DNA of 64,000 nt. Origin: a virus. Location of the stretch: positions 483,944-547,943 of IMG/VR virus record IMGVR_UViG_3300033145_003233; one strand, 5' to 3'. Every line of letters starts with the position of its first letter. Position 1 is the stretch's first letter. The notes under the pieces were generated by a model. The model did not search any database. It was not told the origin of the DNA and was given only the letters and a program-made list of their open reading frames with translations. A program made the position numbers and the translations under genes. Shown in pieces: positions 1 through 64,000 of this stretch.

Positions 1-2506
1 CAGAACTTTCTGTTTGCTCAAAATAAAAAGAAATATATTTTTCTTTCTCCGTCAATGTCTCATAATTAGCATAAGAAAATTCTATTTCCAATCTCTTAAC
101 ATACCAATCAGATGGAATAATTAACTTAGGAGGATCATCATCAAAATCAAGATTAAAAGCAGAACCAGTTCCATCATACAATTCTTCTGTCCACCAAAAA
201 TCTCCCTCTTCTATATCCTCCATTCTACAAATATTAATAATATCATCTGCAACAGGAGAACCGTGGCTATAACTAGGTCTATCCCCCAATATTCTATTTT
301 GACCTACTATTAAACTGCCATCATGATTATAGGCATCTTTTACATGACTTTTAGAAGTATCGATATGCAATGCTTGCAACTGACCCTCAAAAAAGTCATC
401 ATTTAATTTATGATATGACAAACCATAATTAACATTTTCATCATTAAATGCTAAAGTAGATGCCCCTATATAATTATTAGTATCTAAAGATATGTTATGG
501 GGAACAAATGGCTGTGTATCAACATATATCCAGCTATAATTATCTAAAGAATTCCCTGCCATTTTTTCAATATATACCCTCGTTCTTCTTGTAAAATTTC
601 CACAAAAATAAGGAGTTTCAGCTTTCCAGTAACTTTCTATTGAAGCCCCACTAGGTCTCCATTCAAAAACTTCATTCTCTATATGATCCACATCATACCA
701 AGCCCCTGGACCTTCACTTTGAGCATCATAGTTTTGAGACCAATAATTATAAGAATGTATATGAAATGGCTCTTCACAAGAATAAGATTTTAATGGTTGG
801 GCATTAGCTGTTTCAAAATCTATGAAAGATAAATCATAATATTTAAGATCTATAGAAGAACTCAAAGACATAATATCTAAATGGGAAATCCCGACCCCAG
901 AAGTATCAGAATCATCACTATATGTGCTAACATTTTTCAAGGCTTCAGCAAATGGCCTATAATAGGGAATTTTTTCTCTATCGAATAACAAACTATTAGC
1001 AACTTCAGATATGTCAAATAAATACCCAGGCTCTCTATCTAAATCTATTCTGTTTTCTATGGATATATTTAAATCAGATGGCAGATAAGATCCATCAGTT
1101 CCTGAAGGATAAGTAAAATCTAAACCTTCCAAATAATCTGTAAACCAATCCTGATCTCTTATCTCAGATCGTGGAAGCATTACTGTGATATCTCCATCAT
1201 CATATAATAATACTCCTCGATAATCCGCCGCCCAGAATTTCTTTACACTAGTAGAAATAGATTCTGATAATCTCCATCCCTCTATTTCATCTGCCACATC
1301 AGTAAGATTAAAATCGTCTTCTTCTCTTTCTCTTCTTTTTATTGTAAAATAATTAGATGAAGCAAGAACGTAATCGCTATCAGAAGAATAATAATCTTCT
1401 AATAAATCTATATTATATATAGTTAACCCAGTTGGTAATTTAGGAACTTTCCATGTCTTTATTTGATAATTCCAAGCATCTACATCACTAGCTATGGCCC
1501 CTATAAATCCTGAGATACCAATAGTATTGCCCTGACCTATCTTGCCCAGATGAGATAAGTTCTGCCTAAGATGCCTATTAGAGGCAACTGAATAAGTAAT
1601 ATAAATAGTTTCCCCTATAACTAAATCAGAAACATCTATTCTAATTTGTTTATCTGTAGCATCTATACCAGCTACTCCGCTCAATTTATAAGGATATGCT
1701 TTACCTCCAGAGGCATCATAATTATCTCCGCGAAACTTTAATTTTCTTTCATCTCTCACTACCTTTATAAATAGCTGTTCTTGATCCTCATATTTAACAT
1801 CTTCAAATTTTACCTCTTCATCTCCAGCTCCTCCGAACAACCCATCACTATCTGTAGCCCCATCTATCCTTTTTCTCCTTGACCCCCTCCATGTTCCATC
1901 ACTATATTTTCCCAATATATCTAATTGCTCAGGAGTGAAAGGAAGACCAACCACCCTATCAACATTATTTTCATCTTCTTCTTCTGTAATTATATGCCTC
2001 TTTACTATACCGAAGACAGAAAGGGGATAACTATTTAAAGAAATGATTCCAGTATCTAATATTTGTTGATTGACTTTGATTGGATAATTTATTTTAGTTT
2101 CTGCATCAAGTAAGTGTAAGGTTATATATGTCAACCCAGATGTTACCCCCCCAAATCCCATAGATGGTAATGCAAAATTACCTATCAAACCCATCATAGG
2201 AATAAAAGAAAGAGCACCAGGAGATATGGGATTCCGAACTGCGCTTTTCATTACCTTACTAAAATCTATTTCAACTTTTATTTTACTGGCCGGTAATAAT
2301 TTCTTTCTTTCTACTACTTTGATAATATTACCATCTTCATCCCTATCAACTATATAAACAGTTCCTTTAGGAGGATTTTTTAATCTGTTAATATTGAATG
2401 TATCAACAGGAACATATTCTTTATTGATAGATGTTTTTATATAGCCATCTCTAATTAAATCGCTATTATCATAACAAAGATATGTTCTTCTATTATTAAA
2501 AGCCAT
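1..2506 (-). CDS. Distal tail / baseplate structural protein (3' end outside window)
   Basis: A long frame opens at ATG 2506 (MAFNNRRTYLCYDNSDLIRD) and stays open to the left edge, so about 835 codons are visible and the C-terminus is missing. It starts 18 bases after the stop of the tape-measure gene, the usual place for distal tail, tail-tip or hub proteins of long-tailed phages. The protein is acidic and rich in Tyr, Asp and Ser, with no membrane segment and no catalytic motif I recognise. The composition fits a beta-rich virion protein. The role is inferred from gene order only; I see no family signature, and a receptor-binding or adhesin component is equally possible. Confidence 0.7.
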   Translation of the reverse strand, partial: MAFNNRRTYLCYDNSDLIRDGYIKTSINKEYVPVDTFNINRLKNPPKGTVYIVDRDEDGNIIKVVERKKLLPASKIKVEIDFSKVMKSAVRNPISPGALSFIPMMGLIGNFALPSMGFGGVTSGLTYITLHLLDAETKINYPIKVNQQILDTGIISLNSYPLSVFGIVKRHIITEEEDENNVDRVVGLPFTPEQLDILGKYSDGTWRGSRRKRIDGATDSDGLFGGAGDEEVKFEDVKYEDQEQLFIKVVRDERKLKFRGDNYDASGGKAYPYKLSGVAGIDATDKQIRIDVSDLVIGETIYITYSVASNRHLRQNLSHLGKIGQGNTIGISGFIGAIASDVDAWNYQIKTWKVPKLPTGLTIYNIDLLEDYYSSDSDYVLASSNYFTIKRREREEDDFNLTDVADEIEGWRLSESISTSVKKFWAADYRGVLLYDDGDITVMLPRSEIRDQDWFTDYLEGLDFTYPSGTDGSYLPSDLNISIENRIDLDREPGYLFDISEVANSLLFDREKIPYYRPFAEALKNVSTYSDDSDTSGVGISHLDIMSLSSSIDLKYYDLSFIDFETANAQPLKSYSCEEPFHIHSYNYWSQNYDAQSEGPGAWYDVDHIENEVFEWRPSGASIESYWKAETPYFCGNFTRRTRVYIEKMAGNSLDNYSWIYVDTQPFVPHNISLDTNNYIGASTLAFNDENVNYGLSYHKLNDDFFEGQLQALHIDTSKSHVKDAYNHDGSLIVGQNRILGDRPSYSHGSPVADDIINICRMEDIEEGDFWWTEELYDGTGSAFNLDFDDDPPKLIIPSDWYVKRLEIEFSYANYETLTEKEKYISFYFEQTESS

Positions 2507-2524
2507 AAGAATATATTTTCATAA

Positions 2525-5500
2525 TTAGGCAGAATATGTACCTAGGGTCTCACTCATCATACCAGGAACTGCTTCATGCAAAGCAGTATTTATTCCCTTT
2601 GCCACCTTAGTAGAAAGGTCATTTAAACCAGATATATTTATATCAAATCGTGCATTCTCTAAAACAACAGTAACAGTATTAGCTGAAGTAGGAGCAGATA
2701 TTAACCCCTTCTCTGCTTCTGAGAAAACAGGTTTTGTGGGATCAGTACCATAAACACTTTCTGTAGGTATTAATAATTGTTGACCTCTTGCCGAAACCTC
2801 AGAAGTTACCCCTTCCCTACCAGGACGACCAACTAAATCAGCCCCCACTTTAACTTCTTGAAGAGCTTCTCTCTCAATAGCTACCTTAACTTCTTGAGGA
2901 GCTTCTCTCCCAACAGCTACCTTAACTTCTTGAGGAGCTTCTCTCCCAACAGCTACCTTAACTTCTTGAGGAGCTTCTCTCCCAACAGCTACCTTAACTT
3001 CTTGAGGAGCTTCTCTCTCTCCTGGCATTGCCTCACCTGATCTGAGTAAGCCAAACATTTTAGGGGGCATTAATTGCTCCCATCTCCCAAACTCCTCCTC
3101 TTCTCCTATTCTTGGAGGCATCCTGCGTGTCGGCCTTATTGTTCTCCCACCACCTCTTCTACCATCGTCCCTACTTAAGCGATGTTCCATTCTTCTTTCA
3201 GAACGACTAGGACGAGGTTGATATTCTCTCCCCATCATAATATCTAACCTAGTACGTCTGCCCTCCCCTGCTTCCCTGCCTCTTGCTCCCCTACGGCGAG
3301 AAACTTTAGGCCCGACTCCTCTTTTGGCAACAATCTTTTCTTGTTCCCTTTCCCTTCTTTTCTCCCAATCAACATATCCTTCTACTTCTCTAACTGCTCC
3401 TGGAGCAGCAGGAGCCTCTGGAGGTACAACAGCAATCCTTGCAGTGTCCTCAGATGGAACTATAATCGTCTGGGGAGCAGGCATGGTGGCCACTTCTGTT
3501 CTTCCAATTTTCTCTTGCTCTATCTGAAGACGCGAACGTTGAGCAAATAGTCCCTCACGCTCACTGTAAACAGTTTCTAATTTTCTTTTTGTATCATCAC
3601 GACCTGCTTCAGCGGCCTGAGCATATTGAAATGGTGGCTGATCTTTTAACCCCTCAATTTTACTATCATAAACTCTCCTATTCTTTTCCCACTGTTCCCT
3701 ATTCGCTGCCGCATCTGCTATTAATTCATCCGAGAGATTTTTAATTATGTCCCCAGAGGCCTCTCCCTCTTTAATAGTCTTTGCATGAACCTCTCTAGAC
3801 CATTCCTTACCAACTCCAACCCCCGTTTCTCTTTCCATCCTAACCAATACCCCTTCATCTTCATCTGATCCAGATTCCTCATACTGCTTAAATGCTTGAA
3901 GATACATATATGATGGAGTCTTCTTCTCTCGTTGTGTTTTTATCTTCTTTCTTCTGATAGCCTTTAAACTAGGCGCTCCAATAGTAAACCCTGGAGGCAC
4001 ACCTTCATATTTTTCTATTTCTTTTTCTTCTCTAGGCTCCTCTCGTATCATTAATGCCACTTTATCAGCTTGCTCCCTGAGTGTCTGTATCTGTGCGGCA
4101 ATTTTTGCTCCTTCATCGCGAACTTTTTGTCTAGCCGCTTCGCTCTTACCAGTTAAATCTAATTTTCCCTCTAAGGTTATAATTCCAGTATCAGGAGCAT
4201 AAAGAATATTTTCAAGATGTGTCATTTCTCTATTCTTAGTCTCTATAACTTTATCTACATCTTGAATTTCCCTAGTTTTACGCTCATATGGAGCCTGTAT
4301 CTCCTTAGCTTTATCAAGATATTCAGTTGATAATCCAGAAGCAACTAAACCAGGTTTACCACCCTCTGCAATTATCTCTTCCTCCCTACCCATAGCAAAT
4401 TTACGACCAGCACTCTTACTTACTTCTTGCTCTAACTGAACCGAGGCCAATGCCATAACACTACCCTTCTGTTCACTAGCAGATTTTTTATATTGACTAA
4501 GGAATCTGGAAATTATATTACCAAGCTCATCATCAAAATCTTCTTGAGCTATTCCTAAATCTTTTTGAGCTTTTGCGACTACCCCATGGGCAACACGAAT
4601 CTCTTTTATACTCATACTGCCACTACCCTTTAATCCATCATAAACATTTTTCATATCTGAAACATTATTGGTAGCTTCCTGAACTGTCTTCCCGAATTCT
4701 CCTAATCTATCAATAGCTCCATTCATTTGATCAAAATCAAAATCTGGAGAAGTATAAATGCCTTCCCTAATTCTATTAATTTCCTCTTTCGATAAAATCC
4801 CATCAATAGACAACTCCTGTAAAAAACTAGATGTTTTTTCTGCCTTATTTATAAAAGCCTGGGTATTAGCTACTATATCTCTTGTTGAGCTATAGACATT
4901 CCCGAAATTAACCAGCAAATCTTTGAACCTAACATCCTTTGTTTCTATTTCCATAGCATCAACAATTGATTTTAGCTCATTATAAATTCTATCATAATTC
5001 TTTTTCCCTATATCTAAAGTAATAACAGGAACCTTACCAACTCCCTCTACAATCTCTTCTGCACTAGTTGCAGTCCCTATAATGCTCTCTAAGAAATTAG
5101 AAATCGACACTCCTGTTTCTTCAGAAAAATCATTAACACTCCTATAAAATTCAGAAAAATATTTAACAAATTGTTGCTTGTCAAGATTTAAAGCTCTAGT
5201 AGCTTCATTAATTTCTACCTCAATATTGGGGAATAACCTTGCTAGCTTATCCATAGGCAATCCTATATCTATACTCTCTACTCCCTCAGGAATATGAATA
5301 GCCGACAACATCTTCTGAGGAGATCTAATATATGTCTCGAAATCTTGATGAAACTTAATAAGACTGCTCATCAAGACTCCTTTATCAATCTTATCGGGAT
5401 CAATAATTTCCTCAAAATCCACTCTTAATTCACTAATAGTTTCATTTATTAACTTATCTACTTCAGAAAAGTTTAATATATATTTTGCTGTTTTGCCAAT

Positions 5501-8500
5501 AACTCCTATATTCTCGGCATTAATTCCCAGCAAGGTTTTCTCAACTAAATCCAAAACCCTGTTCTTGTATTCATCAATACGAGTCTCAACAAGCCCAAGT
5601 TTACCAACTGGTTCATAAATAGCCTGACTAATAGAATCAAAAATATCCTTTATAGAAGATGTGTTAATTTCTGTTCCAGCCTCATACTCTAAATATTTTT
5701 CTACATCTTTCAGAACTATCTCTGCCCTCTCTGGTCTATTTTTAACATCAACAGCAGCAGTAAATAAATGAGGCATTTCTTTAATTATCACTGTAACTAT
5801 ATCAGGAGGTAAACCATCTTGTATTTGCCCACTAATGCTTGATAATATTTTACTTGCAGAAAAAACCATTTGTTCTTTAAAATCATCAAATTTTTCTCTA
5901 GGGAGTTTTATATCAGCAAAAGAATCTTTAACAATTTTACCAAAATCGACATTTAGCTCAGGGGCCTTCTCTCCAGCAAATTTATTATATAAATCAGCTA
6001 TATCGGAAATTGATATACCCATTTTAAGAGACATATTACTAGCGGCCGTATTTAATTCATCAAAACTATTTACAAATTTAGCCTTGTCTGAAGCATCAAC
6101 AATCATCATAGATTCGGCAAGAGAATCTAATAAATCAGTCATTTCTCCAACTGGAGTCTGAACATCAGGTTGGACATAAGACTTAGCTATATTCTGAAGA
6201 ATAATAGTTGGAGTATCTGTTATTTCTATATCCACTTCTTTAATTTTTTCATAAAATTTTTGCAAATTACCCAGTACAGCAGTAGCTTTTTCTGCTGGCA
6301 CATTCATCTTATCCATATTAAACAAAACAGCCAACTCCGGAGGTTCACCAATCGTCACATCTTCTTTTCGATATAGCAATTTTATAGCTTCTACATATGC
6401 TTTGACTCCCTTCCAATCTAATTCTCTATCATCAATAGGAACCAATATAGCATCTGACAATTCCTCAACCTCAAACTCCACCCTAGGAATACGCTTAGTA
6501 ACACCCTGCATCGTAACTTCTTCAGGCATTCCTTGAAGTAAAATATCATATCTATATTTTTTATCAAACTCATCTTTTGCTGTTAATTCTATAAATTCAG
6601 GAACATTCTTTGCTATTAACTCAAGAGCAGAAACATTATTGGGTAATGTTATATCTGCAAGGCCCTCAAATTTGGTTTTAAGGACATTAGAAATACGCTG
6701 TGCAGAATCAACTGCCGCCTCTTTTATTTTTATAATTTGAGTATCATCTAATCCCCAACTCTTACCCACTCTTTTTAATCTATCATCTAGGGAACTACTA
6801 AATCTAATAGCTCTAGCTAATACATCATCAAATGGCTGGCTAGTAGCTAATGAAATATCTGTTATCTTTCTATTTAAACCACCAAAATCCGTAAGAAGTT
6901 TAGTTGTGCTTATATTCATACTAGTAGCCATCATATTTAATTCTTTTGTAAGATCTGGAGTTGGTAATTCCACTTCAAAAACCTTATCAACATTAGTTAT
7001 AAGAACACTAGGCCTCCTATCAGTTCCCTCTACATCTCCGACAACATGATATGCTTCTTCTGTTAAATCCAAAATAGTAGAAACATCAACTTCTTGAGGC
7101 AACTGAGCATTTAATAATATAGAATCAAGAACCTGAGGTAATTTAAAAACAACTTCAGTAGGAAGCTTAGACCAGTCAGCTAAAATACTAAACTCAGTAA
7201 CCAAATTCTTAACATACGCCTCTGCTTCTAATCCTCTTAAATTCTGCTTATCAAGATCAAGAGCTACTTCTCTAGGAACTTGACTTAAAATTGCCGTGAC
7301 AGTAGGCACATCTATAGCTCTTAATCCTATTTTTTCAGGAGCATCCTCTACTACAGTTTTTACTTTTCTCTCTATGTTTTCAGGATCTCCATATAACTCT
7401 AAAACTTCTGGTATTGATTTTATAATTATCTGCCTATCTTCTGAGGATATATCATCAAATGTTTTCTCAAAAACTTTATCAACAACTTTATTTAACTGAG
7501 GATTTATCTCATTTATAGCCATAATATTATGACTAAACGCCTTCCCCAAAGAAATATAAATGTCCTCCATCTTTATTTCAGATGCTCTTTTTATTTTATC
7601 AATTCTACGTTCATCAATATTGAAATCGGAAAAAATATTATCTATCTTATTAGGCCAAGATTTCATAGCATCAAATATTTCATCAACAGAACGACCCGTT
7701 GCCATAGACATCTCTTTGATACTATTAAATACTGGAGAAAAATCTGATTCAAACTCTATTTCACTATCATATCCCAAATTCCTGGCCACAACAGGAAGCA
7801 TATCAGGAATTCGGATATCAGCAGTAACTTTATAAACATCTTCAAGACTCTTAATAATCACATGAGCCTCTTCTGGCTTCTCAATCACCTTAGTTTTTAA
7901 AAGAACTTTCTCTATTTTATCCGGAAATCTCAAAACAGCAGCAGAAGGCTCTCCCCTAACCTTAGTAGGCATTGCCACAATAAGCTCTGCTACATCATAA
8001 TATGCCTCTGCTTCTATATCTCTTAAATTACCATCTTTAACAGGGACCTTTATAGTTTTCGCTATTTCTGTTAATGCAAATACTGCATCAGGCATTTTTT
8101 CTAATCTACCTTCTATTGTCCCAGGTAGCTTAGAAATATCCAAATCTACTATTTGCTCTGGCTTACTCTCTGCCAGCATAGAAACAACACTTGGCAGAGC
8201 CTCATATAAAACATCTATCTCTAGATTATTTAACCCTTGGATCTGTTTTTCTATAGATCCGAAAATAGCAGTAGATTGTTTAAAAAGAGTAGCTTGAACT
8301 TTTTTAATACTATCAGGATCTACATCCCTTATCTCAATAGAAGAAATTGCTGTATCCAACTTATTGAATAAGTTATATACATCATCATCTGAAAATTGAA
8401 GGATAGGTATCCTAATATCTCCTTCTACTTTAGCAGGTATTTTTATAACTTCTTGTAATAATTTATAATATGCTGTTACTTCTAAACCTCTCATCTCCCC

Positions 8501-11500
8501 TTCAACAATCGGAATTCTAACTGTCTCAGCAATATCGGTTAACGCTGTTTTAACAGGAGGAACCTCTGCTAGTTCAACAGGTAACTCTCCAGGAAATGAA
8601 GAAATATCTAATAATATTGGATCAGTAAGAGGAGTTTTAGCTGTCATCGCTATAGTATGAGGCAAAGCCCTAAAAAGAACCTCTACATCACTGTCGTCCA
8701 GCGTCTCAATCTGATCTTTTATTGATTTAAAAATAATAGATGACTGTTCTTTAATCGTCTCTTGAATATTTTTAACTTCTTCTAGATTTACTTTAGGCAC
8801 ATAAGTAGAGGCGATAACATAATTTAATCTTTCAAAAATTCTCATCACATCTTCTTCTGGAAATCTCAATACAGTAGGATCAACTTGCCCCTGCACAACA
8901 ACAGGCATATCTACAACCTGTTCAGCTATATTATAAAATGCCTCTATTTCTAAATCAGAGAAATTCTGTCTAGCAGGAATTTGGATAGATTTAGCTATCC
9001 CCTCTAATTTAACCATAGGTTCTTCTATCTTTTCTAATTTAGCCCTCACTTCATCTGGAAAATTAGAAATATCTAACTCCACAGGTTTAGTAGGATCTTC
9101 GCTTTTAGCCATCATAGAAATAATAGTAGGTAATGCCTCAAATATTACCTTAACATCCGTATCTTTTAATCCATCAATTTCCTCATGTAATGATTCAAAT
9201 ATAGCTGAAGAGTGCTTTTTAAAAGTATCTTGAACCTTCGCTAAATGTGCTGGATCTACTTTAGGAACGTATACGGAAGTAATAAGAGTATTCAATCTAT
9301 TAAATAAAGCCACTACATCATCTTCTGGAAATTGCAAAACAGATGGCTTTATGTCTCCCTCTATCTGAGTAGGTAATTTTATAATCTGTTCAGCTATATC
9401 ATAATATGCCTTAACCTCCACACCACTTAAATCTCCCTCCTCAACAGGAACCCTGATAATTCTTGCTATCTCTGTTAACTTTATTTCTGCCCTTGGTATA
9501 TCTTGCAAGTCAGCAGCAATACCGTCAGGAAACGAAGAAATGTCCAGCTTAACTAGTGGAGTCGGTTCGCTTTCTACCATCATAGAAACTACTTCTGGCA
9601 AAGCCTTAAAAATTACTCTTACTTGCTCATCGTTTAACCCTTCTATTTGTTGCTCTATAGATCTAAATATCTCAGCAGATTGCTTTCTAAGAGTATCTTC
9701 AATTGCTCTTATCCTTTGAGGATCTACTTTTGGAACATACACAGAAGTAATAAGATTATTTAACTCTGTGAAAAGATTATATACATCTTGCTCTGGGAAT
9801 TGTAAGATAGAAGGCTTAACCTCTCCCTCTACTATAGTTGGTATTTTTACAAATTGCTCTGCCACCTCATAATATGCTACTACTTCCAGCCCGCTGATAT
9901 CCCCCTGTTTCACAGGAACCTTAATAGTTTCCGCTATCCCTGTCAACAGGATCTCTGCATCTGGTATCCCGAGAAGCTTAGCCTTTATTTCATCAGGGAA
10001 TTTAGAAATATCCAAATCAACATCTTTTTCAGGCTCACTCTTAGCCAGCATAGATACAACATCAGGCAAAGCATCGAATATAACCTGAATATCAACATTA
10101 TCCAATGCCTCTATCTGTTTATTTATAGATTCAAAAATAGCTGATGATTGTCGAATAAGAGTAGCTTGCACCTTTTTAATACTACCAGCATCAACATCGG
10201 GAATACCAACAGATAAAATAATGTCATTTAATTGCCTAAAAGTATCAAAAACACTGTCGATAGATACATCAGCGCTATCAGAAATGTCCTCTATTATCTT
10301 ATAGATAGGAGAATAATCCATTACAAATTGATCACTTCTAATCCCTAAATTACTAGCAGCAGCATTAATAGATTGTTGCAATCTAATAGCCACATCTGTA
10401 GTTGCCTCCTCAACTCGAGAAAATACCTTTACTAACACATCAAATGGATTCTCTTCTATCTCTAATTCGCTCTTAAGAATATCTCTCCATCCTGTAAAAA
10501 TTAAAGCAGATTTTTCTGGCGGAATATTTTCCTCAACAATTTTACTAACAAACTGATCCCTCCATCCTGATAATTTCATTGCAACTTCTTCTGGAGGTAA
10601 TATACCATATTTAACAAATTGATTGAAAGAATCAATAGCATCATATATCTTTGTGTGAAGATAAATAGGCGGAGCTTCTTTATATACAGCTTCCTGCCTA
10701 AATGAAGAAACATAATTTTCCACAAAAGTTTCAACTCTTTCTGGAGGAAGATCTTGATATTGCACAGTTGATCTGAATTCTTTAATTATTTCCTGAATAT
10801 AAGCAGGAATATTTTCAGGAGGAATTTCATCATAATAGATATGCTGAACAAATGATTTAATATAATCGCTAATAAGGCCAGGAACTTCTTCCTCAGGTAA
10901 CTTAAGGTATGTGGCTCTTTGTGCGAAAGCTTCTATAGATCCGTCTAGAAATATTTGTGCTTCTTTAGGAAGATCAGGGTACATAGCATATTGGGTAAAC
11001 GATTCTTTCAGCCGTCTTAATATAACCTCAAACCTAGTTTTTGGGACATCTTCGTAAGTAGCATATTGAGTCAAGTCCTCCATAACATTTCTTATCGAAG
11101 CTGGAATATTACGTGGAGGAACTTCCCTATAATCTACTACTTGCCTTAACGCCGACATCGAATCCTTAATTATCCCTTTAATTATCTCTGGTGGGAAATC
11201 CTCGTATGTAACACGTTGCACGAATGCCGCTTTTGAACCTCTAATAAATGCCTGAACTTCTTTAGGAACATCTTCCTGATAAATTGCCCATTGGTCAAAT
11301 GCCGTTTCAAAATTATGCATCACACCGACTACACTACGAGGAGGCAATTCCCTATAAATAACTGACTGTCTTAAATATTTTAAATATTGTTTTACAAACC
11401 CAGGAATCTGACTGTCAGGCAACTCGCTATATAAAATATTCTGAACAAAAGATTTTTGAGCGCCCGTTAGTATAGCGTCCATAGTCTCTGGTATTGCATC

Positions 11501-14500
11501 TTTATATTCTATTGACTGAGTGAACTCATCAATAGCCCCCTCTAAGAACAAACTTACCTCTCTAGGAAGAGTTCTATAATCACCATATTGAGTAAACGAA
11601 TCTATAACCTTCCTAACTACAACATCTATTTTATTCTCTGGTATATCTGCATAAGAAAAATATTGCTCGAATTGTGTAATAACTTCTTTGATAGAAGCTG
11701 GGATTATCTTGTCAGGAAGCTCAGTGTATCTAAGATGTTGATTATATAACTCAATCGCCCCCTGTATAAAAGCAGGGACTCTATATTTGGGAAGCTGCTC
11801 ATATTTCATGTGCTGAACAAAACTTGATTTAGCATCTCTAACAAAAGTTAATATTTCTTCTGGAATATCTTGGATATATACAGCTTCTTGCTTGGTGAAT
11901 TTTTTAACATTCTCTACAGCCATCGTTATTTTATCAGATATCTCCGTCTGATAATCAGCATGTTGTATCATAGATGAAATAACATCGCTAATAAAGAAAT
12001 CAACTTCTATTGGGAAGTCTTTATATCTGGACTCCTGCTTATATTCTTGTATCACTCCTTTTATCGTAGCAGACACATCTTCAGGAGGTATCTCTTTATA
12101 TTTAACCAATTGATTTATATCATTTATGAATCCGCTAATAAAAGAAGGTATATTTTCTTCTGGCAAATCAGAATAAACTAGTCTCTGCTGATAAAATCTT
12201 AGCGTGTCTTTAACAAAAGTGCGTATTTTCTCAGATGGCATCAACGGATAAACTGCTCTTTGAGTTATAGATTCCATCAAATCAGTTACAAAGAGTTGGA
12301 CTTCATCTGACACAGGCTTGTATTCAGCCTTCTGTTTGAAATCTCTTATAATATTAATTATTTCTGCATGAACCTTCTCATGTGGGAATTGCTCATCGTC
12401 ATATTCAACATACTGTTTTAATCTATCTATTGCCCCACTCATATACCCAGGAATTTCTTCTGGAGGAACCTCTCCGTAAACTACCTTCTGATTCCAAGAA
12501 TTAATAATATTAGTTAACCATGCATTAGCCTTAGCCGGAGGCTTAATAGGATAATAAGCAGTTTGGGTAAAATCTGCCATAACATCCCTCACAAAGAATT
12601 GAACCTCTTGAGAAATTTTTTCTGGATATTGAGCCTCCTGTCTATAAGATTCTATAAATTTATCAACCTCCATATTGACTTTCTCTGGAGGGATAACAGT
12701 ATAAGAAGCATATTGTTTTATATTATTAATAAAATCTGTGACATACGTTGGGATCTGAGCAGGTGGTAAATCTTTATATTCCATAGATTGAGCATAAGAA
12801 GTTATAGCTCTTTTTATAAAAGCAGGTATCTTTTCAGATGGCAAGGTAGTATAAGAAACATATTGTAAAATAGATTCTTTTACCCCCTGCACCTCTCCAC
12901 TTATTTGCTTAGGAATTTCATCTCCATAAAGAGTATATTGTATAAATGAGTCCTTAATACCCCTAAGCATAACAGGGATTTTAGAAGGCGGAATATTAAC
13001 ATGCTCTAGATGTGGTCTAAACTTATTGATAATATTATCATACTGAACCTCTACCTCTTCCGGCATTTTTGTAACTTCTACAATATTCCTTGTAATCCTA
13101 TCTTTAGCAGCAGTTTCTCCGCTATATGCCAAAAATAAATCATCCGTATTTAATCCGAATTCAATTACTTCTCTTTTTACAGCATCTACCCCAGATGTAA
13201 TCCCCTCATAATTAATCAATAACTCTTCTAGAGACAATCCCTTATCGGTGGCATACCTTTGCAAAACTTTTGTATAACCCACAATAATCTCTTCAACCCT
13301 TTTAGGAGGTTGCTCTGTTAGTTCTGCCACCCTATATATTTCAGAAACAAATCCAGAAAATATCTCTGGAACCTTCTTAGAAGGTAAACCAACTTCATCA
13401 GCAAATCTTTTAATTTCTCTAGTAAAACCAGAATAACGAGTAATAACTTCCAGTGGAGGAAGATTTTGCTCTTTAGCCACTCTCATTATCTCTTTTGTGA
13501 AACCAGTATAATAAGTCAGAACCTTTTCTGGCGGTAAATTATATTCCTTAGAAATCCTAATAATTTCTTTAGTAATATTCTGATAATAGATTTTTAACGG
13601 ATCTTTTACTATTTTTTCTTCTACTGCTCCCTCAATGCCATCCATTGATACTGCCATGCCCTGAAATAATACTCTCATAAATCTAGCTTGCTGTTTAACT
13701 TCGTCTGTAATGTTCTTTTTAAATTGAGCTTCTTTTCTTTGCGAAGAAGAAATATCTCCCTGAATTTCTCTCTGACCAGCAAGTTGAGATTGTGCTAAAA
13801 ATAATGCCTTTTTTCTATGAGCCACAATCTCTGTTTCAAGTTCAACTGCCTTAGATCTCCATTTGAAAGAATCTGCACCAGCTGTCCCTAATACTCTCAT
13901 GCGCTCATTTAGAGTAGTTAACATGCCCTCTTTTAATGTTGCCGCTTTCAACTCATCGTATGCCATTATCTCTCTGGTTCGAGATATTAATTCTTGCATA
14001 CGAACTTGATCGATAACTTCTACGCCAATCTTTTGAATAGCTTTAAAATATTTCTCCCCCTCTTTGGACAAATTACCAGTAGATAGAATTTCTGCCACAT
14101 CTATTTCTTCATCCATTTTTACATATTTCTCTAAATGGATAATTCCTTCTGCTTTTGTTTTTTCAGAAGCCGACAAAGCAGTAAGAGCTTCATGAAATTT
14201 AAAAGTTGATGATGGAGCAACTGCCTTAGGTTGCATTGGCCCAGGGGTCACATCTTCTCCCCTAACAGTGGCTTTAATCTCTCTCCCAATACCAACATCC
14301 CTTAAGTTTCTTAAATCGCTTATATTCACAACATAGACAGGAATAGCATCACGTTTCTCATTAATAATAAGACGAGAAGCAGTTCCCTTAGGAGCTTCTC
14401 TTAATGCTCTAAGCCATTTGCTATCCATTTTTACTGGAGGCAATTGAATTTTTTGAAATCCTGGCCCCATTTGAAAACCACCAGTAGCTCCACCAGCAGC

Positions 14501-17500
14501 AATAGATTGAGCTATATCTCTCGTTGTGCCTACATCTCTTGGGGCCATCTCTTTTTTAGTCTTATTAGCCTCGGAAGCTATTTGTCTTACAAATTGATCG
14601 GTAACATGGGACTCTAAAGCTGCTCCTTTTAGATATTTATTAGCACCAACCGCTAACGTCTCAGCATGACCTGCCATTGTAGCCTCAGCCTGTCTACTCA
14701 AACCTTCTAGTTGATCATAAAATACATCTCTTTCGGCTCTTTCAAATTGCCTCCATCCTCCAGTTTCCTTAGTCACTCCCATTCTTGAAGCAGTTAAGGT
14801 ATCATAAGCCATAGCCCACGCATCTCTTCCACCAGATGCTATAAACTGACCAAACTGATTCATTTTAACAGCGCCGACTCCAACATTTTCTGCAATATCT
14901 CCAAAAGCATCCCGAAGAGCAAAAGCACCACTAGCTGCTGATCTAACTGATCCCTCTAATCTCATAATCTGAGCAGTATTTTGCTCAGCATTCATTATAA
15001 TTTCACTAAATCCTTCTGCCCCTACATTCATAGCAGAAATAACAGAAATCCACCTATCTCTTAAAGCTTTTACAGCTTGTGCTTGACGCATTTGAGCATT
15101 AGCTATCCCTGTTTCCAACTCAACAACCTTCGCTTTTGCTCTAATATTTTCAGAAGATCCATCTTTAAATTTTCTAATAATTGCCGTTTGCACTGATAGT
15201 TGTTTTTGTAACACATCTATATTTTTTCCTTCTGCTTTATATGCCCTTACCCTCATTTCAGCGCTAGCCCCAACACCGATGGCATAATTATCTGCCAATT
15301 GAACTAAAACACTAGACTTTTGAGCAACAGCTTCAGTATATTTTAACTGATCTTGAAATATATTACCCGCCTGCAAAAGAATCTTTGTGCGTTCAACAAC
15401 TTTTTGATTTATCCTATCTTCTGCTTGAAGAATAACCTTATCAATAGCCGCCTGATCAAGAAGCCCTACCTTCATATCAACAAGAGTTTGAAACATGCCC
15501 TGTTCTTGTTTGCTTCTTTTTTCATTAGATGCTTCTTTCCTTGCGTCTAACCCTTCTGATATTTTCATTAATGCAACCATATCCTGTTGAGCAACAATCT
15601 CCTGGTTCAAGAATAACAATGATTTTTCAATTGCTCCAGTCATGACACTAAAATCTATTTGTCCAGTGATGGACATTTTTTCTATAATATTACTAAGATA
15701 AGATGTTTGAGCTTGATACAAACCATTAATAGCAGCTACAACATCCTTTTGTTTCTGAACTACAGTAGTTATGCCATCCATTCTACCTGCTATAACTGCT
15801 TGCAGCCTAGAAAGTCGCTTATACTCATCATTTCCTTCTTCTATAGTTTCAACGATCTCATGTAAATTTTTAACTCTTTTCTGACCTTTCTTAATAATAG
15901 TTTCTGCTATTCTAATTTGAGGAAGGTCTAAATCTTTTCTTCTAGTCTCAAGCAACGTCTTGGCCCTATTGATCTTCTCCTGCTCTTGCTCCATAACTCT
16001 TTGAACAGCATCTGTTGAAGTCTCTTTGCCGACTAAATCTACATCAATATCAAAATATTTTAACTTAAATTTGCTAAGAATCTCTTTATCTATTTTTTTT
16101 CTCTGCTCATCTAAAACTGTATTGGCATCAATTAACTCTGTAGACACTTGCCTATATAGGGCGTTAATAGCCTTTCCTCCTGTTACGGCAGCGATATCCT
16201 CATCTCTCACTTTTTTAATATCAACTTGTAGATTTTTGAGTTCTGCTGCTTTTGTGCCCATTTTTGCCAATTCTTCTTTGAAATCTGGAGGGATCTTTGC
16301 TTTTACCTCTGCCTCAATTTTTCCCTTTTTGCCAAGCAAATTTTCTATGCCGATACCAACTGACTTCCATTGGGTAGCTGCTCCAATTATACCTCCAGCT
16401 ACTCCCCCTAAAGCAGTCCCGATACCTGGAGCTATAAAAGTTCCTATAGTGGCTCCAATTTTAGCCCCACTAGCAAGAGCCAATCCAGCTCCCGCTAGAC
16501 CTACTGCTCCAGCGGCTTGACGATGCCCTCCTCTTTCTAATGCTTCTGCTCCTCTACCTGCTGCCCATGAGCCTCCAGCTAATAGACCTCCTGCTCCTAG
16601 TCCCTTAAGGGCGGTTAAGCCTCTTGCTTTAAATAATCCTTGGAGACCCATTGGGGCAATAGCTGGTACAGGTGCTTTCAAACGCCCGACACCTTTTGTC
16701 GAGAGTTTTTGCATAAGTGCCATTTCTTTAAGATTTACAACTTTAACTCTCACAGGAGCACCAACTGCCCCAGTGACCATTCCGAGCATTCCTCTACCCT
16801 TACCAAATGATCCAGCCCCACCTGCCTTAGCAGCTTTAGCTAACCCACCACCGCCACCTAATAAACTACCTGCCATACCCCCGCCAAGAGTAGCAATAAA
16901 TCCACCAGCAATTTTCAAACCGGCATAAGCAAGACCAACCTTCCCCAATGTTCCAAGCCACGACTTAGTTCCTTCTCTAATTTCTCTTAAGAAATCAGTA
17001 ACATGGGCTAAGTAAGGTAGAATAGACTCCCCAACTGCCAAACCAACAAACTCAATTTGACGTTGAAATTCTTGAGCAGCTTGAATATTCCTTTCCATCT
17101 CTCTTTGACGAGTTTTATCAGAACCTATGATCTGTTGATTACCACTTATATAGGAAGAAAGTTGCTTATATTGAGCATCTGTAATTTTGCCAATAAAATA
17201 TAAATTTCTTATTCTATTTTTAAGTGAGATCTTTTCTGCTGCATCTAAAGTGGCCCCCACTTTAGATAAATTAGCTAATCCCATAGCCAATGATGGATAT
17301 TCTTGAGAAACAGCAGCTATAGCACCTTGCATTTTTCCTATAGCCTGAGCATTAGCTCCAACAATATTCCTAGTTCTTTTTAGAATATCCTCAAATTGAC
17401 TAAGAGATATAAACCTCATACCTGTCTGAAATTCATCAAATAATTGAATCGTCTCTTTTCTAGTAAGACTTACTGAAGAAGCTACTCTTGCTAAAGTTCC

Positions 17501-17944
17501 TTCTAAATAAGACAGCCCTATCCCCAAACGATTAACACTAGCAGACACATCAAGAAGTGATTTATTATAATCTACTGTTAGACGAAGTGCCGACCCAAAA
17601 CTAGCGGGCATAACCATATGCTTAAAAGCTGCCTTTGCCTCAGCACCAGTTGACCGTAACCCACCCCTAAGATTTTCTATAGCCCTTGTTGTTGCTTTTA
17701 CTTGTTTTTGTTCTCGCTTTAGACCATCAATAGCAATCTTATTTCTTGCTTTATACCCGCCTATAAGCGTTTTAACAGCCTTATCTAGACCCCCATATTG
17801 TATCTTTAAAGCATTTACATTACGGAGTGCCTCTTTCTCTTTGTTGCATATTTCTTGAAAGGCCGCTGCTGCATCTGGAACCCCAGACACTGCCAGCATT
17901 ATTTCTAGTCTATTAAAAAATTCTTGTTGTTCTTGATCGGGCAT
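2525..17944 (-). CDS. Giant tail tape measure protein, 5139 aa
   Basis: The length, the position after the tail chaperones, the coiled-coil N-terminus and the Gly/Ala-rich hydrophobic stretches (about residues 330-530) mark a tape measure protein, which sets tail length and is thought to be ejected with DNA. The middle is modular. About 40 copies of a ~25-residue unit (pattern Y-x-x-x-P-P-E-x-[IV]-P, then a helix ending F-x-Q-x-x-x-Y) cover roughly residues 1450-2490. About five copies of a ~160-residue unit follow to about residue 3350. The C-terminal part is Arg-rich and carries five 12-residue repeats (REAPQEVKVAVG). At the usual ~0.15 nm per residue the tail would be about 770 nm. The start ATG at 17944 follows a terminator, so the gene may have its own promoter in 17945-18017. 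I see no muralytic domain. Confidence 0.93.
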   Translation of the reverse strand: MPDQEQQEFFNRLEIMLAVSGVPDAAAAFQEICNKEKEALRNVNALKIQYGGLDKAVKTLIGGYKARNKIAIDGLKREQKQVKATTRAIENLRGGLRSTGAEAKAAFKHMVMPASFGSALRLTVDYNKSLLDVSASVNRLGIGLSYLEGTLARVASSVSLTRKETIQLFDEFQTGMRFISLSQFEDILKRTRNIVGANAQAIGKMQGAIAAVSQEYPSLAMGLANLSKVGATLDAAEKISLKNRIRNLYFIGKITDAQYKQLSSYISGNQQIIGSDKTRQREMERNIQAAQEFQRQIEFVGLAVGESILPYLAHVTDFLREIREGTKSWLGTLGKVGLAYAGLKIAGGFIATLGGGMAGSLLGGGGGLAKAAKAGGAGSFGKGRGMLGMVTGAVGAPVRVKVVNLKEMALMQKLSTKGVGRLKAPVPAIAPMGLQGLFKARGLTALKGLGAGGLLAGGSWAAGRGAEALERGGHRQAAGAVGLAGAGLALASGAKIGATIGTFIAPGIGTALGGVAGGIIGAATQWKSVGIGIENLLGKKGKIEAEVKAKIPPDFKEELAKMGTKAAELKNLQVDIKKVRDEDIAAVTGGKAINALYRQVSTELIDANTVLDEQRKKIDKEILSKFKLKYFDIDVDLVGKETSTDAVQRVMEQEQEKINRAKTLLETRRKDLDLPQIRIAETIIKKGQKRVKNLHEIVETIEEGNDEYKRLSRLQAVIAGRMDGITTVVQKQKDVVAAINGLYQAQTSYLSNIIEKMSITGQIDFSVMTGAIEKSLLFLNQEIVAQQDMVALMKISEGLDARKEASNEKRSKQEQGMFQTLVDMKVGLLDQAAIDKVILQAEDRINQKVVERTKILLQAGNIFQDQLKYTEAVAQKSSVLVQLADNYAIGVGASAEMRVRAYKAEGKNIDVLQKQLSVQTAIIRKFKDGSSENIRAKAKVVELETGIANAQMRQAQAVKALRDRWISVISAMNVGAEGFSEIIMNAEQNTAQIMRLEGSVRSAASGAFALRDAFGDIAENVGVGAVKMNQFGQFIASGGRDAWAMAYDTLTASRMGVTKETGGWRQFERAERDVFYDQLEGLSRQAEATMAGHAETLAVGANKYLKGAALESHVTDQFVRQIASEANKTKKEMAPRDVGTTRDIAQSIAAGGATGGFQMGPGFQKIQLPPVKMDSKWLRALREAPKGTASRLIINEKRDAIPVYVVNISDLRNLRDVGIGREIKATVRGEDVTPGPMQPKAVAPSSTFKFHEALTALSASEKTKAEGIIHLEKYVKMDEEIDVAEILSTGNLSKEGEKYFKAIQKIGVEVIDQVRMQELISRTREIMAYDELKAATLKEGMLTTLNERMRVLGTAGADSFKWRSKAVELETEIVAHRKKALFLAQSQLAGQREIQGDISSSQRKEAQFKKNITDEVKQQARFMRVLFQGMAVSMDGIEGAVEEKIVKDPLKIYYQNITKEIIRISKEYNLPPEKVLTYYTGFTKEIMRVAKEQNLPPLEVITRYSGFTREIKRFADEVGLPSKKVPEIFSGFVSEIYRVAELTEQPPKRVEEIIVGYTKVLQRYATDKGLSLEELLINYEGITSGVDAVKREVIEFGLNTDDLFLAYSGETAAKDRITRNIVEVTKMPEEVEVQYDNIINKFRPHLEHVNIPPSKIPVMLRGIKDSFIQYTLYGDEIPKQISGEVQGVKESILQYVSYTTLPSEKIPAFIKRAITSYAQSMEYKDLPPAQIPTYVTDFINNIKQYASYTVIPPEKVNMEVDKFIESYRQEAQYPEKISQEVQFFVRDVMADFTQTAYYPIKPPAKANAWLTNIINSWNQKVVYGEVPPEEIPGYMSGAIDRLKQYVEYDDEQFPHEKVHAEIINIIRDFKQKAEYKPVSDEVQLFVTDLMESITQRAVYPLMPSEKIRTFVKDTLRFYQQRLVYSDLPEENIPSFISGFINDINQLVKYKEIPPEDVSATIKGVIQEYKQESRYKDFPIEVDFFISDVISSMIQHADYQTEISDKITMAVENVKKFTKQEAVYIQDIPEEILTFVRDAKSSFVQHMKYEQLPKYRVPAFIQGAIELYNQHLRYTELPDKIIPASIKEVITQFEQYFSYADIPENKIDVVVRKVIDSFTQYGDYRTLPREVSLFLEGAIDEFTQSIEYKDAIPETMDAILTGAQKSFVQNILYSELPDSQIPGFVKQYLKYLRQSVIYRELPPRSVVGVMHNFETAFDQWAIYQEDVPKEVQAFIRGSKAAFVQRVTYEDFPPEIIKGIIKDSMSALRQVVDYREVPPRNIPASIRNVMEDLTQYATYEDVPKTRFEVILRRLKESFTQYAMYPDLPKEAQIFLDGSIEAFAQRATYLKLPEEEVPGLISDYIKSFVQHIYYDEIPPENIPAYIQEIIKEFRSTVQYQDLPPERVETFVENYVSSFRQEAVYKEAPPIYLHTKIYDAIDSFNQFVKYGILPPEEVAMKLSGWRDQFVSKIVEENIPPEKSALIFTGWRDILKSELEIEENPFDVLVKVFSRVEEATTDVAIRLQQSINAAASNLGIRSDQFVMDYSPIYKIIEDISDSADVSIDSVFDTFRQLNDIILSVGIPDVDAGSIKKVQATLIRQSSAIFESINKQIEALDNVDIQVIFDALPDVVSMLAKSEPEKDVDLDISKFPDEIKAKLLGIPDAEILLTGIAETIKVPVKQGDISGLEVVAYYEVAEQFVKIPTIVEGEVKPSILQFPEQDVYNLFTELNNLITSVYVPKVDPQRIRAIEDTLRKQSAEIFRSIEQQIEGLNDEQVRVIFKALPEVVSMMVESEPTPLVKLDISSFPDGIAADLQDIPRAEIKLTEIARIIRVPVEEGDLSGVEVKAYYDIAEQIIKLPTQIEGDIKPSVLQFPEDDVVALFNRLNTLITSVYVPKVDPAHLAKVQDTFKKHSSAIFESLHEEIDGLKDTDVKVIFEALPTIISMMAKSEDPTKPVELDISNFPDEVRAKLEKIEEPMVKLEGIAKSIQIPARQNFSDLEIEAFYNIAEQVVDMPVVVQGQVDPTVLRFPEEDVMRIFERLNYVIASTYVPKVNLEEVKNIQETIKEQSSIIFKSIKDQIETLDDSDVEVLFRALPHTIAMTAKTPLTDPILLDISSFPGELPVELAEVPPVKTALTDIAETVRIPIVEGEMRGLEVTAYYKLLQEVIKIPAKVEGDIRIPILQFSDDDVYNLFNKLDTAISSIEIRDVDPDSIKKVQATLFKQSTAIFGSIEKQIQGLNNLEIDVLYEALPSVVSMLAESKPEQIVDLDISKLPGTIEGRLEKMPDAVFALTEIAKTIKVPVKDGNLRDIEAEAYYDVAELIVAMPTKVRGEPSAAVLRFPDKIEKVLLKTKVIEKPEEAHVIIKSLEDVYKVTADIRIPDMLPVVARNLGYDSEIEFESDFSPVFNSIKEMSMATGRSVDEIFDAMKSWPNKIDNIFSDFNIDERRIDKIKRASEIKMEDIYISLGKAFSHNIMAINEINPQLNKVVDKVFEKTFDDISSEDRQIIIKSIPEVLELYGDPENIERKVKTVVEDAPEKIGLRAIDVPTVTAILSQVPREVALDLDKQNLRGLEAEAYVKNLVTEFSILADWSKLPTEVVFKLPQVLDSILLNAQLPQEVDVSTILDLTEEAYHVVGDVEGTDRRPSVLITNVDKVFEVELPTPDLTKELNMMATSMNISTTKLLTDFGGLNRKITDISLATSQPFDDVLARAIRFSSSLDDRLKRVGKSWGLDDTQIIKIKEAAVDSAQRISNVLKTKFEGLADITLPNNVSALELIAKNVPEFIELTAKDEFDKKYRYDILLQGMPEEVTMQGVTKRIPRVEFEVEELSDAILVPIDDRELDWKGVKAYVEAIKLLYRKEDVTIGEPPELAVLFNMDKMNVPAEKATAVLGNLQKFYEKIKEVDIEITDTPTIILQNIAKSYVQPDVQTPVGEMTDLLDSLAESMMIVDASDKAKFVNSFDELNTAASNMSLKMGISISDIADLYNKFAGEKAPELNVDFGKIVKDSFADIKLPREKFDDFKEQMVFSASKILSSISGQIQDGLPPDIVTVIIKEMPHLFTAAVDVKNRPERAEIVLKDVEKYLEYEAGTEINTSSIKDIFDSISQAIYEPVGKLGLVETRIDEYKNRVLDLVEKTLLGINAENIGVIGKTAKYILNFSEVDKLINETISELRVDFEEIIDPDKIDKGVLMSSLIKFHQDFETYIRSPQKMLSAIHIPEGVESIDIGLPMDKLARLFPNIEVEINEATRALNLDKQQFVKYFSEFYRSVNDFSEETGVSISNFLESIIGTATSAEEIVEGVGKVPVITLDIGKKNYDRIYNELKSIVDAMEIETKDVRFKDLLVNFGNVYSSTRDIVANTQAFINKAEKTSSFLQELSIDGILSKEEINRIREGIYTSPDFDFDQMNGAIDRLGEFGKTVQEATNNVSDMKNVYDGLKGSGSMSIKEIRVAHGVVAKAQKDLGIAQEDFDDELGNIISRFLSQYKKSASEQKGSVMALASVQLEQEVSKSAGRKFAMGREEEIIAEGGKPGLVASGLSTEYLDKAKEIQAPYERKTREIQDVDKVIETKNREMTHLENILYAPDTGIITLEGKLDLTGKSEAARQKVRDEGAKIAAQIQTLREQADKVALMIREEPREEKEIEKYEGVPPGFTIGAPSLKAIRRKKIKTQREKKTPSYMYLQAFKQYEESGSDEDEGVLVRMERETGVGVGKEWSREVHAKTIKEGEASGDIIKNLSDELIADAAANREQWEKNRRVYDSKIEGLKDQPPFQYAQAAEAGRDDTKRKLETVYSEREGLFAQRSRLQIEQEKIGRTEVATMPAPQTIIVPSEDTARIAVVPPEAPAAPGAVREVEGYVDWEKRREREQEKIVAKRGVGPKVSRRRGARGREAGEGRRTRLDIMMGREYQPRPSRSERRMEHRLSRDDGRRGGGRTIRPTRRMPPRIGEEEEFGRWEQLMPPKMFGLLRSGEAMPGEREAPQEVKVAVGREAPQEVKVAVGREAPQEVKVAVGREAPQEVKVAIEREALQEVKVGADLVGRPGREGVTSEVSARGQQLLIPTESVYGTDPTKPVFSEAEKGLISAPTSANTVTVVLENARFDINISGLNDLSTKVAKGINTALHEAVPGMMSETLGTYSA
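2851..3018 (-). repeat. Five 36-bp tandem repeats inside tape measure gene
   Basis: Copies begin at 2851, 2887, 2923, 2959 and 2995. The inner ones are identical or nearly so, while the outermost differ by a few bases. Each encodes the 12-residue unit REAPQEVKVAVG. Near-identity at the DNA level points to recent expansion by slippage or unequal recombination. Confidence 0.9.
7890..10250 (-). repeat. Five ~480-bp repeats in tape measure gene
   Basis: Five diverged protein-level repeats of about 160 residues. Each has a segment like 'SSAIFESI..QI..L', then 'LDIS.FP', then '[AE]AYY..AE....P' and '[FL]RFP/LQFP'. The boundaries are approximate. They lie downstream in the same protein from the 25-residue repeats and probably arose by separate duplication. 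Confidence 0.75.
10440..13610 (-). repeat. ~42 tandem ~75-bp (25-aa) repeats in tape measure gene
   Basis: Read in the coding frame, a unit of 24-26 residues repeats along about 3.2 kb. It has a Pro-Pro-Glu turn, then a helix ending in F-x-Q-x-x-x-Y (for example 'IPPENIPAYIQEIIKEF' near 10800). The DNA has diverged but the protein pattern is kept. Copy number would tune tail length in steps of about 25 residues. Confidence 0.85.
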
Positions 17945-18017
17945 AATTAACTCGTATGAAATAAAGTATTATGTATGATTTGTAATACCATTTTTTTAAA
18001 AATATACCTTTATTTTT

Positions 18018-18059
18018 GCAAAAAATAGAAAAGAGGTAATAGAGAACTATTACCTCTTT
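18018..18059 (-). terminator. Intrinsic terminator before tape measure gene
   Basis: A perfect 13-bp stem (18030-18042 with 18047-18059) and a 4-base loop are followed on the minus strand by a T-rich tract (TTTTCTATTTTTTG). It lies 33 bases after the stop of the 139-aa gene and about 74 bases before the tape measure start. It should insulate tape measure expression from the upstream chaperone genes. Confidence 0.9.
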
Positions 18060-18091
18060 CAAACGGGATTAAAATACGACACACCAATAAA

Positions 18092-18511
18092 TTATGATAA
18101 AATACCACCTGTTTCCAAATCTATTTGAATTCCTATAGCATTAGCAATTACCGGATGTAATTGTTGTATTTCCGCTTCTGTGGGTTTTTCATCTGTCCCT
18201 TTTAGATTCCAATTTTTTATAAGAGCAGTAATTTTCTTATATCTAGCTAAAACAGGATTAAAATTAACACTCATTTCATCTGTAACACTAAATATAGAAT
18301 CATATAAACCCATGGTATCACCAAATGATGGTTTCCTAAATACTGCCTGATAATCAGCCACCTCAAATGCACCAGTATCATAGCCCATATTTTGTAATGA
18401 CTCTATAAGGGAACCTTTTTTAAGGTCACAGAAGATAGTACCATCCTTGTCTGTAGCAACAGTAAATTTAACAACGAATTCATCATCTTCTTTCACAAAT
18501 AAGTTTTGCAT
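18092..18511 (-). CDS. Tail assembly chaperone-like protein (139 aa)
   Basis: A small soluble protein directly upstream of the tape measure. It starts two bases after the stop of the 74-aa chaperone ORF, with a clear AGGAG ribosome site. Its C-terminal half contains a pattern (K-N-W-N-L, then D-E-K-P, then L-x-P-x-I) that matches the C-terminal half of the 144-aa chaperone gene product (R-N-W-N-I, N-E-K-P, L-P-G-P-V-V). I read the two as paralogues of a phage tail-chaperone family that coats the tape measure before tube assembly. The family link rests on that visible similarity and gene order, not a search. It could instead be a minor tail component. Confidence 0.6.
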   Translation of the reverse strand: MQNLFVKEDDEFVVKFTVATDKDGTIFCDLKKGSLIESLQNMGYDTGAFEVADYQAVFRKPSFGDTMGLYDSIFSVTDEMSVNFNPVLARYKKITALIKNWNLKGTDEKPTEAEIQQLHPVIANAIGIQIDLETGGILS

Positions 18512-18513
18512 TC

Positions 18514-18738
18514 TTATCTCCTCTTTTTAGATTGTTTGTTCATTCTTTCTATTTCTTGATTTTTAATTTTATTATAAGCAGAAAGAATATGTGTAATACC
18601 TTTTAAATCCTTTGATGATTCTTTTTGGCATTGACTAGGAAGCCAACCAAATTCTTTTGCTAATAAAAAATAAGTTATTTCTATTGGAACTGGCCTAACT
18701 GTAATATTGCGGCCACGAGCAAGTTCTGTCGCAGCCAT
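18514..18738 (-). CDS. Tail assembly chaperone C-terminal (T-like) ORF, made by frameshift
   Basis: A 74-residue ORF resembling the second half of phage tail chaperones: a helical region (Y-F-L-L-A-K-E-F-G-W-L-P) and a Lys/Arg-rich end. Its frame is minus 1 relative to the upstream 144-aa gene. A slip on the G-GGA-AAC site at the end of that gene reads CTA ACC ATG straight into this ORF, giving a fusion of about 220 residues, as in lambda G/GT. It may also start independently at ATG 18738, two bases after the upstream stop, but no strong ribosome site is seen there. The fusion would carry the tape-measure-binding or tube-binding part. Confidence 0.82.
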   Translation of the reverse strand: MAATELARGRNITVRPVPIEITYFLLAKEFGWLPSQCQKESSKDLKGITHILSAYNKIKNQEIERMNKQSKKRR

Positions 18739-18740
18739 GG

Positions 18741-19175
18741 TTAGTTTCCCAGTTCTTTTTCACTATAATCAATTAAACTTTCAAATTTTTGATACAAACT
18801 AGTAACAACTGGACCAGGTAACTTATCAATCGCATCAGGAGAGACTGGAACTGGCTTCTCATTAATAGTTATATTCCAATTTCTCAAGCACCTCTTTATA
18901 ATAGCATCTCTATATGCTAAGAAATTAAATTGTCTTTCTCCTGTTTGTTGATTAACTGCCTGAGAAGATAGATTCATCACTTCGTTCTGTTCTTTCCACG
19001 TTAGCAAGCTCCAATTAGTTTCTAAAGTCTCTACAGAGTCAGATTGAGCAGGGTCATTTAACAATTCTTGTACTTTTTTATCTTCTAAAATAACCAATCT
19101 TTTTCCACTACCAACAACAGAGTACTTGTAATAAAGCTTTATTTCGATGAGATTTTGATCATCTAATAACGACAT
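18741..19175 (-). CDS. Tail assembly chaperone (G-like), 144 aa
   Basis: This sits between the major tail tube gene and the tape measure, the conserved place for tail chaperones. The last codons are CTG GGA AAC TAA, which contain a canonical slippery heptamer directly before the stop; a minus-1 shift fuses it to the next ORF. It has a visible C-terminal similarity to the 139-aa protein downstream. It is preceded by a hairpin and by a promoter-like motif at 19208-19228, so it may be transcribed at a level different from the tube gene. Role: a soluble scaffold for the tape measure, absent from the mature virion in known systems. Confidence 0.82.
   Translation of the reverse strand: MSLLDDQNLIEIKLYYKYSVVGSGKRLVILEDKKVQELLNDPAQSDSVETLETNWSLLTWKEQNEVMNLSSQAVNQQTGERQFNFLAYRDAIIKRCLRNWNITINEKPVPVSPDAIDKLPGPVVTSLYQKFESLIDYSEKELGN
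18744..18750 (-). other. Programmed -1 ribosomal frameshift site (G GGA AAC)
   Basis: In the frame of the 144-aa chaperone the sequence reads CT[G GGA AAC] TAA, an X-XXY-YYZ heptamer immediately before the stop. Slipping back one base continues as CTA ACC ATG GCT, exactly in frame with the 74-aa ORF. The lambda G/T site is GGGAAAG, so this is a close match in both sequence and position. Confidence 0.87.
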
Positions 19176-19207
19176 ATTGTTTCTCCTATAAAAATTAACA
19201 TCTTTGA

Positions 19208-19228
19208 TTTTATAATATATCGGAAAAA
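19208..19228 (-). promoter_or_regulatory. Promoter-like motif TTTTTCCGATATATTATAAA
   Basis: Minus-strand sequence about 35-50 bases before the chaperone gene. The same TTTCCGAT plus TATAAT-like box occurs before the genes starting at 45436 and 61867, with weaker versions near 30640 and 40490. In each case it lies in a non-coding gap. It is inferred to be a phage-specific or extended -10 promoter class. No -35 TTGACA is obvious. Confidence 0.55.
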
Positions 19229-19282
19229 AGGGGGAGTTTCATAAAAAAATGTGATAAAATTACAAATAAGGGGATATAAAGT

Positions 19283-19320
19283 AGGACAAAAGACAGCTAT
19301 ATTAAGCCGCCTTTTGTCCT
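19283..19320 (-). terminator. Hairpin between tail tube and chaperone genes
   Basis: Ten-base arms AGGACAAAAG / CTTTTGTCCT enclose a partly paired GC-rich inner stem. It lies about 30 bases after the stop of the tube gene. The T-tract after it on the minus strand is weak (TACTTTATAT), so it could be a leaky terminator or an mRNA-stabilising hairpin. Either would help make much more tube protein than chaperone. Confidence 0.6.
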
Positions 19321-19348
19321 GCAATAATTCTATTAAATTAAACCAACC

Positions 19349-20455
19349 TTATGCACTTGCTTCATATGTGAAGACAGTATTAGCAAGGGTAGTAAGCATA
19401 GGATCGCAAACACCAGTTCCAGCTGCTGGGAGAGCATGCCAGTTTACAGTTGATTCAAAAATATCGTTAGTAAGACTCATTTCTTCAATTTCAAACACGC
19501 AGTTAGGAAGAGTCACTCCGAATGTAGCAGCACTACATCCTTCACCAGTTCCTTCCGTAGTGAAACCGAATTTGACTTTAGCAGATTCAGTACAGTTATC
19601 TTCATTACTTAATGCCACATTACCAAGAATTGGATGACGACCCATCAATACAACATTGCCAGTAATCTCTCTTTTTCTAGGAGCAATTGCCTGTGCAAAT
19701 AACTTCGTATTTAATGTATAATACCTTTCTGCATCATTATTGATATTAGCTTCAAATGATCTTACATATTGACCTCCGATAGGGGCAGTAAGCCTTCCAC
19801 CAGAAAGTTCTACTCTTGCATCATTCCAGGTAATAATTCTAGTCGTTCCAATTGTTGCTGTTTCAGAAGTAGAAGAACCTTCACAAGCATCTGAGCCATC
19901 AGAATCAGCACTTCTTGCAGGTGCATCCATAGCTCCGATAGTTTCACGGTTAACTCCGATAACATCAACAGAACAAGTAACAACATCAGATTGTGAAACA
20001 GCAAACTGCCAAGTATTAACAATACAACCCGTATATCTAAATTCAGATTCATTGTGAGGCAGTGAATTAGAAGCAGCATATTTTACATCAATGTCAAACG
20101 GGCTAAGAACACCAGCATTAGTTCTAGTAACAGCGTATCTGTAAAGAATTTCAAACAAAGTGTAATCTTCGCCAGTAGGAACTTCATAAACAGCTGGGAA
20201 AGCAACAGTTCCATCAACTAGTTTTGGGCCTAACTGATAAACTGTTCTATCATAACGACTGTCTACTACGTCCGGTTTCGTGATTTCCTGCGTTAAATTG
20301 ATATCTGCCGTTGTAGCTCTGATAAGGTAGTTTCCATGCTGAATGGCACTAATACCATCCGAGTTTCCCTGAATAATACCTCCCAGAACTCTAACGAAGC
20401 CTACAAAGCCCATATAAGCAGGTGGGGCATTCCAAAAATTATGAGGTAGAGCCAT
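19349..20455 (-). CDS. Major tail tube protein (368 aa)
   Basis: A single-gene unit with a short leader and a GGAG ribosome site, followed by a hairpin, just upstream of the chaperone pair. The protein (MALPHNFWNAPPAYMGFVGF...) is neutral, beta-rich and free of membrane segments. It has repeated segments such as 'ADINLTQEITKPDVVDSRYD' and a 'G.QYVRSFEANINND' strand-loop typical of tail tube or major tail proteins. Position and size fit the tube subunit around the tape measure. The central region after residue 180 (Ser/Asp/Glu/Thr-rich) may be a surface-exposed insertion. The assignment rests on synteny; I recognise no exact family. Confidence 0.75.
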   Translation of the reverse strand: MALPHNFWNAPPAYMGFVGFVRVLGGIIQGNSDGISAIQHGNYLIRATTADINLTQEITKPDVVDSRYDRTVYQLGPKLVDGTVAFPAVYEVPTGEDYTLFEILYRYAVTRTNAGVLSPFDIDVKYAASNSLPHNESEFRYTGCIVNTWQFAVSQSDVVTCSVDVIGVNRETIGAMDAPARSADSDGSDACEGSSTSETATIGTTRIITWNDARVELSGGRLTAPIGGQYVRSFEANINNDAERYYTLNTKLFAQAIAPRKREITGNVVLMGRHPILGNVALSNEDNCTESAKVKFGFTTEGTGEGCSAATFGVTLPNCVFEIEEMSLTNDIFESTVNWHALPAAGTGVCDPMLTTLANTVFTYEASA

Positions 20456-20524
20456 CTTTTTATCTCCGTTTTATATAATTAGTAATATTTATCTTAATTT
20501 TAACTTATTTATTCTAAACTAATC

Positions 20525-20959
20525 TTATGACCATGTAGCTGTAGCATATCCAGCATCTGCACATAGGTTTTTCCACCCAGTAGGCACAACATTACCGTCC
20601 CACGTAGTATTCATGTGAGTATTAATCCAGTAATTTAATTTAACCGTTGCTGTCCCTGTTTGGTCTGAGTTATTAATAACATGGTTATTAATAGCTCTCA
20701 CTGCGTCAAGAATTGAACCCGTGCTGTTAGCCAGATTAGAAGAACCAACAAATGCCGTGTTAAAAGGTGTCAAAAGCGCTAGCTCAAGCTCTAAAGCGGC
20801 ATCTGGATTAGCAGAAGGATCTGGATAACCAGTTGTACTGATATCCACGATTGCATCTACAGCCACTCTAGCTTGTGTACTAACACCAGATAGGCTATTG
20901 TCGATAGCAGCATACGCATCTGCGATAGTTTTGTATAAGTCGGGATCTATTTGAGCCAT
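20525..20959 (-). CDS. Small virion-module protein (144 aa), function unknown
   Basis: It begins with MAQIDPDLYKTIADAYAAID and is preceded by AGGAG. It lies between the tail terminator-like gene and the tube gene. It is soluble, mildly acidic and helical at first (an Ala-rich segment 'AALELELALLTPFNTAF'), with a Trp-rich end (W-I-N-T-H-M-N-T-T-W-D-G). There is no recognised domain. Given the late-operon position it is likely a minor tail or tube-completion protein. About 230 bases without a supported gene separate it from the next gene upstream. Confidence 0.6.
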   Translation of the reverse strand: MAQIDPDLYKTIADAYAAIDNSLSGVSTQARVAVDAIVDISTTGYPDPSANPDAALELELALLTPFNTAFVGSSNLANSTGSILDAVRAINNHVINNSDQTGTATVKLNYWINTHMNTTWDGNVVPTGWKNLCADAGYATATWS

Positions 20960-21189
20960 TTTATTTCTCCTGTTTCTTGTAAATTTTATTTAACCATTTA
21001 ATATTTCAAAAATTATTCTTTATTACCTTTTTCTTATTTTTAATTATTTTTCCAATAGAGCATAACCATAATTAATCAATATAAATATACGATCTTCTGC
21101 TAGAATATCCTTTTTTTTATTTCTCCGCATTTTCAATCTACTTCATCTAATTCCATCTTTTATTATTATATCCTTTTTTATTTTTTAAA

Positions 21190-22110
21190 TTATCTCAACC
21201 TAGCTTCGTCTCTTCTCAAGAACTGTATTTCTTCTTCTTCTGCGAACCAGCTAATCTTAGCTGCCTTCAATAATTCTCCCTTATGAATAGTCCCATATTG
21301 AATATTATCTGGCCATGAATTATATATAAATCTCTTAGGAACTATCACAGAAGTATCATCACTATCAAAATCAAATGGTACACAATCTTTTAGCTTAATA
21401 GCTGTTTGTGCTGGATCATCATCTTCTGTATACCAATAAGTCACCCAATTTTCTTGAGATTCAGAATCATCTTCTATTATTATCCTTCTATAGTTATTAA
21501 CTAAAGATCTATCAGTAATCCTAATTACCGTATCTCCTGCCGTTACATCTTCAGTCAAAGATGTAACATCATAATCATTAACTAACGGCATAATATTTCT
21601 TTTTAATCCTAGCTGTATGGTATCTGCCATATTTAATAAAAACCTATAACCCTTTTCATGTGAAGATGCCTGAACCAATACATTAACCTCTACCTGAAAT
21701 CTCTCCTTTGTGCTTTCTAATGTAAACCATTCAGAACCCCTACTAATACCATTCACAGTTATAGCAGGGAAACGAGAAATAACATCTGGATCTCCTATAT
21801 ATATACCCTGAACAAATTGTTCATATATAGTTTTAATTAAAACAGTATTCTCTGCCGTTGTCCAATCATTAAGAATCGGAGTAGAGAGGGTGATACAATG
21901 CGTAATAAGATCTATAGATAAAATAACAAGACCTGTCTCATAAACCGAGTTATTTTTAAGCATAACCTGATCTCCGACACTAAATCTACGAGCATTTCTA
22001 ACCGGGATAACAGTAGCTCCTCGCGATAAATTGGATTGGATTCTACTAGTAGTATTAACCCACTTATGTATGATCCTTCTTATACTATCTAGAACTTCTT
22101 CCATAGCCAT
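21190..22110 (-). CDS. Neck / tail terminator-like protein (306 aa)
   Basis: The context is head-tail connector, 88-aa gene, this gene, then tube. A central segment (R-F-Q-V-E-V-N-V-L-V-Q-A-S-S-H-E-K-G) followed by a helix is reminiscent of tail-terminator or tail-completion proteins, which cap the tube at the neck. Two beta-rich segments with 'V..GD.V' turns (near residues 35-60 and 185-200) look like duplicated small barrels. The assignment is by synteny and general fold impression only. Confidence 0.55.
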   Translation of the reverse strand: MAMEEVLDSIRRIIHKWVNTTSRIQSNLSRGATVIPVRNARRFSVGDQVMLKNNSVYETGLVILSIDLITHCITLSTPILNDWTTAENTVLIKTIYEQFVQGIYIGDPDVISRFPAITVNGISRGSEWFTLESTKERFQVEVNVLVQASSHEKGYRFLLNMADTIQLGLKRNIMPLVNDYDVTSLTEDVTAGDTVIRITDRSLVNNYRRIIIEDDSESQENWVTYWYTEDDDPAQTAIKLKDCVPFDFDSDDTSVIVPKRFIYNSWPDNIQYGTIHKGELLKAAKISWFAEEEEIQFLRRDEARLR

Positions 22111-22115
22111 AATAA

Positions 22116-22382
22116 TTATTTCCCTAACACTTTCTCTATTTCTCTTTTAGCCATCTCATCTATGATGTCTTGTTTTTCTATTTCAAGCTCTAGTGGAGGA
22201 GTATCCATAGGCTCTTTATTCAGACATTGATCTGCCAAATGATTCACCCATGCTCCCTTATTATCTTTAGCCAGTCTTAATTTAGAACTATTCATATCTT
22301 TCCCTACAATCTTTCCGTCCATAGATTGAACTTGGAGAAGAATATTATTAAAAAAATCAGCCATTTCTGTTTTATTTTTCAT
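22116..22382 (-). CDS. Small protein in neck operon (88 aa), unknown
   Basis: The start overlaps the upstream stop as TAATG, so the two are translationally coupled. It is mainly helical and charged (M-D-T-P-P-L-E-L-E-I-E-K-Q-D-I-I at the C-terminal third). I recognise no motif. Its conserved-looking coupling to the head-tail adaptor suggests a neck or head-completion role, which is inference. Confidence 0.6.
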   Translation of the reverse strand: MKNKTEMADFFNNILLQVQSMDGKIVGKDMNSSKLRLAKDNKGAWVNHLADQCLNKEPMDTPPLELEIEKQDIIDEMAKREIEKVLGK

Positions 22383-23110
22383 TATTGTTTAATCTGCTTA
22401 AATTGTTTCGGTATCTTTCCACCTGTTGGCAATGCATATTGTTCAACAAGATTAGGATTATAAAATCTACGACCTATTCTTTGATGACCATGCAAAATAA
22501 TACTACCATTTAAAATATCATTTAGTCTATTTTCTGCCAACTCTCTCAATTTATCTCCGAAACCAGAAGTATTAGGAGAACTTTCTGAAGAAAAATATTT
22601 ATCATATATATTAGCAGATGCTATTCTAGCAGATATGAATCTTATTGGAGGAGGATAAGTAACTCTCAAAATTCTAGTGTCCTCTCCAAAGAAATACTGT
22701 ATCTCTGAAACGGTAGCAAAAGTAGACCCATCTATTACTTCACCTATTTCATGCCTTTCTTCTCTAGTCCCATCGGTCAATATAACCATATCTCCAGCTG
22801 CAAACGGACAATACTTTTCAAGAACAATATATGGATTATACTCATCTATTGATGAATATAATGAACTTTCAAAATCACATAATTCACAGAAAGGGGTTAT
22901 ATACAACTGACTTAAAGAACCATCTATTTCGCTATCAGCTAATTGAATATAATAATTTACATTATCTGTGCTTACCAAATTCTTATCTAAAACATTCCCA
23001 ACATTCATTAAATTTGAGAATGTGCCCAAACCATCAGAAGTAGCAGAAGTAGCAGTAGTCAATGATTGAGCTATAGTTTTAACTATATCATTTTCGGTAC
23101 AATAGCCCAT
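22382..23110 (-). CDS. Head-tail connector / adaptor (DUF1320, Mu gp36-like), 242 aa
   Basis: The N-terminus (MGYCTENDIVKTI) and the C-terminal helical part (F-I-S-A-R-I-A-S-A-N-I-Y-D-K-Y then L-A-E-N-R-L-N-D-I-L-N-G) match the usual layout of gp6/gp36-type head-tail connectors. These have two helices that scan a diverse 'tag' of residues and an end helix with an N-x-x-L-x-x-I. A beta-rich insertion around residues 95-150 (D-M-V-I-L-T-D-G) is longer than in small family members. It sits at the start of the tail module, after the actin-like gene's terminator, as expected for a protein docking under the portal. Confidence 0.65.
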   Translation of the reverse strand: MGYCTENDIVKTIAQSLTTATSATSDGLGTFSNLMNVGNVLDKNLVSTDNVNYYIQLADSEIDGSLSQLYITPFCELCDFESSLYSSIDEYNPYIVLEKYCPFAAGDMVILTDGTREERHEIGEVIDGSTFATVSEIQYFFGEDTRILRVTYPPPIRFISARIASANIYDKYFSSESSPNTSGFGDKLRELAENRLNDILNGSIILHGHQRIGRRFYNPNLVEQYALPTGGKIPKQFKQIKQ

Positions 23111-23119
23111 TTTTTCTCC

Positions 23120-23163
23120 TAAAAAATAAAAAAGAAGCCATACCCTTATAGATATAGCTTCTT
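23120..23163 (-). terminator. Intrinsic terminator after actin-like gene
   Basis: Minus-strand stem AAGAAGC(T)ATA ... TAT(G)GCTTCTT followed by TTTTATTTTTTAGG. It lies about 30 bases after the stop of the actin-like gene and just before the connector gene. It separates the accessory block from the neck and tail module. Confidence 0.87.
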
Positions 23164-23193
23164 AAAAAATGGTCTAAAAACCTTTATTCTGTT

Positions 23194-24219
23194 TTATAAT
23201 TTCTTCTGAGAAATAATTGCCTGTGTAAGACAGCCCTTCACAACTGCATTCCTAGGATCTTTAGAACAAATTACATTTTTGATTTTAAATGGCAATTCCA
23301 AATCTTCTACAACAGACTCCACCTTACTACTAAATCCACTAGGGATTGCGGTTCCTCCCGCTATTACGATATCTAAAGGAGCCTCAAATTCACTCTTAAC
23401 TTTAGAAAATTTCTTAGCAAAATTCTTAAACACATATTCGATCATATTCGTATAATATGCATCTAAAGCAAAAATAACATCATCATCATAATCTATACTA
23501 TTAAAGTCTAACTTCGTTTCTTTAATATTCGTAACTTGTGATAAAGGCTTATCTGTATGCTCTGATACCTTTTGATCAACCCAATCTCCGCTCCTAGCAG
23601 CACTCATACCAACTACTGACAATCCCCTATATGCTAATACACAATTTACTTTTCCAGCACCAAAAGACATACCAATACCACTAAACGGAACTTTCTTTCC
23701 TCCCGCTTCTATAATAACTGGTTTTTCAGATAAAATTACAGCATGACCTTCTTCAATAACCTTAACGTTCCATCCCAATCTTTTAAACATGCCTTCAAGC
23801 CTGGCCTTATGAAACGTATTGTCAACAGCATTATCTACTGGGTCAGAAGAAACACACGTACAAACTAAAGACTTGTCATCAGGAGCCTTACCTATAGAAG
23901 ATTCTATCATTTTAGCCATAACAAGCATCTTCTTATCTTCTCCTTTATTTAAAACCCCTCCCTGCATAGGTCTTCTTAACTCAACTCTTCCAGGGAACAT
24001 CCTTGCCACTCTCATACTATCTTCCCCGATTACATAATAATGTTTACCATCGCTAACATACTGCCAGTCATTTTGCTCTAAAACCTGCTCTATGTCTTCA
24101 TCTGCCTCTAGCTCTACAAAAGCATTTCTTATTTCCTTAAGGTTTAAAGTCCCATCTGTAGCATTTTCTGCCACCTGAAAAAACATAGTGCCGCAATCGA
24201 CTCCATATACTTTACTCAT
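23194..24219 (-). CDS. Actin-like ATPase (ParM/MreB/Hsp70 superfamily), 341 aa
   Basis: The order of motifs is that of the actin fold. Phosphate-1 loop Y-G-V-D-C-G-T lies at residues 5-11. A second phosphate-type loop F-S-G-I-G-M-S-F-G-A-G is near residue 170, followed by the 'G-D-W-V-D-Q-K-V' element typical of MreB/ParM-like proteins. An adenosine motif V-I-A-G-G-T-A-I-P lies near residue 290. Length fits bacterial and plasmid actins (320-350). Phage actins segregate DNA or position virions by forming filaments. Here the gene precedes the neck module, and its start overlaps by 8 bases the small 89-aa gene, a plausible adaptor. It has a strong ribosome site (AGGAG) and a terminator. Confidence 0.8.
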   Translation of the reverse strand: MSKVYGVDCGTMFFQVAENATDGTLNLKEIRNAFVELEADEDIEQVLEQNDWQYVSDGKHYYVIGEDSMRVARMFPGRVELRRPMQGGVLNKGEDKKMLVMAKMIESSIGKAPDDKSLVCTCVSSDPVDNAVDNTFHKARLEGMFKRLGWNVKVIEEGHAVILSEKPVIIEAGGKKVPFSGIGMSFGAGKVNCVLAYRGLSVVGMSAARSGDWVDQKVSEHTDKPLSQVTNIKETKLDFNSIDYDDDVIFALDAYYTNMIEYVFKNFAKKFSKVKSEFEAPLDIVIAGGTAIPSGFSSKVESVVEDLELPFKIKNVICSKDPRNAVVKGCLTQAIISQKKL

Positions 24220-24481
24220 TATGCTCTCTCCTCTTTTTCTCTAAATTTAATTTTCTTTTTCTTCTAACCTCTTTCGTAAAATCACTTTCTCCGACCCTAA
24301 TCTCAACTTCATGCCCCGCGCCCTTTAGAAAAAGAACCTCATAAAGAGTACGAACCACACTATCGCTTTTATCTAAATACATATTAATACACTTTTTCAT
24401 GCCCTCAATAGACATAAATTCAGGAGAAATTCCATTAATTATTATAGGCTTTCCCACTATGTCATCTTCCATATCTTTCAC
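24212..24481 (-). CDS. Small basic-tailed protein coupled to actin-like gene (89 aa)
   Basis: It overlaps the start of the actin-like gene by 8 bases and overlaps the stop of the upstream tagged gene by 4 bases. The first 60 residues are mixed; the end is strongly basic (K-E-V-R-R-K-R-K-L-N-L-E-K-K-R-R-E). A basic tail next to a filament-forming ATPase is reminiscent of DNA-binding adaptor partners in plasmid partition, but ParR-like features are not recognisable. Function unknown. Confidence 0.55.
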   Translation of the reverse strand: MKDMEDDIVGKPIIINGISPEFMSIEGMKKCINMYLDKSDSVVRTLYEVLFLKGAGHEVEIRVGESDFTKEVRRKRKLNLEKKRREHNE

Positions 24482-24696
24482 TCCAAATCTAAAATTTCAA
24501 ATCTATTCTTTATTGGATTATCTTCTATCTCAGCATCATCTAAATTCTCTTTTTCTATTTCTTTTATCCAATCAGAATATCCTCCTCTAACCGGCTCCAC
24601 CATTGCTTCTGCCAAAGCCGACCGGCCCTCTGGGGTGCTCAGCGCCTCAGATAGTATCATTTCCTTATCAGCGTCCGATAGGGGAGTAATTGGCAT
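24478..24696 (-). CDS. Acidic 72-aa protein with C-terminal RFEILDL tag
   Basis: Residues 1-55 are acidic and Ser/Ala/Glu-rich, and the protein ends P-I-K-N-R-F-E-I-L-D-L-E. The last nine residues are almost the same as a segment in the next gene upstream and as the C-termini of six other small proteins in this window. It is translated one base after the upstream stop. The extra C-terminal Glu is shared with the neighbour's internal copy (L-D-L-E-S), suggesting local duplication between the two. Function unknown; the tag is the noteworthy feature. Confidence 0.75.
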   Translation of the reverse strand: MPITPLSDADKEMILSEALSTPEGRSALAEAMVEPVRGGYSDWIKEIEKENLDDAEIEDNPIKNRFEILDLE

Positions 24697-24697
24697 T

Positions 24698-25042
24698 TTA
24701 TACCCCTAATTCTTTCATACCTGTAATTATCGACTCTAAATCTAAAATTTCAAACCTATTATCAACTGGGTCATACTCACTATTAACTACACACTTCTTT
24801 GCTTTCTCTGATAGATTTTCTTTTTCTTTATCTTGTTTTTTCATCATATCTTTAGTATAAAGATAATAATACGGAATTTTATTCTGATATAAAAATTGCC
24901 TAACTAAACCCAAGTCTATTCTCTCTTTGTCAAAACTATAATATGGAAAAACTTTTTGAAAATCCAACTTATTCACCAGCTTTCTTATCATTCTTCTACC
25001 AGGAGGACAATTCAAACTATATTTATACCTTTTTATTTTCAT
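24698..25042 (-). CDS. 114-aa protein with near-C-terminal RFEILDL tag
   Basis: A basic N-terminus (MKIKRYKYSLNCPPGRRMIR) is followed by a helical middle and then D-P-V-D-N-R-F-E-I-L-D-L. Unlike the other members it continues for 12 more residues (E-S-I-I-T-G-M-K-E-L-G-V). It overlaps the upstream gene by 4 bases. It may represent the ancestral longer form, or a tag followed by an added tail. No catalytic motif is seen. Confidence 0.72.
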   Translation of the reverse strand: MKIKRYKYSLNCPPGRRMIRKLVNKLDFQKVFPYYSFDKERIDLGLVRQFLYQNKIPYYYLYTKDMMKKQDKEKENLSEKAKKCVVNSEYDPVDNRFEILDLESIITGMKELGV

Positions 25043-25614
25043 CCCAGTAAATCCTCTAACTCATCTGCATTACTTAATATCGTATTTTTTTGCTTTTCTT
25101 CTTTATAATGAACAGATTTCACCTCTGTCCCTTCTACTATTTCATCGACCGCCCTAGCATTAATCTCTGCAAGCATTTCTTCGTCCATTTCTACCTCCTC
25201 ATCTTGTCTTTCAGATTGCCCACCTTCCTTTATTATTATAGTTTCTTTATTAGCAGGCATAGCCTCCAATAAAGTTTGAGTCATTTGTGTTAAATCTTGA
25301 CTAGACATCCCACCTTTAGGTTGCTTATCCAATATCTCCTTCATAGTGTCTTTCATCTCTCCTATAATATCTTGCTTCATTTTATCTAAATCGGAAGATT
25401 TAGGATCTTTTTCTGTTCTAACCGGAACATTCAACGCATCTTTAACTCTTATTTCTATATCACCTTTTTTCTTCGCCATTAATAGATGTTTAGAAGCTTC
25501 GGATTTAGCTCTCGGCATTATCCTATCTAAATCAATAGCCTGCCTAGGCCCTAATGACAGAGCTATATCTCCAAGAGTTATATGTTGTTTTGTTTTATTA
25601 ACAATAAAAAACAT
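25039..25614 (-). CDS. 191-aa acidic protein, possible virion-associated
   Basis: The N-terminal ~50 residues form a small beta-like domain with 'L-G-D-I-A-L-S-L-G-P-R-Q-A-I-D-L', as in many phage proteins that describe a capped beta-strand. The rest is helical and acidic, with Met/Gln-rich coiled-coil segments and a final acidic 'N-A-D-E-L-E-D-L-L-G'. No enzyme motif is seen. It is translationally coupled to the tagged 114-aa gene downstream. Its role is uncertain. Confidence 0.6.
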   Translation of the reverse strand: MFFIVNKTKQHITLGDIALSLGPRQAIDLDRIMPRAKSEASKHLLMAKKKGDIEIRVKDALNVPVRTEKDPKSSDLDKMKQDIIGEMKDTMKEILDKQPKGGMSSQDLTQMTQTLLEAMPANKETIIIKEGGQSERQDEEVEMDEEMLAEINARAVDEIVEGTEVKSVHYKEEKQKNTILSNADELEDLLG

Positions 25615-25616
25615 AA

Positions 25617-25787
25617 TTACATTCTTCTAGTTTTAGGATATGGGCTAGCGTCTGCTGTTAATTCTATTTTACTCTCTTTTTTACATTCAGGGCACATATA
25701 ATATATTTTACCATCTCTAAAATTTATTTCTATATTAGGGTCCTTATCATGATTCCTACAATGAGAACAAACCACAGTTATATTCAT
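25617..25787 (-). CDS. 56-aa zinc-ribbon mini-protein
   Basis: MNITVVCSHC... contains C-S-H-C at residues 7-10 and C-P-E-C at 32-35, the spacing of a small zinc ribbon. It ends in a basic P-K-T-R-R-M. The start overlaps the stop of the adenine methylase gene as ATGA, so it is coupled to it. A nucleic-acid or protein-interaction role is likely. It is one of several Cys-pair mini-proteins in this block. Confidence 0.72.
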   Translation of the reverse strand: MNITVVCSHCRNHDKDPNIEINFRDGKIYYMCPECKKESKIELTADASPYPKTRRM

Positions 25788-26350
25788 ATATCAATCATTT
25801 CACTATTAAGCATATCAATCATTTCATCATCTTCTTTATGTTTGATTTTTCTTTCAACAGTAACTATCGTATCGTTATGAATTCCTCCATGTGGAACTAA
25901 TAAGATTTCTACTATCTCAAAACCCCTTGTTTTACCTACCCCATTAGAATTCCACCCACAACTAATAACGATGCCATTATCTTTAATCACTCTTGATATT
26001 CCATCTCTAGCTTCACTCCAAAACGTAGTCCTAGTATTATCTGCGGTCGATTCTAATCCGATACCATCATAGACTCTTTTAACCTGAGTAGGGGAATAGG
26101 GGGGATCATAAATAATACCATCAGCATACTTATCATCAAACATCTTTAAAAACTTTCTGGCATCGATGTGATAATTTGTGTCCATTTTGGGATTTAAATC
26201 GTTGGTTATAGTAGCTGGGCTATAACGACCTGCAAAGGGATCTAACCATATTTTATTTCTATCCACGTACCTTGCAAGCAACTCTTTAATCGGTTTTATC
26301 TTAAAAGTCCATTTATTAGGCATGTTCCATATTCTTTTTATTTCCATCAT
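25784..26350 (-). CDS. DNA adenine (N6) methyltransferase, 188 aa
   Basis: It has the S-adenosylmethionine-binding type motif D-P-F-A-G (residues 37-41) and the catalytic D-P-P-Y-S (82-86), diagnostic of N6-adenine/N4-cytosine DNA methylases. At 188 residues it is short, with little room for a target-recognition domain, as in many phage solitary methylases. No cognate restriction gene is adjacent. Likely role: self-modification of phage DNA against host restriction. It is preceded by a non-coding gap of about 90 bases with a GGATATCC palindrome. Confidence 0.85.
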   Translation of the reverse strand: MMEIKRIWNMPNKWTFKIKPIKELLARYVDRNKIWLDPFAGRYSPATITNDLNPKMDTNYHIDARKFLKMFDDKYADGIIYDPPYSPTQVKRVYDGIGLESTADNTRTTFWSEARDGISRVIKDNGIVISCGWNSNGVGKTRGFEIVEILLVPHGGIHNDTIVTVERKIKHKEDDEMIDMLNSEMIDI

Positions 26351-26437
26351 ATAGCTTCCCTATAAAAAATGTAGGATATCCTATTTAATATCGTGTTTAT
26401 TTGATAGAGTTCTTGAGATATTTCCATTAAAAATAAA

Positions 26438-29400
26438 TTATGAGAACAATTTATTGAAGAAATGGTCATATTCCCTTCTAGCACTATAAATAAGTTCATC
26501 TATTAAGTAGGAGTTGGAAGATGTAGAAGCGTACTTATAATTTTTCATCTTGGTAAATTGAGATATTTTTGTCATAGCTCTTTGATATGATATATATGCT
26601 AATTTTAGAGCAGATAAATCTATTTGATAATTATGCCGTTCTAACATAGACTTTAATTGTAATTTGATACTATTAGCTTTATCTTGCATCTGTTTTAAGC
26701 CAGGAACAGTCTTCTTCTTACCTTCCTGAGATTTATAACCACTTTTATGCTTATCTATTTTTTCATTTATTTTGGCTAATTTACCAGATGTAGCTTTCTG
26801 CCCTAATGCTGTATAATAACTATCTGGCAACTGACTAGCTCCATCCCACTTGTCCAAAGTTCTTTCAACCTCTTCCCTCAATTGTGGGGCTAATTTACTT
26901 ATAACCCTTCTATATGCAATATCATCTTTTACAATCCTCATAGCTTTATCATTAGCATAACCGACATATTCTGCCTTCTTTTGTTCTAGTTCTTTAATTT
27001 TATCTACTTTGTCTTCCGCTAATCTTTGCAAAGAATCAAAAGTGCTATATAGTTTAAAAAATTGACCATACCATGTGGCAGAATTTATTGTTGGAGCACC
27101 ATGAGATGTTCTTCTAGAATGTTTAAGACCATCATTATATACTTGATATAGCGTCTTAACATGTGATGGAGGTTCTTCCCCTCTTATTAAATAATATAAT
27201 TCCGTATTAGTTCTTTGTTTATCATCAAATGGATTAACAGAGCTACCAGTAGATAAAAAATTCCTCATCTTGGTGGGATGATGATCAAATAAATCTATTA
27301 ATGCTCTTCTAGCAGATGGTGAGCCTCCTCCACCTGTTTCCACGGAACGGGCAAGATATCCTAAAAGAGGAGTGTATGTTGTCCCCATAATAGCTTTCAA
27401 CTGCTTAACTTCTATTTTCTCCTCTACTGATAATTCTTTCATCGCTTTATCTTTCTTCTCTGGATCTTTATATTTTTTAGCTCTACGCTTTTCTATATTT
27501 TCTTTCTTTTTATAAGTATCTGTAAAAACTTTTATTTGATCATCACTTTGAATAGTTGTCATATAAATAAAATTATCTATTTTTCTATTAGCCTCAGATG
27601 GTCTATCTTTTGGAGTGACATTCGAAAATTGCTTTAGAAGAGAATCTGTCCTAGGATCTGTTCTTAGCACTTCTCTTATCCCATCTATAGTGCTATTCTT
27701 TTTGTTTAATTTCTTGATCTGTCCTTTTATTTCTCCCAAATTAGCCTCTGCTAGGAATGGAATCCTATAATTAGTCATCTGCTTCCAATCAGGAACGAAT
27801 GGAGAAGCTATCTCTCCATCTGCCAACCTCTTCTTGTATATTTCAACATATTCTTGAAAACCTTGTACAGTAGTTCTTTCTCCTTCTTCGTCATCCTTAG
27901 ATTTACCAATATTAAACATCTGCTTTAATATGTCCGATGGAATATTTATCTTCCCGAATCTATTTTTATAACTCATAGTTTTGTCCTCTTGACGAAGCGC
28001 TCTCCCTCTTGTCTTGAATAAAGCTTCAAGCTGTTGTGTAATAGATTTAGAATAAGAATTCATTCTTTCCGCAAATGTGTACCTCTTAATAAAAGGCTCC
28101 TGTGATTTTCTTATTCTTTTTATGTCATCAGTATCTATCATCCCAACCATTTTTTGATCTAATCCTCTGCACTTATCTACATTTTCATTCATCATAGTAT
28201 GAACAGAATCTGACGCTAATTGCTGCATAATATCCAGCTCTCCTTGCAAATAGCTTCTCGTAATGGCTGCCACCATTTTAGATGACCTATCCATATCTGA
28301 GTCACTAACAGGATCTCTGCCCATATCTTTAGAGGTAAGACCCGCTAGGTTTTTAGACATAGGATCACCTTCTTCGTCTTCTCCCTGATTATAACTAGCC
28401 CCACTCCCACCAACATCTACATTAAAAATATCTGTTTTTAGCCATTGAGATATAGCAGGATCAAATTTACTTATAAGTTCTTCTAATTTTTTATATAATT
28501 CCTGAGCCTTTTCATTATGTAATATATTTAATATTCTTGATTTATTATGTTTTAGCCCCCATGCCTGAGATAGTATTTCATTAGCTTCTCCATGCAACCC
28601 CATTCTAGCTGATTCTGTTTTTAATCTATCTTCAAAAGATGGATCTGATTTTATAATAGGAACAAGATGATGAGGATATTTTAAAAAGAAATTCATTCTC
28701 TGATCCAGCCCACCTTCTGGAGGAGAACTTAATTTGTTAGCTGTTGCCTGACTTATCATGGCTTCATATTTTTCATTAAAAATATTTCTTGGAGGAATAG
28801 GATGCCCCCAACCTTCCAATACAGCCAATCTTTCCGGCGGCTTTAAATCCAAATAAAGTTTAGCTGCCTTAATATCTAGTCGTGGATCGGGTAAGGATAT
28901 CGGTTGAGCATAAGGATCTGGGCCTCCTTTTCTGGCTTTATCTTCTTCAATAGCCCTTGCTCTCGCTTCTTCTTCAGCCATCTCTGATTCTCTTTGAGTT
29001 ATATCTCCCATCAATCCTTCTGTCTTGGCCAACATGGTATCAACAAATAAACTAGCCTTTTGTTTATCCCCCACAAAAGCCTCCAACTTCGCCACAAAAG
29101 AGTCTTTATATCTAGAATTAGTAAGCATGGCTTGATATAAAACAGGATCTGGGGATAAATAAGAATCAGAAGGAGATACATTTTTTTTGGTCATTAGCTC
29201 AGGCAGAGCATATTGGCTTTCAACTTCCAGTTCTTTTTGATTTTCCCTTATCCACATATCCATCCTTTGATCTATATCTTCTGGCAAATCTCCTGAATGA
29301 TAAACTACTGGAGATGATTGAGGAGGCATTTCTTGAGCTGGCTCCTGAATAGCATTTGGATCTTCGACAAATTCCGGATGGGCCTTATAAAATGCTGCTT

Positions 29401-29506
29401 CTTCGGCAGTCCAATTTTTATCTGCTTTCTTCCTTCTTAAATTAAACGAACTATAAGAGCAGGAATTATTTTTAACAATTCTAAGAATTCTTTGTAACGC
29501 GACCAT
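26438..29506 (-). CDS. Large protein of unknown function (1022 aa)
   Basis: I choose ATG 29506 (MVALQRILRIVKN), which has a GGGA before it, rather than the in-frame GTG at 29524. The protein is highly charged and largely helical. It has a Pro/Gln-rich acidic segment near residues 40-90 ('NWTAEEAAFYKAHPEF'), a Gly/Asp-rich linker near 370, and long Lys-rich coiled-coil stretches in the last 300 residues. I see no transmembrane segment or catalytic motif. It is as large as internal-head or injected proteins of big phages, but that is a guess from size and composition. A short unexplained gap with the element AATAAAGGTTT lies upstream. Confidence 0.7.
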   Translation of the reverse strand: MVALQRILRIVKNNSCSYSSFNLRRKKADKNWTAEEAAFYKAHPEFVEDPNAIQEPAQEMPPQSSPVVYHSGDLPEDIDQRMDMWIRENQKELEVESQYALPELMTKKNVSPSDSYLSPDPVLYQAMLTNSRYKDSFVAKLEAFVGDKQKASLFVDTMLAKTEGLMGDITQRESEMAEEEARARAIEEDKARKGGPDPYAQPISLPDPRLDIKAAKLYLDLKPPERLAVLEGWGHPIPPRNIFNEKYEAMISQATANKLSSPPEGGLDQRMNFFLKYPHHLVPIIKSDPSFEDRLKTESARMGLHGEANEILSQAWGLKHNKSRILNILHNEKAQELYKKLEELISKFDPAISQWLKTDIFNVDVGGSGASYNQGEDEEGDPMSKNLAGLTSKDMGRDPVSDSDMDRSSKMVAAITRSYLQGELDIMQQLASDSVHTMMNENVDKCRGLDQKMVGMIDTDDIKRIRKSQEPFIKRYTFAERMNSYSKSITQQLEALFKTRGRALRQEDKTMSYKNRFGKINIPSDILKQMFNIGKSKDDEEGERTTVQGFQEYVEIYKKRLADGEIASPFVPDWKQMTNYRIPFLAEANLGEIKGQIKKLNKKNSTIDGIREVLRTDPRTDSLLKQFSNVTPKDRPSEANRKIDNFIYMTTIQSDDQIKVFTDTYKKKENIEKRRAKKYKDPEKKDKAMKELSVEEKIEVKQLKAIMGTTYTPLLGYLARSVETGGGGSPSARRALIDLFDHHPTKMRNFLSTGSSVNPFDDKQRTNTELYYLIRGEEPPSHVKTLYQVYNDGLKHSRRTSHGAPTINSATWYGQFFKLYSTFDSLQRLAEDKVDKIKELEQKKAEYVGYANDKAMRIVKDDIAYRRVISKLAPQLREEVERTLDKWDGASQLPDSYYTALGQKATSGKLAKINEKIDKHKSGYKSQEGKKKTVPGLKQMQDKANSIKLQLKSMLERHNYQIDLSALKLAYISYQRAMTKISQFTKMKNYKYASTSSNSYLIDELIYSARREYDHFFNKLFS

Positions 29507-29579
29507 TATTTTCCCATAGAGCACAAATTAACCATAAATGAATATTATGATTTTTATGGTACAAACCTTTATTTTTCCC

Positions 29580-30017
29580 TTATTCATCAGGGTCATTATC
29601 TTGAGGATCATACACTATTAAACTAACATTGCTGTTTTGAGTGCATTTAATAGAATGAAGACCGTACATAACAAATTTTACATCTTCTGGTTTATAGTGC
29701 TCCATTTGCTCTCTTACTACTTGCCAAAATTTTGTAGGAACATAAACGCTTTTTCCTTTTAATATCTTAGCTCTTAATGACAGAACATCGTATCCATATG
29801 CCTCCTTAAGATCATCAAGCCTTTCATCTATTTCATTACGATAAAAGAGGTCATTCCATCCATCAGCCAAATAAGAATTATCTAGAAATCTCTTTTGCTC
29901 TGACGGCAAACTCTTATATATGAGTTTTCTTTGCGCTCGAGACAAATATTTAGCATAGTACCAATATTCACTAAAACTATTAAAAACTGGCTTTTTTAAC
30001 ATTTTATATGCCTCCAT
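29580..30017 (-). CDS. 145-aa protein, unknown
   Basis: A soluble, Tyr-rich and helical N-terminal half ('YWYYAKYLSRAQRKLIYKSL') is followed by a compact alpha/beta half and an acidic end (D-P-Q-D-N-D-P-D-E). It follows the 93-aa gene by 4 bases in the same operon. I recognise no family. The real start may be Met 1 or Met 6 (ATG 30002). Confidence 0.6.
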   Translation of the reverse strand: MEAYKMLKKPVFNSFSEYWYYAKYLSRAQRKLIYKSLPSEQKRFLDNSYLADGWNDLFYRNEIDERLDDLKEAYGYDVLSLRAKILKGKSVYVPTKFWQVVREQMEHYKPEDVKFVMYGLHSIKCTQNSNVSLIVYDPQDNDPDE

Positions 30018-30021
30018 GAGA

Positions 30022-30303
30022 TTATAAATTTACTATCTCCATACAAACAGCATGATGAGTCACAAATGCCAAACAATCAACATTGTTTTCCTTCAAAAAA
30101 ACAATAAATTTATCTTGGATCTCTTTAATTTGTTCTGGTGAAGCTGGATCAGCAGAAGTGCCAACTCTTATATGAATAAATTTTCCCTCTAAATCTTTAA
30201 TCTTTGTAGTTTTAACAACTTTCTTATTTTGCTTTTTAGAAATTGTTTTCTTGGATTTACTTTTATTCATATTTTCTTTCCCTTTTTTTATTTCTTTACT
30301 CAT
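30022..30303 (-). CDS. 93-aa protein with Lys-rich N-terminus, unknown
   Basis: The first ~35 residues are almost all Lys/Ser/Thr/Asn, likely disordered and nucleic-acid-binding. A small alpha/beta domain follows ('FIHIRVGTSADPASPEQIKE' to 'VTHHAVCMEIVNL'). Start ATG 30303 is supported by AGGAG 8 bases upstream, overlapping the end of the previous gene. Function not recognised. Confidence 0.62.
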   Translation of the reverse strand: MSKEIKKGKENMNKSKSKKTISKKQNKKVVKTTKIKDLEGKFIHIRVGTSADPASPEQIKEIQDKFIVFLKENNVDCLAFVTHHAVCMEIVNL

Positions 30304-30604
30304 TGTTATTCTCCTTCATTTTTGTTTCAAATCTTGGAGGAACTACCTTAATATCTCCACGATCTAATAACCATGTATTCTTAGTATTTAACCTATCATT
30401 GCAATATTCAATAATCATCTTACTTTCTAATCTAATAGGCTTACCACTTAATAAAAACTCTATTAAACTGGGATTAAGATCTTTTGTCTCTTCAGTTACT
30501 CTAACAACCATCTCCCGAAGTATGGCTGACGGAATGAACATAAATTCAGCACCATTAAAGGCATAATTTAAAGCTATATTTTTTTCATGTTCTGTTAATC
30601 CCAC
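30296..30604 (-). CDS. 102-aa protein, unknown; first gene after bidirectional gap
   Basis: MGLTEHEKNIALNYAFNGAE begins the first minus-strand gene below the sigma-54/ncRNA gap. It is helical and neutral, without a recognised motif. A promoter-like CCGATACTTAAATA lies about 30-45 bases upstream. It heads a short coupled operon with the 93- and 145-aa genes. Confidence 0.62.
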   Translation of the reverse strand: MGLTEHEKNIALNYAFNGAEFMFIPSAILREMVVRVTEETKDLNPSLIEFLLSGKPIRLESKMIIEYCNDRLNTKNTWLLDRGDIKVVPPRFETKMKENNNE

Positions 30605-30630
30605 AATAAAGATCCCTTAAATTAATAATC

Positions 30631-30649
30631 TATTTAAGTATCGGCAAAA
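30631..30649 (-). promoter_or_regulatory. Promoter-like motif (GCCGATACTTAAATA)
   Basis: Minus-strand TTTTGCCGATACTTAAATAG, 27-45 bases before the 102-aa gene. It resembles TTTCCGATGCTTATAATG at 61912-61930. The CCGAT core and AT-rich box at the same spacing suggest the same promoter class. Confidence 0.45.
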
Positions 30650-30652
30650 TTG

Positions 30653-30689
30653 ACTGCCAAAAATGAATAAGATATGACATAATGGCAGT
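30653..30689. promoter_or_regulatory. Dyad ACTGCCA-N23-TGGCAGT upstream of sigma-54 promoter
   Basis: Seven-base perfect inverted arms (30653-30659 and 30683-30689) are centred near 30671, about 97 bases before the predicted +1 of the plus-strand RNA. That is the usual place for an enhancer-binding-protein site at sigma-54 promoters. It could instead be an operator for the divergent minus-strand operon. Confidence 0.5.
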
Positions 30690-30736
30690 TTCTATTTTTA
30701 TAAATCCTAGATTCTGCACGATTATATAAGATTTGG

Positions 30737-30760
30737 AACATTGGCACGAAAATTGCTAAT
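30737..30760 (+). promoter_or_regulatory. Sigma-54 (RpoN) consensus promoter
   Basis: The plus strand reads AACAT-TGGCACG-AAAA-TTGC-TAAT. TGGCACG is at 30742-30748 and TTGCT at 30753-30757. This fits the published consensus mrNrYTGGCACGNNNNTTGCWNNw at every specified base, including the -24 GG and -12 GC. It points away from the neighbouring minus-strand operon and towards the ncRNA and its terminator. Confidence 0.8.
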
Positions 30761-30767
30761 TACTAAG

Positions 30768-30858
30768 ATAGCAGAGAGCGCCAAATGTTACGTATCAAGC
30801 AAATGTATGCCAGTTGCGTCACCGGGAAGGCCATCTTAATTTATTAAGGTGGTCTTTT
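30768..30858 (+). ncRNA. Putative ~90-nt sigma-54-dependent small RNA
   Basis: The region from the sigma-54 promoter's predicted +1 (about 30768) to an intrinsic terminator (about 30858) contains no plausible ORF; the two ATGs open only very short frames. It is the only unit on the plus strand. It has a repeated CAAATGT (near 30783 and 30800), a TACGTA palindrome and a G+C richer patch (TCACCGGGAAGGCC) before the terminator stem. It ends exactly at the stop codon of the convergent 156-aa gene. I do not recognise a known RNA family. Likely a regulatory RNA acting on host or phage mRNA, inferred from promoter plus terminator. Confidence 0.65.
30829..30858 (+). terminator. Intrinsic terminator of plus-strand RNA
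   Basis: An 11-bp stem (30829-30839 with 30844-30854, two G-U wobbles) with loop TTTA is followed directly by TTTTCT. The T-tract is only on the plus-strand side; the minus-strand side runs into CTTCCCGG. The orientation is therefore clear. Confidence 0.87.
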
Positions 30859-31329
30859 CTACTCTACATTGGGATTATAATCTGGTTGCCTTTGGATGTT
30901 ATTATCTTCTTCAGACATTTCTATATCTGATACTATCTGTGCTTCATGAAAAGATCCAATAGCATCTAAAATATTACGATCTGAAATAACGCTTTTTGTG
31001 GCATAATCTTTAGCATATAAAATTCTAATATTAGAAGCCATTCTATTAGTATAATCATAATCATACCTATATGAAATCCAGATAGTAGTAGAAGCAGGTC
31101 TTTTACTAAAAGTTTCTGGAAGAGGAGATCCGCCCGATGAAAACCACCTACTAAATTTCTGCCAATCAACAGCTATTTCAGATTCTCCCTGTTGATTAGA
31201 TGAGCCACCTAATTCAGGACCAGCAGGAGGAATATCTCTTTCAGTCATTTGACCAGGAAGATTAGCATCTCCAACAGGCATTTCTTGGGCTTCTTTCTTA
31301 AGATGTTTAATAGTCTTTATCTCTTTCAT
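30859..31329 (-). CDS. 156-aa protein, unknown
   Basis: The frame is open further upstream, but those codons run through the terminator of the previous gene, so I take ATG 31329 (MKEIKTIKHLKKEAQEMPVG). The ribosome site is weak. A Gly/Pro/Gln-rich linker (residues ~20-50) joins to a domain with 'VDWQKFSRWFSSGG' and 'TTIWISYRYDYDYTNRMAS', and the end is acidic. I recognise no family. It ends base-to-base against the terminator of the convergent small RNA. Confidence 0.62.
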   Translation of the reverse strand: MKEIKTIKHLKKEAQEMPVGDANLPGQMTERDIPPAGPELGGSSNQQGESEIAVDWQKFSRWFSSGGSPLPETFSKRPASTTIWISYRYDYDYTNRMASNIRILYAKDYATKSVISDRNILDAIGSFHEAQIVSDIEMSEEDNNIQRQPDYNPNVE

Positions 31330-31369
31330 TACTATACCATTATAGATATTTTTCTTTTTTCCTGCAAAT

Positions 31370-31400
31370 AAAAAATAAGCCACACAGAAAACCATGTGGC
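31370..31400 (-). terminator. Intrinsic terminator after outer-membrane protein gene
   Basis: Minus-strand GCCACA(T)...TGTGTGGC hairpin (31379-31400) followed by TTATTTTTTATTT. It lies 33 bases after the stop of the beta-barrel gene, isolating that gene as its own expression unit. Confidence 0.87.
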
Positions 31401-31433
31401 CTATTTCAGGATAGAGCAAATTCCTACTATTTT

Positions 31434-32417
31434 TTAAAAGTTATAACGAATAGTGATTCCTGTCCATACTTCTGCATCAGAATTCCCATCTCCAGCAAGA
31501 GTGTCATCTAGGTAATAGATGTAATTCACAGAAGGAGTAACAATAATACCGCTAGCCAGCTCCATATCAAACAATACACCAACAGTAACATCTGTAAACT
31601 TATTTTCACTACTCTCGAAACCTTCACTATAATTCAATCTTAAATATATATCAGTCAGCCACTTTTCAGTTAATGGCCTATAATAATCAAGACCTCCAGT
31701 GAAAACAGTTCCATCATATTCATTAACATTATTTCCCTGATCGTCCAATTTTAAATTCCATACTTTACCCACATAAAAACTTGGAACTAATGTCCCTTTT
31801 CCTTCAAAAACAAACAAATTTGGGAAAGCCAATCCCACTCCAAACTCTTGACCATCATCTCCGTCCTCAGCATTAGTTAAATCATAATAAATCTCAGAAA
31901 TAGAAAGCTGAACTTGATGTTTTTCTCCCTCAAATATATTTTGGACATAATAAACTTTATAATTATTTTGCTTAGCCTTCTCTGATCCTTCCCTCTTCGT
32001 TCCCATAGGAGACCAATTCATAATATCCAGATAAAGCTGTCCAGGAAGCTCAGTAATCTTAGGAATTCTATAATTCACACCATATCCCACAGCCCCCTTG
32101 TCATCAAACCAATCTTGACCATACCACTTATGTTTCGATTTAAACACAGTTCTAGCAGTAACCTCGGAATCCCCTAAATACTGACCGAGATCTATCCCGA
32201 AAACATTATTCCTTACTTTAGGAGTATGCATCAGATCAATATTCGGAATAGTAGGGATATTAGGCACTATTGACAGAGTATCGAAATTGAAAAACGAAGA
32301 TGGGATCACTGGAACAACTGGAATAGAAGGCTCCGGCTCTGGAACTTCTTGTGCCATTACGGGCACAAAAAACAACAACACACACAGAAAAGTAATTAAT
32401 AACATACCTTTTCTCAT
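31434..32417 (-). CDS. Outer-membrane beta-barrel protein with signal peptide (327 aa)
   Basis: The N-terminus is a classical Sec signal: MRKG, then a hydrophobic core (LLITFLCVLLFFVPVMA), with likely cleavage after V-M-A before Q-E. A Pro-rich linker follows, then alternating-pattern strands ('YGVNYRIPKI', 'GQLYLDIMNW', 'VQLSISEIYYDL', 'FVPSFYVGKVW'). The last residues, W-T-G-I-T-I-R-Y-N-F, end in Phe, the BAM beta-signal of diderm outer-membrane proteins. The family looks like MipA/OmpV- or nucleoside-channel-sized barrels, but I cannot name it. A phage-borne barrel could alter the host surface and block superinfection. It has its own terminator. Confidence 0.85.
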   Translation of the reverse strand: MRKGMLLITFLCVLLFFVPVMAQEVPEPEPSIPVVPVIPSSFFNFDTLSIVPNIPTIPNIDLMHTPKVRNNVFGIDLGQYLGDSEVTARTVFKSKHKWYGQDWFDDKGAVGYGVNYRIPKITELPGQLYLDIMNWSPMGTKREGSEKAKQNNYKVYYVQNIFEGEKHQVQLSISEIYYDLTNAEDGDDGQEFGVGLAFPNLFVFEGKGTLVPSFYVGKVWNLKLDDQGNNVNEYDGTVFTGGLDYYRPLTEKWLTDIYLRLNYSEGFESSENKFTDVTVGVLFDMELASGIIVTPSVNYIYYLDDTLAGDGNSDAEVWTGITIRYNF

Positions 32418-32452
32418 AACTTTCTCCTTTTAAACTAACATTTAAAATACTT

Positions 32453-32701
32453 TCAACTTGAATTATTCGTCATATTTTGTTGTTTTTCTTTATTAGAAAA
32501 ATTCTTTAATGCTTTATTAACTGCTTTATAGTTTCTATATCGTAATAATGTTCTTATTTTTTCCATCCAATAAGGGCTAACATTATAATAAGTATAAGTC
32601 GGCCCTCCATTAAAAGAAATGCCCAGCTCCCCAGCTTGATCATAAGAAGTAATAACTATGGGAGCAGGCCTATATTGTTGGGATATCTTATACCAATTCA
32701 C
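32453..32701 (-). CDS. KTSC-domain protein (82 aa)
   Basis: MNWYKISQ, then 'ELGISFNGGPTYTYYNVSP', then a helix with 'NKALKNFS' matches the KTSC layout: a small beta-rich domain with an aromatic Y-x-Y-x-x-V-P element followed by a helix. KTSC domains occur in phage and lysyl-tRNA-synthetase-associated proteins, and their function is not well known. Its stop overlaps the transmembrane gene's start region, so it is part of the same operon. The C-terminal tail is polar and Asn/Gln-rich. Confidence 0.7.
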   Translation of the reverse strand: MNWYKISQQYRPAPIVITSYDQAGELGISFNGGPTYTYYNVSPYWMEKIRTLLRYRNYKAVNKALKNFSNKEKQQNMTNNSS

Positions 32702-33075
32702 TACTTAGCCATCCTTCTTTCTTCATATCTTTTTCCCTTTACCTGTCTTTCTATTACTAATTCAGATAACCTAGCTTCTGCTTGTTTTAATGCCTCTTTT
32801 TCCATAGGGGTAGGCGGAGCAGGTTCTTTCTTTTGCTCAAAAACCTGATAATTCTTCATTTGTTGAATATGTTGCTGTTGCTGAAAAACCCGATCATCAG
32901 AAATAGCCATATCCACTCTTTCATTAATCAATTCGTCATTCTCTACCCTAACTTTAACCTCTTCTTTAACTTCAGCATCTTTAGCAAAATATTTTTCAAT
33001 AGCAAATAAGGTTCCACCAATAGTTATAATACCAATAATAAGGCCAACTACTATTTGCACTTTACCTAACTTCAT
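32701..33075 (-). CDS. Single-pass membrane protein with coiled coil (124 aa)
   Basis: A short N-terminal cytoplasmic stretch (MKLGKVQ) is followed by one transmembrane helix (residues ~8-27, I-V-V-G-L-I-I-G-I-I-T-I-G-G). A long charged, Gln-rich helical tail ends in K-R-Y-E-E-R-R-M-A-K. The topology (one anchor plus an extended coiled-coil domain) is that of an inner-membrane spanin or a holin-associated protein, but no lysin lies next to it. The function remains uncertain. Confidence 0.65.
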   Translation of the reverse strand: MKLGKVQIVVGLIIGIITIGGTLFAIEKYFAKDAEVKEEVKVRVENDELINERVDMAISDDRVFQQQQHIQQMKNYQVFEQKKEPAPPTPMEKEALKQAEARLSELVIERQVKGKRYEERRMAK

Positions 33076-33141
33076 ATTTCTATCCCTCCAAAATAAATTT
33101 ATACTGATATATATTGAGAAATAGGATTGAAAAACCTCTTA

Positions 33142-33387
33142 TTATCTTGCGTGGAAATGATAATGTTCAGGGATTGCCCTTCTTTTAAAATCCAACTCGG
33201 CATCAGGGAAATACTCTTTGGCATGATCCACCATAACTTCAACTTCTTCTTCAGTAGGAAATACATGACTTTTCCATACATACATAGGAACTTCGCACTT
33301 CATACAATCCATCACGACAAAATCATCTTCTTCAAAATGCCATGTGGTTACTTTTTCTAACTTACATAATCTACATTCTTTAGCCAT
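33142..33387 (-). CDS. 81-aa metal-binding protein (two Cys pairs, HxHxH end)
   Basis: C-R-L-C at residues 5-8 and C-M-K-C at 28-31 form a likely zinc ribbon. The protein ends E-H-Y-H-F-H-A-R, a His cluster resembling the HIT-type H-x-H-x-H. In similar short phage and archaeal proteins this combination occurs in HIT-like families, although the typical alpha+beta core is shortened here. Its start overlaps the stop of the tagged 62-aa gene (TAATG), implying coupling. Confidence 0.62.
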   Translation of the reverse strand: MAKECRLCKLEKVTTWHFEEDDFVVMDCMKCEVPMYVWKSHVFPTEEEVEVMVDHAKEYFPDAELDFKRRAIPEHYHFHAR

Positions 33388-33575
33388 TACAAATCCAATA
33401 TATCTAATCTATTGAGAGGCTTGGGTTTTCGTCCTCTTTTTTTCTTTTTAGATAAAACTATTTTACCATCTTTAACGGTAATCTTAAAGTCCTTCTCTAA
33501 TTCTTTCAAATCTGGAAGAGAATTAAGCATATTTTTCAACAACTTATTCCTCTCTTCTGTAAACTCAAAACCCAC
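33387..33575 (-). CDS. 62-aa protein with AT-hook-like basic patch and C-terminal tag
   Basis: Starts at GTG 33575 with AGGA upstream. The N-terminal half is a charged helix; a beta element (F-K-I-T-V-K-D-G-K-I-V-L) leads to K-K-K-K-R-G-R-K-P-K-P, an AT-hook-like DNA-binding patch. It ends L-N-R-L-D-I-L-D-L, a variant of the shared tag. A DNA-binding protein with a docking tail is the natural reading (inference). Confidence 0.7.
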   Translation of the reverse strand: MGFEFTEERNKLLKNMLNSLPDLKELEKDFKITVKDGKIVLSKKKKRGRKPKPLNRLDILDL

Positions 33576-33583
33576 TATAAATC

Positions 33584-34171
33584 CTATAACAATTTTTCAT
33601 ATTCTACAAAATTATGATCATCAAAGCAAACTATTTGGACCAAATCTATATAAGTATATACATGACTATTAAAAAAATTCCAAAAAGCATTAATTGCTAC
33701 TTCTGCGGCAACATCTTTTGGAAAACAATACGCTCCTGTAGAGATACAAGGAAATGCTATAGATTTTAATCCCTGAAGCTCTGCTAATAACAAACAACTT
33801 TTATAACAGTTTTCTAGCATCTCTTTTTTTATTTCGGGAGAAACACCATCAGTCCAAACAGGCCCAACGGTATGAATTATATATTTAGAAGGCATATTAT
33901 AAGCCCCAGTAATCCTGGCCTCTCCTTGAGGGCATCCATATAAATTAAGACATTCTCCCAGAAGTTTTTGCCCAGAAGCCTGATGCATAGCTCCATCAAC
34001 TCCTCCTCCACCTGTTAAATCATCATGCGCAGCATTTACTACTGCATCTACTTCCAATTGAGTTATGTCCCCCCGAATTAACTCGATATCAACATATGGA
34101 GTCTTTTCATTAGTTTCTCTCTCCATCATACTTACTTCTAAATCTTTACTAATTTCTTCCATGTCAGACAT
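33584..34171 (-). CDS. Macro domain protein (ADP-ribose / OAADPr binding), 195 aa
   Basis: Residues ~25-185 contain the macro signature: I-R-G-D-I-T, then V-D-A-V-V-N-A-A-H, then the Gly-rich L-T-G-G-G-G-V-D-G-A-M, and later C-I-S-T-G-A-Y-C-F-P. This is the MacroD/YmdB-like arrangement that binds ADP-ribose and removes O-acetyl or protein-linked ADP-ribose. Possible roles are recycling NAD metabolites or cancelling host ADP-ribosylation or NAD-derived immune signals. It sits among tagged small genes but has no tag itself. Confidence 0.92.
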   Translation of the reverse strand: MSDMEEISKDLEVSMMERETNEKTPYVDIELIRGDITQLEVDAVVNAAHDDLTGGGGVDGAMHQASGQKLLGECLNLYGCPQGEARITGAYNMPSKYIIHTVGPVWTDGVSPEIKKEMLENCYKSCLLLAELQGLKSIAFPCISTGAYCFPKDVAAEVAINAFWNFFNSHVYTYIDLVQIVCFDDHNFVEYEKLL

Positions 34172-34192
34172 AACTTTCTCCCAATCTATAAT

Positions 34193-34471
34193 CTATGTAA
34201 CTGATTCTCGTAATAAGCTATCTTCCTCTGCCTGTCCGTTTCTATCATCTCCTCCTTCTCCATCTGATTTAGATTCCTCAATGCTTCCTTGAACACTTTC
34301 CTCCTCTGTTTTTTCTCTTTCCTGGCTTTTCTTATCGTAGTCATCGATTGCTCTCCTCACTTTTTGTTCTCTATCGATTATTTCGCTCATTTCTTTTAAA
34401 CAACAATGTTTGTACTTGCGGTCACTACCACAAGGACATTTCTCATTTCTCCCTATCTTATTCTTACTCAT
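34193..34471 (-). CDS. SEC-C motif zinc protein (92 aa)
   Basis: The N-terminal G-R-N-E-K-C-P-C-G-S-D-R-K-Y-K-H-C-C is the SEC-C motif found at the SecA C-terminus (Cys ligands C-x-C and C-C), which binds zinc and, in SecA, SecB and ribosomes. The remaining ~65 residues are acidic, Ser/Glu-rich and probably disordered. The family is mainly an adaptor, so this could recruit a chaperone or ribosome. Confidence 0.88.
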   Translation of the reverse strand: MSKNKIGRNEKCPCGSDRKYKHCCLKEMSEIIDREQKVRRAIDDYDKKSQEREKTEEESVQGSIEESKSDGEGGDDRNGQAEEDSLLRESVT

Positions 34472-34480
34472 TTCCCCCCC

Positions 34481-34768
34481 CTATAAATCCAATATTTCGT
34501 ACCTGCTTACTACCTTAGATGATTTTTTGTGAGAACCTCTTTTATTAAGAGATGGACAGACAGAAGATATAGTCGGGATAGACTCCTTATTGCGTCTCCT
34601 AGCAAGAATCTTTTTTATCCTGTCAGGATCTGCAATGGCCTTATAGGTTTTAGTAGGTCTACCCCGATATATCGCTGGCTCAAATAATCTATCATCCCAA
34701 ATATAAAATTTAGAATGAGGAGTTACTCTTTCTCCCTGCTCGCTTATTATTTCCGCCGAAACTCTCAT
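34481..34768 (-). CDS. 95-aa basic protein with C-terminal SRYEILDL tag
   Basis: A small N-terminal domain ('ISEQGERVTPHSKFYIWDD') is followed by an Arg/Lys-rich part and the end K-V-V-S-R-Y-E-I-L-D-L. Only the last ~8 residues resemble the other tagged proteins. It overlaps no neighbour and lies 14 bases after the acidic 139-aa gene. No catalytic motif is visible. Confidence 0.7.
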   Translation of the reverse strand: MRVSAEIISEQGERVTPHSKFYIWDDRLFEPAIYRGRPTKTYKAIADPDRIKKILARRRNKESIPTISSVCPSLNKRGSHKKSSKVVSRYEILDL

Positions 34769-34782
34769 ATAAATATTATCGG

Positions 34783-35202
34783 CTAGAAATCTCCTCCACC
34801 ACTATCGAAATCGCTGCTACCATAATCACTGCTGCTGCCACTGTCAGTATCGCTACTGCCAAAGTCGCTGCTATCGGATGTAATTTCCTCTACAGCTACG
34901 GCTGATTCAGCTTCAACTGCCTCAGGCTCCACTTCTTCAAACGTCAACTCCATCATTTCATCTACAGACTCATCAAATTCCGACATAACTTCCTCATCTA
35001 ATAGAAGTAAATACAGAACGACTAGTTCTACATCAAGGATATCATCATCGTAATCATAAATATCTACACTAGTGCGTGTAGGATATTTTTTACGAAGTTC
35101 TTTTAACCTTTTTACCTTTTCTTCTTTCGACAAGTTTTTCAACTCTTTTTCCTGCTCTGCAATGCTCTTCGCATTCTTCTCTTTTCTACTAAATCCTAAC
35201 AT
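34783..35202 (-). CDS. 139-aa protein with acidic, Ser/Gly/Asp-rich tail
   Basis: A charged helical N-terminus (K-E-L-K-N-L-S-K-E-E-K-V-K-R-L-K-E-L) and a short hydrophobic segment (D-V-E-L-V-V-L-Y-L-L-L-L-D-E) are followed by a Glu-rich and then Ser-Asp-Gly tail ending 'D-S-G-G-G-D-F'. Such Gly/Ser/Asp/Phe ends occur in TPM/YgcG-type membrane proteins and in phage scaffolding proteins. The middle is too short for a confident membrane anchor. Function unknown. Confidence 0.6.
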   Translation of the reverse strand: MLGFSRKEKNAKSIAEQEKELKNLSKEEKVKRLKELRKKYPTRTSVDIYDYDDDILDVELVVLYLLLLDEEVMSEFDESVDEMMELTFEEVEPEAVEAESAVAVEEITSDSSDFGSSDTDSGSSSDYGSSDFDSGGGDF

Positions 35203-35249
35203 AACTTCTTTCCTTTCTTCAAAAATGTATTACTAGAAAACAACAATTT

Positions 35250-36182
35250 TTACCCTAAAATATTACAAATTTTGTCAATTTGTATCTTATGGGTCTTTAT
35301 TAATTTCTTTGCTTCTAACTTGAGATTATCAATATTCCCTTTTGTAACATTATCCATATCATCTGAAGCCACAACAAGACTTGTTTGTAATCTTATAAAA
35401 GAATCTCCAAGAATTTGTTTCATCTGATAATCTACAACATCACTAGCCCCATCAAACATGCAACTCAACAAAGGAACCGTCCATCCAACAAGACCCCAAT
35501 CCTTAGCCTCTGAATAAGAAATAGATCTTGTTAATTCTCCAGTCCCTAAAGACACAACAAAAATTTCTTTTTCATCAGGAAATAATCTTTTACATTCAGC
35601 ATACGCAGATACAGCTGGATTATTTACAAATACCCCACCATCAATCAAAACCCTTGTACCGCTACCCACTTGGATAGATGCTGGTTCAAAATACGTTGGA
35701 GCAGCCGAAGTAGCTCTTGCTACAAGTCTCATTTCTGTAGTATTCCACTCATCTCTCCAACTCTTAAAGAAATAAGGCTCTCTATTCTGTATATCATAAC
35801 TAGTTATCAACACATTTTTCAACGAAGCTCCCAAAGGCTCATTTTTAAAATATTCTTTAAGAACTTTTTCTAAACCTTTCTCAGAATATTTCTCATTACC
35901 CAAACCTCCTATTGAAGAGAACCCCTTCCAAAGAGAACGTGGGAAAATCTCTTTTCCTTTTTTCTCATACAGTTCAGCAAAATCCTGAGCAGTATATTTA
36001 GAGCCTCCATTGCCATCGTTGTGGGACATACCCAACGCTATTATCCCACCAGTTGAAGTCCCAGCTAAAAAATCAAATAATTTAGCGACACTCTTCCCTG
36101 TTCTTTTTTCAATCTCAGCCAATATTAATGCTGGGATGATTCCTCTAATCCCACCACCATCTATAGATAAAACACATTTCAT
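35250..36182 (-). CDS. Patatin-like phospholipase (310 aa)
   Basis: It carries the complete catalytic set: oxyanion loop G-G-G-I-R-G (residues 9-14), nucleophile elbow G-T-S-T-G-G with Ser43, and the dyad Asp in D-G-G (Asp181). The length and arrangement match bacterial CapV/VipD-like patatins that hydrolyse membrane phospholipids. No membrane segment or signal is seen, so it should act inside the cell. It could aid lysis or act as an anti-host or superinfection-abortive effector. A good ribosome site (GGGGGAG) precedes ATG 36182, immediately downstream of a tag-coding relic. Confidence 0.93.
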   Translation of the reverse strand: MKCVLSIDGGGIRGIIPALILAEIEKRTGKSVAKLFDFLAGTSTGGIIALGMSHNDGNGGSKYTAQDFAELYEKKGKEIFPRSLWKGFSSIGGLGNEKYSEKGLEKVLKEYFKNEPLGASLKNVLITSYDIQNREPYFFKSWRDEWNTTEMRLVARATSAAPTYFEPASIQVGSGTRVLIDGGVFVNNPAVSAYAECKRLFPDEKEIFVVSLGTGELTRSISYSEAKDWGLVGWTVPLLSCMFDGASDVVDYQMKQILGDSFIRLQTSLVVASDDMDNVTKGNIDNLKLEAKKLIKTHKIQIDKICNILG

Positions 36183-36193
36183 TATTACTCCCC

Positions 36194-36256
36194 CTAAATA
36201 TCCAAAATATCAAATCTATCTATGTTATCTATTACCGTCTCCTTAAAATCTTTCCT
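36194..36256 (-). pseudogene. Relic encoding DNIDRFDILDI, a tag remnant without a start codon
   Basis: Between the 85-aa gene and patatin, one minus-strand frame runs 20 codons from a TAG to a TAG and ends D-N-I-D-R-F-D-I-L-D-I. It has no ATG, GTG or TTG start. It keeps the shared tag with the last Leu changed to Ile. It is out of frame with the 85-aa gene, so it looks like a leftover 3' end of a lost tagged gene. Confidence 0.6.
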
Positions 36257-36260
36257 CTAA

Positions 36261-36518
36261 TCATTTCTCCTCGTTGAAAGCATCTTTATAAGATTTGTCT
36301 GTTAAAAAATGACAAGCTCCAGCTCTAAATTTCATTCTCTTATAATTATCGATAAGAGGTAAAATGGTTAAAATCGCCCCCAATTTTTTCCAGTTAGACC
36401 ACCCAAACATAGAATCATAGGTTGACCACCACTTATTATTAACACCAAACCTGTTGGTTCTAAAAATAAGATGGACGCCTATTTTCCAATTCTTAACAAA
36501 ATATCTAATTCTCCCCAT
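36261..36518 (-). CDS. 85-aa basic aromatic protein, unknown
   Basis: MGRIRYFVKNWKIGVHLIFR is basic and Trp-rich (W-W-S-T, G-W-S-N-W-K-K), with one hydrophobic run (L-G-A-I-L-T-I-L-P-L-I) too short for a sure membrane helix. It could be a peripheral membrane or DNA-binding protein. It is in the operon with the 97-aa membrane protein, 8 bases apart, and directly upstream of the tag relic. Confidence 0.6.
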   Translation of the reverse strand: MGRIRYFVKNWKIGVHLIFRTNRFGVNNKWWSTYDSMFGWSNWKKLGAILTILPLIDNYKRMKFRAGACHFLTDKSYKDAFNEEK

Positions 36519-36526
36519 TTACAAAT

Positions 36527-36820
36527 CTATACTTGAGATTGTCTTCTCTTCAATTCTCGTCTTCTCAGCAACTCTTTTCTTTGTAAAATATCCACAGATT
36601 TTTTACTAGGAACAGGGGCATCTCCGTCTGCCTTCTTAAAAACAATCTTGGGCATTAGATGTTTATTCCGATCTTCCCATCCCATCGAATAGCCCGCAAA
36701 AAAGATACCTAGGACTATAGCAAGAAGCAAAAGAACAACAGATGCCCTTCTTACAACCTTCTTCCATGTAGGATTTTGAACCCTGTCAAAATACGCTCGG
36801 TTTTCATAACCTGGTCTCAT
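36527..36820 (-). CDS. Single-pass membrane protein (97 aa)
   Basis: A cytoplasmic basic start is followed by a transmembrane helix at residues ~27-46 (V-V-L-L-L-L-A-I-V-L-G-I-F-F-A-G), then a polar tail ending with a strongly basic helix (L-R-R-R-E-L-K-R-R-Q). The positive-inside pattern (K-K-V-V-R-R before the helix) puts the N-terminus inside. It is the first gene after a perfect sigma-70 type promoter at 36880-36908. Function unknown. Confidence 0.68.
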   Translation of the reverse strand: MRPGYENRAYFDRVQNPTWKKVVRRASVVLLLLAIVLGIFFAGYSMGWEDRNKHLMPKIVFKKADGDAPVPSKKSVDILQRKELLRRRELKRRQSQV

Positions 36821-36879
36821 CAGTCAATCTCCTTCTTTCTAAATCCATAAAATCAACAATCACTATTATATACTATTGT

Positions 36880-36908
36880 ATTATACCACCTTTTCACTTT
36901 CAAGTCAA
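36880..36908 (-). promoter_or_regulatory. Sigma-70-type promoter TTGACT-17-TATAAT
   Basis: Minus strand: TTGACT (36903-36908), 17-base spacer, TATAAT (36880-36885). It is near consensus and in the ~220-base gap before the 97-aa membrane gene. It probably drives the membrane protein, 85-aa gene and patatin with host RNA polymerase, and so perhaps early. Confidence 0.8.
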
Positions 36909-37042
36909 ATTAAAAAATTAATAACAATAGCAACAATTAACCTCATAACTACCCTCTATATTGCCTCCACAAGCCCTCAGATCGTCCAGAATCAACTTTA
37001 ATGAACAAGTGGAGTAAATATGCCTTATTTTACTTTTAAGCC

Positions 37043-37243
37043 CTATAAATCTAAAATCTCGAATCTATTTTCTATGGGTTCTGGATTAAGTACATTAGCA
37101 ATACGTTCCCAGCCTATAGACCGATGACAATCAGCACAAAGCAAACGGCTACGAGTTTTGCCAGATGAAGAGACAATAATACGATCAACAAAAAGTGTGC
37201 AATCAACTCCGTCTTTGCCGCAAGCTAAACAGAAACTTCCCAT
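37043..37243 (-). CDS. 66-aa zinc-binding protein with NRFEILDL tag
   Basis: C-L-A-C (residues 5-8) and C-A-D-C (residues 36-39) followed by H-R-S form a treble-clef/HNH-like zinc site ('LLCADCHRSIGW'). The last residues are P-I-E-N-R-F-E-I-L-D-L. An AGGA ribosome site precedes ATG 37243. The Cys-pair layout is that of HNH-type zinc modules, but no catalytic His-Asn pair is clear. It sits in the tagged-gene cluster. Confidence 0.75.
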   Translation of the reverse strand: MGSFCLACGKDGVDCTLFVDRIIVSSSGKTRSRLLCADCHRSIGWERIANVLNPEPIENRFEILDL

Positions 37244-37249
37244 TTCTTC

Positions 37250-37456
37250 CTACAAATCTAAAATATCAAAACGGCTCTCTATTATTTCTTTTTTAACTAT
37301 TTTTCTCTTCTCTTTCGCAACATGCCATGCTCCACAAGCACAAGGACCATCTATAGTATCGCATCTAACCCCACCATTACTTCCTAAATCGACATATTGG
37401 GAATGAGCATCTACTAATCCAAAATCCAAAGCTCCATCAACATAACAACATGCCAT
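37250..37456 (-). CDS. 68-aa Cys-rich protein with SRFDILDL tag
   Basis: M-A-C-C-Y-V-D-G at the start and C-D-T-I-D-G-P-C-A-C-G-A-W-H suggest a metal-bound knuckle. The end is I-E-S-R-F-D-I-L-D-L. The frame continues upstream for about 30 codons with convincing protein sequence (K-L-G-H-I-K-N-N-P-E-K-H-I-H-T-F) but without a standard start codon, so the true start may be missed or the gene may be truncated. ATG 37456 has only a weak ribosome site. Confidence 0.65.
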   Translation of the reverse strand: MACCYVDGALDFGLVDAHSQYVDLGSNGGVRCDTIDGPCACGAWHVAKEKRKIVKKEIIESRFDILDL

Positions 37457-37515
37457 TAACTCATCAAAAGTATGGATATGCTTCTCTGGATTATTCTTTA
37501 TATGCCCTAATTTGT

Positions 37516-37749
37516 CTAACCTTCCGATTTTTCTTCCCTTTTCCTAAAAGCCCTTTTTAAAACACCTTCATTATCTACATCTTTACCCCCATCATAAGAT
37601 AAAGGAATATCAAAATATAAAGCACATGCAGAAGCAGCTTCTCGACCCACTGGATACCAACTAGTTAATGACTCTCCGCTCTCAGATTGAAAGAATAATT
37701 CAGATTTACATAAAACTAGTAAAGTGCATTTATCTATTATCTCAAACAT
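37516..37749 (-). CDS. 77-aa protein, unknown
   Basis: I use ATG 37749 (MFEIIDKCTLLVLCK) because GGGAG lies 8 bases before it; an upstream in-frame ATG at 37764 overlaps the nuclease-like gene's end. The protein is compact and alpha/beta ('SWYPVGREAASACALYFDI') with a charged C-terminus. No motif recognised. Confidence 0.55.
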   Translation of the reverse strand: MFEIIDKCTLLVLCKSELFFQSESGESLTSWYPVGREAASACALYFDIPLSYDGGKDVDNEGVLKRAFRKREEKSEG

Positions 37750-37754
37750 TATTT

Positions 37755-38282
37755 TTACTCCCATGAAAAATCATCTTCCTCGTCAACTTTAGATAATTGT
37801 TTCAGATCTTCTAAAGAATGATTTAAGTCATCTTGTTGTAGGGCATAAGTTTTGCCATACCCCAAATCAGTAATATTATCTTCGCTGATAAGATCATTAC
37901 AATACACCCACCCAACAAAAGTATAAGTAGGCAATTCCCCTACCATTAAAACATATATATCTACATCATTTTTCTCCTTCTTAATATATCCTAACAATCT
38001 TCCTGTTTTATACGAAGTTTGCTTGATATCTATTCTATTATCATCTAGCAAAACATCATAACCACCTTTTCTAGGCTCTATAGAAAAATCAGGGTACAAA
38101 TTACATAATTTACAAAAAGCCAACTCAGCACCAAAACCATCTATATCAGTTATAGCATTACTTTGGCCTCCCATTTTTGCATCATGGACGCCTGCTTTTC
38201 TATTGGATTCGTATCTTAATTGAGCAACTTTTTTAACTATTGCTTGCTCCATATCATCTAAAACAACTATTTTTGAGTCCAT
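37755..38282 (-). CDS. PD-(D/E)XK-like nuclease-fold protein (175 aa)
   Basis: It has G-F-G-A-E-L-A-F-C-K near residues 48-58, then Y-D-V-L-L-D-D-N-R-I-D-I-K-Q-T near 75-92. This gives the E ... D-x(n)-[I]-D-I-K arrangement of PD-(D/E)XK folds, with the catalytic Asp and Lys apparently present. A final Trp-rich strand (F-V-G-W-V-Y) is typical of the VSR/DUF-type predicted endonucleases seen in phages. The tail is acidic. It could be a phage nuclease or a Holliday-junction or mismatch enzyme. It overlaps neither neighbour functionally. Confidence 0.6.
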   Translation of the reverse strand: MDSKIVVLDDMEQAIVKKVAQLRYESNRKAGVHDAKMGGQSNAITDIDGFGAELAFCKLCNLYPDFSIEPRKGGYDVLLDDNRIDIKQTSYKTGRLLGYIKKEKNDVDIYVLMVGELPTYTFVGWVYCNDLISEDNITDLGYGKTYALQQDDLNHSLEDLKQLSKVDEEDDFSWE

Positions 38283-38291
38283 TTTTCTCTC

Positions 38292-38627
38292 CTACAAATC
38301 TAAAATATCATATCTGCTATATATCTTTTCCACCTCTGCCCTCAAAATATCGACTTCTTCCCTTAAGCCTTTTATCTCCTCCATAAATGCGACTCTCTCT
38401 AACTCTACATTTTTATTTAATACATAAATTTTCCCTGTTGTATTAAAAACATTGCTTTCTGCCCCCTTCTTTTTACCCCATTGACGATTGCCTAAGAATT
38501 TTACCTTAATACTCTTTTGCCTAACTTTAATTATTTCTGCTTCTTCATGAACCATCCCGCCAGGACCACTACGAAAATAAAACACATGCTGCCCTACACG
38601 CAACTCTATTTGCACCATATCTCTCAT
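38292..38627 (-). CDS. 111-aa SH3-like/coiled-coil protein with SRYDILDL tag
   Basis: The N-terminal ~65 residues look like a small beta-barrel (V-G-Q-H-V-F-Y-F-R ... A-E-I-I-K-V-R-Q-K-S-I-K-V-K-F-L), similar to KOW/Tudor-like folds. A coiled-coil helix (residues ~75-100, L-R-E-E-V-D-I-L-R-A-E-V) follows and the end is I-Y-S-R-Y-D-I-L-D-L. Its start overlaps the stop of the next upstream tagged gene, so two tagged proteins are coupled. Confidence 0.72.
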   Translation of the reverse strand: MRDMVQIELRVGQHVFYFRSGPGGMVHEEAEIIKVRQKSIKVKFLGNRQWGKKKGAESNVFNTTGKIYVLNKNVELERVAFMEEIKGLREEVDILRAEVEKIYSRYDILDL

Positions 38628-38818
38628 TATAAATCTAAAATCTCAAATCTACTATTGATAGGATCATAATACTCTACATCATATCTATCATGACAATAAC
38701 TTTCATCACACTTTCTACAAAATGGCATAACGTCCCCCTTATCTACCATGTTAAAGGACTTAAACGAATCCCATGGAAATTCTCTACCACAATGATAACA
38801 TATATATATCTTATTCAC
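38627..38818 (-). CDS. 63-aa zinc-finger protein with SRFEILDL tag
   Basis: Start GTG 38818 with AGGAG 5 bases upstream. C-Y-H-C-G-R-E-F (residues 7-10) and C-R-K-C (34-37) form a zinc ribbon, followed by D-R-Y-D-V-E-Y-Y-D-P-I-N-S-R-F-E-I-L-D-L. Ends exactly at the tag. Part of the Cys-pair mini-protein series. Confidence 0.75.
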   Translation of the reverse strand: MNKIYICYHCGREFPWDSFKSFNMVDKGDVMPFCRKCDESYCHDRYDVEYYDPINSRFEILDL

Positions 38819-38821
38819 TTT

Positions 38822-38853
38822 TCTCCTATCTTATATCGCAATCTGGGGATTGG
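38822..38853 (-). repeat. Copy C of ~30-bp repeat shared with homing endonuclease 3' end
   Basis: Contains TTCTCCTATCTTATATCGCA on the plus strand. On the minus strand one frame reads P-R-L-R-Y-K-I-G-E-K-stop. It overlaps the end of the 57-aa gene and supplies the ribosome site of the next gene (38818). Confidence 0.72.
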
Positions 38854-39004
38854 CACAGTCAGGGCAAGGAATGATTTTCCAATAAGTCCCAGCGGGGCAA
38901 TCAGATTTGCAAGGATACGACTTATTACAACCAGCACACCACTCTTCGCCCTTGACTTCCCTACTTCCTCCACATGTTTTGCACTGGTTCTGTTGCTTAG
39001 ACAT
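38831..39004 (-). CDS. 57-aa multi-Cys zinc protein
   Basis: Starts ATG 39004, with AGGAGAAAAGTA before it. Cys pairs C-K-T-C (residues 8-11), C-A-G-C (23-26), a Cys at 32 and 36, then C-P-D-C (47-50) point to two bound zincs, as in rubredoxin-like or Zn-ribbon proteins. It ends N-P-Q-I-A-I. The last seven codons lie in the repeat, which in another frame resembles the end of the homing endonuclease. Confidence 0.75.
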   Translation of the reverse strand: MSKQQNQCKTCGGSREVKGEEWCAGCNKSYPCKSDCPAGTYWKIIPCPDCANPQIAI

Positions 39005-39006
39005 TA

Positions 39007-39037
39007 CTTTTCTCCTATCTTATATCGCATACTGGGG
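39007..39037 (-). repeat. Copy B of the ~30-bp repeat
   Basis: Lies between the 113-aa and 57-aa genes. In one frame it reads N-I-I-P-S-M-R-Y-K-I-G-E-K-stop, nearly the endonuclease end. In the frame of the 113-aa gene, just past its stop, it reads E-Y-N-P-Q-Y-A-I-stop. Carries the AGGAG used by the 57-aa gene. Confidence 0.75.
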
Positions 39038-39046
39038 ATTATATTC

Positions 39047-39388
39047 TTATTCTGCCAAAAACTTAGTCGTTCCTTCATGATGGTTAAATTCTATATAAAA
39101 ACCTGGAGATGGAGCATGAGAAGGCTGTGTGCCAAGATCTGGATCATAAGCAGGACCATCACATTCTTCGCAATATACTCCTATTCTTATTGTATAATCA
39201 GCACCTCCTTGACATTTATCTATATTAGATATTTCTATATCATTCTGGTTTTGATCTATAATCATTTCCCCACCTCTTTCTTCTAATCTATTTTTGACAA
39301 CATCTACAGATATTATGTGGGTAAAATTGAAACCACAATGAACACAATTCAAATCTCCATCTTTATCTACTAACTCTTTTCCTGCCAT
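39047..39388 (-). CDS. 113-aa zinc-binding protein, unknown
   Basis: C-V-H-C (residues 15-18) and C-E-E-C (73-76) are widely spaced Cys pairs, framing an acidic middle ('QNQNDIEISNIDKC'). The end is soluble and mixed. It starts right after the homing endonuclease stop, so endonuclease insertion may have separated it from its former neighbour. Function unknown. Confidence 0.65.
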   Translation of the reverse strand: MAGKELVDKDGDLNCVHCGFNFTHIISVDVVKNRLEERGGEMIIDQNQNDIEISNIDKCQGGADYTIRIGVYCEECDGPAYDPDLGTQPSHAPSPGFYIEFNHHEGTTKFLAE

Positions 39389-39417
39389 TTTTGTTTCCTT
39401 AACTAAAATTAAATTAT

Positions 39418-40434
39418 TTACTTCTCTCCTATCTTATATCGCATAGAAGGGATAATGTGGGGACGAATGAGATCGAAAAAAGAATGAACAGAATGGAATT
39501 TAACAATAATTCTCCCTCTTGCAGAACGATAATGACAATCAATATTCCATCTCTCTTTGAACCATTCTATAATTAAATCACACGATTCTTTAGAAAAGGA
39601 ATCTGTGCAAAGAATATAATTACTTTTATCTATATATCCATCATCCATCGCCCATACAGCAACTGACAACTCCGTTAAATTATCTAGCACCTCTCTCGTA
39701 ATTTGCTTATCTTCTTTATAAAATTGAGATATTATTTCTTCTATCTCTGTGTTAGCTGTTGTATAAAATCTCCAACTAACATACGTTTTATCAAATCTTT
39801 TATCATACTGAGAATATTTCTTTAAAGATCCCTTACTAGCCAAATTCTCCAATTCTATATATTTCCATCTCAAATAGCTCTCCTGCTTATCACTATGCCC
39901 AAATCCAACAGAAGAACCATGCCTCTTATCATTTCTTTTAGCATCCCCCATGAGGCTACCATATATTATTTCTCTTTGTCTTTGAGAAAGAGGCTCTTCC
40001 GTTTTCTTCCTATTTATATATGTGGCCCCTCTTCTCTTAATACCATATAATTGTCTCAAATAGGTGAGATCTTCTCTTGTTACAGAAAATTCTTTACAAA
40101 TTTCATCTAACGACATCCCCTTCTCATAATTATACTCAAATTGCTCTTTTGTAAGATTTATCTTTCCTTGACAAAAATTGCTAAAAAATTGCAATATCTT
40201 TTTTGATATACCTGTTTGGGCCATATCATTTATAGATAGACCATCCTCTATATTATTTTTAAATTCCCGGAAGGTTATATATTGATTTGTCCTCTTTACA
40301 GATCCATTCTTAATATCTGCATCAAGATATGGCTCTGCTAATACCCAATTATATTTAGACAAAAGCCTCGATAGCTTCGATTCTTTCATCTTATTAATGG
40401 ATTCTATCGATAATGTCTGACCTTTTACTGGCAT
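39418..40434 (-). CDS. LAGLIDADG homing endonuclease (338 aa), free-standing
   Basis: It has two diverged LAGLIDADG helices: I-Y-G-S-L-M-G-D-A-K-R near residue 165 and A-V-W-A-M-D-D-G-Y-I-D near 270, each with the catalytic Asp. It ends with R-P-H-I-I-P-S-M-R-Y-K-I-G, a family-typical tail. The N-terminal ~140 residues contain helix-turn-helix-like segments (M-S-L-D-E-I-C-K-E-F-S-V-T-R-E-D) that may help target recognition. It sits between genes, not in an intron. Such enzymes cleave a DNA site and copy their own gene into it. Two partial copies of its 3' end lie downstream. Confidence 0.88.
   Translation of the reverse strand: MPVKGQTLSIESINKMKESKLSRLLSKYNWVLAEPYLDADIKNGSVKRTNQYITFREFKNNIEDGLSINDMAQTGISKKILQFFSNFCQGKINLTKEQFEYNYEKGMSLDEICKEFSVTREDLTYLRQLYGIKRRGATYINRKKTEEPLSQRQREIIYGSLMGDAKRNDKRHGSSVGFGHSDKQESYLRWKYIELENLASKGSLKKYSQYDKRFDKTYVSWRFYTTANTEIEEIISQFYKEDKQITREVLDNLTELSVAVWAMDDGYIDKSNYILCTDSFSKESCDLIIEWFKERWNIDCHYRSARGRIIVKFHSVHSFFDLIRPHIIPSMRYKIGEK
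39419..39455 (-). repeat. Copy A of the ~30-bp repeat (endonuclease C-terminus)
   Basis: The coding end of the homing endonuclease, H-I-I-P-S-M-R-Y-K-I-G-E-K-stop. It matches copies B (39007-39037) and C (38822-38853) over TATCTTATATCGCAT-like sequence on the plus strand. Confidence 0.75.
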
Positions 40435-40565
40435 AAAAAATTCTCCCTATTTCCCAAACTATAAAGAATATGTTTTCACTTTTCAATATAATTCGGAGAA
40501 ACAAGGAGAAATTCCTGCTTTTTTTATTGATTTCCAGAAAATTGTATTCAGGAGTATCGTTAACC

Positions 40566-41915
40566 TTACCCTTTGAACAAGTACCGAAACCAACGACTCC
40601 TCCCCCCAGGCAATGTATATTCAGGTGTCACTACCATTCTGGTAGTTGGATATGGCCCATATTTCTTTTGTTCTAACAGCTTTTCCCAGTCTTTTTCATA
40701 ATTTTGTTTTAAAGTCTCAAAATTAGCAAAAGCCTTTTGAGCATTTTCAAGACCACCAAATACCTGAGCAGGTTGTTGGAACGGCAAACATCCCATTATC
40801 TGCCTAAAAGCATCTTTAGCTGCACCATATAAAACTATGGTAGTATATCTATCAGGAAGATTTTCTAAGGTATAGCCGCTATGAGGAGGATAAATATTGA
40901 CTGTTTGAAGAGCATTTAGAAGAAACCTATTTAGCTTATCCTCATCAAACCATCTAAAATTATAATCCACATGGACTACTTCCTGTGGCATCAAAGCTTC
41001 TGAGAATCTAACTTTTCCATTACCATAATCTACCTCTATGCCAGAGCTAATCAATAACTCATTCCTATAAACCCTTGCTCCAGCTGACTGATTCCATTCA
41101 GGAAAAGAGAACTGAAAAGTTCTTAAATCATATGATGGTTTCGCCTGCTCATAATACACAGGTATAGATTGAGCACAACCTATATGATGTTCTAGGGCAG
41201 TTCTAAATGCTATAAATCTATATGAATAAAAACCTGGGACAGTAGTATCAGCAGTAACCATAACATTTTGATATTCATGTCTTTCTATTTCATCTACAAA
41301 ATATTCCCAGTCTACTACATAGGTTCCTGTAGGAGCATCTGCGGCAACAAACCACTCATAGACATAGAATCCTCTCGCTGCCTGGAAAGGAGTTCCGCTA
41401 TCAGCTTCATGACTAGCACTATCATCTTCTACCGGACCTGTAATAGTAACGGTGATGCGATACGGGTCAATAGGGGTTCCATCAAATGTAGTAATTTTTA
41501 GATTAAGAACTGCTCCACTTCCTTGTTTAAAACTACCCCTAAAATCTGCTACAGCATTAACATTATCTATTAGTCCCTCCCCTATCACATCGTCAGTTCC
41601 AACTACTACAAATGTATAAGTCCTTGCAACAGAATTGCCACTTATTGTTGCTCCAATAACTATAATATACGTTTTGTATAATTCAAAAAGAGTGCTATCT
41701 AAATCTATTATCGCATAATATAACCCAAGGGTATTATCATCAGCTAACATTGAAAGACCGTCTAATCCAGACACTTTATCTGTTTCATTTGTCGTTTCTT
41801 CGTAGACTGTATATGTCGGAGCAGAATCTGCCCAAACCGGGGCATCCTCTGAATCCAGTGTTCTTATAGTAAAGCTTATACTACCGTTTAATATACCTTG
41901 ATTTGGACAAGCCAT
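40566..41915 (-). CDS. Virion structural protein with Ig-like domains (449 aa)
   Basis: The first ~230 residues look like two Ig/MG2-type beta-sandwiches (repeated Y-T-V, D-L-D-S, 'YVVDWEYFVDEIERHEY'). A connecting 'R-V-Y-R-N-E-L-L-I-S-S-G-I-E-V-D-Y-G-N-G-K-V-R-F' strand pair is typical of phage adaptor and hub proteins, and a helical C-terminal domain ends in G-G-R-S-R-W-F-R-Y. No signal peptide. It lies upstream of the endonuclease and follows a Cys-cluster fusion gene. The exact virion location is unknown. Confidence 0.65.
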   Translation of the reverse strand: MACPNQGILNGSISFTIRTLDSEDAPVWADSAPTYTVYEETTNETDKVSGLDGLSMLADDNTLGLYYAIIDLDSTLFELYKTYIIVIGATISGNSVARTYTFVVVGTDDVIGEGLIDNVNAVADFRGSFKQGSGAVLNLKITTFDGTPIDPYRITVTITGPVEDDSASHEADSGTPFQAARGFYVYEWFVAADAPTGTYVVDWEYFVDEIERHEYQNVMVTADTTVPGFYSYRFIAFRTALEHHIGCAQSIPVYYEQAKPSYDLRTFQFSFPEWNQSAGARVYRNELLISSGIEVDYGNGKVRFSEALMPQEVVHVDYNFRWFDEDKLNRFLLNALQTVNIYPPHSGYTLENLPDRYTTIVLYGAAKDAFRQIMGCLPFQQPAQVFGGLENAQKAFANFETLKQNYEKDWEKLLEQKKYGPYPTTRMVVTPEYTLPGGRSRWFRYLFKG

Positions 41916-41976
41916 TTAAAAATTTCCTATTATATTTGTCATTTATATATTATTATTTATGGAGTAAAAACCTTTT

Positions 41977-42675
41977 TTAATCTCCTAAGCTTGGGCCTCC
42001 GCTTCCTGTCCCTGTTGCCCCTCCATATGATAGTTTGCTAATTGATATTATATCTCCATTTACCACATCAAAACTAAGAACTCTATCTAATGTAATCTCC
42101 TTAGTAGCTCCCACATAATCAGCAACTCTTCTCATTTCTATATGACCATCTGTTTGATCTTGAACTGCTATAATACAATTATTATAAGTATCATCAATAC
42201 CTATTCCATCTACCATAGTAAATCTAAGATTAGCAGAACCCGATATAGGATTATTTACTGTCGTGCTTAATGAATATAAAGACTCATCTGAAATAGTTCC
42301 TGTATTATCTGATATATTAGAAATTTCTGCCCCATAAGAACCTGCTACCTGCATACTAGGATCTATAACCTTATCCCAAACTGCATCAGCTACAGCATCT
42401 AAATCTCCACCTGCCGAAGCTTCTTCCAATTTCTCTCCTGCTGAATCTCCAGTAGTATGAGTAGTTAAATCTTCTTCTTCTCCGAATCCTCTCATCCAAG
42501 GGCACAAGAAAGTAGAACACATCTCTGGTCTTGTATCTTCATTATAAATACTACATCCTTTTTCGCATAAATATTTACACCAGACTAAAGATGGTTTAAC
42601 TTCTCCATTTGGGAACTCCACCACTGAAGCATAGCAACATTCTCTACATTCTCCACAACTCCTATTGTTTCTCAT
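41977..42675 (-). CDS. YkgJ-like Cys-cluster domain fused to a virion-type domain (232 aa)
   Basis: Residues ~7-60 have the layout C-G-E-C-R-E-C-C ... W-C-K-Y-L-C-E-K-G-C-S-I-Y ... R-P-E-M-C-S-T-F-L-C-P-W, that of the YkgJ/zinc-iron-chelating family. A short acidic linker leads to 'A-V-A-D-A-V-W-D-K-V-I-D-P-S-M-Q-V', a phage structural type of sequence with Gly-Gly-rich ends. The fusion of a metal-cluster domain to a virion-like part is unusual. It overlaps the upstream membrane gene's stop by 14 bases. Confidence 0.65.
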   Translation of the reverse strand: MRNNRSCGECRECCYASVVEFPNGEVKPSLVWCKYLCEKGCSIYNEDTRPEMCSTFLCPWMRGFGEEEDLTTHTTGDSAGEKLEEASAGGDLDAVADAVWDKVIDPSMQVAGSYGAEISNISDNTGTISDESLYSLSTTVNNPISGSANLRFTMVDGIGIDDTYNNCIIAVQDQTDGHIEMRRVADYVGATKEITLDRVLSFDVVNGDIISISKLSYGGATGTGSGGPSLGD

Positions 42676-43207
42676 CTTTTATTTTTCCCAATTTTTTATC
42701 TATAGGTTCCGGAGGCCCCACCATTTCTTCTAAAGGAATTTCTATATGCTCATGCGATGGAACTTCTACTTTTTCCTGTGAAGCTGGAATAACTTTTTCT
42801 TTAATTTTATCTAACGAGACCCCTCTAAAATTTCCACCTAGCATCAATATTATCATTATAAATAAAATTACACCAAGAATTCTTATCCACCATCTATGTG
42901 ACCTTAATGTTTCCCATATTCCTGGGTCTCCATTGCCTCTCAAAGAATCATCAAAATCATCTAATTGATCTATTTTATCCCCTATATTTTTTTCAGTAAG
43001 AATGATCTTATTTTTAAGATTCTGATTTTTTTCATTTATGTCCTTTTTTAGGTCTATAATCATGTCTTTAAGTTCTTGGTGATTTCTTTCATCAGATTCT
43101 TTTATATCTAACAAATCTTTATCTAGTGCTTTATGTTTTAATTGACATACATCAGGATTGAATTTAGTCATATCATAGAAATCGCCATTAGGTGCTCCGT
43201 TGGCCAT
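42662..43207 (-). CDS. Membrane coiled-coil protein (181 aa)
   Basis: An N-terminal helical, charged part (residues ~20-80, heptad-like L-x-x-x-I-x-L) is followed by a transmembrane helix near residues 105-125 (I-L-G-V-I-L-F-I-M-I-I-L-M-L-G). A polar tail is rich in Glu and Pro. The topology resembles holin-associated (XhlA-like) proteins or an anchored tail protein. AGGAG precedes the start. Confidence 0.6.
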   Translation of the reverse strand: MANGAPNGDFYDMTKFNPDVCQLKHKALDKDLLDIKESDERNHQELKDMIIDLKKDINEKNQNLKNKIILTEKNIGDKIDQLDDFDDSLRGNGDPGIWETLRSHRWWIRILGVILFIMIILMLGGNFRGVSLDKIKEKVIPASQEKVEVPSHEHIEIPLEEMVGPPEPIDKKLGKIKDEKQ

Positions 43208-43216
43208 ATTTCTCTC

Positions 43217-44041
43217 CTATTTAATGGTTTTTAATAAACTAGCATATACTTTTTCAGGAATATCCCTTCTTCCCTCTTTTTTATATTGTTCAACTAAAAC
43301 AGCCGCCAATCCTGCAAAAAATGCGGTAGCAACACTGGAACCAGATGCTCTCACATATTTATCATCTATATATGTAGTAAATAGGCTTTTATTAGGTAAA
43401 TAGAAATCAGTTTTTTCTCTGATAATATTGTTTTTTATTTTTGATCTTGTTAAGAATCCCGTTGAAAAGACTTCTTTATATCTTGCCGGATAATCTATTT
43501 CCCAGTTTTTATCAATTTTTTTATCTCCTGAGGCGGCAAAGATGCAAATATTATAATTTTTTGCTTTTTTAATTGCATCATGTAATACCCTATAATCATA
43601 CTGTGTTCCAAGTGCCATCACAATTATATCTACTTCTTTTACGATAGCCCACAAAACCCCTGCTACTAATGAATTAAAATCACACATCCCATGATTATCT
43701 ATTATTTTACCAAATAGTAATTGTGCATTAGGAGCTAATCCTACAATAGATTTTTTATTATTTGCCTTTACAATACCAGAAACTATAGTAGCATGTCCAT
43801 TTTTATCATAAACATTTATGTTTTCTTGGCAAAAACTAAGCTTTTCACTTCCTATTTTAATATCTTTATGCTGTGGAGCGCCAGAATCAAGAATAGCTAT
43901 TTTGATATTTTTACCAGTACACATATTCTTTATCCCATAGGAGAGAGGAGAATAGATAACCTGTTGAGGCAATTTGTCTGTAATATTTCTGGTTCTATTT
44001 TTTTCTATATTGATTTTGTCAGGAAGTAGCTCTAAGTCCAT
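43217..44041 (-). CDS. Subtilisin-like serine protease (S8), 274 aa
   Basis: The triad is visible: Asp52 in I-A-I-L-D-S-G, His83 in N-G-H-A-T-I-V-S-G, Ser236 in G-S-S-V-A-T-A-F-F-A-G. The Asn of the oxyanion hole (A-A-x-G-N) is Asp173 here (A-A-S-G-D), as in some proprotein convertases, which may lower activity or tune specificity. There is no signal peptide or classical propeptide, so it probably works in the cytoplasm or in the virion, for example in processing tail or fibre proteins. Confidence 0.87.
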   Translation of the reverse strand: MDLELLPDKINIEKNRTRNITDKLPQQVIYSPLSYGIKNMCTGKNIKIAILDSGAPQHKDIKIGSEKLSFCQENINVYDKNGHATIVSGIVKANNKKSIVGLAPNAQLLFGKIIDNHGMCDFNSLVAGVLWAIVKEVDIIVMALGTQYDYRVLHDAIKKAKNYNICIFAASGDKKIDKNWEIDYPARYKEVFSTGFLTRSKIKNNIIREKTDFYLPNKSLFTTYIDDKYVRASGSSVATAFFAGLAAVLVEQYKKEGRRDIPEKVYASLLKTIK

Positions 44042-44057
44042 ATAAATATCCTACCTT

Positions 44058-44789
44058 TTATTGAAAAACACTTGTTGGAACTTTGTGAATTTGACCATTA
44101 TTAAATAACTCTAATTTTGCCCGGAGTGGAAATGTATTTAAATAATAAACATATTTTCTCATAGATATAGCAAGATGTAGAGTTGTTAAGTCATCTGTAA
44201 TTATTTTTTTACACCTATTAATCTCGTCCATTTTTCTAAAGATATTCTTTTTATATGGTATATACCATACCTTCATATCTTCTAGTTCTAAATTCTCTAG
44301 TACATAATTCCTCAAATTAGCATTTGCCACAGATATCCCCACTCTATTTTTTCTACTTTTTGTTTTAGGATAGTATCCAGTATTATACCCCTCACCCTTC
44401 CATGTAAAACCACATAACATAAAATATAACTGCAAAACACTAATATCTAAGAAACTATTTTCTCCTAAAAATATTCCTTTAAACTCATCATATTTTTCGC
44501 AAAAACAAAATCCTGTAGTATTCCTGATCCCAGCATTAGATTTTAAATTAGTTGGAAAAATAGGATACAAATTAATAAATAAATCATACATCTTTTTTTC
44601 TTGTGAAAACTGAGGCAGAGTAATGGTTCTTTTAACATCTCTATTATATTTATTTATATAACAGAGATTCTCCTCTTTCACTACCCACGTTATATCAATC
44701 TTTATTTCTTGTTTTTTAATACGCTTTATAACGCTTAAGGCAGGAACTAATTGAGACATATTCCCCATATGGGCTATTACTATTTCCAC
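44058..44789 (-). CDS. GT9-like glycosyltransferase (243 aa)
   Basis: It begins M-E-I-V-I-A-H-M-G-N-M-S-Q-L-V-P-A-L-S-V-I-K, the Rossmann start of heptosyltransferase (GT9) enzymes, although Gly-Asp is replaced by Asn-Met-Ser. The C-terminal half contains the K-x-x-I-T-D-D-L-T-T-L-H-L-A donor-site pattern (usually D-S-G/T-A-H-L-A). At 243 residues it is shorter than typical (about 330). GTG start at 44789. Likely modifies a host or phage glycan. Confidence 0.65.
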   Translation of the reverse strand: MEIVIAHMGNMSQLVPALSVIKRIKKQEIKIDITWVVKEENLCYINKYNRDVKRTITLPQFSQEKKMYDLFINLYPIFPTNLKSNAGIRNTTGFCFCEKYDEFKGIFLGENSFLDISVLQLYFMLCGFTWKGEGYNTGYYPKTKSRKNRVGISVANANLRNYVLENLELEDMKVWYIPYKKNIFRKMDEINRCKKIITDDLTTLHLAISMRKYVYYLNTFPLRAKLELFNNGQIHKVPTSVFQ

Positions 44790-44797
44790 TAACTTTA

Positions 44798-45436
44798 TTA
44801 CTCCATACCTTCCATCTCTGATAGTAATTCGCTCATTGTATTAACAGAGGCTCCCTCTATAGCAGAACCTCCCCCCATAATATCTATTTCTTTAGCATCA
44901 TATTCATCTGGTGGAAGTCCCTTATAATCTTCTACTCTTTCATCCAAAAGAATTCTATCTAAACTAGAATCTACCTCTCTTTGCTTCTTTATCTCTTCGG
45001 CTTGGAAAATTTTAAAGTCATGTATAAGTTTTCTTTTTTTAATTTCCCCTATTACTTCTATCTTCTTATTTTTTATTAATTGCTGAAGAATAGGATTTTC
45101 TTGTATCACCCGATTCATGGCTTCGTCCATTATCCTAAGATCAAATTTACCTTTAAATTTTAATTCATCATTAATATATATAGTCTCATCTCCTATCCCA
45201 TGTAAATATTTTATACCCGTTTCGACAGGGGCAGATGATTCTACCTGAACGCCCATCTTTTGTATCATATTAACAATATCATAGGCATTAACCTCCATAG
45301 CGTTAGTAATATAATAAACGTTTTTATCTTCTATATAGTCAAACAAATCATTGGCTTTTCTAAACGGGATCACTACCATTCCTTCTTTGCCATATAGAGA
45401 TATTCTTTTATTATTTACATCTAATAATACTATCAT
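44798..45436 (-). CDS. 212-aa protein, unknown (late unit)
   Basis: An alpha/beta N-terminus ('MIVLLDVNNKRISLYGKE') is followed by a long charged middle (K-K-R-K-L-I-H-D-F) and a Gly/Ser-rich linker near the end, then M-S-E-L-L-S-E-M-E-G-M-E. A promoter-like CCGATATATAATATA and a terminator lie upstream, so it starts a new transcription unit. Function unknown; possibly a virion adaptor. Confidence 0.6.
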   Translation of the reverse strand: MIVLLDVNNKRISLYGKEGMVVIPFRKANDLFDYIEDKNVYYITNAMEVNAYDIVNMIQKMGVQVESSAPVETGIKYLHGIGDETIYINDELKFKGKFDLRIMDEAMNRVIQENPILQQLIKNKKIEVIGEIKKRKLIHDFKIFQAEEIKKQREVDSSLDRILLDERVEDYKGLPPDEYDAKEIDIMGGGSAIEGASVNTMSELLSEMEGME

Positions 45437-45462
45437 AATAAATTCCCTAACAAATCTAATTT

Positions 45463-45485
45463 CACTATATTATATATCGGAAAAA
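45463..45485 (-). promoter_or_regulatory. Promoter-like motif TTTTTCCGATATATAATATA
   Basis: Directly after the terminator at 45489-45520 and 27-49 bases before the gene starting at 45436. Same core as the motifs at 19208-19228 and 61912-61930. Confidence 0.55.
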
Positions 45486-45488
45486 CCA

Positions 45489-45520
45489 TAAAAAAATCCA
45501 CACCCAATTGAATGTGGATT
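45489..45520 (-). terminator. Intrinsic terminator downstream of fibre-decoration gene
   Basis: Minus-strand stem AATCCACA/TGTGGATT (45495-45502 with 45513-45520), 10-base loop, then TTTTTTATGG. In the ~230-base gap after the 168-aa gene; two more small inverted repeats (near 45570-45590 and 45611-45638) lie in the same gap. Confidence 0.82.
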
Positions 45521-45667
45521 TTAAAAAAATATAAAAAATATAAAAAGTATAAAAATTAATATGTTGGGTTATCATTCCCCAACCAGTTATATAGTCTTTT
45601 AAATAGCGAACAGATCTCTTAAATTTTACGAGATCTTATTTCCTCCTCTAGTAATCTTATTGGGAAA

Positions 45668-46174
45668 TTACACCCTATTAAGATTGCCCCTATGAATCAT
45701 AAATTCTACTGTCCTAACTTCACTAGCCAAACCTCGTGCATATGTTCTGGCCTTAAAAATAGTATTATCGTGACCAGATAGATTTCTCCTAATCCGCACT
45801 TGTCCAGTATATAAATTAGCTTTAGTTCTAACAGGATCTTTGCCATTAACAGTATAATATGTTTCTGAATTCCAGTTCATACCACCCGAAGATGCTTCTG
45901 TCTTTCCTATAATATCGTCTGTAGAACGATTCTCATAGGTAGTAGTTTCAAACTTACTATCTGGAGTCAACGTAACATAAACATCTCCATCAAAAATCAG
46001 AGAGTCTCTCCTTCTAGCAGTAGGACTACCAGCTATAGATCCCTCAACTACTAACTGGGTATTAATAGTAGTTGTAGAAGTAGGATCAATGACCCCATCT
46101 GTACCAATAAAAGCCCCATTTAAAACTATAGTTGGGGGTTCAACCCTAGTGCTAGAATGATTAATATTAGGCAT
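45668..46174 (-). CDS. Chitobiase/FN3-like beta-sandwich virion protein (168 aa)
   Basis: It contains 'Y-Y-T-V-N-G-K-D-P-V-R-T-K-A-N-L-Y-T-G' and 'I-F-K-A-R-T-Y-A-R-G-L-A-S-E-V', the pattern of CHB_HEX C-terminal / chitobiase-type Ig-like domains used on phage surfaces. The N-terminal part is Thr/Ser-rich. AGGAG precedes the start. Probably a decoration or fibre component. Confidence 0.7.
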   Translation of the reverse strand: MPNINHSSTRVEPPTIVLNGAFIGTDGVIDPTSTTTINTQLVVEGSIAGSPTARRRDSLIFDGDVYVTLTPDSKFETTTYENRSTDDIIGKTEASSGGMNWNSETYYTVNGKDPVRTKANLYTGQVRIRRNLSGHDNTIFKARTYARGLASEVRTVEFMIHRGNLNRV

Positions 46175-46262
46175 TATTTTTTCTCCTTTGAAAAATTTAT
46201 CTTTCTATAATTCAACTCTTTACTGTGATATTCTCTTAAAATAAGAAAAATCCTTTTTATTT

Positions 46263-46961
46263 TTAAACATATATCACATTTATATTGTTATTTGACCTAA
46301 TCTTTCTAAATGTAGTATATAAATGAAAATTTATATTTGGAAAAGCATCACATAAATGATAAAATGTTTTTATCATCCCCTCTCTAAATCCGTTATAAAT
46401 TTCTGCCCCTTTCTTTTTTGGCAGATCATGTTCCTCTCTAGCGAAATAAGGTTTTACATTTCTATTATAAAAATCCACCCCTATAATATATATGTTTTTA
46501 GGATTAAAATAAGTAGCAAACAAAATAGATGCCATTCCTGTAGAATAAAGACTAGATTCATCATCTATTTTATTTATCAATTCACAATGTCTTTTATTAT
46601 ATCCCACCACTTTTAAATCTGGAAACTTTTTAACACATTCTTTATAATCGTCAGTACCTTCTTGAGATTTTAGCTGAATATTTTTAATACCCAACTTCTG
46701 ACAATGATATTTTGAAGTTCTATATCTATCATACTGTATCACGCACAACACAATATTTTTGCCCAGCAAGTATTTCCCTATATAATCTAAAGAATTATTG
46801 AATTCTCCCGCCAAATAACAATAATTAAATTTTTTATAGCACAAATCTAGTCTAGACACAGAAGGACCTCTTGCTATAACTCCTATATTTTCTGCTTTAA
46901 AAAAATCAGAATCTTTGTACTGGAGAGAAGCACGATATATTTTATCTTCAAATGTTAGCAT
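46263..46961 (-). CDS. DUF115 / GT42 sialyltransferase-like glycan enzyme (232 aa)
   Basis: Near the N-terminus is I-G-V-I-A-R-G-P-S-V, the nucleotide-sugar loop of GT42/DUF115-like enzymes. Near residue 140 is Y-S-T-G-M-A-S-I-L-F-A, then N-P-K-N-I-Y-I-I-G-V-D-F-Y, the second signature (G-M-A ... I-G-x-D). Other catalytic residues are not certain. Start is ATG 46961 (a TTG lies 3 bases before). It lies between fibre genes, so it may modify fibre or host surface glycans. Confidence 0.65.
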   Translation of the reverse strand: MLTFEDKIYRASLQYKDSDFFKAENIGVIARGPSVSRLDLCYKKFNYCYLAGEFNNSLDYIGKYLLGKNIVLCVIQYDRYRTSKYHCQKLGIKNIQLKSQEGTDDYKECVKKFPDLKVVGYNKRHCELINKIDDESSLYSTGMASILFATYFNPKNIYIIGVDFYNRNVKPYFAREEHDLPKKKGAEIYNGFREGMIKTFYHLCDAFPNINFHLYTTFRKIRSNNNINVIYV

Positions 46962-46970
46962 CAAAATATT

Positions 46971-47804
46971 TTATGTTGTGATATCTAAACTTTCTTTAAT
47001 AGCTAGAATCAATGCTTGATCAGCAGAAAGCTCACCAGCACTAACCATCTCTACCAATTTATCTTCCTTCTCTTCGGTTGTTAGACCAACAAATAATGGG
47101 TGGTACTGTTGATATAATGCTTCCATCTCTTCCTCTGTATACTTCCTCAAGATAAATGGGTCGATAGCTCCATGGGCAGAAGACGATGGAGGAGCCGAAG
47201 ACGAAGACGAAGAAGATAATGAAGACGAAGACGAAATCGAAGATGAAGAAGACGAAGAAGATATCGAAGACGAAGATGAAGACGATGATGAAGATAGCGA
47301 AGACGATGATGAAGATGAAGAAATCGAAGATGAAGAACTTGAAGACAACGAAGATGACGAACTTGAAGACGACAATGAAGACGAACTTGAAGACGACAAT
47401 GAAGACGAACTTGAAGATGACCTTGAGGACGAAGACGAAGACGAACTCGAAGAAGATAATGACGAAGACGAAGATGATGAACTTGAAGAAGATAATGACG
47501 ATGACGAAGATGAAGAACTTGAAGAAGATAATGACGAAGATGAAGAACTTGAAGAAGATAATGACGAAGATGAAGAACTTGAAGAAGATAATGACGAAGA
47601 TGAAGAACTTGAAGAAGATAAACTTGAAGATGACGATGATGACGAAGAAAGCGAAGATGAAGAAGACAGAGATGACGAAGAAGACGAAGAGGATGAAGAT
47701 GAGGAAGAAGCAACCCCAGGATAAAAATTAAATGTTTTAGTTGCCGCACCTTCACTGATAGTTAAAACTCTTCCATCAAGAAAAAATGTTCTTGGCCCTG
47801 CCAT
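46971..47804 (-). CDS. Poly-Ser stalk protein with C-terminal 'EKE..MV' domain (277 aa)
   Basis: A ~30-residue head (MAGPRTFFLDGRVLTISEGA) is followed by ~170 residues of poly-Ser with occasional Leu, Ile and Arg, then a C-terminal cap 'L-T-T-E-E-K-E-D-K-L-V-E-M-V' and 'A-I-K-E-S-L-D-I'. That ~38-residue cap is also found after the poly-Ser stalks of the 548-aa LamG protein and, out of frame, after the 580-aa one. The stalk DNA is almost all GAA/GAC-type triplets, so it is repeat-prone. Likely a fibre or spike element. Confidence 0.78.
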   Translation of the reverse strand: MAGPRTFFLDGRVLTISEGAATKTFNFYPGVASSSSSSSSSSSSSLSSSSSLSSSSSSSSSLSSSSSSSSSLSSSSSSSSSLSSSSSSSSSLSSSSSSSSSSSLSSSSSSSSSSSLSSSSSSSSSSSRSSSSSSSLSSSSSSSLSSSSSSSSLSSSSSSSISSSSSSSSLSSSSSSSSSSISSSSSSSSISSSSSLSSSSSSSAPPSSSAHGAIDPFILRKYTEEEMEALYQQYHPLFVGLTTEEKEDKLVEMVSAGELSADQALILAIKESLDITT

Positions 47805-47913
47805 AATCTATTCCACCTGTCTTTTCACTTACTTTATAATTATCCCTTAGATTAATAATTTATAAAATAAATCATTATATCCTTGTTTTTTGTTTATTTT
47901 AACCATAAAAATA

Positions 47914-48456
47914 TTATGCTTCTTCCGTCCATGCTCCATTTCTGGCTATTGTAGCCCAATCTCCATTTTCATCGGAAATCAATGTTATACAAGCCCCGAT
48001 ATTACTGTTACTCTTATACTTACTAGCTGTTTGACCACTTAAGTCTCGAATTGTTTTACCTGCCTCTGGATAAATCCGAATCTCTTGGGCGACCTGCACA
48101 GCAAATATCAGTTCAATCCCTTCTCCCGGAGAAGGAGGTAGGTTAAACTTAATTCCAAAATTTGCCCCTAAATTAGTAAAAACTGATTGATGATCTCCTA
48201 TATCTAAATCATGTGGAGAACCTACCTCTGTGTATGATTTTATTACTTTAGTTCCATGAGCTAATGGAAATCCATATGTTAGCTGCCATAAGGTATAAGT
48301 TCCAGCAACCGTATCTTTAAAAGTTAAATTACCAGAGTCATCTTCCCATATTCTAGTATTTGTATCAAAGAAACATACTCCATCCGATCCATTAACATAT
48401 AAATCAGCATTAGTAATTAAAAAGCCATATATAGTTGTAGGATTTAATTCTGCCAT
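47914..48456 (-). CDS. Fibre-head type protein (180 aa)
   Basis: ATG 48456 is the start (GGAGG 7 bases upstream, TAATG overlap with the upstream stop). It is paralogous to the next gene and to the N-terminal ~200 residues of the 548-aa LamG protein: 'D-L-Y-V-N-G-S-D-G-V-C-F' then 'N-T-R-I-W' and 'F-K-D-T-V-A-G-T-Y-T-L'. Ends with an Ala/Trp/Thr-rich 'W-T-E-E-A'. Probably a particle-binding head domain without a lectin part. Confidence 0.75.
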   Translation of the reverse strand: MAELNPTTIYGFLITNADLYVNGSDGVCFFDTNTRIWEDDSGNLTFKDTVAGTYTLWQLTYGFPLAHGTKVIKSYTEVGSPHDLDIGDHQSVFTNLGANFGIKFNLPPSPGEGIELIFAVQVAQEIRIYPEAGKTIRDLSGQTASKYKSNSNIGACITLISDENGDWATIARNGAWTEEA

Positions 48457-48992
48457 TAAGGTCCCTCCGTCCACGTTCCTTCTTTAGCTATTGTTCCCCA
48501 ATTCCCATCCCTATCAGCAATTAAGGTGATAGTTTCACCTATAACATTTGCTGTTTTATAACTATCTATAGTTTGCCCACTATCATCTTTAATAGAACGT
48601 CCAGACCCAGGATATATAAACAAACTTTGAGCCGCTTGCACTGCGAAAATAAATTCAATACCATCTACCACAGCAAGAGGAAGATAAAAAGAAACGCTGT
48701 TAATAGCCCCAAGGTTTGTAAGAATATTACCCGTTTGCCTTGCCTGTAAATTAACAGGAGAATCTGACTCTGTGTAGGATTCTATTATTCTACTCCCTTG
48801 AACAGAAGGATTTCCTGTTAAAAGTTGCTGTAGGGTATATTCTCCAGCAACTGCATCTTTAAAAGTTAAATCAACATTTTTCCAAATCTTAGTATTTAAA
48901 TCATTGAAACATATACCATTTGACCCCTTAATATATAGATCATCATTGCCAAATAATGATCCCTGTATAGTTGTAGAAGATAATATCGCCAT
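48456..48992 (-). CDS. Fibre-head paralogue (178 aa)
   Basis: Same architecture as the downstream 180-aa protein: M-A-I-L-S-S-T-T-I-Q-G, then 'D-L-Y-I-K-G-S-N-G-I-C-F', 'T-K-I-W', 'F-K-D-A-V-A-G-E-Y-T-L', ending in 'W-T-E-G-P'. The two are tandem duplicates, coupled by TAATG. Confidence 0.75.
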   Translation of the reverse strand: MAILSSTTIQGSLFGNDDLYIKGSNGICFNDLNTKIWKNVDLTFKDAVAGEYTLQQLLTGNPSVQGSRIIESYTESDSPVNLQARQTGNILTNLGAINSVSFYLPLAVVDGIEFIFAVQAAQSLFIYPGSGRSIKDDSGQTIDSYKTANVIGETITLIADRDGNWGTIAKEGTWTEGP

Positions 48993-49011
48993 AATTATTT
49001 TATATTAACCA

Positions 49012-49126
49012 TTAATCCCTAATTTTTCTTGAATAGCTATATAAACTGCTTCATAAGCTGTTATTTTTCCGTCCCCGACCATCTTAATAATAAAGGTTTC
49101 TTTTTCAGAGTTGGTTAAATCTACTT
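49012..49126 (-). repeat. 115-bp exact repeat (copy 1), orphaned cap domain
   Basis: Identical to 50915-51029. On the minus strand it encodes V-D-L-T-N-S-E-K-E-T-F-I and on to E-K-L-G-I, the C-terminal cap of the 548-aa protein. Here it lies just past the stop of the 580-aa LamG gene and is in a different frame from it. Confidence 0.92.
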
Positions 49127-50860
49127 ACTTAGGCTTGAACTACTTTGGCTTGAGCTACTTGAACTTGAGCTACTTACACTAGAACTACTTGAGCTAGAGC
49201 TACTTAAACTTGAACTACTTGAGCTTGAGCTACTTAAGCTTGAGCTACTCAGGCTAGAACTACTTGAGCTTGAGCTACTTGAGCTTGAACTACTTGAACT
49301 GCTTGAGCTACTTTCAATAGGTAGACAACCATTCAAATTTTCAGTTCCACACTCAATTGATGGATTATAGCAATTAAACAGACCATTAACCTCATTGCCA
49401 GTTAGTGCTCTATTAAATAATATTACATTATCAATTTTACCATTGAATAAACCATAATTATAAGGATCAGAGCCAACAACAAAAGCTCCTCCAGAATCAG
49501 CCAAACCATTAGTAGGAGCAGCACTTGCATCATAAGAACTACCTGCTACTGTATTAACATATATTTTACTATTTGTGCCATCATATGTAGCAACAATATG
49601 ATACCAGTCTCCAAGATTATCAGCAGCAAAATCGAACTTAGCTGCTTCATCATAATTATTCCATACATAATTATTTGTTACCCAGAATCTAATTTGATCT
49701 GTAGACAAGGTAGTGGCAGCACTTGCCCAATAAACAGCCCAACCATTGTTCCAACCACTATCAGTTACTTTTGAAACAAAAACTTCTTCAGAATTTAAAG
49801 CATCTGCATTCATCCAGAAAGAAACAGACATAGCGCCAGTTAATTCTATAGAAGAATGAGTTCCCATATTTATAGCATCATTATTGCCTGGAGTAAGGTC
49901 AACTGCATTACCAGTGACTCCATCAACATATGTCTCAACTCCAGAGTTCCCAGTATATTCACCATTATTGCTAGGATTAATTGAATCTGTTAAATCATTA
50001 TTAAATTTCCACTGAGCAAGAGCAGCATCTGAGACATCCCAAGTTCCAAATTCACAAGAAGAACTTGAAGAACTTGAAGAACTTGATAAACTTGAAGAGC
50101 TTGAAGAGCTTGAAGAACTTGAAGCGCTTGAAGCAGTCGGATATCCAGTAACAATCTTTACGGAAGCACCTGTTGTTTTTGTTATTATTTTGCCTCCATC
50201 AGTACGAATCCTTAATCCAGGAGTGGCCCCAGTGTAGATATAAGAATCTCCGAATAAAATAGCGGTCTCTGCATCAATAACATCCCTGCCATCTATAGTA
50301 AATGGCCACCAATGAATTAGCTTTCCGCTACCAGCTCCGACCGTCATGAATTGAGAATTCCTGCCAAGATTATATAAGGAGGTAATCTCACTTTCTGTTA
50401 AATCATCATTAAATAACATTACATCGCAAATATAGCCACTCCATGGGTCCGTCTGGTGAGAACTTGCCCCTATCGACAAAGGGGTTAGCGTACTAGTAGC
50501 GGGATCTACCGCACCCGTAGCTTCTCCATCTATATCTCCATCAACATATATTTTATGATCTGCCCCATCGTATAAAACAACGATATGATGCCAAAGATTA
50601 TCACATACATTAACATTGTGTTCTAAACTTCCAGCATTAACAACAACTTTAATATATCCATCACTAGTTGTTAGTATGTCCCATGCTAGATTACCAGGGT
50701 CATCCCAAAGCCCATATCCAAAAATATATCGCCCTGTAAAGCTCGTCTTGAACCATGCAGCAAAAGATCTGGACGAAGCACCGGCTATGTCATCACCAGT
50801 ATAATCAGGAGTATAGGCGTAATCAGCGCCTCCTGGCAAAACTAAATATCCTCTACTCAT
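49121..50860 (-). CDS. LamG adhesin with poly-Ser linkers, C-terminal cap lost by frameshift (579 aa)
   Basis: Start ATG 50860 (S-R-G-Y-L-V-L-P-G-G) follows AGGTGA. Domains in order: LamG-type lectin domain (residues ~1-235, W-W-P-F-T and D-G-Y-I-K-V-V), short poly-Ser, a second LamG (residues ~280-500, 'G-T-N-S-K-I-Y-V-N-T-V' and 'D-N-V-I-L-F-N-R-A-L'), then a poly-Ser tail with the end S-S-L-S-K. The tail runs into a stop inside the 115-bp repeat, so the cap present in its paralogue is no longer translated in frame. A one-base change at the stalk junction is the likely cause. Confidence 0.85.
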   Translation of the reverse strand: MSRGYLVLPGGADYAYTPDYTGDDIAGASSRSFAAWFKTSFTGRYIFGYGLWDDPGNLAWDILTTSDGYIKVVVNAGSLEHNVNVCDNLWHHIVVLYDGADHKIYVDGDIDGEATGAVDPATSTLTPLSIGASSHQTDPWSGYICDVMLFNDDLTESEITSLYNLGRNSQFMTVGAGSGKLIHWWPFTIDGRDVIDAETAILFGDSYIYTGATPGLRIRTDGGKIITKTTGASVKIVTGYPTASSASSSSSSSSSSSLSSSSSSSSSSCEFGTWDVSDAALAQWKFNNDLTDSINPSNNGEYTGNSGVETYVDGVTGNAVDLTPGNNDAINMGTHSSIELTGAMSVSFWMNADALNSEEVFVSKVTDSGWNNGWAVYWASAATTLSTDQIRFWVTNNYVWNNYDEAAKFDFAADNLGDWYHIVATYDGTNSKIYVNTVAGSSYDASAAPTNGLADSGGAFVVGSDPYNYGLFNGKIDNVILFNRALTGNEVNGLFNCYNPSIECGTENLNGCLPIESSSSSSSSSSSSSSSSSSSSLSSSSLSSSSSSSSSLSSSSSSSSSVSSSSSSSSSQSSSSLSK

Positions 50861-50904
50861 TATTCTCACCTATTATTTTAAATAATATCTTTATTTTTTA
50901 ATCC

Positions 50905-52551
50905 CTAATTCTTTTTAATCCCTAATTTTTCTTGAATAGCTATATAAACTGCTTCATAAGCTGTTATTTTTCCGTCCCCGACCATCTTAATAATAAAGGT
51001 TTCTTTTTCAGAGTTGGTTAAATCTACTTCAGTAAATACAAAGAATTGACCATGAACTGATTCTTCACTTGAACTACTTGAACTACTTAGGCTTGAACTA
51101 CTTGAGCTAGAGCTACTTAAACTTGAACTACTTAGGCTAGAACTGCTTGAGCTAGAGCTACTTAGACTTGAGCTGCTTGAGCTACTTAGACTTGAGCTAC
51201 TTAGGCTAGAGCTACTTGAGCTAGAGCTACTCTGACTTGAACTTGAACTTGAACTTGAACTTGAGCTTGAGCTTGAACTCGAACTAGGTAATAGAGGCAA
51301 ACAACCAGACAATTCTTCTGTTCCACATTCAATTGATGGATCTTGACAATTATAAAGACCTATAACTTCAGTACTGGTTAACGCTCTATTAAATAATATT
51401 ACATTATCAATTCTGCCATCAAATGTTTGATATGTATCCACCATGTCCCCAATACCCATTGCCGCCCCAGAATCAGCTAACCCTCCAGGGTTGCCAGCTG
51501 AAACATCATAAGGACTACCTGCTACTGTATTAATATATATTTTACTATTTGTTCCATCATATGTAGCTACAACATGATACCAGTCTCCTGTATTGTCAGC
51601 AGGAAAATCAAATTTAGCAGCTTCAAGATAATTAACCCATACATAATTATCTGTCACCCAAAATCTAACTTGATTAGGACTTGTTGCATTTGTCCAATAA
51701 ACAACCCACCCATTCTGCCAATTAGCATCTATTTTTGAAATCATTATCGGTTCAGATGTTAATGTATCTGCATTTATCCAAAAAGAAACGGACATAGCAG
51801 CAGTTAATTCTATAGAGTGATGAGTTCCTACATTTATGTGCTCTAAATTCCCAGGATTAAAATCTACTGCATTGCCAGTAACACCGGCAGCATATGTTTC
51901 AACAGTACCAGTTCCAGCATATTCACCATTATTACTAGGATTAATTGAATCTGTTAAGTCGTCATTAAATTTCCACTGAGCAACTGCTGCATTAATAACA
52001 TCCCAGGAACCGAACTCACAACCAGCCGATTCCCATGTTCCATTTTTAGCTATTGTAGCCCAATCTCCATTCTCGTCAGAAATTAATGTGATACAAGAAC
52101 CTATAGTAGAAGATGTCTTATACGCTCCAGTAACTACCCCACTATCATCCCTAATAGTAGAATTGGCCCCAGGGTCAATCCTAAATTCTTCTGACTCCTG
52201 AACTTCAAATGTAAAAACTATTCCTTCCGAAGCTGCTTTTGGCAAAGATAATATTATCAAATCATTTGCCCCAAGATTACTATGTACACTCCCTGATTCT
52301 TCTTCAGTTAGAATATCATTATTAGTATGGAATTCGATTCTTTCCCCCTCCTGATAAGATGGGCTTCCTACAATAAGTTGTTCTAACGTATATGTTCCAA
52401 CCACAGCATCTTTAAAAGTTAAATTAGAAGCTTTACCTTCCCATATTTGGGTATTGATATCATCAAAATATATATTATTTGGACCTTTAACATATAGATC
52501 TTCCGCGACTATTAAATCCCCGTATGTAGTTGTGGTTCTTAATTTAGCCAT
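50905..52551 (-). CDS. Fibre-head + LamG + poly-Ser + cap adhesin (548 aa)
   Basis: Start ATG 52551 (M-A-K-L-R-T-T-T-T-Y-G-D), overlapping the stop of the upstream gene as TAATG. Order: fibre-head domain (~190 residues), LamG domain (W-K-F-N-D-D-L-T-D-S-I-N to D-N-V-I-L-F-N-R-A-L), ~90-residue poly-Ser stalk with Leu spacers, and the complete cap (V-H-G-Q-F-F-V-F-T-E-V-D-L-T-N-S-E-K-E to I-K-K-N). This is the most complete member of the series. LamG domains bind carbohydrate, so it is probably a receptor-binding fibre. Confidence 0.87.
   Translation of the reverse strand: MAKLRTTTTYGDLIVAEDLYVKGPNNIYFDDINTQIWEGKASNLTFKDAVVGTYTLEQLIVGSPSYQEGERIEFHTNNDILTEEESGSVHSNLGANDLIILSLPKAASEGIVFTFEVQESEEFRIDPGANSTIRDDSGVVTGAYKTSSTIGSCITLISDENGDWATIAKNGTWESAGCEFGSWDVINAAVAQWKFNDDLTDSINPSNNGEYAGTGTVETYAAGVTGNAVDFNPGNLEHINVGTHHSIELTAAMSVSFWINADTLTSEPIMISKIDANWQNGWVVYWTNATSPNQVRFWVTDNYVWVNYLEAAKFDFPADNTGDWYHVVATYDGTNSKIYINTVAGSPYDVSAGNPGGLADSGAAMGIGDMVDTYQTFDGRIDNVILFNRALTSTEVIGLYNCQDPSIECGTEELSGCLPLLPSSSSSSSSSSSSSSSSSQSSSSSSSSSLSSSSLSSSSSSSLSSSSSSSSSLSSSSLSSSSSSSSSLSSSSSSSEESVHGQFFVFTEVDLTNSEKETFIIKMVGDGKITAYEAVYIAIQEKLGIKKN
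50915..51029 (-). repeat. 115-bp exact repeat (copy 2), in-frame cap
   Basis: Identical to 49012-49126. Here it codes, in frame, for the C-terminal cap of the 548-aa adhesin. Confidence 0.92.
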
Positions 52552-53312
52552 TATAGCTGTTCTTTTATCTCTCCAAAAACGTACCAATTATCTAAATTTA
52601 ATTGCATATTTGTCATAGAGGCTGCGTCAGTATCGAACATTTTTGATAGCACTCCTATTTCTGGAAGAGGAGATTCAATATGAACATAAGCATCTCCTTG
52701 AATAACACCATGATTAAGACCCTTTTTATCACTAGCATCTACAGTAAAAGGCCACCAAGAAATTAGATTATCATATGTAGAAAGATCTGATACCTGATTA
52801 TTATTAGGGTTCCTGCCTAAATCATAAATCTCTTGAATGTCTGATTGCGTTAAATACTCATCAAAAAACATTACATCAGAAAAATTCCCTTCAAAATCAG
52901 AAGATAAAACAGTCGATACACCCATAACTACAGGGTCAGAAGAACCATCTGAAGCTAATGCACTTAAAGCACCTGAATTATTTGCAACCCCAGCATCAAT
53001 ATATAGATATGCAGTATCATCACTAGTATCAAAAGCTACTGCAACAAAGGTCCAAATGTTAGTAGGTATAATATCTACAGAATCTATAAGGCCTACATGA
53101 GAAGCTACTCTAAGCTTGTTTGACGAATTAATAATAATAAAACGAAAATGAGATATACCACTATCTCCATAATCTAAAATACAACTGTTTTTAGTGGAAT
53201 TCCAGTATACCCAAGCACAAACTGTCCTTGATGCGTTCCCCGAAACACCTGTATAACTAGTACTAATATAATCATCTGAACCCTGTAAAACCAAATATCC
53301 ACTATTACTCAT
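52551..53312 (-). CDS. LamG adhesin without stalk (253 aa)
   Basis: MSNSGYLVLQGSDDY matches the N-terminus of the 579-aa paralogue. One LamG domain ('R-T-V-C-A-W-V-Y-W-N', 'D-T-A-Y-L-Y-I-D-A-G', 'S-D-V-M-F-F-D-E-Y-L') is followed by W-W-P-F-T-V-D-A-S and a short unique end with no stalk. Coupled to the downstream gene by TAATG. Confidence 0.85.
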   Translation of the reverse strand: MSNSGYLVLQGSDDYISTSYTGVSGNASRTVCAWVYWNSTKNSCILDYGDSGISHFRFIIINSSNKLRVASHVGLIDSVDIIPTNIWTFVAVAFDTSDDTAYLYIDAGVANNSGALSALASDGSSDPVVMGVSTVLSSDFEGNFSDVMFFDEYLTQSDIQEIYDLGRNPNNNQVSDLSTYDNLISWWPFTVDASDKKGLNHGVIQGDAYVHIESPLPEIGVLSKMFDTDAASMTNMQLNLDNWYVFGEIKEQL

Positions 53313-53324
53313 TATTTTTCCTAT

Positions 53325-54008
53325 TTAAACCAATTTTTTATTATATATTCTAAAATCAAACATCAAACCATTAAAAGCAGTTAAAGCAGAACTATCAGGA
53401 TTATCTCCTATCCTATTAACATCTATATCTCCAGCAAGCACAACTTCTCCAACATGAACAGCATCTAAATAAAATTGAAAAACATTATTGCTAGTATGTG
53501 TAATAACAAAATTAAACCATTTATTAACAGGACAAGAATCTGTTAAATTCACCGCCTCATTACTAGCTGTAGTAGTATAAATAGCTAACTGAGCAGGACT
53601 TTTGAAACTTATTGCTCCACTAGGACTAGTTATAGTGTGATCATCTTGATTACCAGCTATACCATCATCGCCATATGATATTTTGTATCCCCAAAATGAC
53701 CAAGACCATTCTGCCCCATCATTACACTCAACAATAGAATCTAAATTAATTTTATCATTATTATAATTAGTAAAATCATAACACCCTCTATCTCTTGGAG
53801 CAGTATAATTCAACATGAGATCAGCACTAGGAGATGTCACTGTCCCATGATTCATATTGCCGCTTAAATCTCTAGCATGGCCGTCCATAGGCCAATATCC
53901 TATTAGTGCATCTGTAGGACCAACCTCAGAAAAAGAATCGCTGTATATATTCCCCTGTTTATCAATATAATTATTTTTGTCAGAAGCTAAATGTTCTCTT
54001 AACACCAT
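53325..54008 (-). CDS. LamG domain protein (227 aa)
   Basis: A short leader (M-V-L-R-E-H-L-A-S-D-K-N) is followed by one LamG domain: 'G-Y-W-P-M-D-G-H-A-R-D-L-S-G', a Ca-binding-like 'D-D-G-I-A-G-N-Q-D', 'N-V-F-Q-F-Y-L-D-A-V' and 'M-F-D-F-R-I-Y-N-K-K-L'. Overlaps the upstream gene by 10 bases. The repeated LamG genes in this block probably arose by tandem duplication. Confidence 0.83.
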   Translation of the reverse strand: MVLREHLASDKNNYIDKQGNIYSDSFSEVGPTDALIGYWPMDGHARDLSGNMNHGTVTSPSADLMLNYTAPRDRGCYDFTNYNNDKINLDSIVECNDGAEWSWSFWGYKISYGDDGIAGNQDDHTITSPSGAISFKSPAQLAIYTTTASNEAVNLTDSCPVNKWFNFVITHTSNNVFQFYLDAVHVGEVVLAGDIDVNRIGDNPDSSALTAFNGLMFDFRIYNKKLV

Positions 54009-55309
54009 AAATTCCCATTTTTATCTAAAGCTGCACTTGTTTTATATAATCTTAATACTTCATCAGCGGAGAATACCTTATTGTAAAGTCTCATATCTGT
54101 TATGTGACCAACATAATCTCTTCCTCCGACTCCAGCTTCTCCCACTGTTATCCCAGATTGCACGTCCATATCTCCACCAGATAAAAGAGTTTTCTGTTCT
54201 TGATTACCATCTATATAAACAATACCATAACTTCCATCATAAGTACAACAAATATGATGCCATACGTCATCAACAATAGAAAATGTAGCATCAGTGTACT
54301 CAACACTTTCGATGTCAACTCCCCATCTTACTGTGGTATTATTTATATGAATACCATAAGAAGATGAAAACGATGAAGAAATGTCCCCATGAAAAACAGT
54401 GTCCGTTCCAGTAATAGAATTTGCTACCTTAATCCAGATACTAATAGTTATCTTATCAACAAAAACAACTGGAAAATCAGTTGAATTAATCTCAATTTTA
54501 ACAGCATCAGCACCCGTAGGAAAATAATAAGAACCAACTCCTTTCCCAGTATCTGATGACCATGTTAATGCATCAGCGCCTATAATAGCATGATGTCCAT
54601 AATCACTACTATCTACAACAACTTCTCCAGTAGCCGTTCTATCTAAATCACATTTCCAATGCAATACTTTTGCTTCTGCTAAATTTTGTATCTCTTGAAG
54701 AGATAATTTATGATCATAAATCCTAACATCATTTATAAGACCTTCAAAACTATTATCAACAGTAGGGCCAGGATAATCTAATTCCCCCCCTATCCCCATA
54801 AAATTACTACTTTCCACATCTGAATTCATCTCCGTATCTTTGCCCAACCCATCAAACTCTCCATCTACATATCCCACAACCTTATCCGTTATAACATCAT
54901 ATATATAACAAACATGATACCATCTATTAAAACTTATAACATGCTCCCCAGTAACTGTTATATTATTGCTATGACCCAATCTCATTCTTTTTATGCTGGA
55001 AACAGTAGCAATGCGCCATAATCTCTGCTGCCATCCGCTTTCATCTCCCTTATTTATAGATACTATTTCTGCCCCACCGACATCAGGAATATTGGTTAGA
55101 TATATCCATGCGCACATAGTATAAGATTTTCCAACAAGATATGGAATGACATCATTTATAGAGACATAAGATCCAGAACCATCAAAGGAACCAGCTTGTC
55201 CTATTATGCCTCCAGTGTCCCATGTAACATCTGTATTTATTCCATGAGCACCATTTATAGAGCTATCATTAACATCCCCATTTAATTTCCACCATCCGAC
55301 AAGAGACAT
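53999..55309 (-). CDS. Double LamG adhesin (436 aa)
   Basis: Start ATG 55309 (M-S-L-V-G-W-W-K-L-N-G-D) after GGGGAG. Two LamG domains (~210 residues each): 'V-G-W-W-K-L-N-G-D-V-N-D-S' and later 'H-W-K-C-D-L-D-R-T', each with the 'V-R-I-Y-D-H-K-L' or 'M-R-L-Y-N-K-V-F' end motif. Ends with D-K-N-G-N-L-W-C. Carbohydrate-binding, probably tail-fibre-linked. Confidence 0.85.
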   Translation of the reverse strand: MSLVGWWKLNGDVNDSSINGAHGINTDVTWDTGGIIGQAGSFDGSGSYVSINDVIPYLVGKSYTMCAWIYLTNIPDVGGAEIVSINKGDESGWQQRLWRIATVSSIKRMRLGHSNNITVTGEHVISFNRWYHVCYIYDVITDKVVGYVDGEFDGLGKDTEMNSDVESSNFMGIGGELDYPGPTVDNSFEGLINDVRIYDHKLSLQEIQNLAEAKVLHWKCDLDRTATGEVVVDSSDYGHHAIIGADALTWSSDTGKGVGSYYFPTGADAVKIEINSTDFPVVFVDKITISIWIKVANSITGTDTVFHGDISSSFSSSYGIHINNTTVRWGVDIESVEYTDATFSIVDDVWHHICCTYDGSYGIVYIDGNQEQKTLLSGGDMDVQSGITVGEAGVGGRDYVGHITDMRLYNKVFSADEVLRLYKTSAALDKNGNLWC

Positions 55310-55370
55310 ATTTCTCCCCAAAAAAAAGATTCTATACTATTTATTTTCCACTTTAACAACATAAAAACCT

Positions 55371-57692
55371 CTATTCAGATAATAGACTATATGTTAATAT
55401 TTTATCTTCATGCTCTCTTTCATTATAATGCAATCTTATTAACCAATTAATACACTTCTTATCTAAAGCCTTTGCCCACTGATTATGACCTATTTTTGTT
55501 GAATAAATAATTTTATTATTGTCTCTATTAATAAATTCAACTAAATATTTTTCCCATGGATTACCTCCCTTTAATTTAACATAAGGACCATCCCGAAGAA
55601 CACAATTCCAGAATATAGGACGATTAAAAAACTTTATACCATTTTTTTCTTTATAATTTATTATTTTATTAGCGTCACTAAGAATATTAGCTGTCATTTC
55701 ATCTTCATAATATTCTTTTATAGTTTCTTGGGTTTTTTTATTTTTTTCTACATCAGCATAAACAACATCTATATCTAACTCAATAAAACTCCCAGTCAAA
55801 TACCCTACATCTTCCATATAACTATCTGTATGAGCGCTTAAACTCAGATGCCCTAATATCTCATATATTTTTCTACCAACTATTGGAGCAAGATTGGCAC
55901 ATATCCTCTTTCTTTCCCCATCTTTCTCAGAATAAACAACCGGAGCAATAATTGATAAAGTATCTGCTTGGGATTTTATGATAGAATCCCATCCTTTAGT
56001 TTTAATACTAAAATCACCACCATAACAAAGAATAAAATCTCCTTCACTAATAGCCGCTAATTCATTCTGATATTTGAATAAACCCTGATAGCCAAATCTA
56101 GGACCAGTAATAATATTAATGCTAAGCTCATTAATAATTGGATTAGAATTCAACTTATCAATAGTTTCGACATCATCTTCATCCAACCGAATAAAAGCCT
56201 CTACTTCATCTGGATTGTCGGCAAGAGAAAATAAATTATTTAAACTACTTAGCAGATTGTCCACACCATCTATCCCCCTGTGAGGAATAATAGCTGAAAA
56301 TTTCTTTTTATTTTTACCTATTATTTTATCTATTCTTTCAATAACCATATCTGGAGTGATTGTAGTTGTACATTCAAAATCTTTTTTATGAGGGCACCAA
56401 TACCAATCTCCTCTATCAAAAATAATATCTTCATCATTCATACAACCATTACACACATCTGAATTATGTATTCTCTCCACCCCAGATTCAAATTCATTAA
56501 AAGGAGTAGTACATCCTGAAATTAAAATTGTAGGAGTCCCGATAGCCCAGGATAACCACGACAATCCAGAGCTAATTCCTATAAACATATCAGCATATTT
56601 TAAATCAATAATTCTATCTTCAATAGAAATAGGCCCTGTTTTATTTATAATCCCATCAGGAGGAACATTGCCCATATATAATCCCTCTTCCTTAGAAATA
56701 AAAACAACTTCATATCCTTTCTTATTTAAATAATCTATCACTTTTTGCCACCCATCGGGATAATTCCAATATTTACACTGTGCGGTAGCATGTATCCCTA
56801 TGCATACATATTTGTCCTTAATATTTCTTGGCTTACTAGGAATTGTTATTTTTGACCGGATTTCCTTATATTCTAATCCCAATATATCAGAGGCTATCTT
56901 AGGAATAGGGGTTCTTCTCCAATCTTCTTTATTCCTATCAAGATCATTATCCCAACAACCTATTGTATATTGAGCATATAGGTTTTGGACGGGGGAATCT
57001 GGGTCAATAAATTCTATTTCAGGATATTGATCTTCAAATAATTTATTCCAAAATGTTGATAATATCACATGGCATTCATGTTTCTTTCTAAATTCCTCAA
57101 CCTGAGGAAGCCACCCTATATTATCTCCTAGAGATTTACTATCAAAACTGATCAGGACTCTTTTGTTGCTTAAATTAAATTTATGTTCAAATATAGTTGT
57201 GTCATATGTACTTATGCTTAGTAGCCATTCAGTAAAATATTTTCTATTCGGCCGTGCCCAATGATTCGGCATTAATAAATCACTGTATAGAATAGAACCA
57301 TCTGCCGCATCCTTAAATTCAAATTTATAAAGCTTCTGATCTTCACTCTTTAATTCCATATATGCCCCATTAATGAAATTAAATATAACTTTTATATCCC
57401 CATCACCAACAGTAGACTTGGTTATTTTGGGTGTATCATCATAATCTCCTAATAAATCATCATCATCTCTTTCTATATCATAACTAATATAACAATCATT
57501 AACCACCTCTCCACATTCGATAAAACCATCTATATCAATCATCTCTGTTTTTAAGATGTCATTAAACTTACTAGCTATAAATAATTTACAATCATGTTCT
57601 TTTTTATATTCTACAGCTTGGATACACCATCTGAATACTTCTTCAAAATAATTAGATAGTAAATTTATTTGTACATTTTTCCCCTCATGCAT
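55371..57692 (-). CDS. TibC-like protein O-heptosyltransferase fused to a GT-A domain (773 aa)
   Basis: Residues ~100-460 match the bacterial autotransporter heptosyltransferase (TibC/AAH) layout: a beta-rich N-domain 'Y-M-E-L-K', then 'V-L-I-S-F-D-S-K-S-L-G-D-N-I-G-W-L-P', 'L-S-T-F-W-N-K-L-F', 'I-G-I-H-A-T-A-Q-C-K-Y-W-N', and 'G-I-S-S-G-L-S-W-L-S-W-A'. Four Cys at 414, 417, 433 and 441 (C-N-G-C ... W-C-P-H ... E-C-T) reproduce the iron-finger motif of that family. Residues ~465-640 are a GT2-like domain (S-A-I-I-P-H-R-G, R-L-D-E-D-D). The C-terminal ~60 residues repeat the N-domain pattern. TibC adds heptose to Ser of autotransporters; the adjacent poly-Ser fibres are obvious candidate substrates. 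Confidence 0.82.
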   Translation of the reverse strand: MHEGKNVQINLLSNYFEEVFRWCIQAVEYKKEHDCKLFIASKFNDILKTEMIDIDGFIECGEVVNDCYISYDIERDDDDLLGDYDDTPKITKSTVGDGDIKVIFNFINGAYMELKSEDQKLYKFEFKDAADGSILYSDLLMPNHWARPNRKYFTEWLLSISTYDTTIFEHKFNLSNKRVLISFDSKSLGDNIGWLPQVEEFRKKHECHVILSTFWNKLFEDQYPEIEFIDPDSPVQNLYAQYTIGCWDNDLDRNKEDWRRTPIPKIASDILGLEYKEIRSKITIPSKPRNIKDKYVCIGIHATAQCKYWNYPDGWQKVIDYLNKKGYEVVFISKEEGLYMGNVPPDGIINKTGPISIEDRIIDLKYADMFIGISSGLSWLSWAIGTPTILISGCTTPFNEFESGVERIHNSDVCNGCMNDEDIIFDRGDWYWCPHKKDFECTTTITPDMVIERIDKIIGKNKKKFSAIIPHRGIDGVDNLLSSLNNLFSLADNPDEVEAFIRLDEDDVETIDKLNSNPIINELSINIITGPRFGYQGLFKYQNELAAISEGDFILCYGGDFSIKTKGWDSIIKSQADTLSIIAPVVYSEKDGERKRICANLAPIVGRKIYEILGHLSLSAHTDSYMEDVGYLTGSFIELDIDVVYADVEKNKKTQETIKEYYEDEMTANILSDANKIINYKEKNGIKFFNRPIFWNCVLRDGPYVKLKGGNPWEKYLVEFINRDNNKIIYSTKIGHNQWAKALDKKCINWLIRLHYNEREHEDKILTYSLLSE

Positions 57693-57695
57693 GCC

Positions 57696-58487
57696 TTATC
57701 TCCACATATACAACATTTGGATATGATTATTAGCCCCCAGGAATAAAGCATGGGTATGAAAACCTGAAGATAAAAATCTATTCAATAATTGATCTCTCCT
57801 ACTCTTATCAAAGTAAAACATAAAATTATGATATTCCATACATATTTTATTTATTTTCAAAAGATTATGATCAGAGATACCTTTAAAGATGTCTAATTCC
57901 GACCCTTCTGCATCAATCTTTAAGAAATCTATATGAGATTTAATATTATCTAAAAAATAATTGAGAGAAATACATCCGATAATTTGTGTCTCTCCTGTTT
58001 TTGTATTATTAGTATCATTATTTAAAATAGTATGCCCACCAGTATATTTATCTATATTTAAAAAACTCACTTTATTTTCATTAGAAAACCCAAAATTATA
58101 AACTTTTTGATTACTAGATTGATTTCTTTCCAGGCAATAAAAACTTTTTATCTCTGGCTCAAATGAGAATATTTCTCTTCCACCATTCATATAAGCATAC
58201 CTACTGAATATCCCAACATTAGCTCCTATATCAACAACAATATCTCCTTTTTCTACCTTGCATTGATTATAAGAATAATTTTCCTGCTCAAATATTTCTG
58301 CATATATGCAACAAACTGTTTCATAATCTTTTCGATTATCCCATACAAATCCCATGGATTCTTCATATAAATTCATTTTCTTCAAAAAACCATCATCTGA
58401 TACAATCACAAAATCATCATTAGATATAATTGGAGATGGATCTACCACCCTAGTATCTCTATAAACATTTTTTAATTCATCGTACAT
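57696..58487 (-). CDS. FkbM-family methyltransferase (263 aa)
   Basis: It has the SAM-binding motif V-V-D-I-G-A-N-V-G-I-F-S-R near residue 85, followed by 'F-S-F-E-P-E' and 'D-F-L-K-I-D-A-E-G-S-E-L-D-I-F-K', the FkbM signature (methylation of sugar or glycan hydroxyls). Coupled to the 1126-aa gene (stop overlaps start) and to the heptosyltransferase gene 4 bases further on. Probably methylates the sugar added to fibre proteins or the host surface. Confidence 0.88.
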   Translation of the reverse strand: MYDELKNVYRDTRVVDPSPIISNDDFVIVSDDGFLKKMNLYEESMGFVWDNRKDYETVCCIYAEIFEQENYSYNQCKVEKGDIVVDIGANVGIFSRYAYMNGGREIFSFEPEIKSFYCLERNQSSNQKVYNFGFSNENKVSFLNIDKYTGGHTILNNDTNNTKTGETQIIGCISLNYFLDNIKSHIDFLKIDAEGSELDIFKGISDHNLLKINKICMEYHNFMFYFDKSRRDQLLNRFLSSGFHTHALFLGANNHIQMLYMWR

Positions 58488-61400
58488 TATTTTTCTATTC
58501 CCAACAAAGACAATATTCTTTCAGCATCTTTCTCATTCTCTCCGGTTAGAAAATCAACATTTTCTTTTTCATCATATTTGCCGCAATAAGTTTCTAGATT
58601 ACGCATCAAAACAGGCATCTTCCAACCTAACGCCTCTTTTATAACAACTGGATTACACTCTACCTTAGAAGGAAACAAAAACAAATCCATAGACCCATAA
58701 AAGTTATCTACATCATTTCTTTCTCCCCATATAACACAATTAGAAGATTTATTTTTCATTAAGGGAGACCAATAATGTGCAAAATTACTAGCCTGATTAC
58801 CAACAAAATGAAACTTGATATTCTTATCTTTAAGTAAGAGAGCTATATTAAAAATTTCTTCCTGATTTTTACCAGGAGTAAACAATCCGACATGCAGAAC
58901 ATGGAGGTCACTTGGATTTAATCCTAATTTTTTTAAAGTATCTTCCCTAGAAAGCCTCTCTTTTAACTCTATGGGATATTCTATTACTTCCATAGGAACA
59001 TCAAAATTTTTATACTTTTTTAAATGCCAAGGACTAACAAATAAAAATTTATCTGGTATCCATCTTTTATGAATATCTGGATTAAAAGTAGAATTATGAG
59101 ATGTCTCATATATTGAATATTCTCTATACTCATCATATAACTCTCTACCCAACTCATCAGGAAAACCACTAAAATCAAACAACTCTGGAGCTTCTTCAAT
59201 ATGAACTATATCTGGATTAATTTTTTCTATTATATCTATTAATTTTAATCTATTTCTTACATGAGTTTCTTGATCTTCGTTCAAATTACCTAAAGTATAG
59301 AATTTATCTTCCCCCACCATCTCTATAATAGCATTTCTCTGCACTATAAATCCAGGACCATAAAAAGTGAATTCGACAACATAAATATTAAAATCATCTT
59401 TCATAAGTTCTATTGTTTTTCTTAAAAATTCCGGCATCCCCCCAGTTGAAAGATGTGGAGCAACAAATAAAATTTTTCTCCTATTATCGTTTTCTCCCGC
59501 ATCAATAATATCAAATTTATGTAACAGATCATTATCTTTAACCAAAGATTCTATATACTCTCTTTTCTCTCCACCTGATAAACTTTTTATTTTATCAGAT
59601 ATTATATCATCAGGGTTATTATTTACGACAGTATAAACTTCCTTTAATTTATTAATATTCTCCATAAAAGGAGATCTTGAATATGTTTTTGCTCTATCTC
59701 GAAGAAAATCTATTTCGGTATAAACGAGAAAAACCACATCAAAATCATGGATATATTCAAGAGAATCATTTCCTATCATAATTAATTTTTCAAAACTCCT
59801 CATCCGTTCAAGATGTTCCTTTGTTATATGAGAAAACTCATCACTCATATTCTCTTTAGTAGGTTGAGGATATCCCTCTCCTAAAGAATTATATCCATAC
59901 TCTAAAGTTCCTAAATCATCAATAATAACAAAATCTTTTAAATTATTATTTTCTGCAATAACTTTTCGTATGCATGATTTACCTGAGCTACTTTTCCCGA
60001 TAATAGCTATTTTATTATTCCTACTACAAACATCCAATATTTTTTCTTCTATATTTTTAATATCAACCGTATCTCTAGAACATCTAAAAAACGGTCTACT
60101 ATTAGAAACATCTCCCTTATAGACTATCTCTGTAAAATCTGTATAATCTAAAATATTTCTCATATATTTTTTATAATGTTGAGAATGATGGCCTTCAAAA
60201 TACATAACTTTTTTAGTTCTATTAGATGCTTTGGTTAGTCCCCCATACCTATTTTGTAATTCAATAGTATCTATAACAGAAAGATATAAAACAACATCAA
60301 AATCCGTCAATTGATGCCAGCACAAAGGGCTATCAATATCATCAATATAAAAATCAATATCTAAATTTAATTTTTCATTTAATTCAATAGCTTTTTTGAT
60401 AGCTGTTAAGTCATAATCAATTCCTACTACTTTTTCTGCCCCCCAATTTTTAGACTGAATTGACATTTGCCCCATATTACACCCTACATCCAAAACTGAA
60501 GCTCCGTCAAAATCAGCATTATTAAAATACTGCACCCTGGAAACAACAGAACGCCCCCCTTTGATATTTAAATCTGGTATTTCATGATATCCCGTAAACC
60601 AATTATCACGTTTTGTATAAGGTTGACAATGTTCGTCATTTTCAAAGATTGTACGGGAATAAACTAAATCCCCATCTTCCCCAAAAATTTCAAATATAAT
60701 ACCTTTTAGAGTATGTTTGAGTCTATTCGGCATAAACCAATAAGAGCTTCTGGGATGTAAAATAAATTTATCACTATAAAAATTAGTGTACTCTCCAATC
60801 CCCCTAAGAGCCACAAGATGTCTTTCTACTCCAAAATCAACAAGAGAATGAAAACTTACTTTGATGCGATCAGGATTCTCTAAAAACTCACATTTAATTT
60901 CCATTTTATCTCTAGCATCATAAAATTTTCTATTTCTTAAAATATCTCCAACCTTTTTTAAAACCTGATCTACATTAGGATGACACCCAAATTCGCTCTT
61001 ATTTTCTAAGCAACCTTTTAGTGGTGGTATGCCATGAATATTCCCATGTTCTTCTAACCCATATTTTATATTAGAGGCACAGAATAAATCACAATCCCCC
61101 AAAACATAATCATATTTATAATCTTGACTTCCTCCTCTGAAGGGAGATCTAAATTTAGGATTAATAGAACTGCCTAGCTGAATAATATTTGCATCAGTAG
61201 TGCCAGCCAAATGTAATATACCACTATCCATAACAACTACACATTCTGATTTATTTATAATATGCCAACACTGAGATAAATTAGTTTTATTTAACAGATT
61301 CAACCCAATAGAAATATTGATATCAAAAACAAATTTATCAGGATCATTTGATTTATGACAAAAATCCCTACCGATAGCAACCACAGCAATATTATTATCA

Positions 61401-61867
61401 TTCAATTCATTAATCAATTTTTGCCATTTATTTTTCCCCCAACTTCTAGATTCCCAGGTCATAGTAGGATGAACCACAGCATACCTATCCGGTAAATTGT
61501 CCACCAACTCATATTTATTAGGATAAAAATCTAAAGAACATTCTGAAGGCAAGAGCTGCATACCCATATAGGCAGCATGATATTGCACGATATGCATTCT
61601 ATTATGTTTTAATTCCCCATCCTCTTTAAATAATTTCTGCTCTGGCGTGCCTATTATATGAATAAGAAATTTATTAGATTCTTCATTATAATTTTTATTT
61701 GAGATATTAAAATTATGCTTTACATATGGGTTGTTATCAAAAACCTCTGGGAGATAAGAAAAAACAGTTATTTTTTCATCATATGTCTCATATAACTTTC
61801 TAAGGATGGGAGTAGAGCATAATATATCCCCCATTCCGACACAATCAATCCACAAAGCTTTATCCAT
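58487..61867 (-). CDS. Four-domain glycan enzyme: GT9 + methyltransferase + P-loop + GT4 (1126 aa)
   Basis: Domain 1 (residues ~1-320): GT9-like (V-G-M-G-D-I-L-C-S-T-P, H-P-T-M-T-W-E-S-R-S-W, V-V-M-D-S-G-I-L-H-L-A-G) with a Cys-rich end. Domain 2 (~410-610): class I methyltransferase (S-V-L-D-V-G-C-N-M-G-Q-M). Domain 3 (~620-780): P-loop NTPase/kinase-like (I-I-G-K-S-S-S-G-K-S). Domain 4 (~795-1126): GT4 glycosyltransferase (L-F-V-A-P-H-L-S-T-G-G-M-P, V-G-L-F-T-P-G-K-N-Q-E-E, F-P-S-K-V-E-C-N-P-V-V-I-K-E-A). Such a chain suggests sequential glycan assembly. A promoter-like motif in an inverted repeat lies directly upstream. Confidence 0.83.
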   Translation of the reverse strand: MDKALWIDCVGMGDILCSTPILRKLYETYDEKITVFSYLPEVFDNNPYVKHNFNISNKNYNEESNKFLIHIIGTPEQKLFKEDGELKHNRMHIVQYHAAYMGMQLLPSECSLDFYPNKYELVDNLPDRYAVVHPTMTWESRSWGKNKWQKLINELNDNNIAVVAIGRDFCHKSNDPDKFVFDINISIGLNLLNKTNLSQCWHIINKSECVVVMDSGILHLAGTTDANIIQLGSSINPKFRSPFRGGSQDYKYDYVLGDCDLFCASNIKYGLEEHGNIHGIPPLKGCLENKSEFGCHPNVDQVLKKVGDILRNRKFYDARDKMEIKCEFLENPDRIKVSFHSLVDFGVERHLVALRGIGEYTNFYSDKFILHPRSSYWFMPNRLKHTLKGIIFEIFGEDGDLVYSRTIFENDEHCQPYTKRDNWFTGYHEIPDLNIKGGRSVVSRVQYFNNADFDGASVLDVGCNMGQMSIQSKNWGAEKVVGIDYDLTAIKKAIELNEKLNLDIDFYIDDIDSPLCWHQLTDFDVVLYLSVIDTIELQNRYGGLTKASNRTKKVMYFEGHHSQHYKKYMRNILDYTDFTEIVYKGDVSNSRPFFRCSRDTVDIKNIEEKILDVCSRNNKIAIIGKSSSGKSCIRKVIAENNNLKDFVIIDDLGTLEYGYNSLGEGYPQPTKENMSDEFSHITKEHLERMRSFEKLIMIGNDSLEYIHDFDVVFLVYTEIDFLRDRAKTYSRSPFMENINKLKEVYTVVNNNPDDIISDKIKSLSGGEKREYIESLVKDNDLLHKFDIIDAGENDNRRKILFVAPHLSTGGMPEFLRKTIELMKDDFNIYVVEFTFYGPGFIVQRNAIIEMVGEDKFYTLGNLNEDQETHVRNRLKLIDIIEKINPDIVHIEEAPELFDFSGFPDELGRELYDEYREYSIYETSHNSTFNPDIHKRWIPDKFLFVSPWHLKKYKNFDVPMEVIEYPIELKERLSREDTLKKLGLNPSDLHVLHVGLFTPGKNQEEIFNIALLLKDKNIKFHFVGNQASNFAHYWSPLMKNKSSNCVIWGERNDVDNFYGSMDLFLFPSKVECNPVVIKEALGWKMPVLMRNLETYCGKYDEKENVDFLTGENEKDAERILSLLGIEK

Positions 61868-61882
61868 AATTATTCCATAAAA

Positions 61883-61924
61883 GATGCTTATAATATCAAT
61901 TATATAATCGACATTATAAGCATC
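61883..61924. repeat. Perfect 12-bp inverted repeat GATGCTTATAAT / ATTATAAGCATC
   Basis: Arms at 61883-61894 and 61913-61924, separated by 18 bases, in the ~85-base gap before the 1126-aa gene. Each arm contains TATAAT. On the minus strand it is followed by TTTTATGG, so it could be a terminator for the fibre gene, an operator over the promoter, or both. Confidence 0.7.
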
Positions 61925-61930
61925 GGAAAT
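61912..61930 (-). promoter_or_regulatory. Promoter-like motif TTTCCGATGCTTATAATG
   Basis: Minus-strand TTTCCGAT, then GCT, then TATAAT. The best-formed member of the recurrent motif set and it overlaps the right arm of the inverted repeat. Would transcribe the glycan operon. Confidence 0.6.
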
Positions 61931-61952
61931 TAATTAATTACTGACTAAGATA

Positions 61953-62735
61953 TTATAAGAAATTAAAATCTATAGTTTCAGTAACTTCGTTATAAACCAT
62001 TTCTGCTTTAGAGTCAAAAGGATCGCTTTGTTCTTTCATTTGAAAAGCATCTGATTCGATATATCCTAATATATTTAAAGTTCCGCCCCAATCTCCAGAT
62101 GGACCTGACATAGGATCAACAACAAGATCATTCCCATCGAAATAAATACTACCACTATTGATTGTTCCCATAAAAATTCTTTTTCCATCAGCAAAGAACA
62201 TATGATCATCATCATCTACAATAATGCCCGTTTCTTCTAATTCTCCTATTGAGGGGTTATTATATACTGTTTTAACTAATCTATTATCATTAAAAACAGT
62301 AAGTGTAGCTCCACCACCTCCTGCTTCACCTGCTCCATCAGCCCCATCTTGACCAGAGCTTCCGCTACTTCCAGAAGATCCCGAACTTCCACTACTTCCT
62401 GAACTTCCAGAACTTCCTGATGTTCCACTACTACCTGAAGTTCCTGACGAACCACTACTACCTGAACTTCCTGATGTTCCACTACTACCTGAAGTTCCTG
62501 ATGAACCACTACTACCTGAGCTACCAGAAGATCCAGAAGAACCTGATGTTCCACTACTACCTGAACTTCCACTACTACCTGAAGAACCACTGCTGCCAGA
62601 AGTTCCACTACTTCCAGAACTACCTGAAGTCCCACTACTACCTGAAGTTCCTGACGAACCACTACTACCTGAACTACCTGAAGAACCGCTACTACCAGAA
62701 GTTCCTGAACTTCCTGAACTTCCACTACTAACTAC
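61953..62735 (-). CDS. Collagen-like tail fibre, C-terminal part (displaced by frameshift)
   Basis: From about 62735 down to the stop, the frame carries Gly-Ser-Ser/Thr repeats ending G-Q-D-G-A-D-G-A-G-E-A-G-G-G-G, then a ~110-residue C-terminal domain (T-L-T-V-F-N-D-N-R-L-V-K-T to T-I-D-F-N-F-L) with 'M-F-F-A-D-G-K-R-I-F-M-G' and 'S-I-Y-F-D-G-N-D-L'. This is the natural end of the fibre whose upstream part is in another frame. It has no start of its own; the open frame upstream to 63113 is an artefact of reading the Ser/Gly repeats out of phase. Confidence 0.7.
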   Translation of the reverse strand, partial: VVSSGSSGSSGTSGSSGSSGSSGSSGSSGTSGSSGTSGSSGSSGTSGSSGSSGSSGSSGSSGTSGSSGSSGSSGSSGSSGTSGSSGTSGSSGSSGSSGTSGSSGTSGSSGSSGSSGSSGSSGSSGSSGQDGADGAGEAGGGGATLTVFNDNRLVKTVYNNPSIGELEETGIIVDDDDHMFFADGKRIFMGTINSGSIYFDGNDLVVDPMSGPSGDWGGTLNILGYIESDAFQMKEQSDPFDSKAEMVYNEVTETIDFNFL

Positions 62736-62736
62736 C
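62724..62736 (-). other. 4-bp duplication (TAGTTAGT) that breaks the fibre frame
   Basis: All neighbouring repeat units read GGTAGTAGTGG on the minus strand; here it is GGTAGTTAGTAGTGG. The extra TAGT creates an in-frame TAG (62728-62730) and shifts the rest by one. It sits in low-complexity repeats, where slippage or a read error is easy. Confidence 0.85.
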
Positions 62737-64000
62737 AGAAGTTCCTGAACTTCCACTACTACCTGACGAACCTGAACTTCCACTACTACCAGAAGTTCCT
62801 GAACTTCCGCTACTGCCAGAAGAACCCGAACTACCTGATGTCCCGCTACTTCCCGATGTTCCTGACGAACCACTACTACCTGAACTACCTGAAGAACCGC
62901 TACTACCAGAAGTTCCTGAACTTCCACTACTACCTGAAGAACCTGAACTACCTGAGGTTCCACTACTACCAGAAGTCCCTGAACTTCCACTACTACCTGA
63001 ACTTCCTGAACTACCTGAGGTTCCACTACTACCTGATGAACCTGAAGAGCCACTACTACCTGAACTTCCACTACTACCCGAAGAACCCGAACTACCTGAT
63101 GTTCCCGATTCACCTACAGCACTGGGATCTGCTTCTATAAGAGTAGCATTTACCCAAGCTAAACCATTCCACTTTAAGTACTCATCAATTTGTATATTAG
63201 TAAGAGTAACATCACACAAATCTTCTACATTTAAACAACTTGAAGTAAGATTAAAAATTGTAGTGCAATAATAATTACCACCTATTTCAGTTACTGTGAT
63301 TTCGTCACCATTAACTAAACGAGGTGTAGCACTATTTAAGTCTTCATCTAGTGAAGGATTGTTACCTGCTATTAAGCAAATAACATTTGTAGGTGTTCCA
63401 CCTGGGGTATCTAAGTTACATAAAATAATATTACCTTCAGGAGCATCTTCCTGACAATAAGCTTTCTTACCATACGCAGAAACACCTGAGCTACCTGAAG
63501 AGCCTGAACTACCAGAAGAACCTGAACTTCCACTACTACCTGAAGTTCCTGACGAACCACTACTACCTGAACTTCCTGATGTTCCACTACTACCTGAGCT
63601 TCCTGAAGAACCTGATGTTCCACTACTACCTGATGTTCCCGAAGAACCACTACTACCAGAAGAACCACTACTACCTGAACTTCCTGATGTTCCCGAAGAA
63701 CCGCTACTTCCAGAACTTCCTGAGCTACCTGATGTTCCGCTACTACCTGAAGTTCCTGAAGAACCGCTACTTCCAGAACTTCCACTACTACCTGATGTTC
63801 CACTACTCCCTGAAGATCCACTACTACCTGAACTACCTGAAGATCCTGAGCTTCCTGATTCTCCTACAGCACTAGGATCTGCTTCCGTAAGAGTAGCATT
63901 AACCCATGCAGAACCATTCCACTTTAAGTATTCATCTAGTTTAAGATCAGTTAAAGTAACATCATCTAAATCTTCCAAATTGAAAGCTTCAGCAGCAAGA
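62728..64000 (-). CDS. Collagen-like tail fibre, N-terminal part (5' end outside window)
   Basis: The frame enters from the right edge; the first ~8 codons (A-A-E-A-F-N-L-E-D-L) lie before a possible TTG. Two copies of a ~40-residue domain (L-E-D-L-D-D-V-T-L-T ... K-W-N-G-S-A-W-V-N-A-T-L ... A-V-G-E-S-G) alternate with ~120-170-residue Gly-Ser-Ser/Gly-Thr-Ser collagen-like stretches. Between them is a beta-rich head (K-A-Y-C-Q-E-D-A-P-E-G-N-I-I-L-C). It stops at the 4-bp duplication. Together with the downstream part it forms one long fibre gene. The Ser/Thr stretch is a potential glycosylation target. Confidence 0.8.
   Translation of the reverse strand, partial: LAAEAFNLEDLDDVTLTDLKLDEYLKWNGSAWVNATLTEADPSAVGESGSSGSSGSSGSSGSSGSSGTSGSSGSSGSSGSSGTSGSSGTSGSSGSSGSSGSSGTSGSSGSSGSSGSSGSSGTSGSSGTSGSSGSSGSSGTSGSSGSSGSSGTSGSSGSSGSSGSSGSSGSSGVSAYGKKAYCQEDAPEGNIILCNLDTPGGTPTNVICLIAGNNPSLDEDLNSATPRLVNGDEITVTEIGGNYYCTTIFNLTSSCLNVEDLCDVTLTNIQIDEYLKWNGLAWVNATLIEADPSAVGESGTSGSSGSSGSSGSSGSSGSSGSSGSSGTSGSSGSSGSSGSSGTSGSSGTSGSSGSSGSSGSSGTSGSSGSSGSSGSSGSSGTSGSSGTSGSSGSSGSSGSSGTSGSSGSSGSSGSSGSSGTSGS

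Follow-up and report, generated by a model that had tools for sequence, protein, structure and literature searches.

Why would a giant bacteriophage encode a relative of TibC and AAH, bacterial enzymes that transfer heptose from the lipopolysaccharide (LPS) pathway onto Ser/Thr residues of partner proteins from their own operon (PMC3835316, PMC4358343), and which protein would such an enzyme modify? The question is raised by the window analyzed here, a stretch of 64,000 nucleotides that forms the final 64 kb of the 547,943-bp IMG/VR record IMGVR_UViG_3300033145_003233. A head protein encoded at contig positions 10648-11520 shares 55% identity with the major head protein of Bacillus phage G, and we therefore regard the 548-kb contig as a phage G-like giant tailed phage. 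Across phages, a TibC relative adjoins a Gly/Ser/Thr-rich collagen-like fibre, which indicates that these viruses probably glycosylate their own fibres. From such sequence evidence, we put at about two in three the probability that the window phage O-glycosylates its own collagen-like fibre, probably with host-derived ADP-heptose.

The TibC gene is part of a minus-strand block in which the collagen-like fibre is followed by a multi-domain enzyme, an FkbM gene, the TibC enzyme, five LamG proteins and a Ser-dominated protein. The fibre and multi-domain enzyme genes are ~86 bp apart, and the latter overlaps the FkbM gene. In window coordinates, the features are:

62728-63978, minus strand: collagen-like fibre with two (G-S/T-S)n tracts and a globular repeat between them, reaching the contig end.
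61953-62732, minus strand: 3' part of the collagen-like fibre, (GSS/GTS)n followed by a C-terminal domain, in a different frame from the upstream part.
58487-61867, minus strand: multi-domain enzyme with GT9, methyltransferase, P-loop (weak) and GT4 domains (domain matches).
57696-58487, minus strand: FkbM-type methyltransferase, 3 bp upstream of the TibC gene (domain match).
55371-57692, minus strand: TibC-clade glycosyltransferase, 773 aa (profile, PDB sequence, fold and residues).
53999-55321, minus strand: LamG protein with two LamG domains and without poly-Ser, 49 bp downstream of the TibC gene.
53325-54008, minus strand: LamG protein (domain match).
52551-53312, minus strand: LamG protein (domain match).
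50905-52587, minus strand: LamG protein with a poly-Ser stalk, a possible additional acceptor.
49121-50869, minus strand: LamG protein with poly-Ser stalks, a possible additional acceptor.
46971-47804, minus strand: 277-aa protein, 58% Ser, with a poly-Ser(Leu) stalk and a C-terminal domain, a possible additional acceptor.

A previous sequence-only reading of this DNA had named the FkbM gene, the four-domain enzyme and the LamG proteins with poly-Ser, all of which are real according to domain matches and, for the last, sequence composition. The four parts of the multi-domain enzyme are GT9 (residues ~1-310), methyltransferase (~440-560), P-loop (~600-780, weak) and GT4 (~800-1126), and its GT4 part shares 46% identity with a region ~3.8 kb from the TibC gene in the huge phage LR756501. 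The sialyltransferase-like gene that the same reading had placed at 46263-46964 gave only a sub-threshold MptE-like match (E = 0.008). No autotransporter or AIDA domain was found among the ten window genes scanned.

The ORF, located at exactly 55371-57692, belongs to the phage clade of the TibC/AAH family of protein O-heptosyltransferases. Its residues 96-457 match TIGR04414 (autotransporter strand-loop-strand O-heptosyltransferase) with 325 bits (E = 5.9e-97) against a curated cut-off of 200 bits, which is also passed by 35 of the 36 phage records tested. The LPS heptosyltransferase models, in contrast, scored below their cut-offs (RfaQ, 28 bits vs 467; heptosyltransferase I, 15.7 vs 185). 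The only PDB sequence matches of the enzyme were the TibC entries 4rap/4rb4 (E = 1.5e-59). In an AlphaFold model built from 33 phage sequences, the TibC-like part (pLDDT ~94) had as best PDB matches TibC chains throughout (TM 0.87 of target), while other GT9 chains reached TM 0.61 at most. The beta-barrel plus GT-B layout is seen in the alignment of model strands 91-171 and the catalytic domain to TibC over ~388 columns; the Pfam model TibC_1st gave no match in the window protein.

Following the residue roles and numbering established for TibC (PMC4358343), the window enzyme keeps the catalytic Asp110, which is its own Asp190, together with Thr226, Lys230, Arg286 and Trp305, and all four Cys of the iron finger (Cys339/342/358/370 of TibC) are aligned, forming a predicted metal site. 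Position 300 is Ser, as in AAH, where TibC has Pro (PMC4358343), and the tip of the thumb hairpin (Phe265 and Val266 in TibC) corresponds to Tyr-Met in a hairpin three residues shorter. Profile, fold match and aligned residues thus bear out the autotransporter-heptosyltransferase layout and four-Cys finger claimed earlier. Among 59 phage sequences, the catalytic Asp and Trp305 are each present in 59, and Lys230 and each finger Cys in 58. Arg286, the adenine contact present in the window enzyme, is kept in only 17 of the 59, so the sugar donor may vary among phage enzymes.

Unlike TibC/AAH, the window enzyme carries additional parts. Residues 1-96 repeat part of the TibC N-lobe in degenerate form and lack the catalytic Asp, and residues 701-755 are a second copy of the TibC beta-barrel; both had been overlooked. 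The third addition, a module at residues ~461-680 that had been called GT-A, gave no match in Pfam, PHROG or PDB and folded poorly as a single sequence (pLDDT 41). Its beta-alpha-beta start, a DxD-like RLDEDD motif and 25%-identical relatives in four phage contigs, one of them clustered with GT2 and FkbM genes, hint at a possible GT-A-like module.

The nature of this enzyme bears on an alternative in which the cluster remodels the host surface (LPS/O-chain) against superinfection and lies beside the tail fibres as part of a shared host-recognition island. Glycosyltransferases in the host-recognition cluster of pelagimyophages have been read in this way (PMC7029224), and the window does encode a second, LPS-like GT9 as well as a GT4. 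However, the TibC-clade enzyme scores as a protein heptosyltransferase, unlike LPS enzymes, and it keeps the iron finger, which in TibC has roles in recognizing the acceptor and in the assembly of oligomers (PMC4358343). Taking into account also the type of fibre and the bacterial gene pair described below, we consider host-surface remodelling unlikely.

The fibre matches Pfam Collagen (E = 5.3e-37 and 7.5e-16) and is composed of (Gly-Ser-Ser/Gly-Thr-Ser)n tracts and globular repeats, with uninterrupted Gly-X-Y tracts of 42-43 triplets and a putative triple helix; the fibre was called collagen-like on the basis of uninterrupted Gly-X-Y runs of at least 10 triplets that match Pfam Collagen. The (Gly-Ser-Ser/Thr)n fibre noticed earlier is therefore real and can be further identified as collagen-like. 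Its reading frame breaks at ~62728-62732, and the fibre runs off the contig end; the frame switch may be an assembly error, a real frameshift or a regulated frameshift, which are indistinguishable here. Fibre ORFs resume at contig positions 1-5039 on the same strand, and within the 548 kb (GSS)n tracts or fibres were found at the two contig ends only, on the same strand and near the TibC gene. The presence of fibre genes at both record ends on the same strand suggests a circular or permuted genome, and the two ends would then belong to one fibre cluster that spans the junction and in whose repeats the assembly broke. A weak sulfotransferase-like gene (L008, 6813-7568) is situated between the fibre genes and that of the major head protein. 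In Microcystis phage Mel-JY01 (PP395634.1), an isolate that carries the pair and has its TibC domain at 7345-8427, the plus strand has an open frame for a collagen-like fibre at 2-3052, whereas the annotation over 1-3052 consists of two opposite-strand hypothetical proteins, a possible mis-annotation.

TibC relatives were found in only 4 of 50,697 isolate phage records yet at a minimum of 556 IMG/VR loci, which may be why the family has been missed; GTDB genomes yielded 102. The loci surveyed were the best-scoring 80 of at least 556, and counts were made on 61 non-redundant phage loci (>15% difference in the TibC domain). A fibre was counted when an ORF had at least ten Gly-X-Y triplets with Ser+Thr making up at least half of X and Y, and 41 of the 61 loci contained one. 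Among the 39 non-redundant loci of at least 17 kb, 31 had the fibre, vs 4 of 40 random 20-kb regions of the same records (p ~2e-10), the control records being those with long contigs rather than a random draw and all counts depending on ORF calling in metagenomic contigs. After clustering at 50% identity, the fibre was present in 12 of 15 loci (p 1e-6). One of the four control regions with a fibre (L523) has a second TibC gene adjoining that fibre. Terminase loci of Mel-JY01-like phages, used as a further control, had a fibre in 3/59 cases, and bacterial-genome TibC loci in 2/80, both belonging to the phage clade. The enzyme-fibre linkage is thus conserved relative to matched controls in dozens of unrelated phages, and the survey of phages for the gene pair that the sequence-only reading had proposed extends the link to Ser-rich fibres to other genomes. 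Fibre and TibC genes are direct neighbours in 12 loci; the fibre gene may lie upstream or downstream and on either strand, and because gene order and strand vary, the pairing is not one frozen, inherited operon. An exact-repeat DNA pattern applied to whole records was too strict for most of them.

The converse link is weaker: among loci picked by DNA pattern, TibC was found in the short flanks of 8 of 112 (G[ST][ST])n loci vs 1 of 119 Gly-Pro-X loci (p 0.016). The linkage is to Ser/Thr Gly-X-Y fibres, with a single Gly-Pro-X locus having TibC, which also speaks against host-surface remodelling. The remaining 104 of the 112 unselected Ser/Thr collagen loci have no TibC in their short flanks, indicating that such fibres need no local TibC, and other glycosyltransferases were not enriched near these fibres (5/104 vs 3/119 Gly-Pro-X loci). 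Thr is rare at Y in TibC-linked fibres, a feature that is also common in fibres without a local TibC. The asymmetry of Thr and Ser between X and Y was dropped as an argument for a Ser acceptor, since the controls are alike (>10% Thr at Y in 3/8 fibres with and 37/100 without a local TibC) and Aah accepts Ser or Thr (PMC3835316). A GT4 profile derived from LR756501 (GT4b) and a GT9 profile had apparently drifted into TibC and were kept out of the evidence.

These counts also bear on whether variable fibre islands simply gather glycosyltransferases of unrelated function, which would make the pairing biochemically meaningless. Consistent with such hitch-hiking, the TibC gene often lies within larger GT/FkbM clusters, and the majority of Ser/Thr collagen loci have no TibC nearby. 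However, control regions drawn from the same records rarely contain the fibre, the pairing withstands both the 50% identity clustering and changes of gene order, and in Polaromonas it exists as a bare two-gene pair; we therefore judge mere co-residence to be quite improbable. Of the 61 phage TibC loci, 32 had an FkbM gene, compared with 2 of the 40 control regions.

A further question is whether the poly-Ser LamG proteins are the main acceptors, as the sequence-only reading had weighted them, and the collagen-like fibre is incidental. Three poly-Ser proteins are encoded on the strand of the TibC gene, 3-10 kb downstream of it, and AAH/TibC do modify Ser/Thr, but poly-Ser runs showed no link to TibC (2/61 phage loci vs 1/40 control regions), a further poly-Ser protein is encoded ~250 kb from the TibC gene in the same genome, and phages without poly-Ser retain both TibC and the collagen-like fibre. 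Poly-Ser was accordingly dropped as a general TibC partner, and its role as principal substrate seems very improbable. The dedicated fibre O-glycosylation pathway proposed earlier therefore stands as regards the linkage (31/39 vs 4/40), with the collagen-like fibre instead of poly-Ser as the favoured substrate. The poly-Ser proteins lying ~250 kb apart (window 46971-47804 and 50905-52587; contig 281945-283462, that is, L022 1945-3462) resemble one another in their C-terminal tails (LT..EKE..L..M...GKLTAYEAVYIA..EKL), perhaps an attachment domain common to poly-Ser virion proteins.

Phylogenetic placement against TibC/AAH, also suggested earlier, separated phage from bacterial enzymes. In a tree of 132 sequences, the 59 phage sequences and three from contigs labelled as MAGs fell on one side of a branch with SH-aLRT 100, opposite TibC and 69 bacterial sequences. 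Phage genes are present on two of these MAG contigs. Contigs L116 and L118, from genomes labelled as Flavobacteriales (NAT55) and Chloroflexi (NAT137) MAGs, gave mostly phage-gene matches and are thus probably mis-binned phage. The third contig, from a Polaromonas MAG, has ordinary chromosomal neighbours. Here, the phage-clade TibC gene, coding for a 375-aa enzyme, lies 8 bp from a convergent gene encoding a 102-aa lipoprotein whose second half is (GTS/GSS/GTA)n. No LPS or other glycosyltransferase genes are evident alongside this pair, a further point against host-surface remodelling. In another genome of the same family, a bacterial-type TibC adjoins an autotransporter with AIDA repeats; it was the only further match in a search of 400 genomes of this family for more phage-clade TibC genes. 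The two kinds of TibC thus adjoin different repetitive, Ser/Thr-rich surface proteins, the picture expected of two substrate specificities. AIDA-like repeats were picked up in 22 of 77 bacterial loci by a crude regular expression, from which no rate is drawn.

Regarding the donor sugar, neither GmhA nor an HldE-type nucleotidyltransferase (RfaE domain II) nor PfkB was found in the genome of the window phage; phage-encoded ADP-heptose synthesis was therefore dropped for this phage, and an ADP-heptose donor would have to be the host's. Counting against the heptose reading, the head protein is similar to one from a phage that infects a Gram-positive host. Cytidylyltransferase-like genes near some TibC genes scored below the RfaE cut-off. 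In the 636-kb phage LR756504.1, a GmhA, the first enzyme of ADP-heptose synthesis, scores above the family cut-off at ~430182-430640 (L535), ~27 kb from the TibC gene. Distant from the window, five sugar-nucleotide epimerase/dehydratase genes are clustered at contig positions 313245-327861, and a phage with such a cluster may make its own activated sugars.

Under the favoured reading, fibre glycosylation would proceed as follows. Late in infection, the TibC-clade enzyme would transfer heptose from ADP-heptose, drawn from the host's LPS-precursor pool, to Ser/Thr hydroxyls of the (Gly-Ser/Thr-Ser)n fibre, encoded immediately upstream within this operon-like gene block. Extension of the glycan and its capping by methylation would probably fall to the adjacent GT9/GT4 enzyme and FkbM methyltransferase. 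The sugars would render the fibre rigid, hydrated and protease-resistant, and could perhaps stabilize a triple helix nearly without proline; a helping role of glycans has been proposed for other hydroxyproline-poor collagens, BclA for instance (PMC8968730). They might also act as the shield or receptor mimic suggested earlier. What we infer here is the transfer of a glycan, which sugar it is, the residue that accepts it and the gain for the virion. A broader proposal, to which we give slightly less than even odds, is that a TibC-derived clade forms a widespread, undescribed phage system that O-glycosylates (Gly-Ser/Thr-Ser)n tail fibres, replaces proline/hydroxyproline as triple-helix stabilizer and occasionally reaches bacteria as a two-gene enzyme-substrate pair.

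The phage enzymes resemble TibC of ETEC and AAH in their beta-barrel plus GT-B/GT9 fold, catalytic Asp, sugar-binding residues and four-Cys finger, and in forming a small system that adjoins the gene for a Ser/Thr-rich repetitive surface protein. They differ in constituting a separate clade of usually longer proteins, and in their partner, which is a collagen-like Gly-X-Y fibre and not an autotransporter of the beta-helical type. Mycobacteriophages likewise encode the glycosylation of their virion proteins, for which a shielding effect has been reported (Freeman et al., 2023, cited in PMC12619734). As that work is cited there, however, the glycans are at the C-termini of capsid/tail-tube subunits, and the system is not known to be of the TibC family or to involve collagen-like repeats. 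Bacillus BclA and the mimivirus collagen are glycan-bearing Gly-X-Y proteins, and the BclA glycans are thought to be helix-stabilizing; BclA is, however, bacterial and mimivirus infects amoebae, and neither is tied to a TibC-type enzyme in PMC8968730. The pelagimyophage host-recognition cluster places glycosyltransferases beside tail fibres, with collagen repeats noted, but it is read as modifying the host O-chain and names no TibC-type enzyme or fibre substrate (PMC7029224). A full-text search of a limited literature library returned no paper that connects TibC-type enzymes to phages or to collagen-like proteins.

If the proposed reading is true, it would assign a substrate to many phage glycosyltransferases usually interpreted as modifying LPS or DNA, and would extend the reach of the TibC/AAH family from adhesins to collagen-like proteins. 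The enzyme and its fibre would also provide a minimal enzyme-acceptor pair for asking whether sugars stabilize proline-free collagen. Finally, the receptor-contacting fibres of many aquatic phages would be glycoproteins, which would bear on both adsorption and recombinant fibre production.
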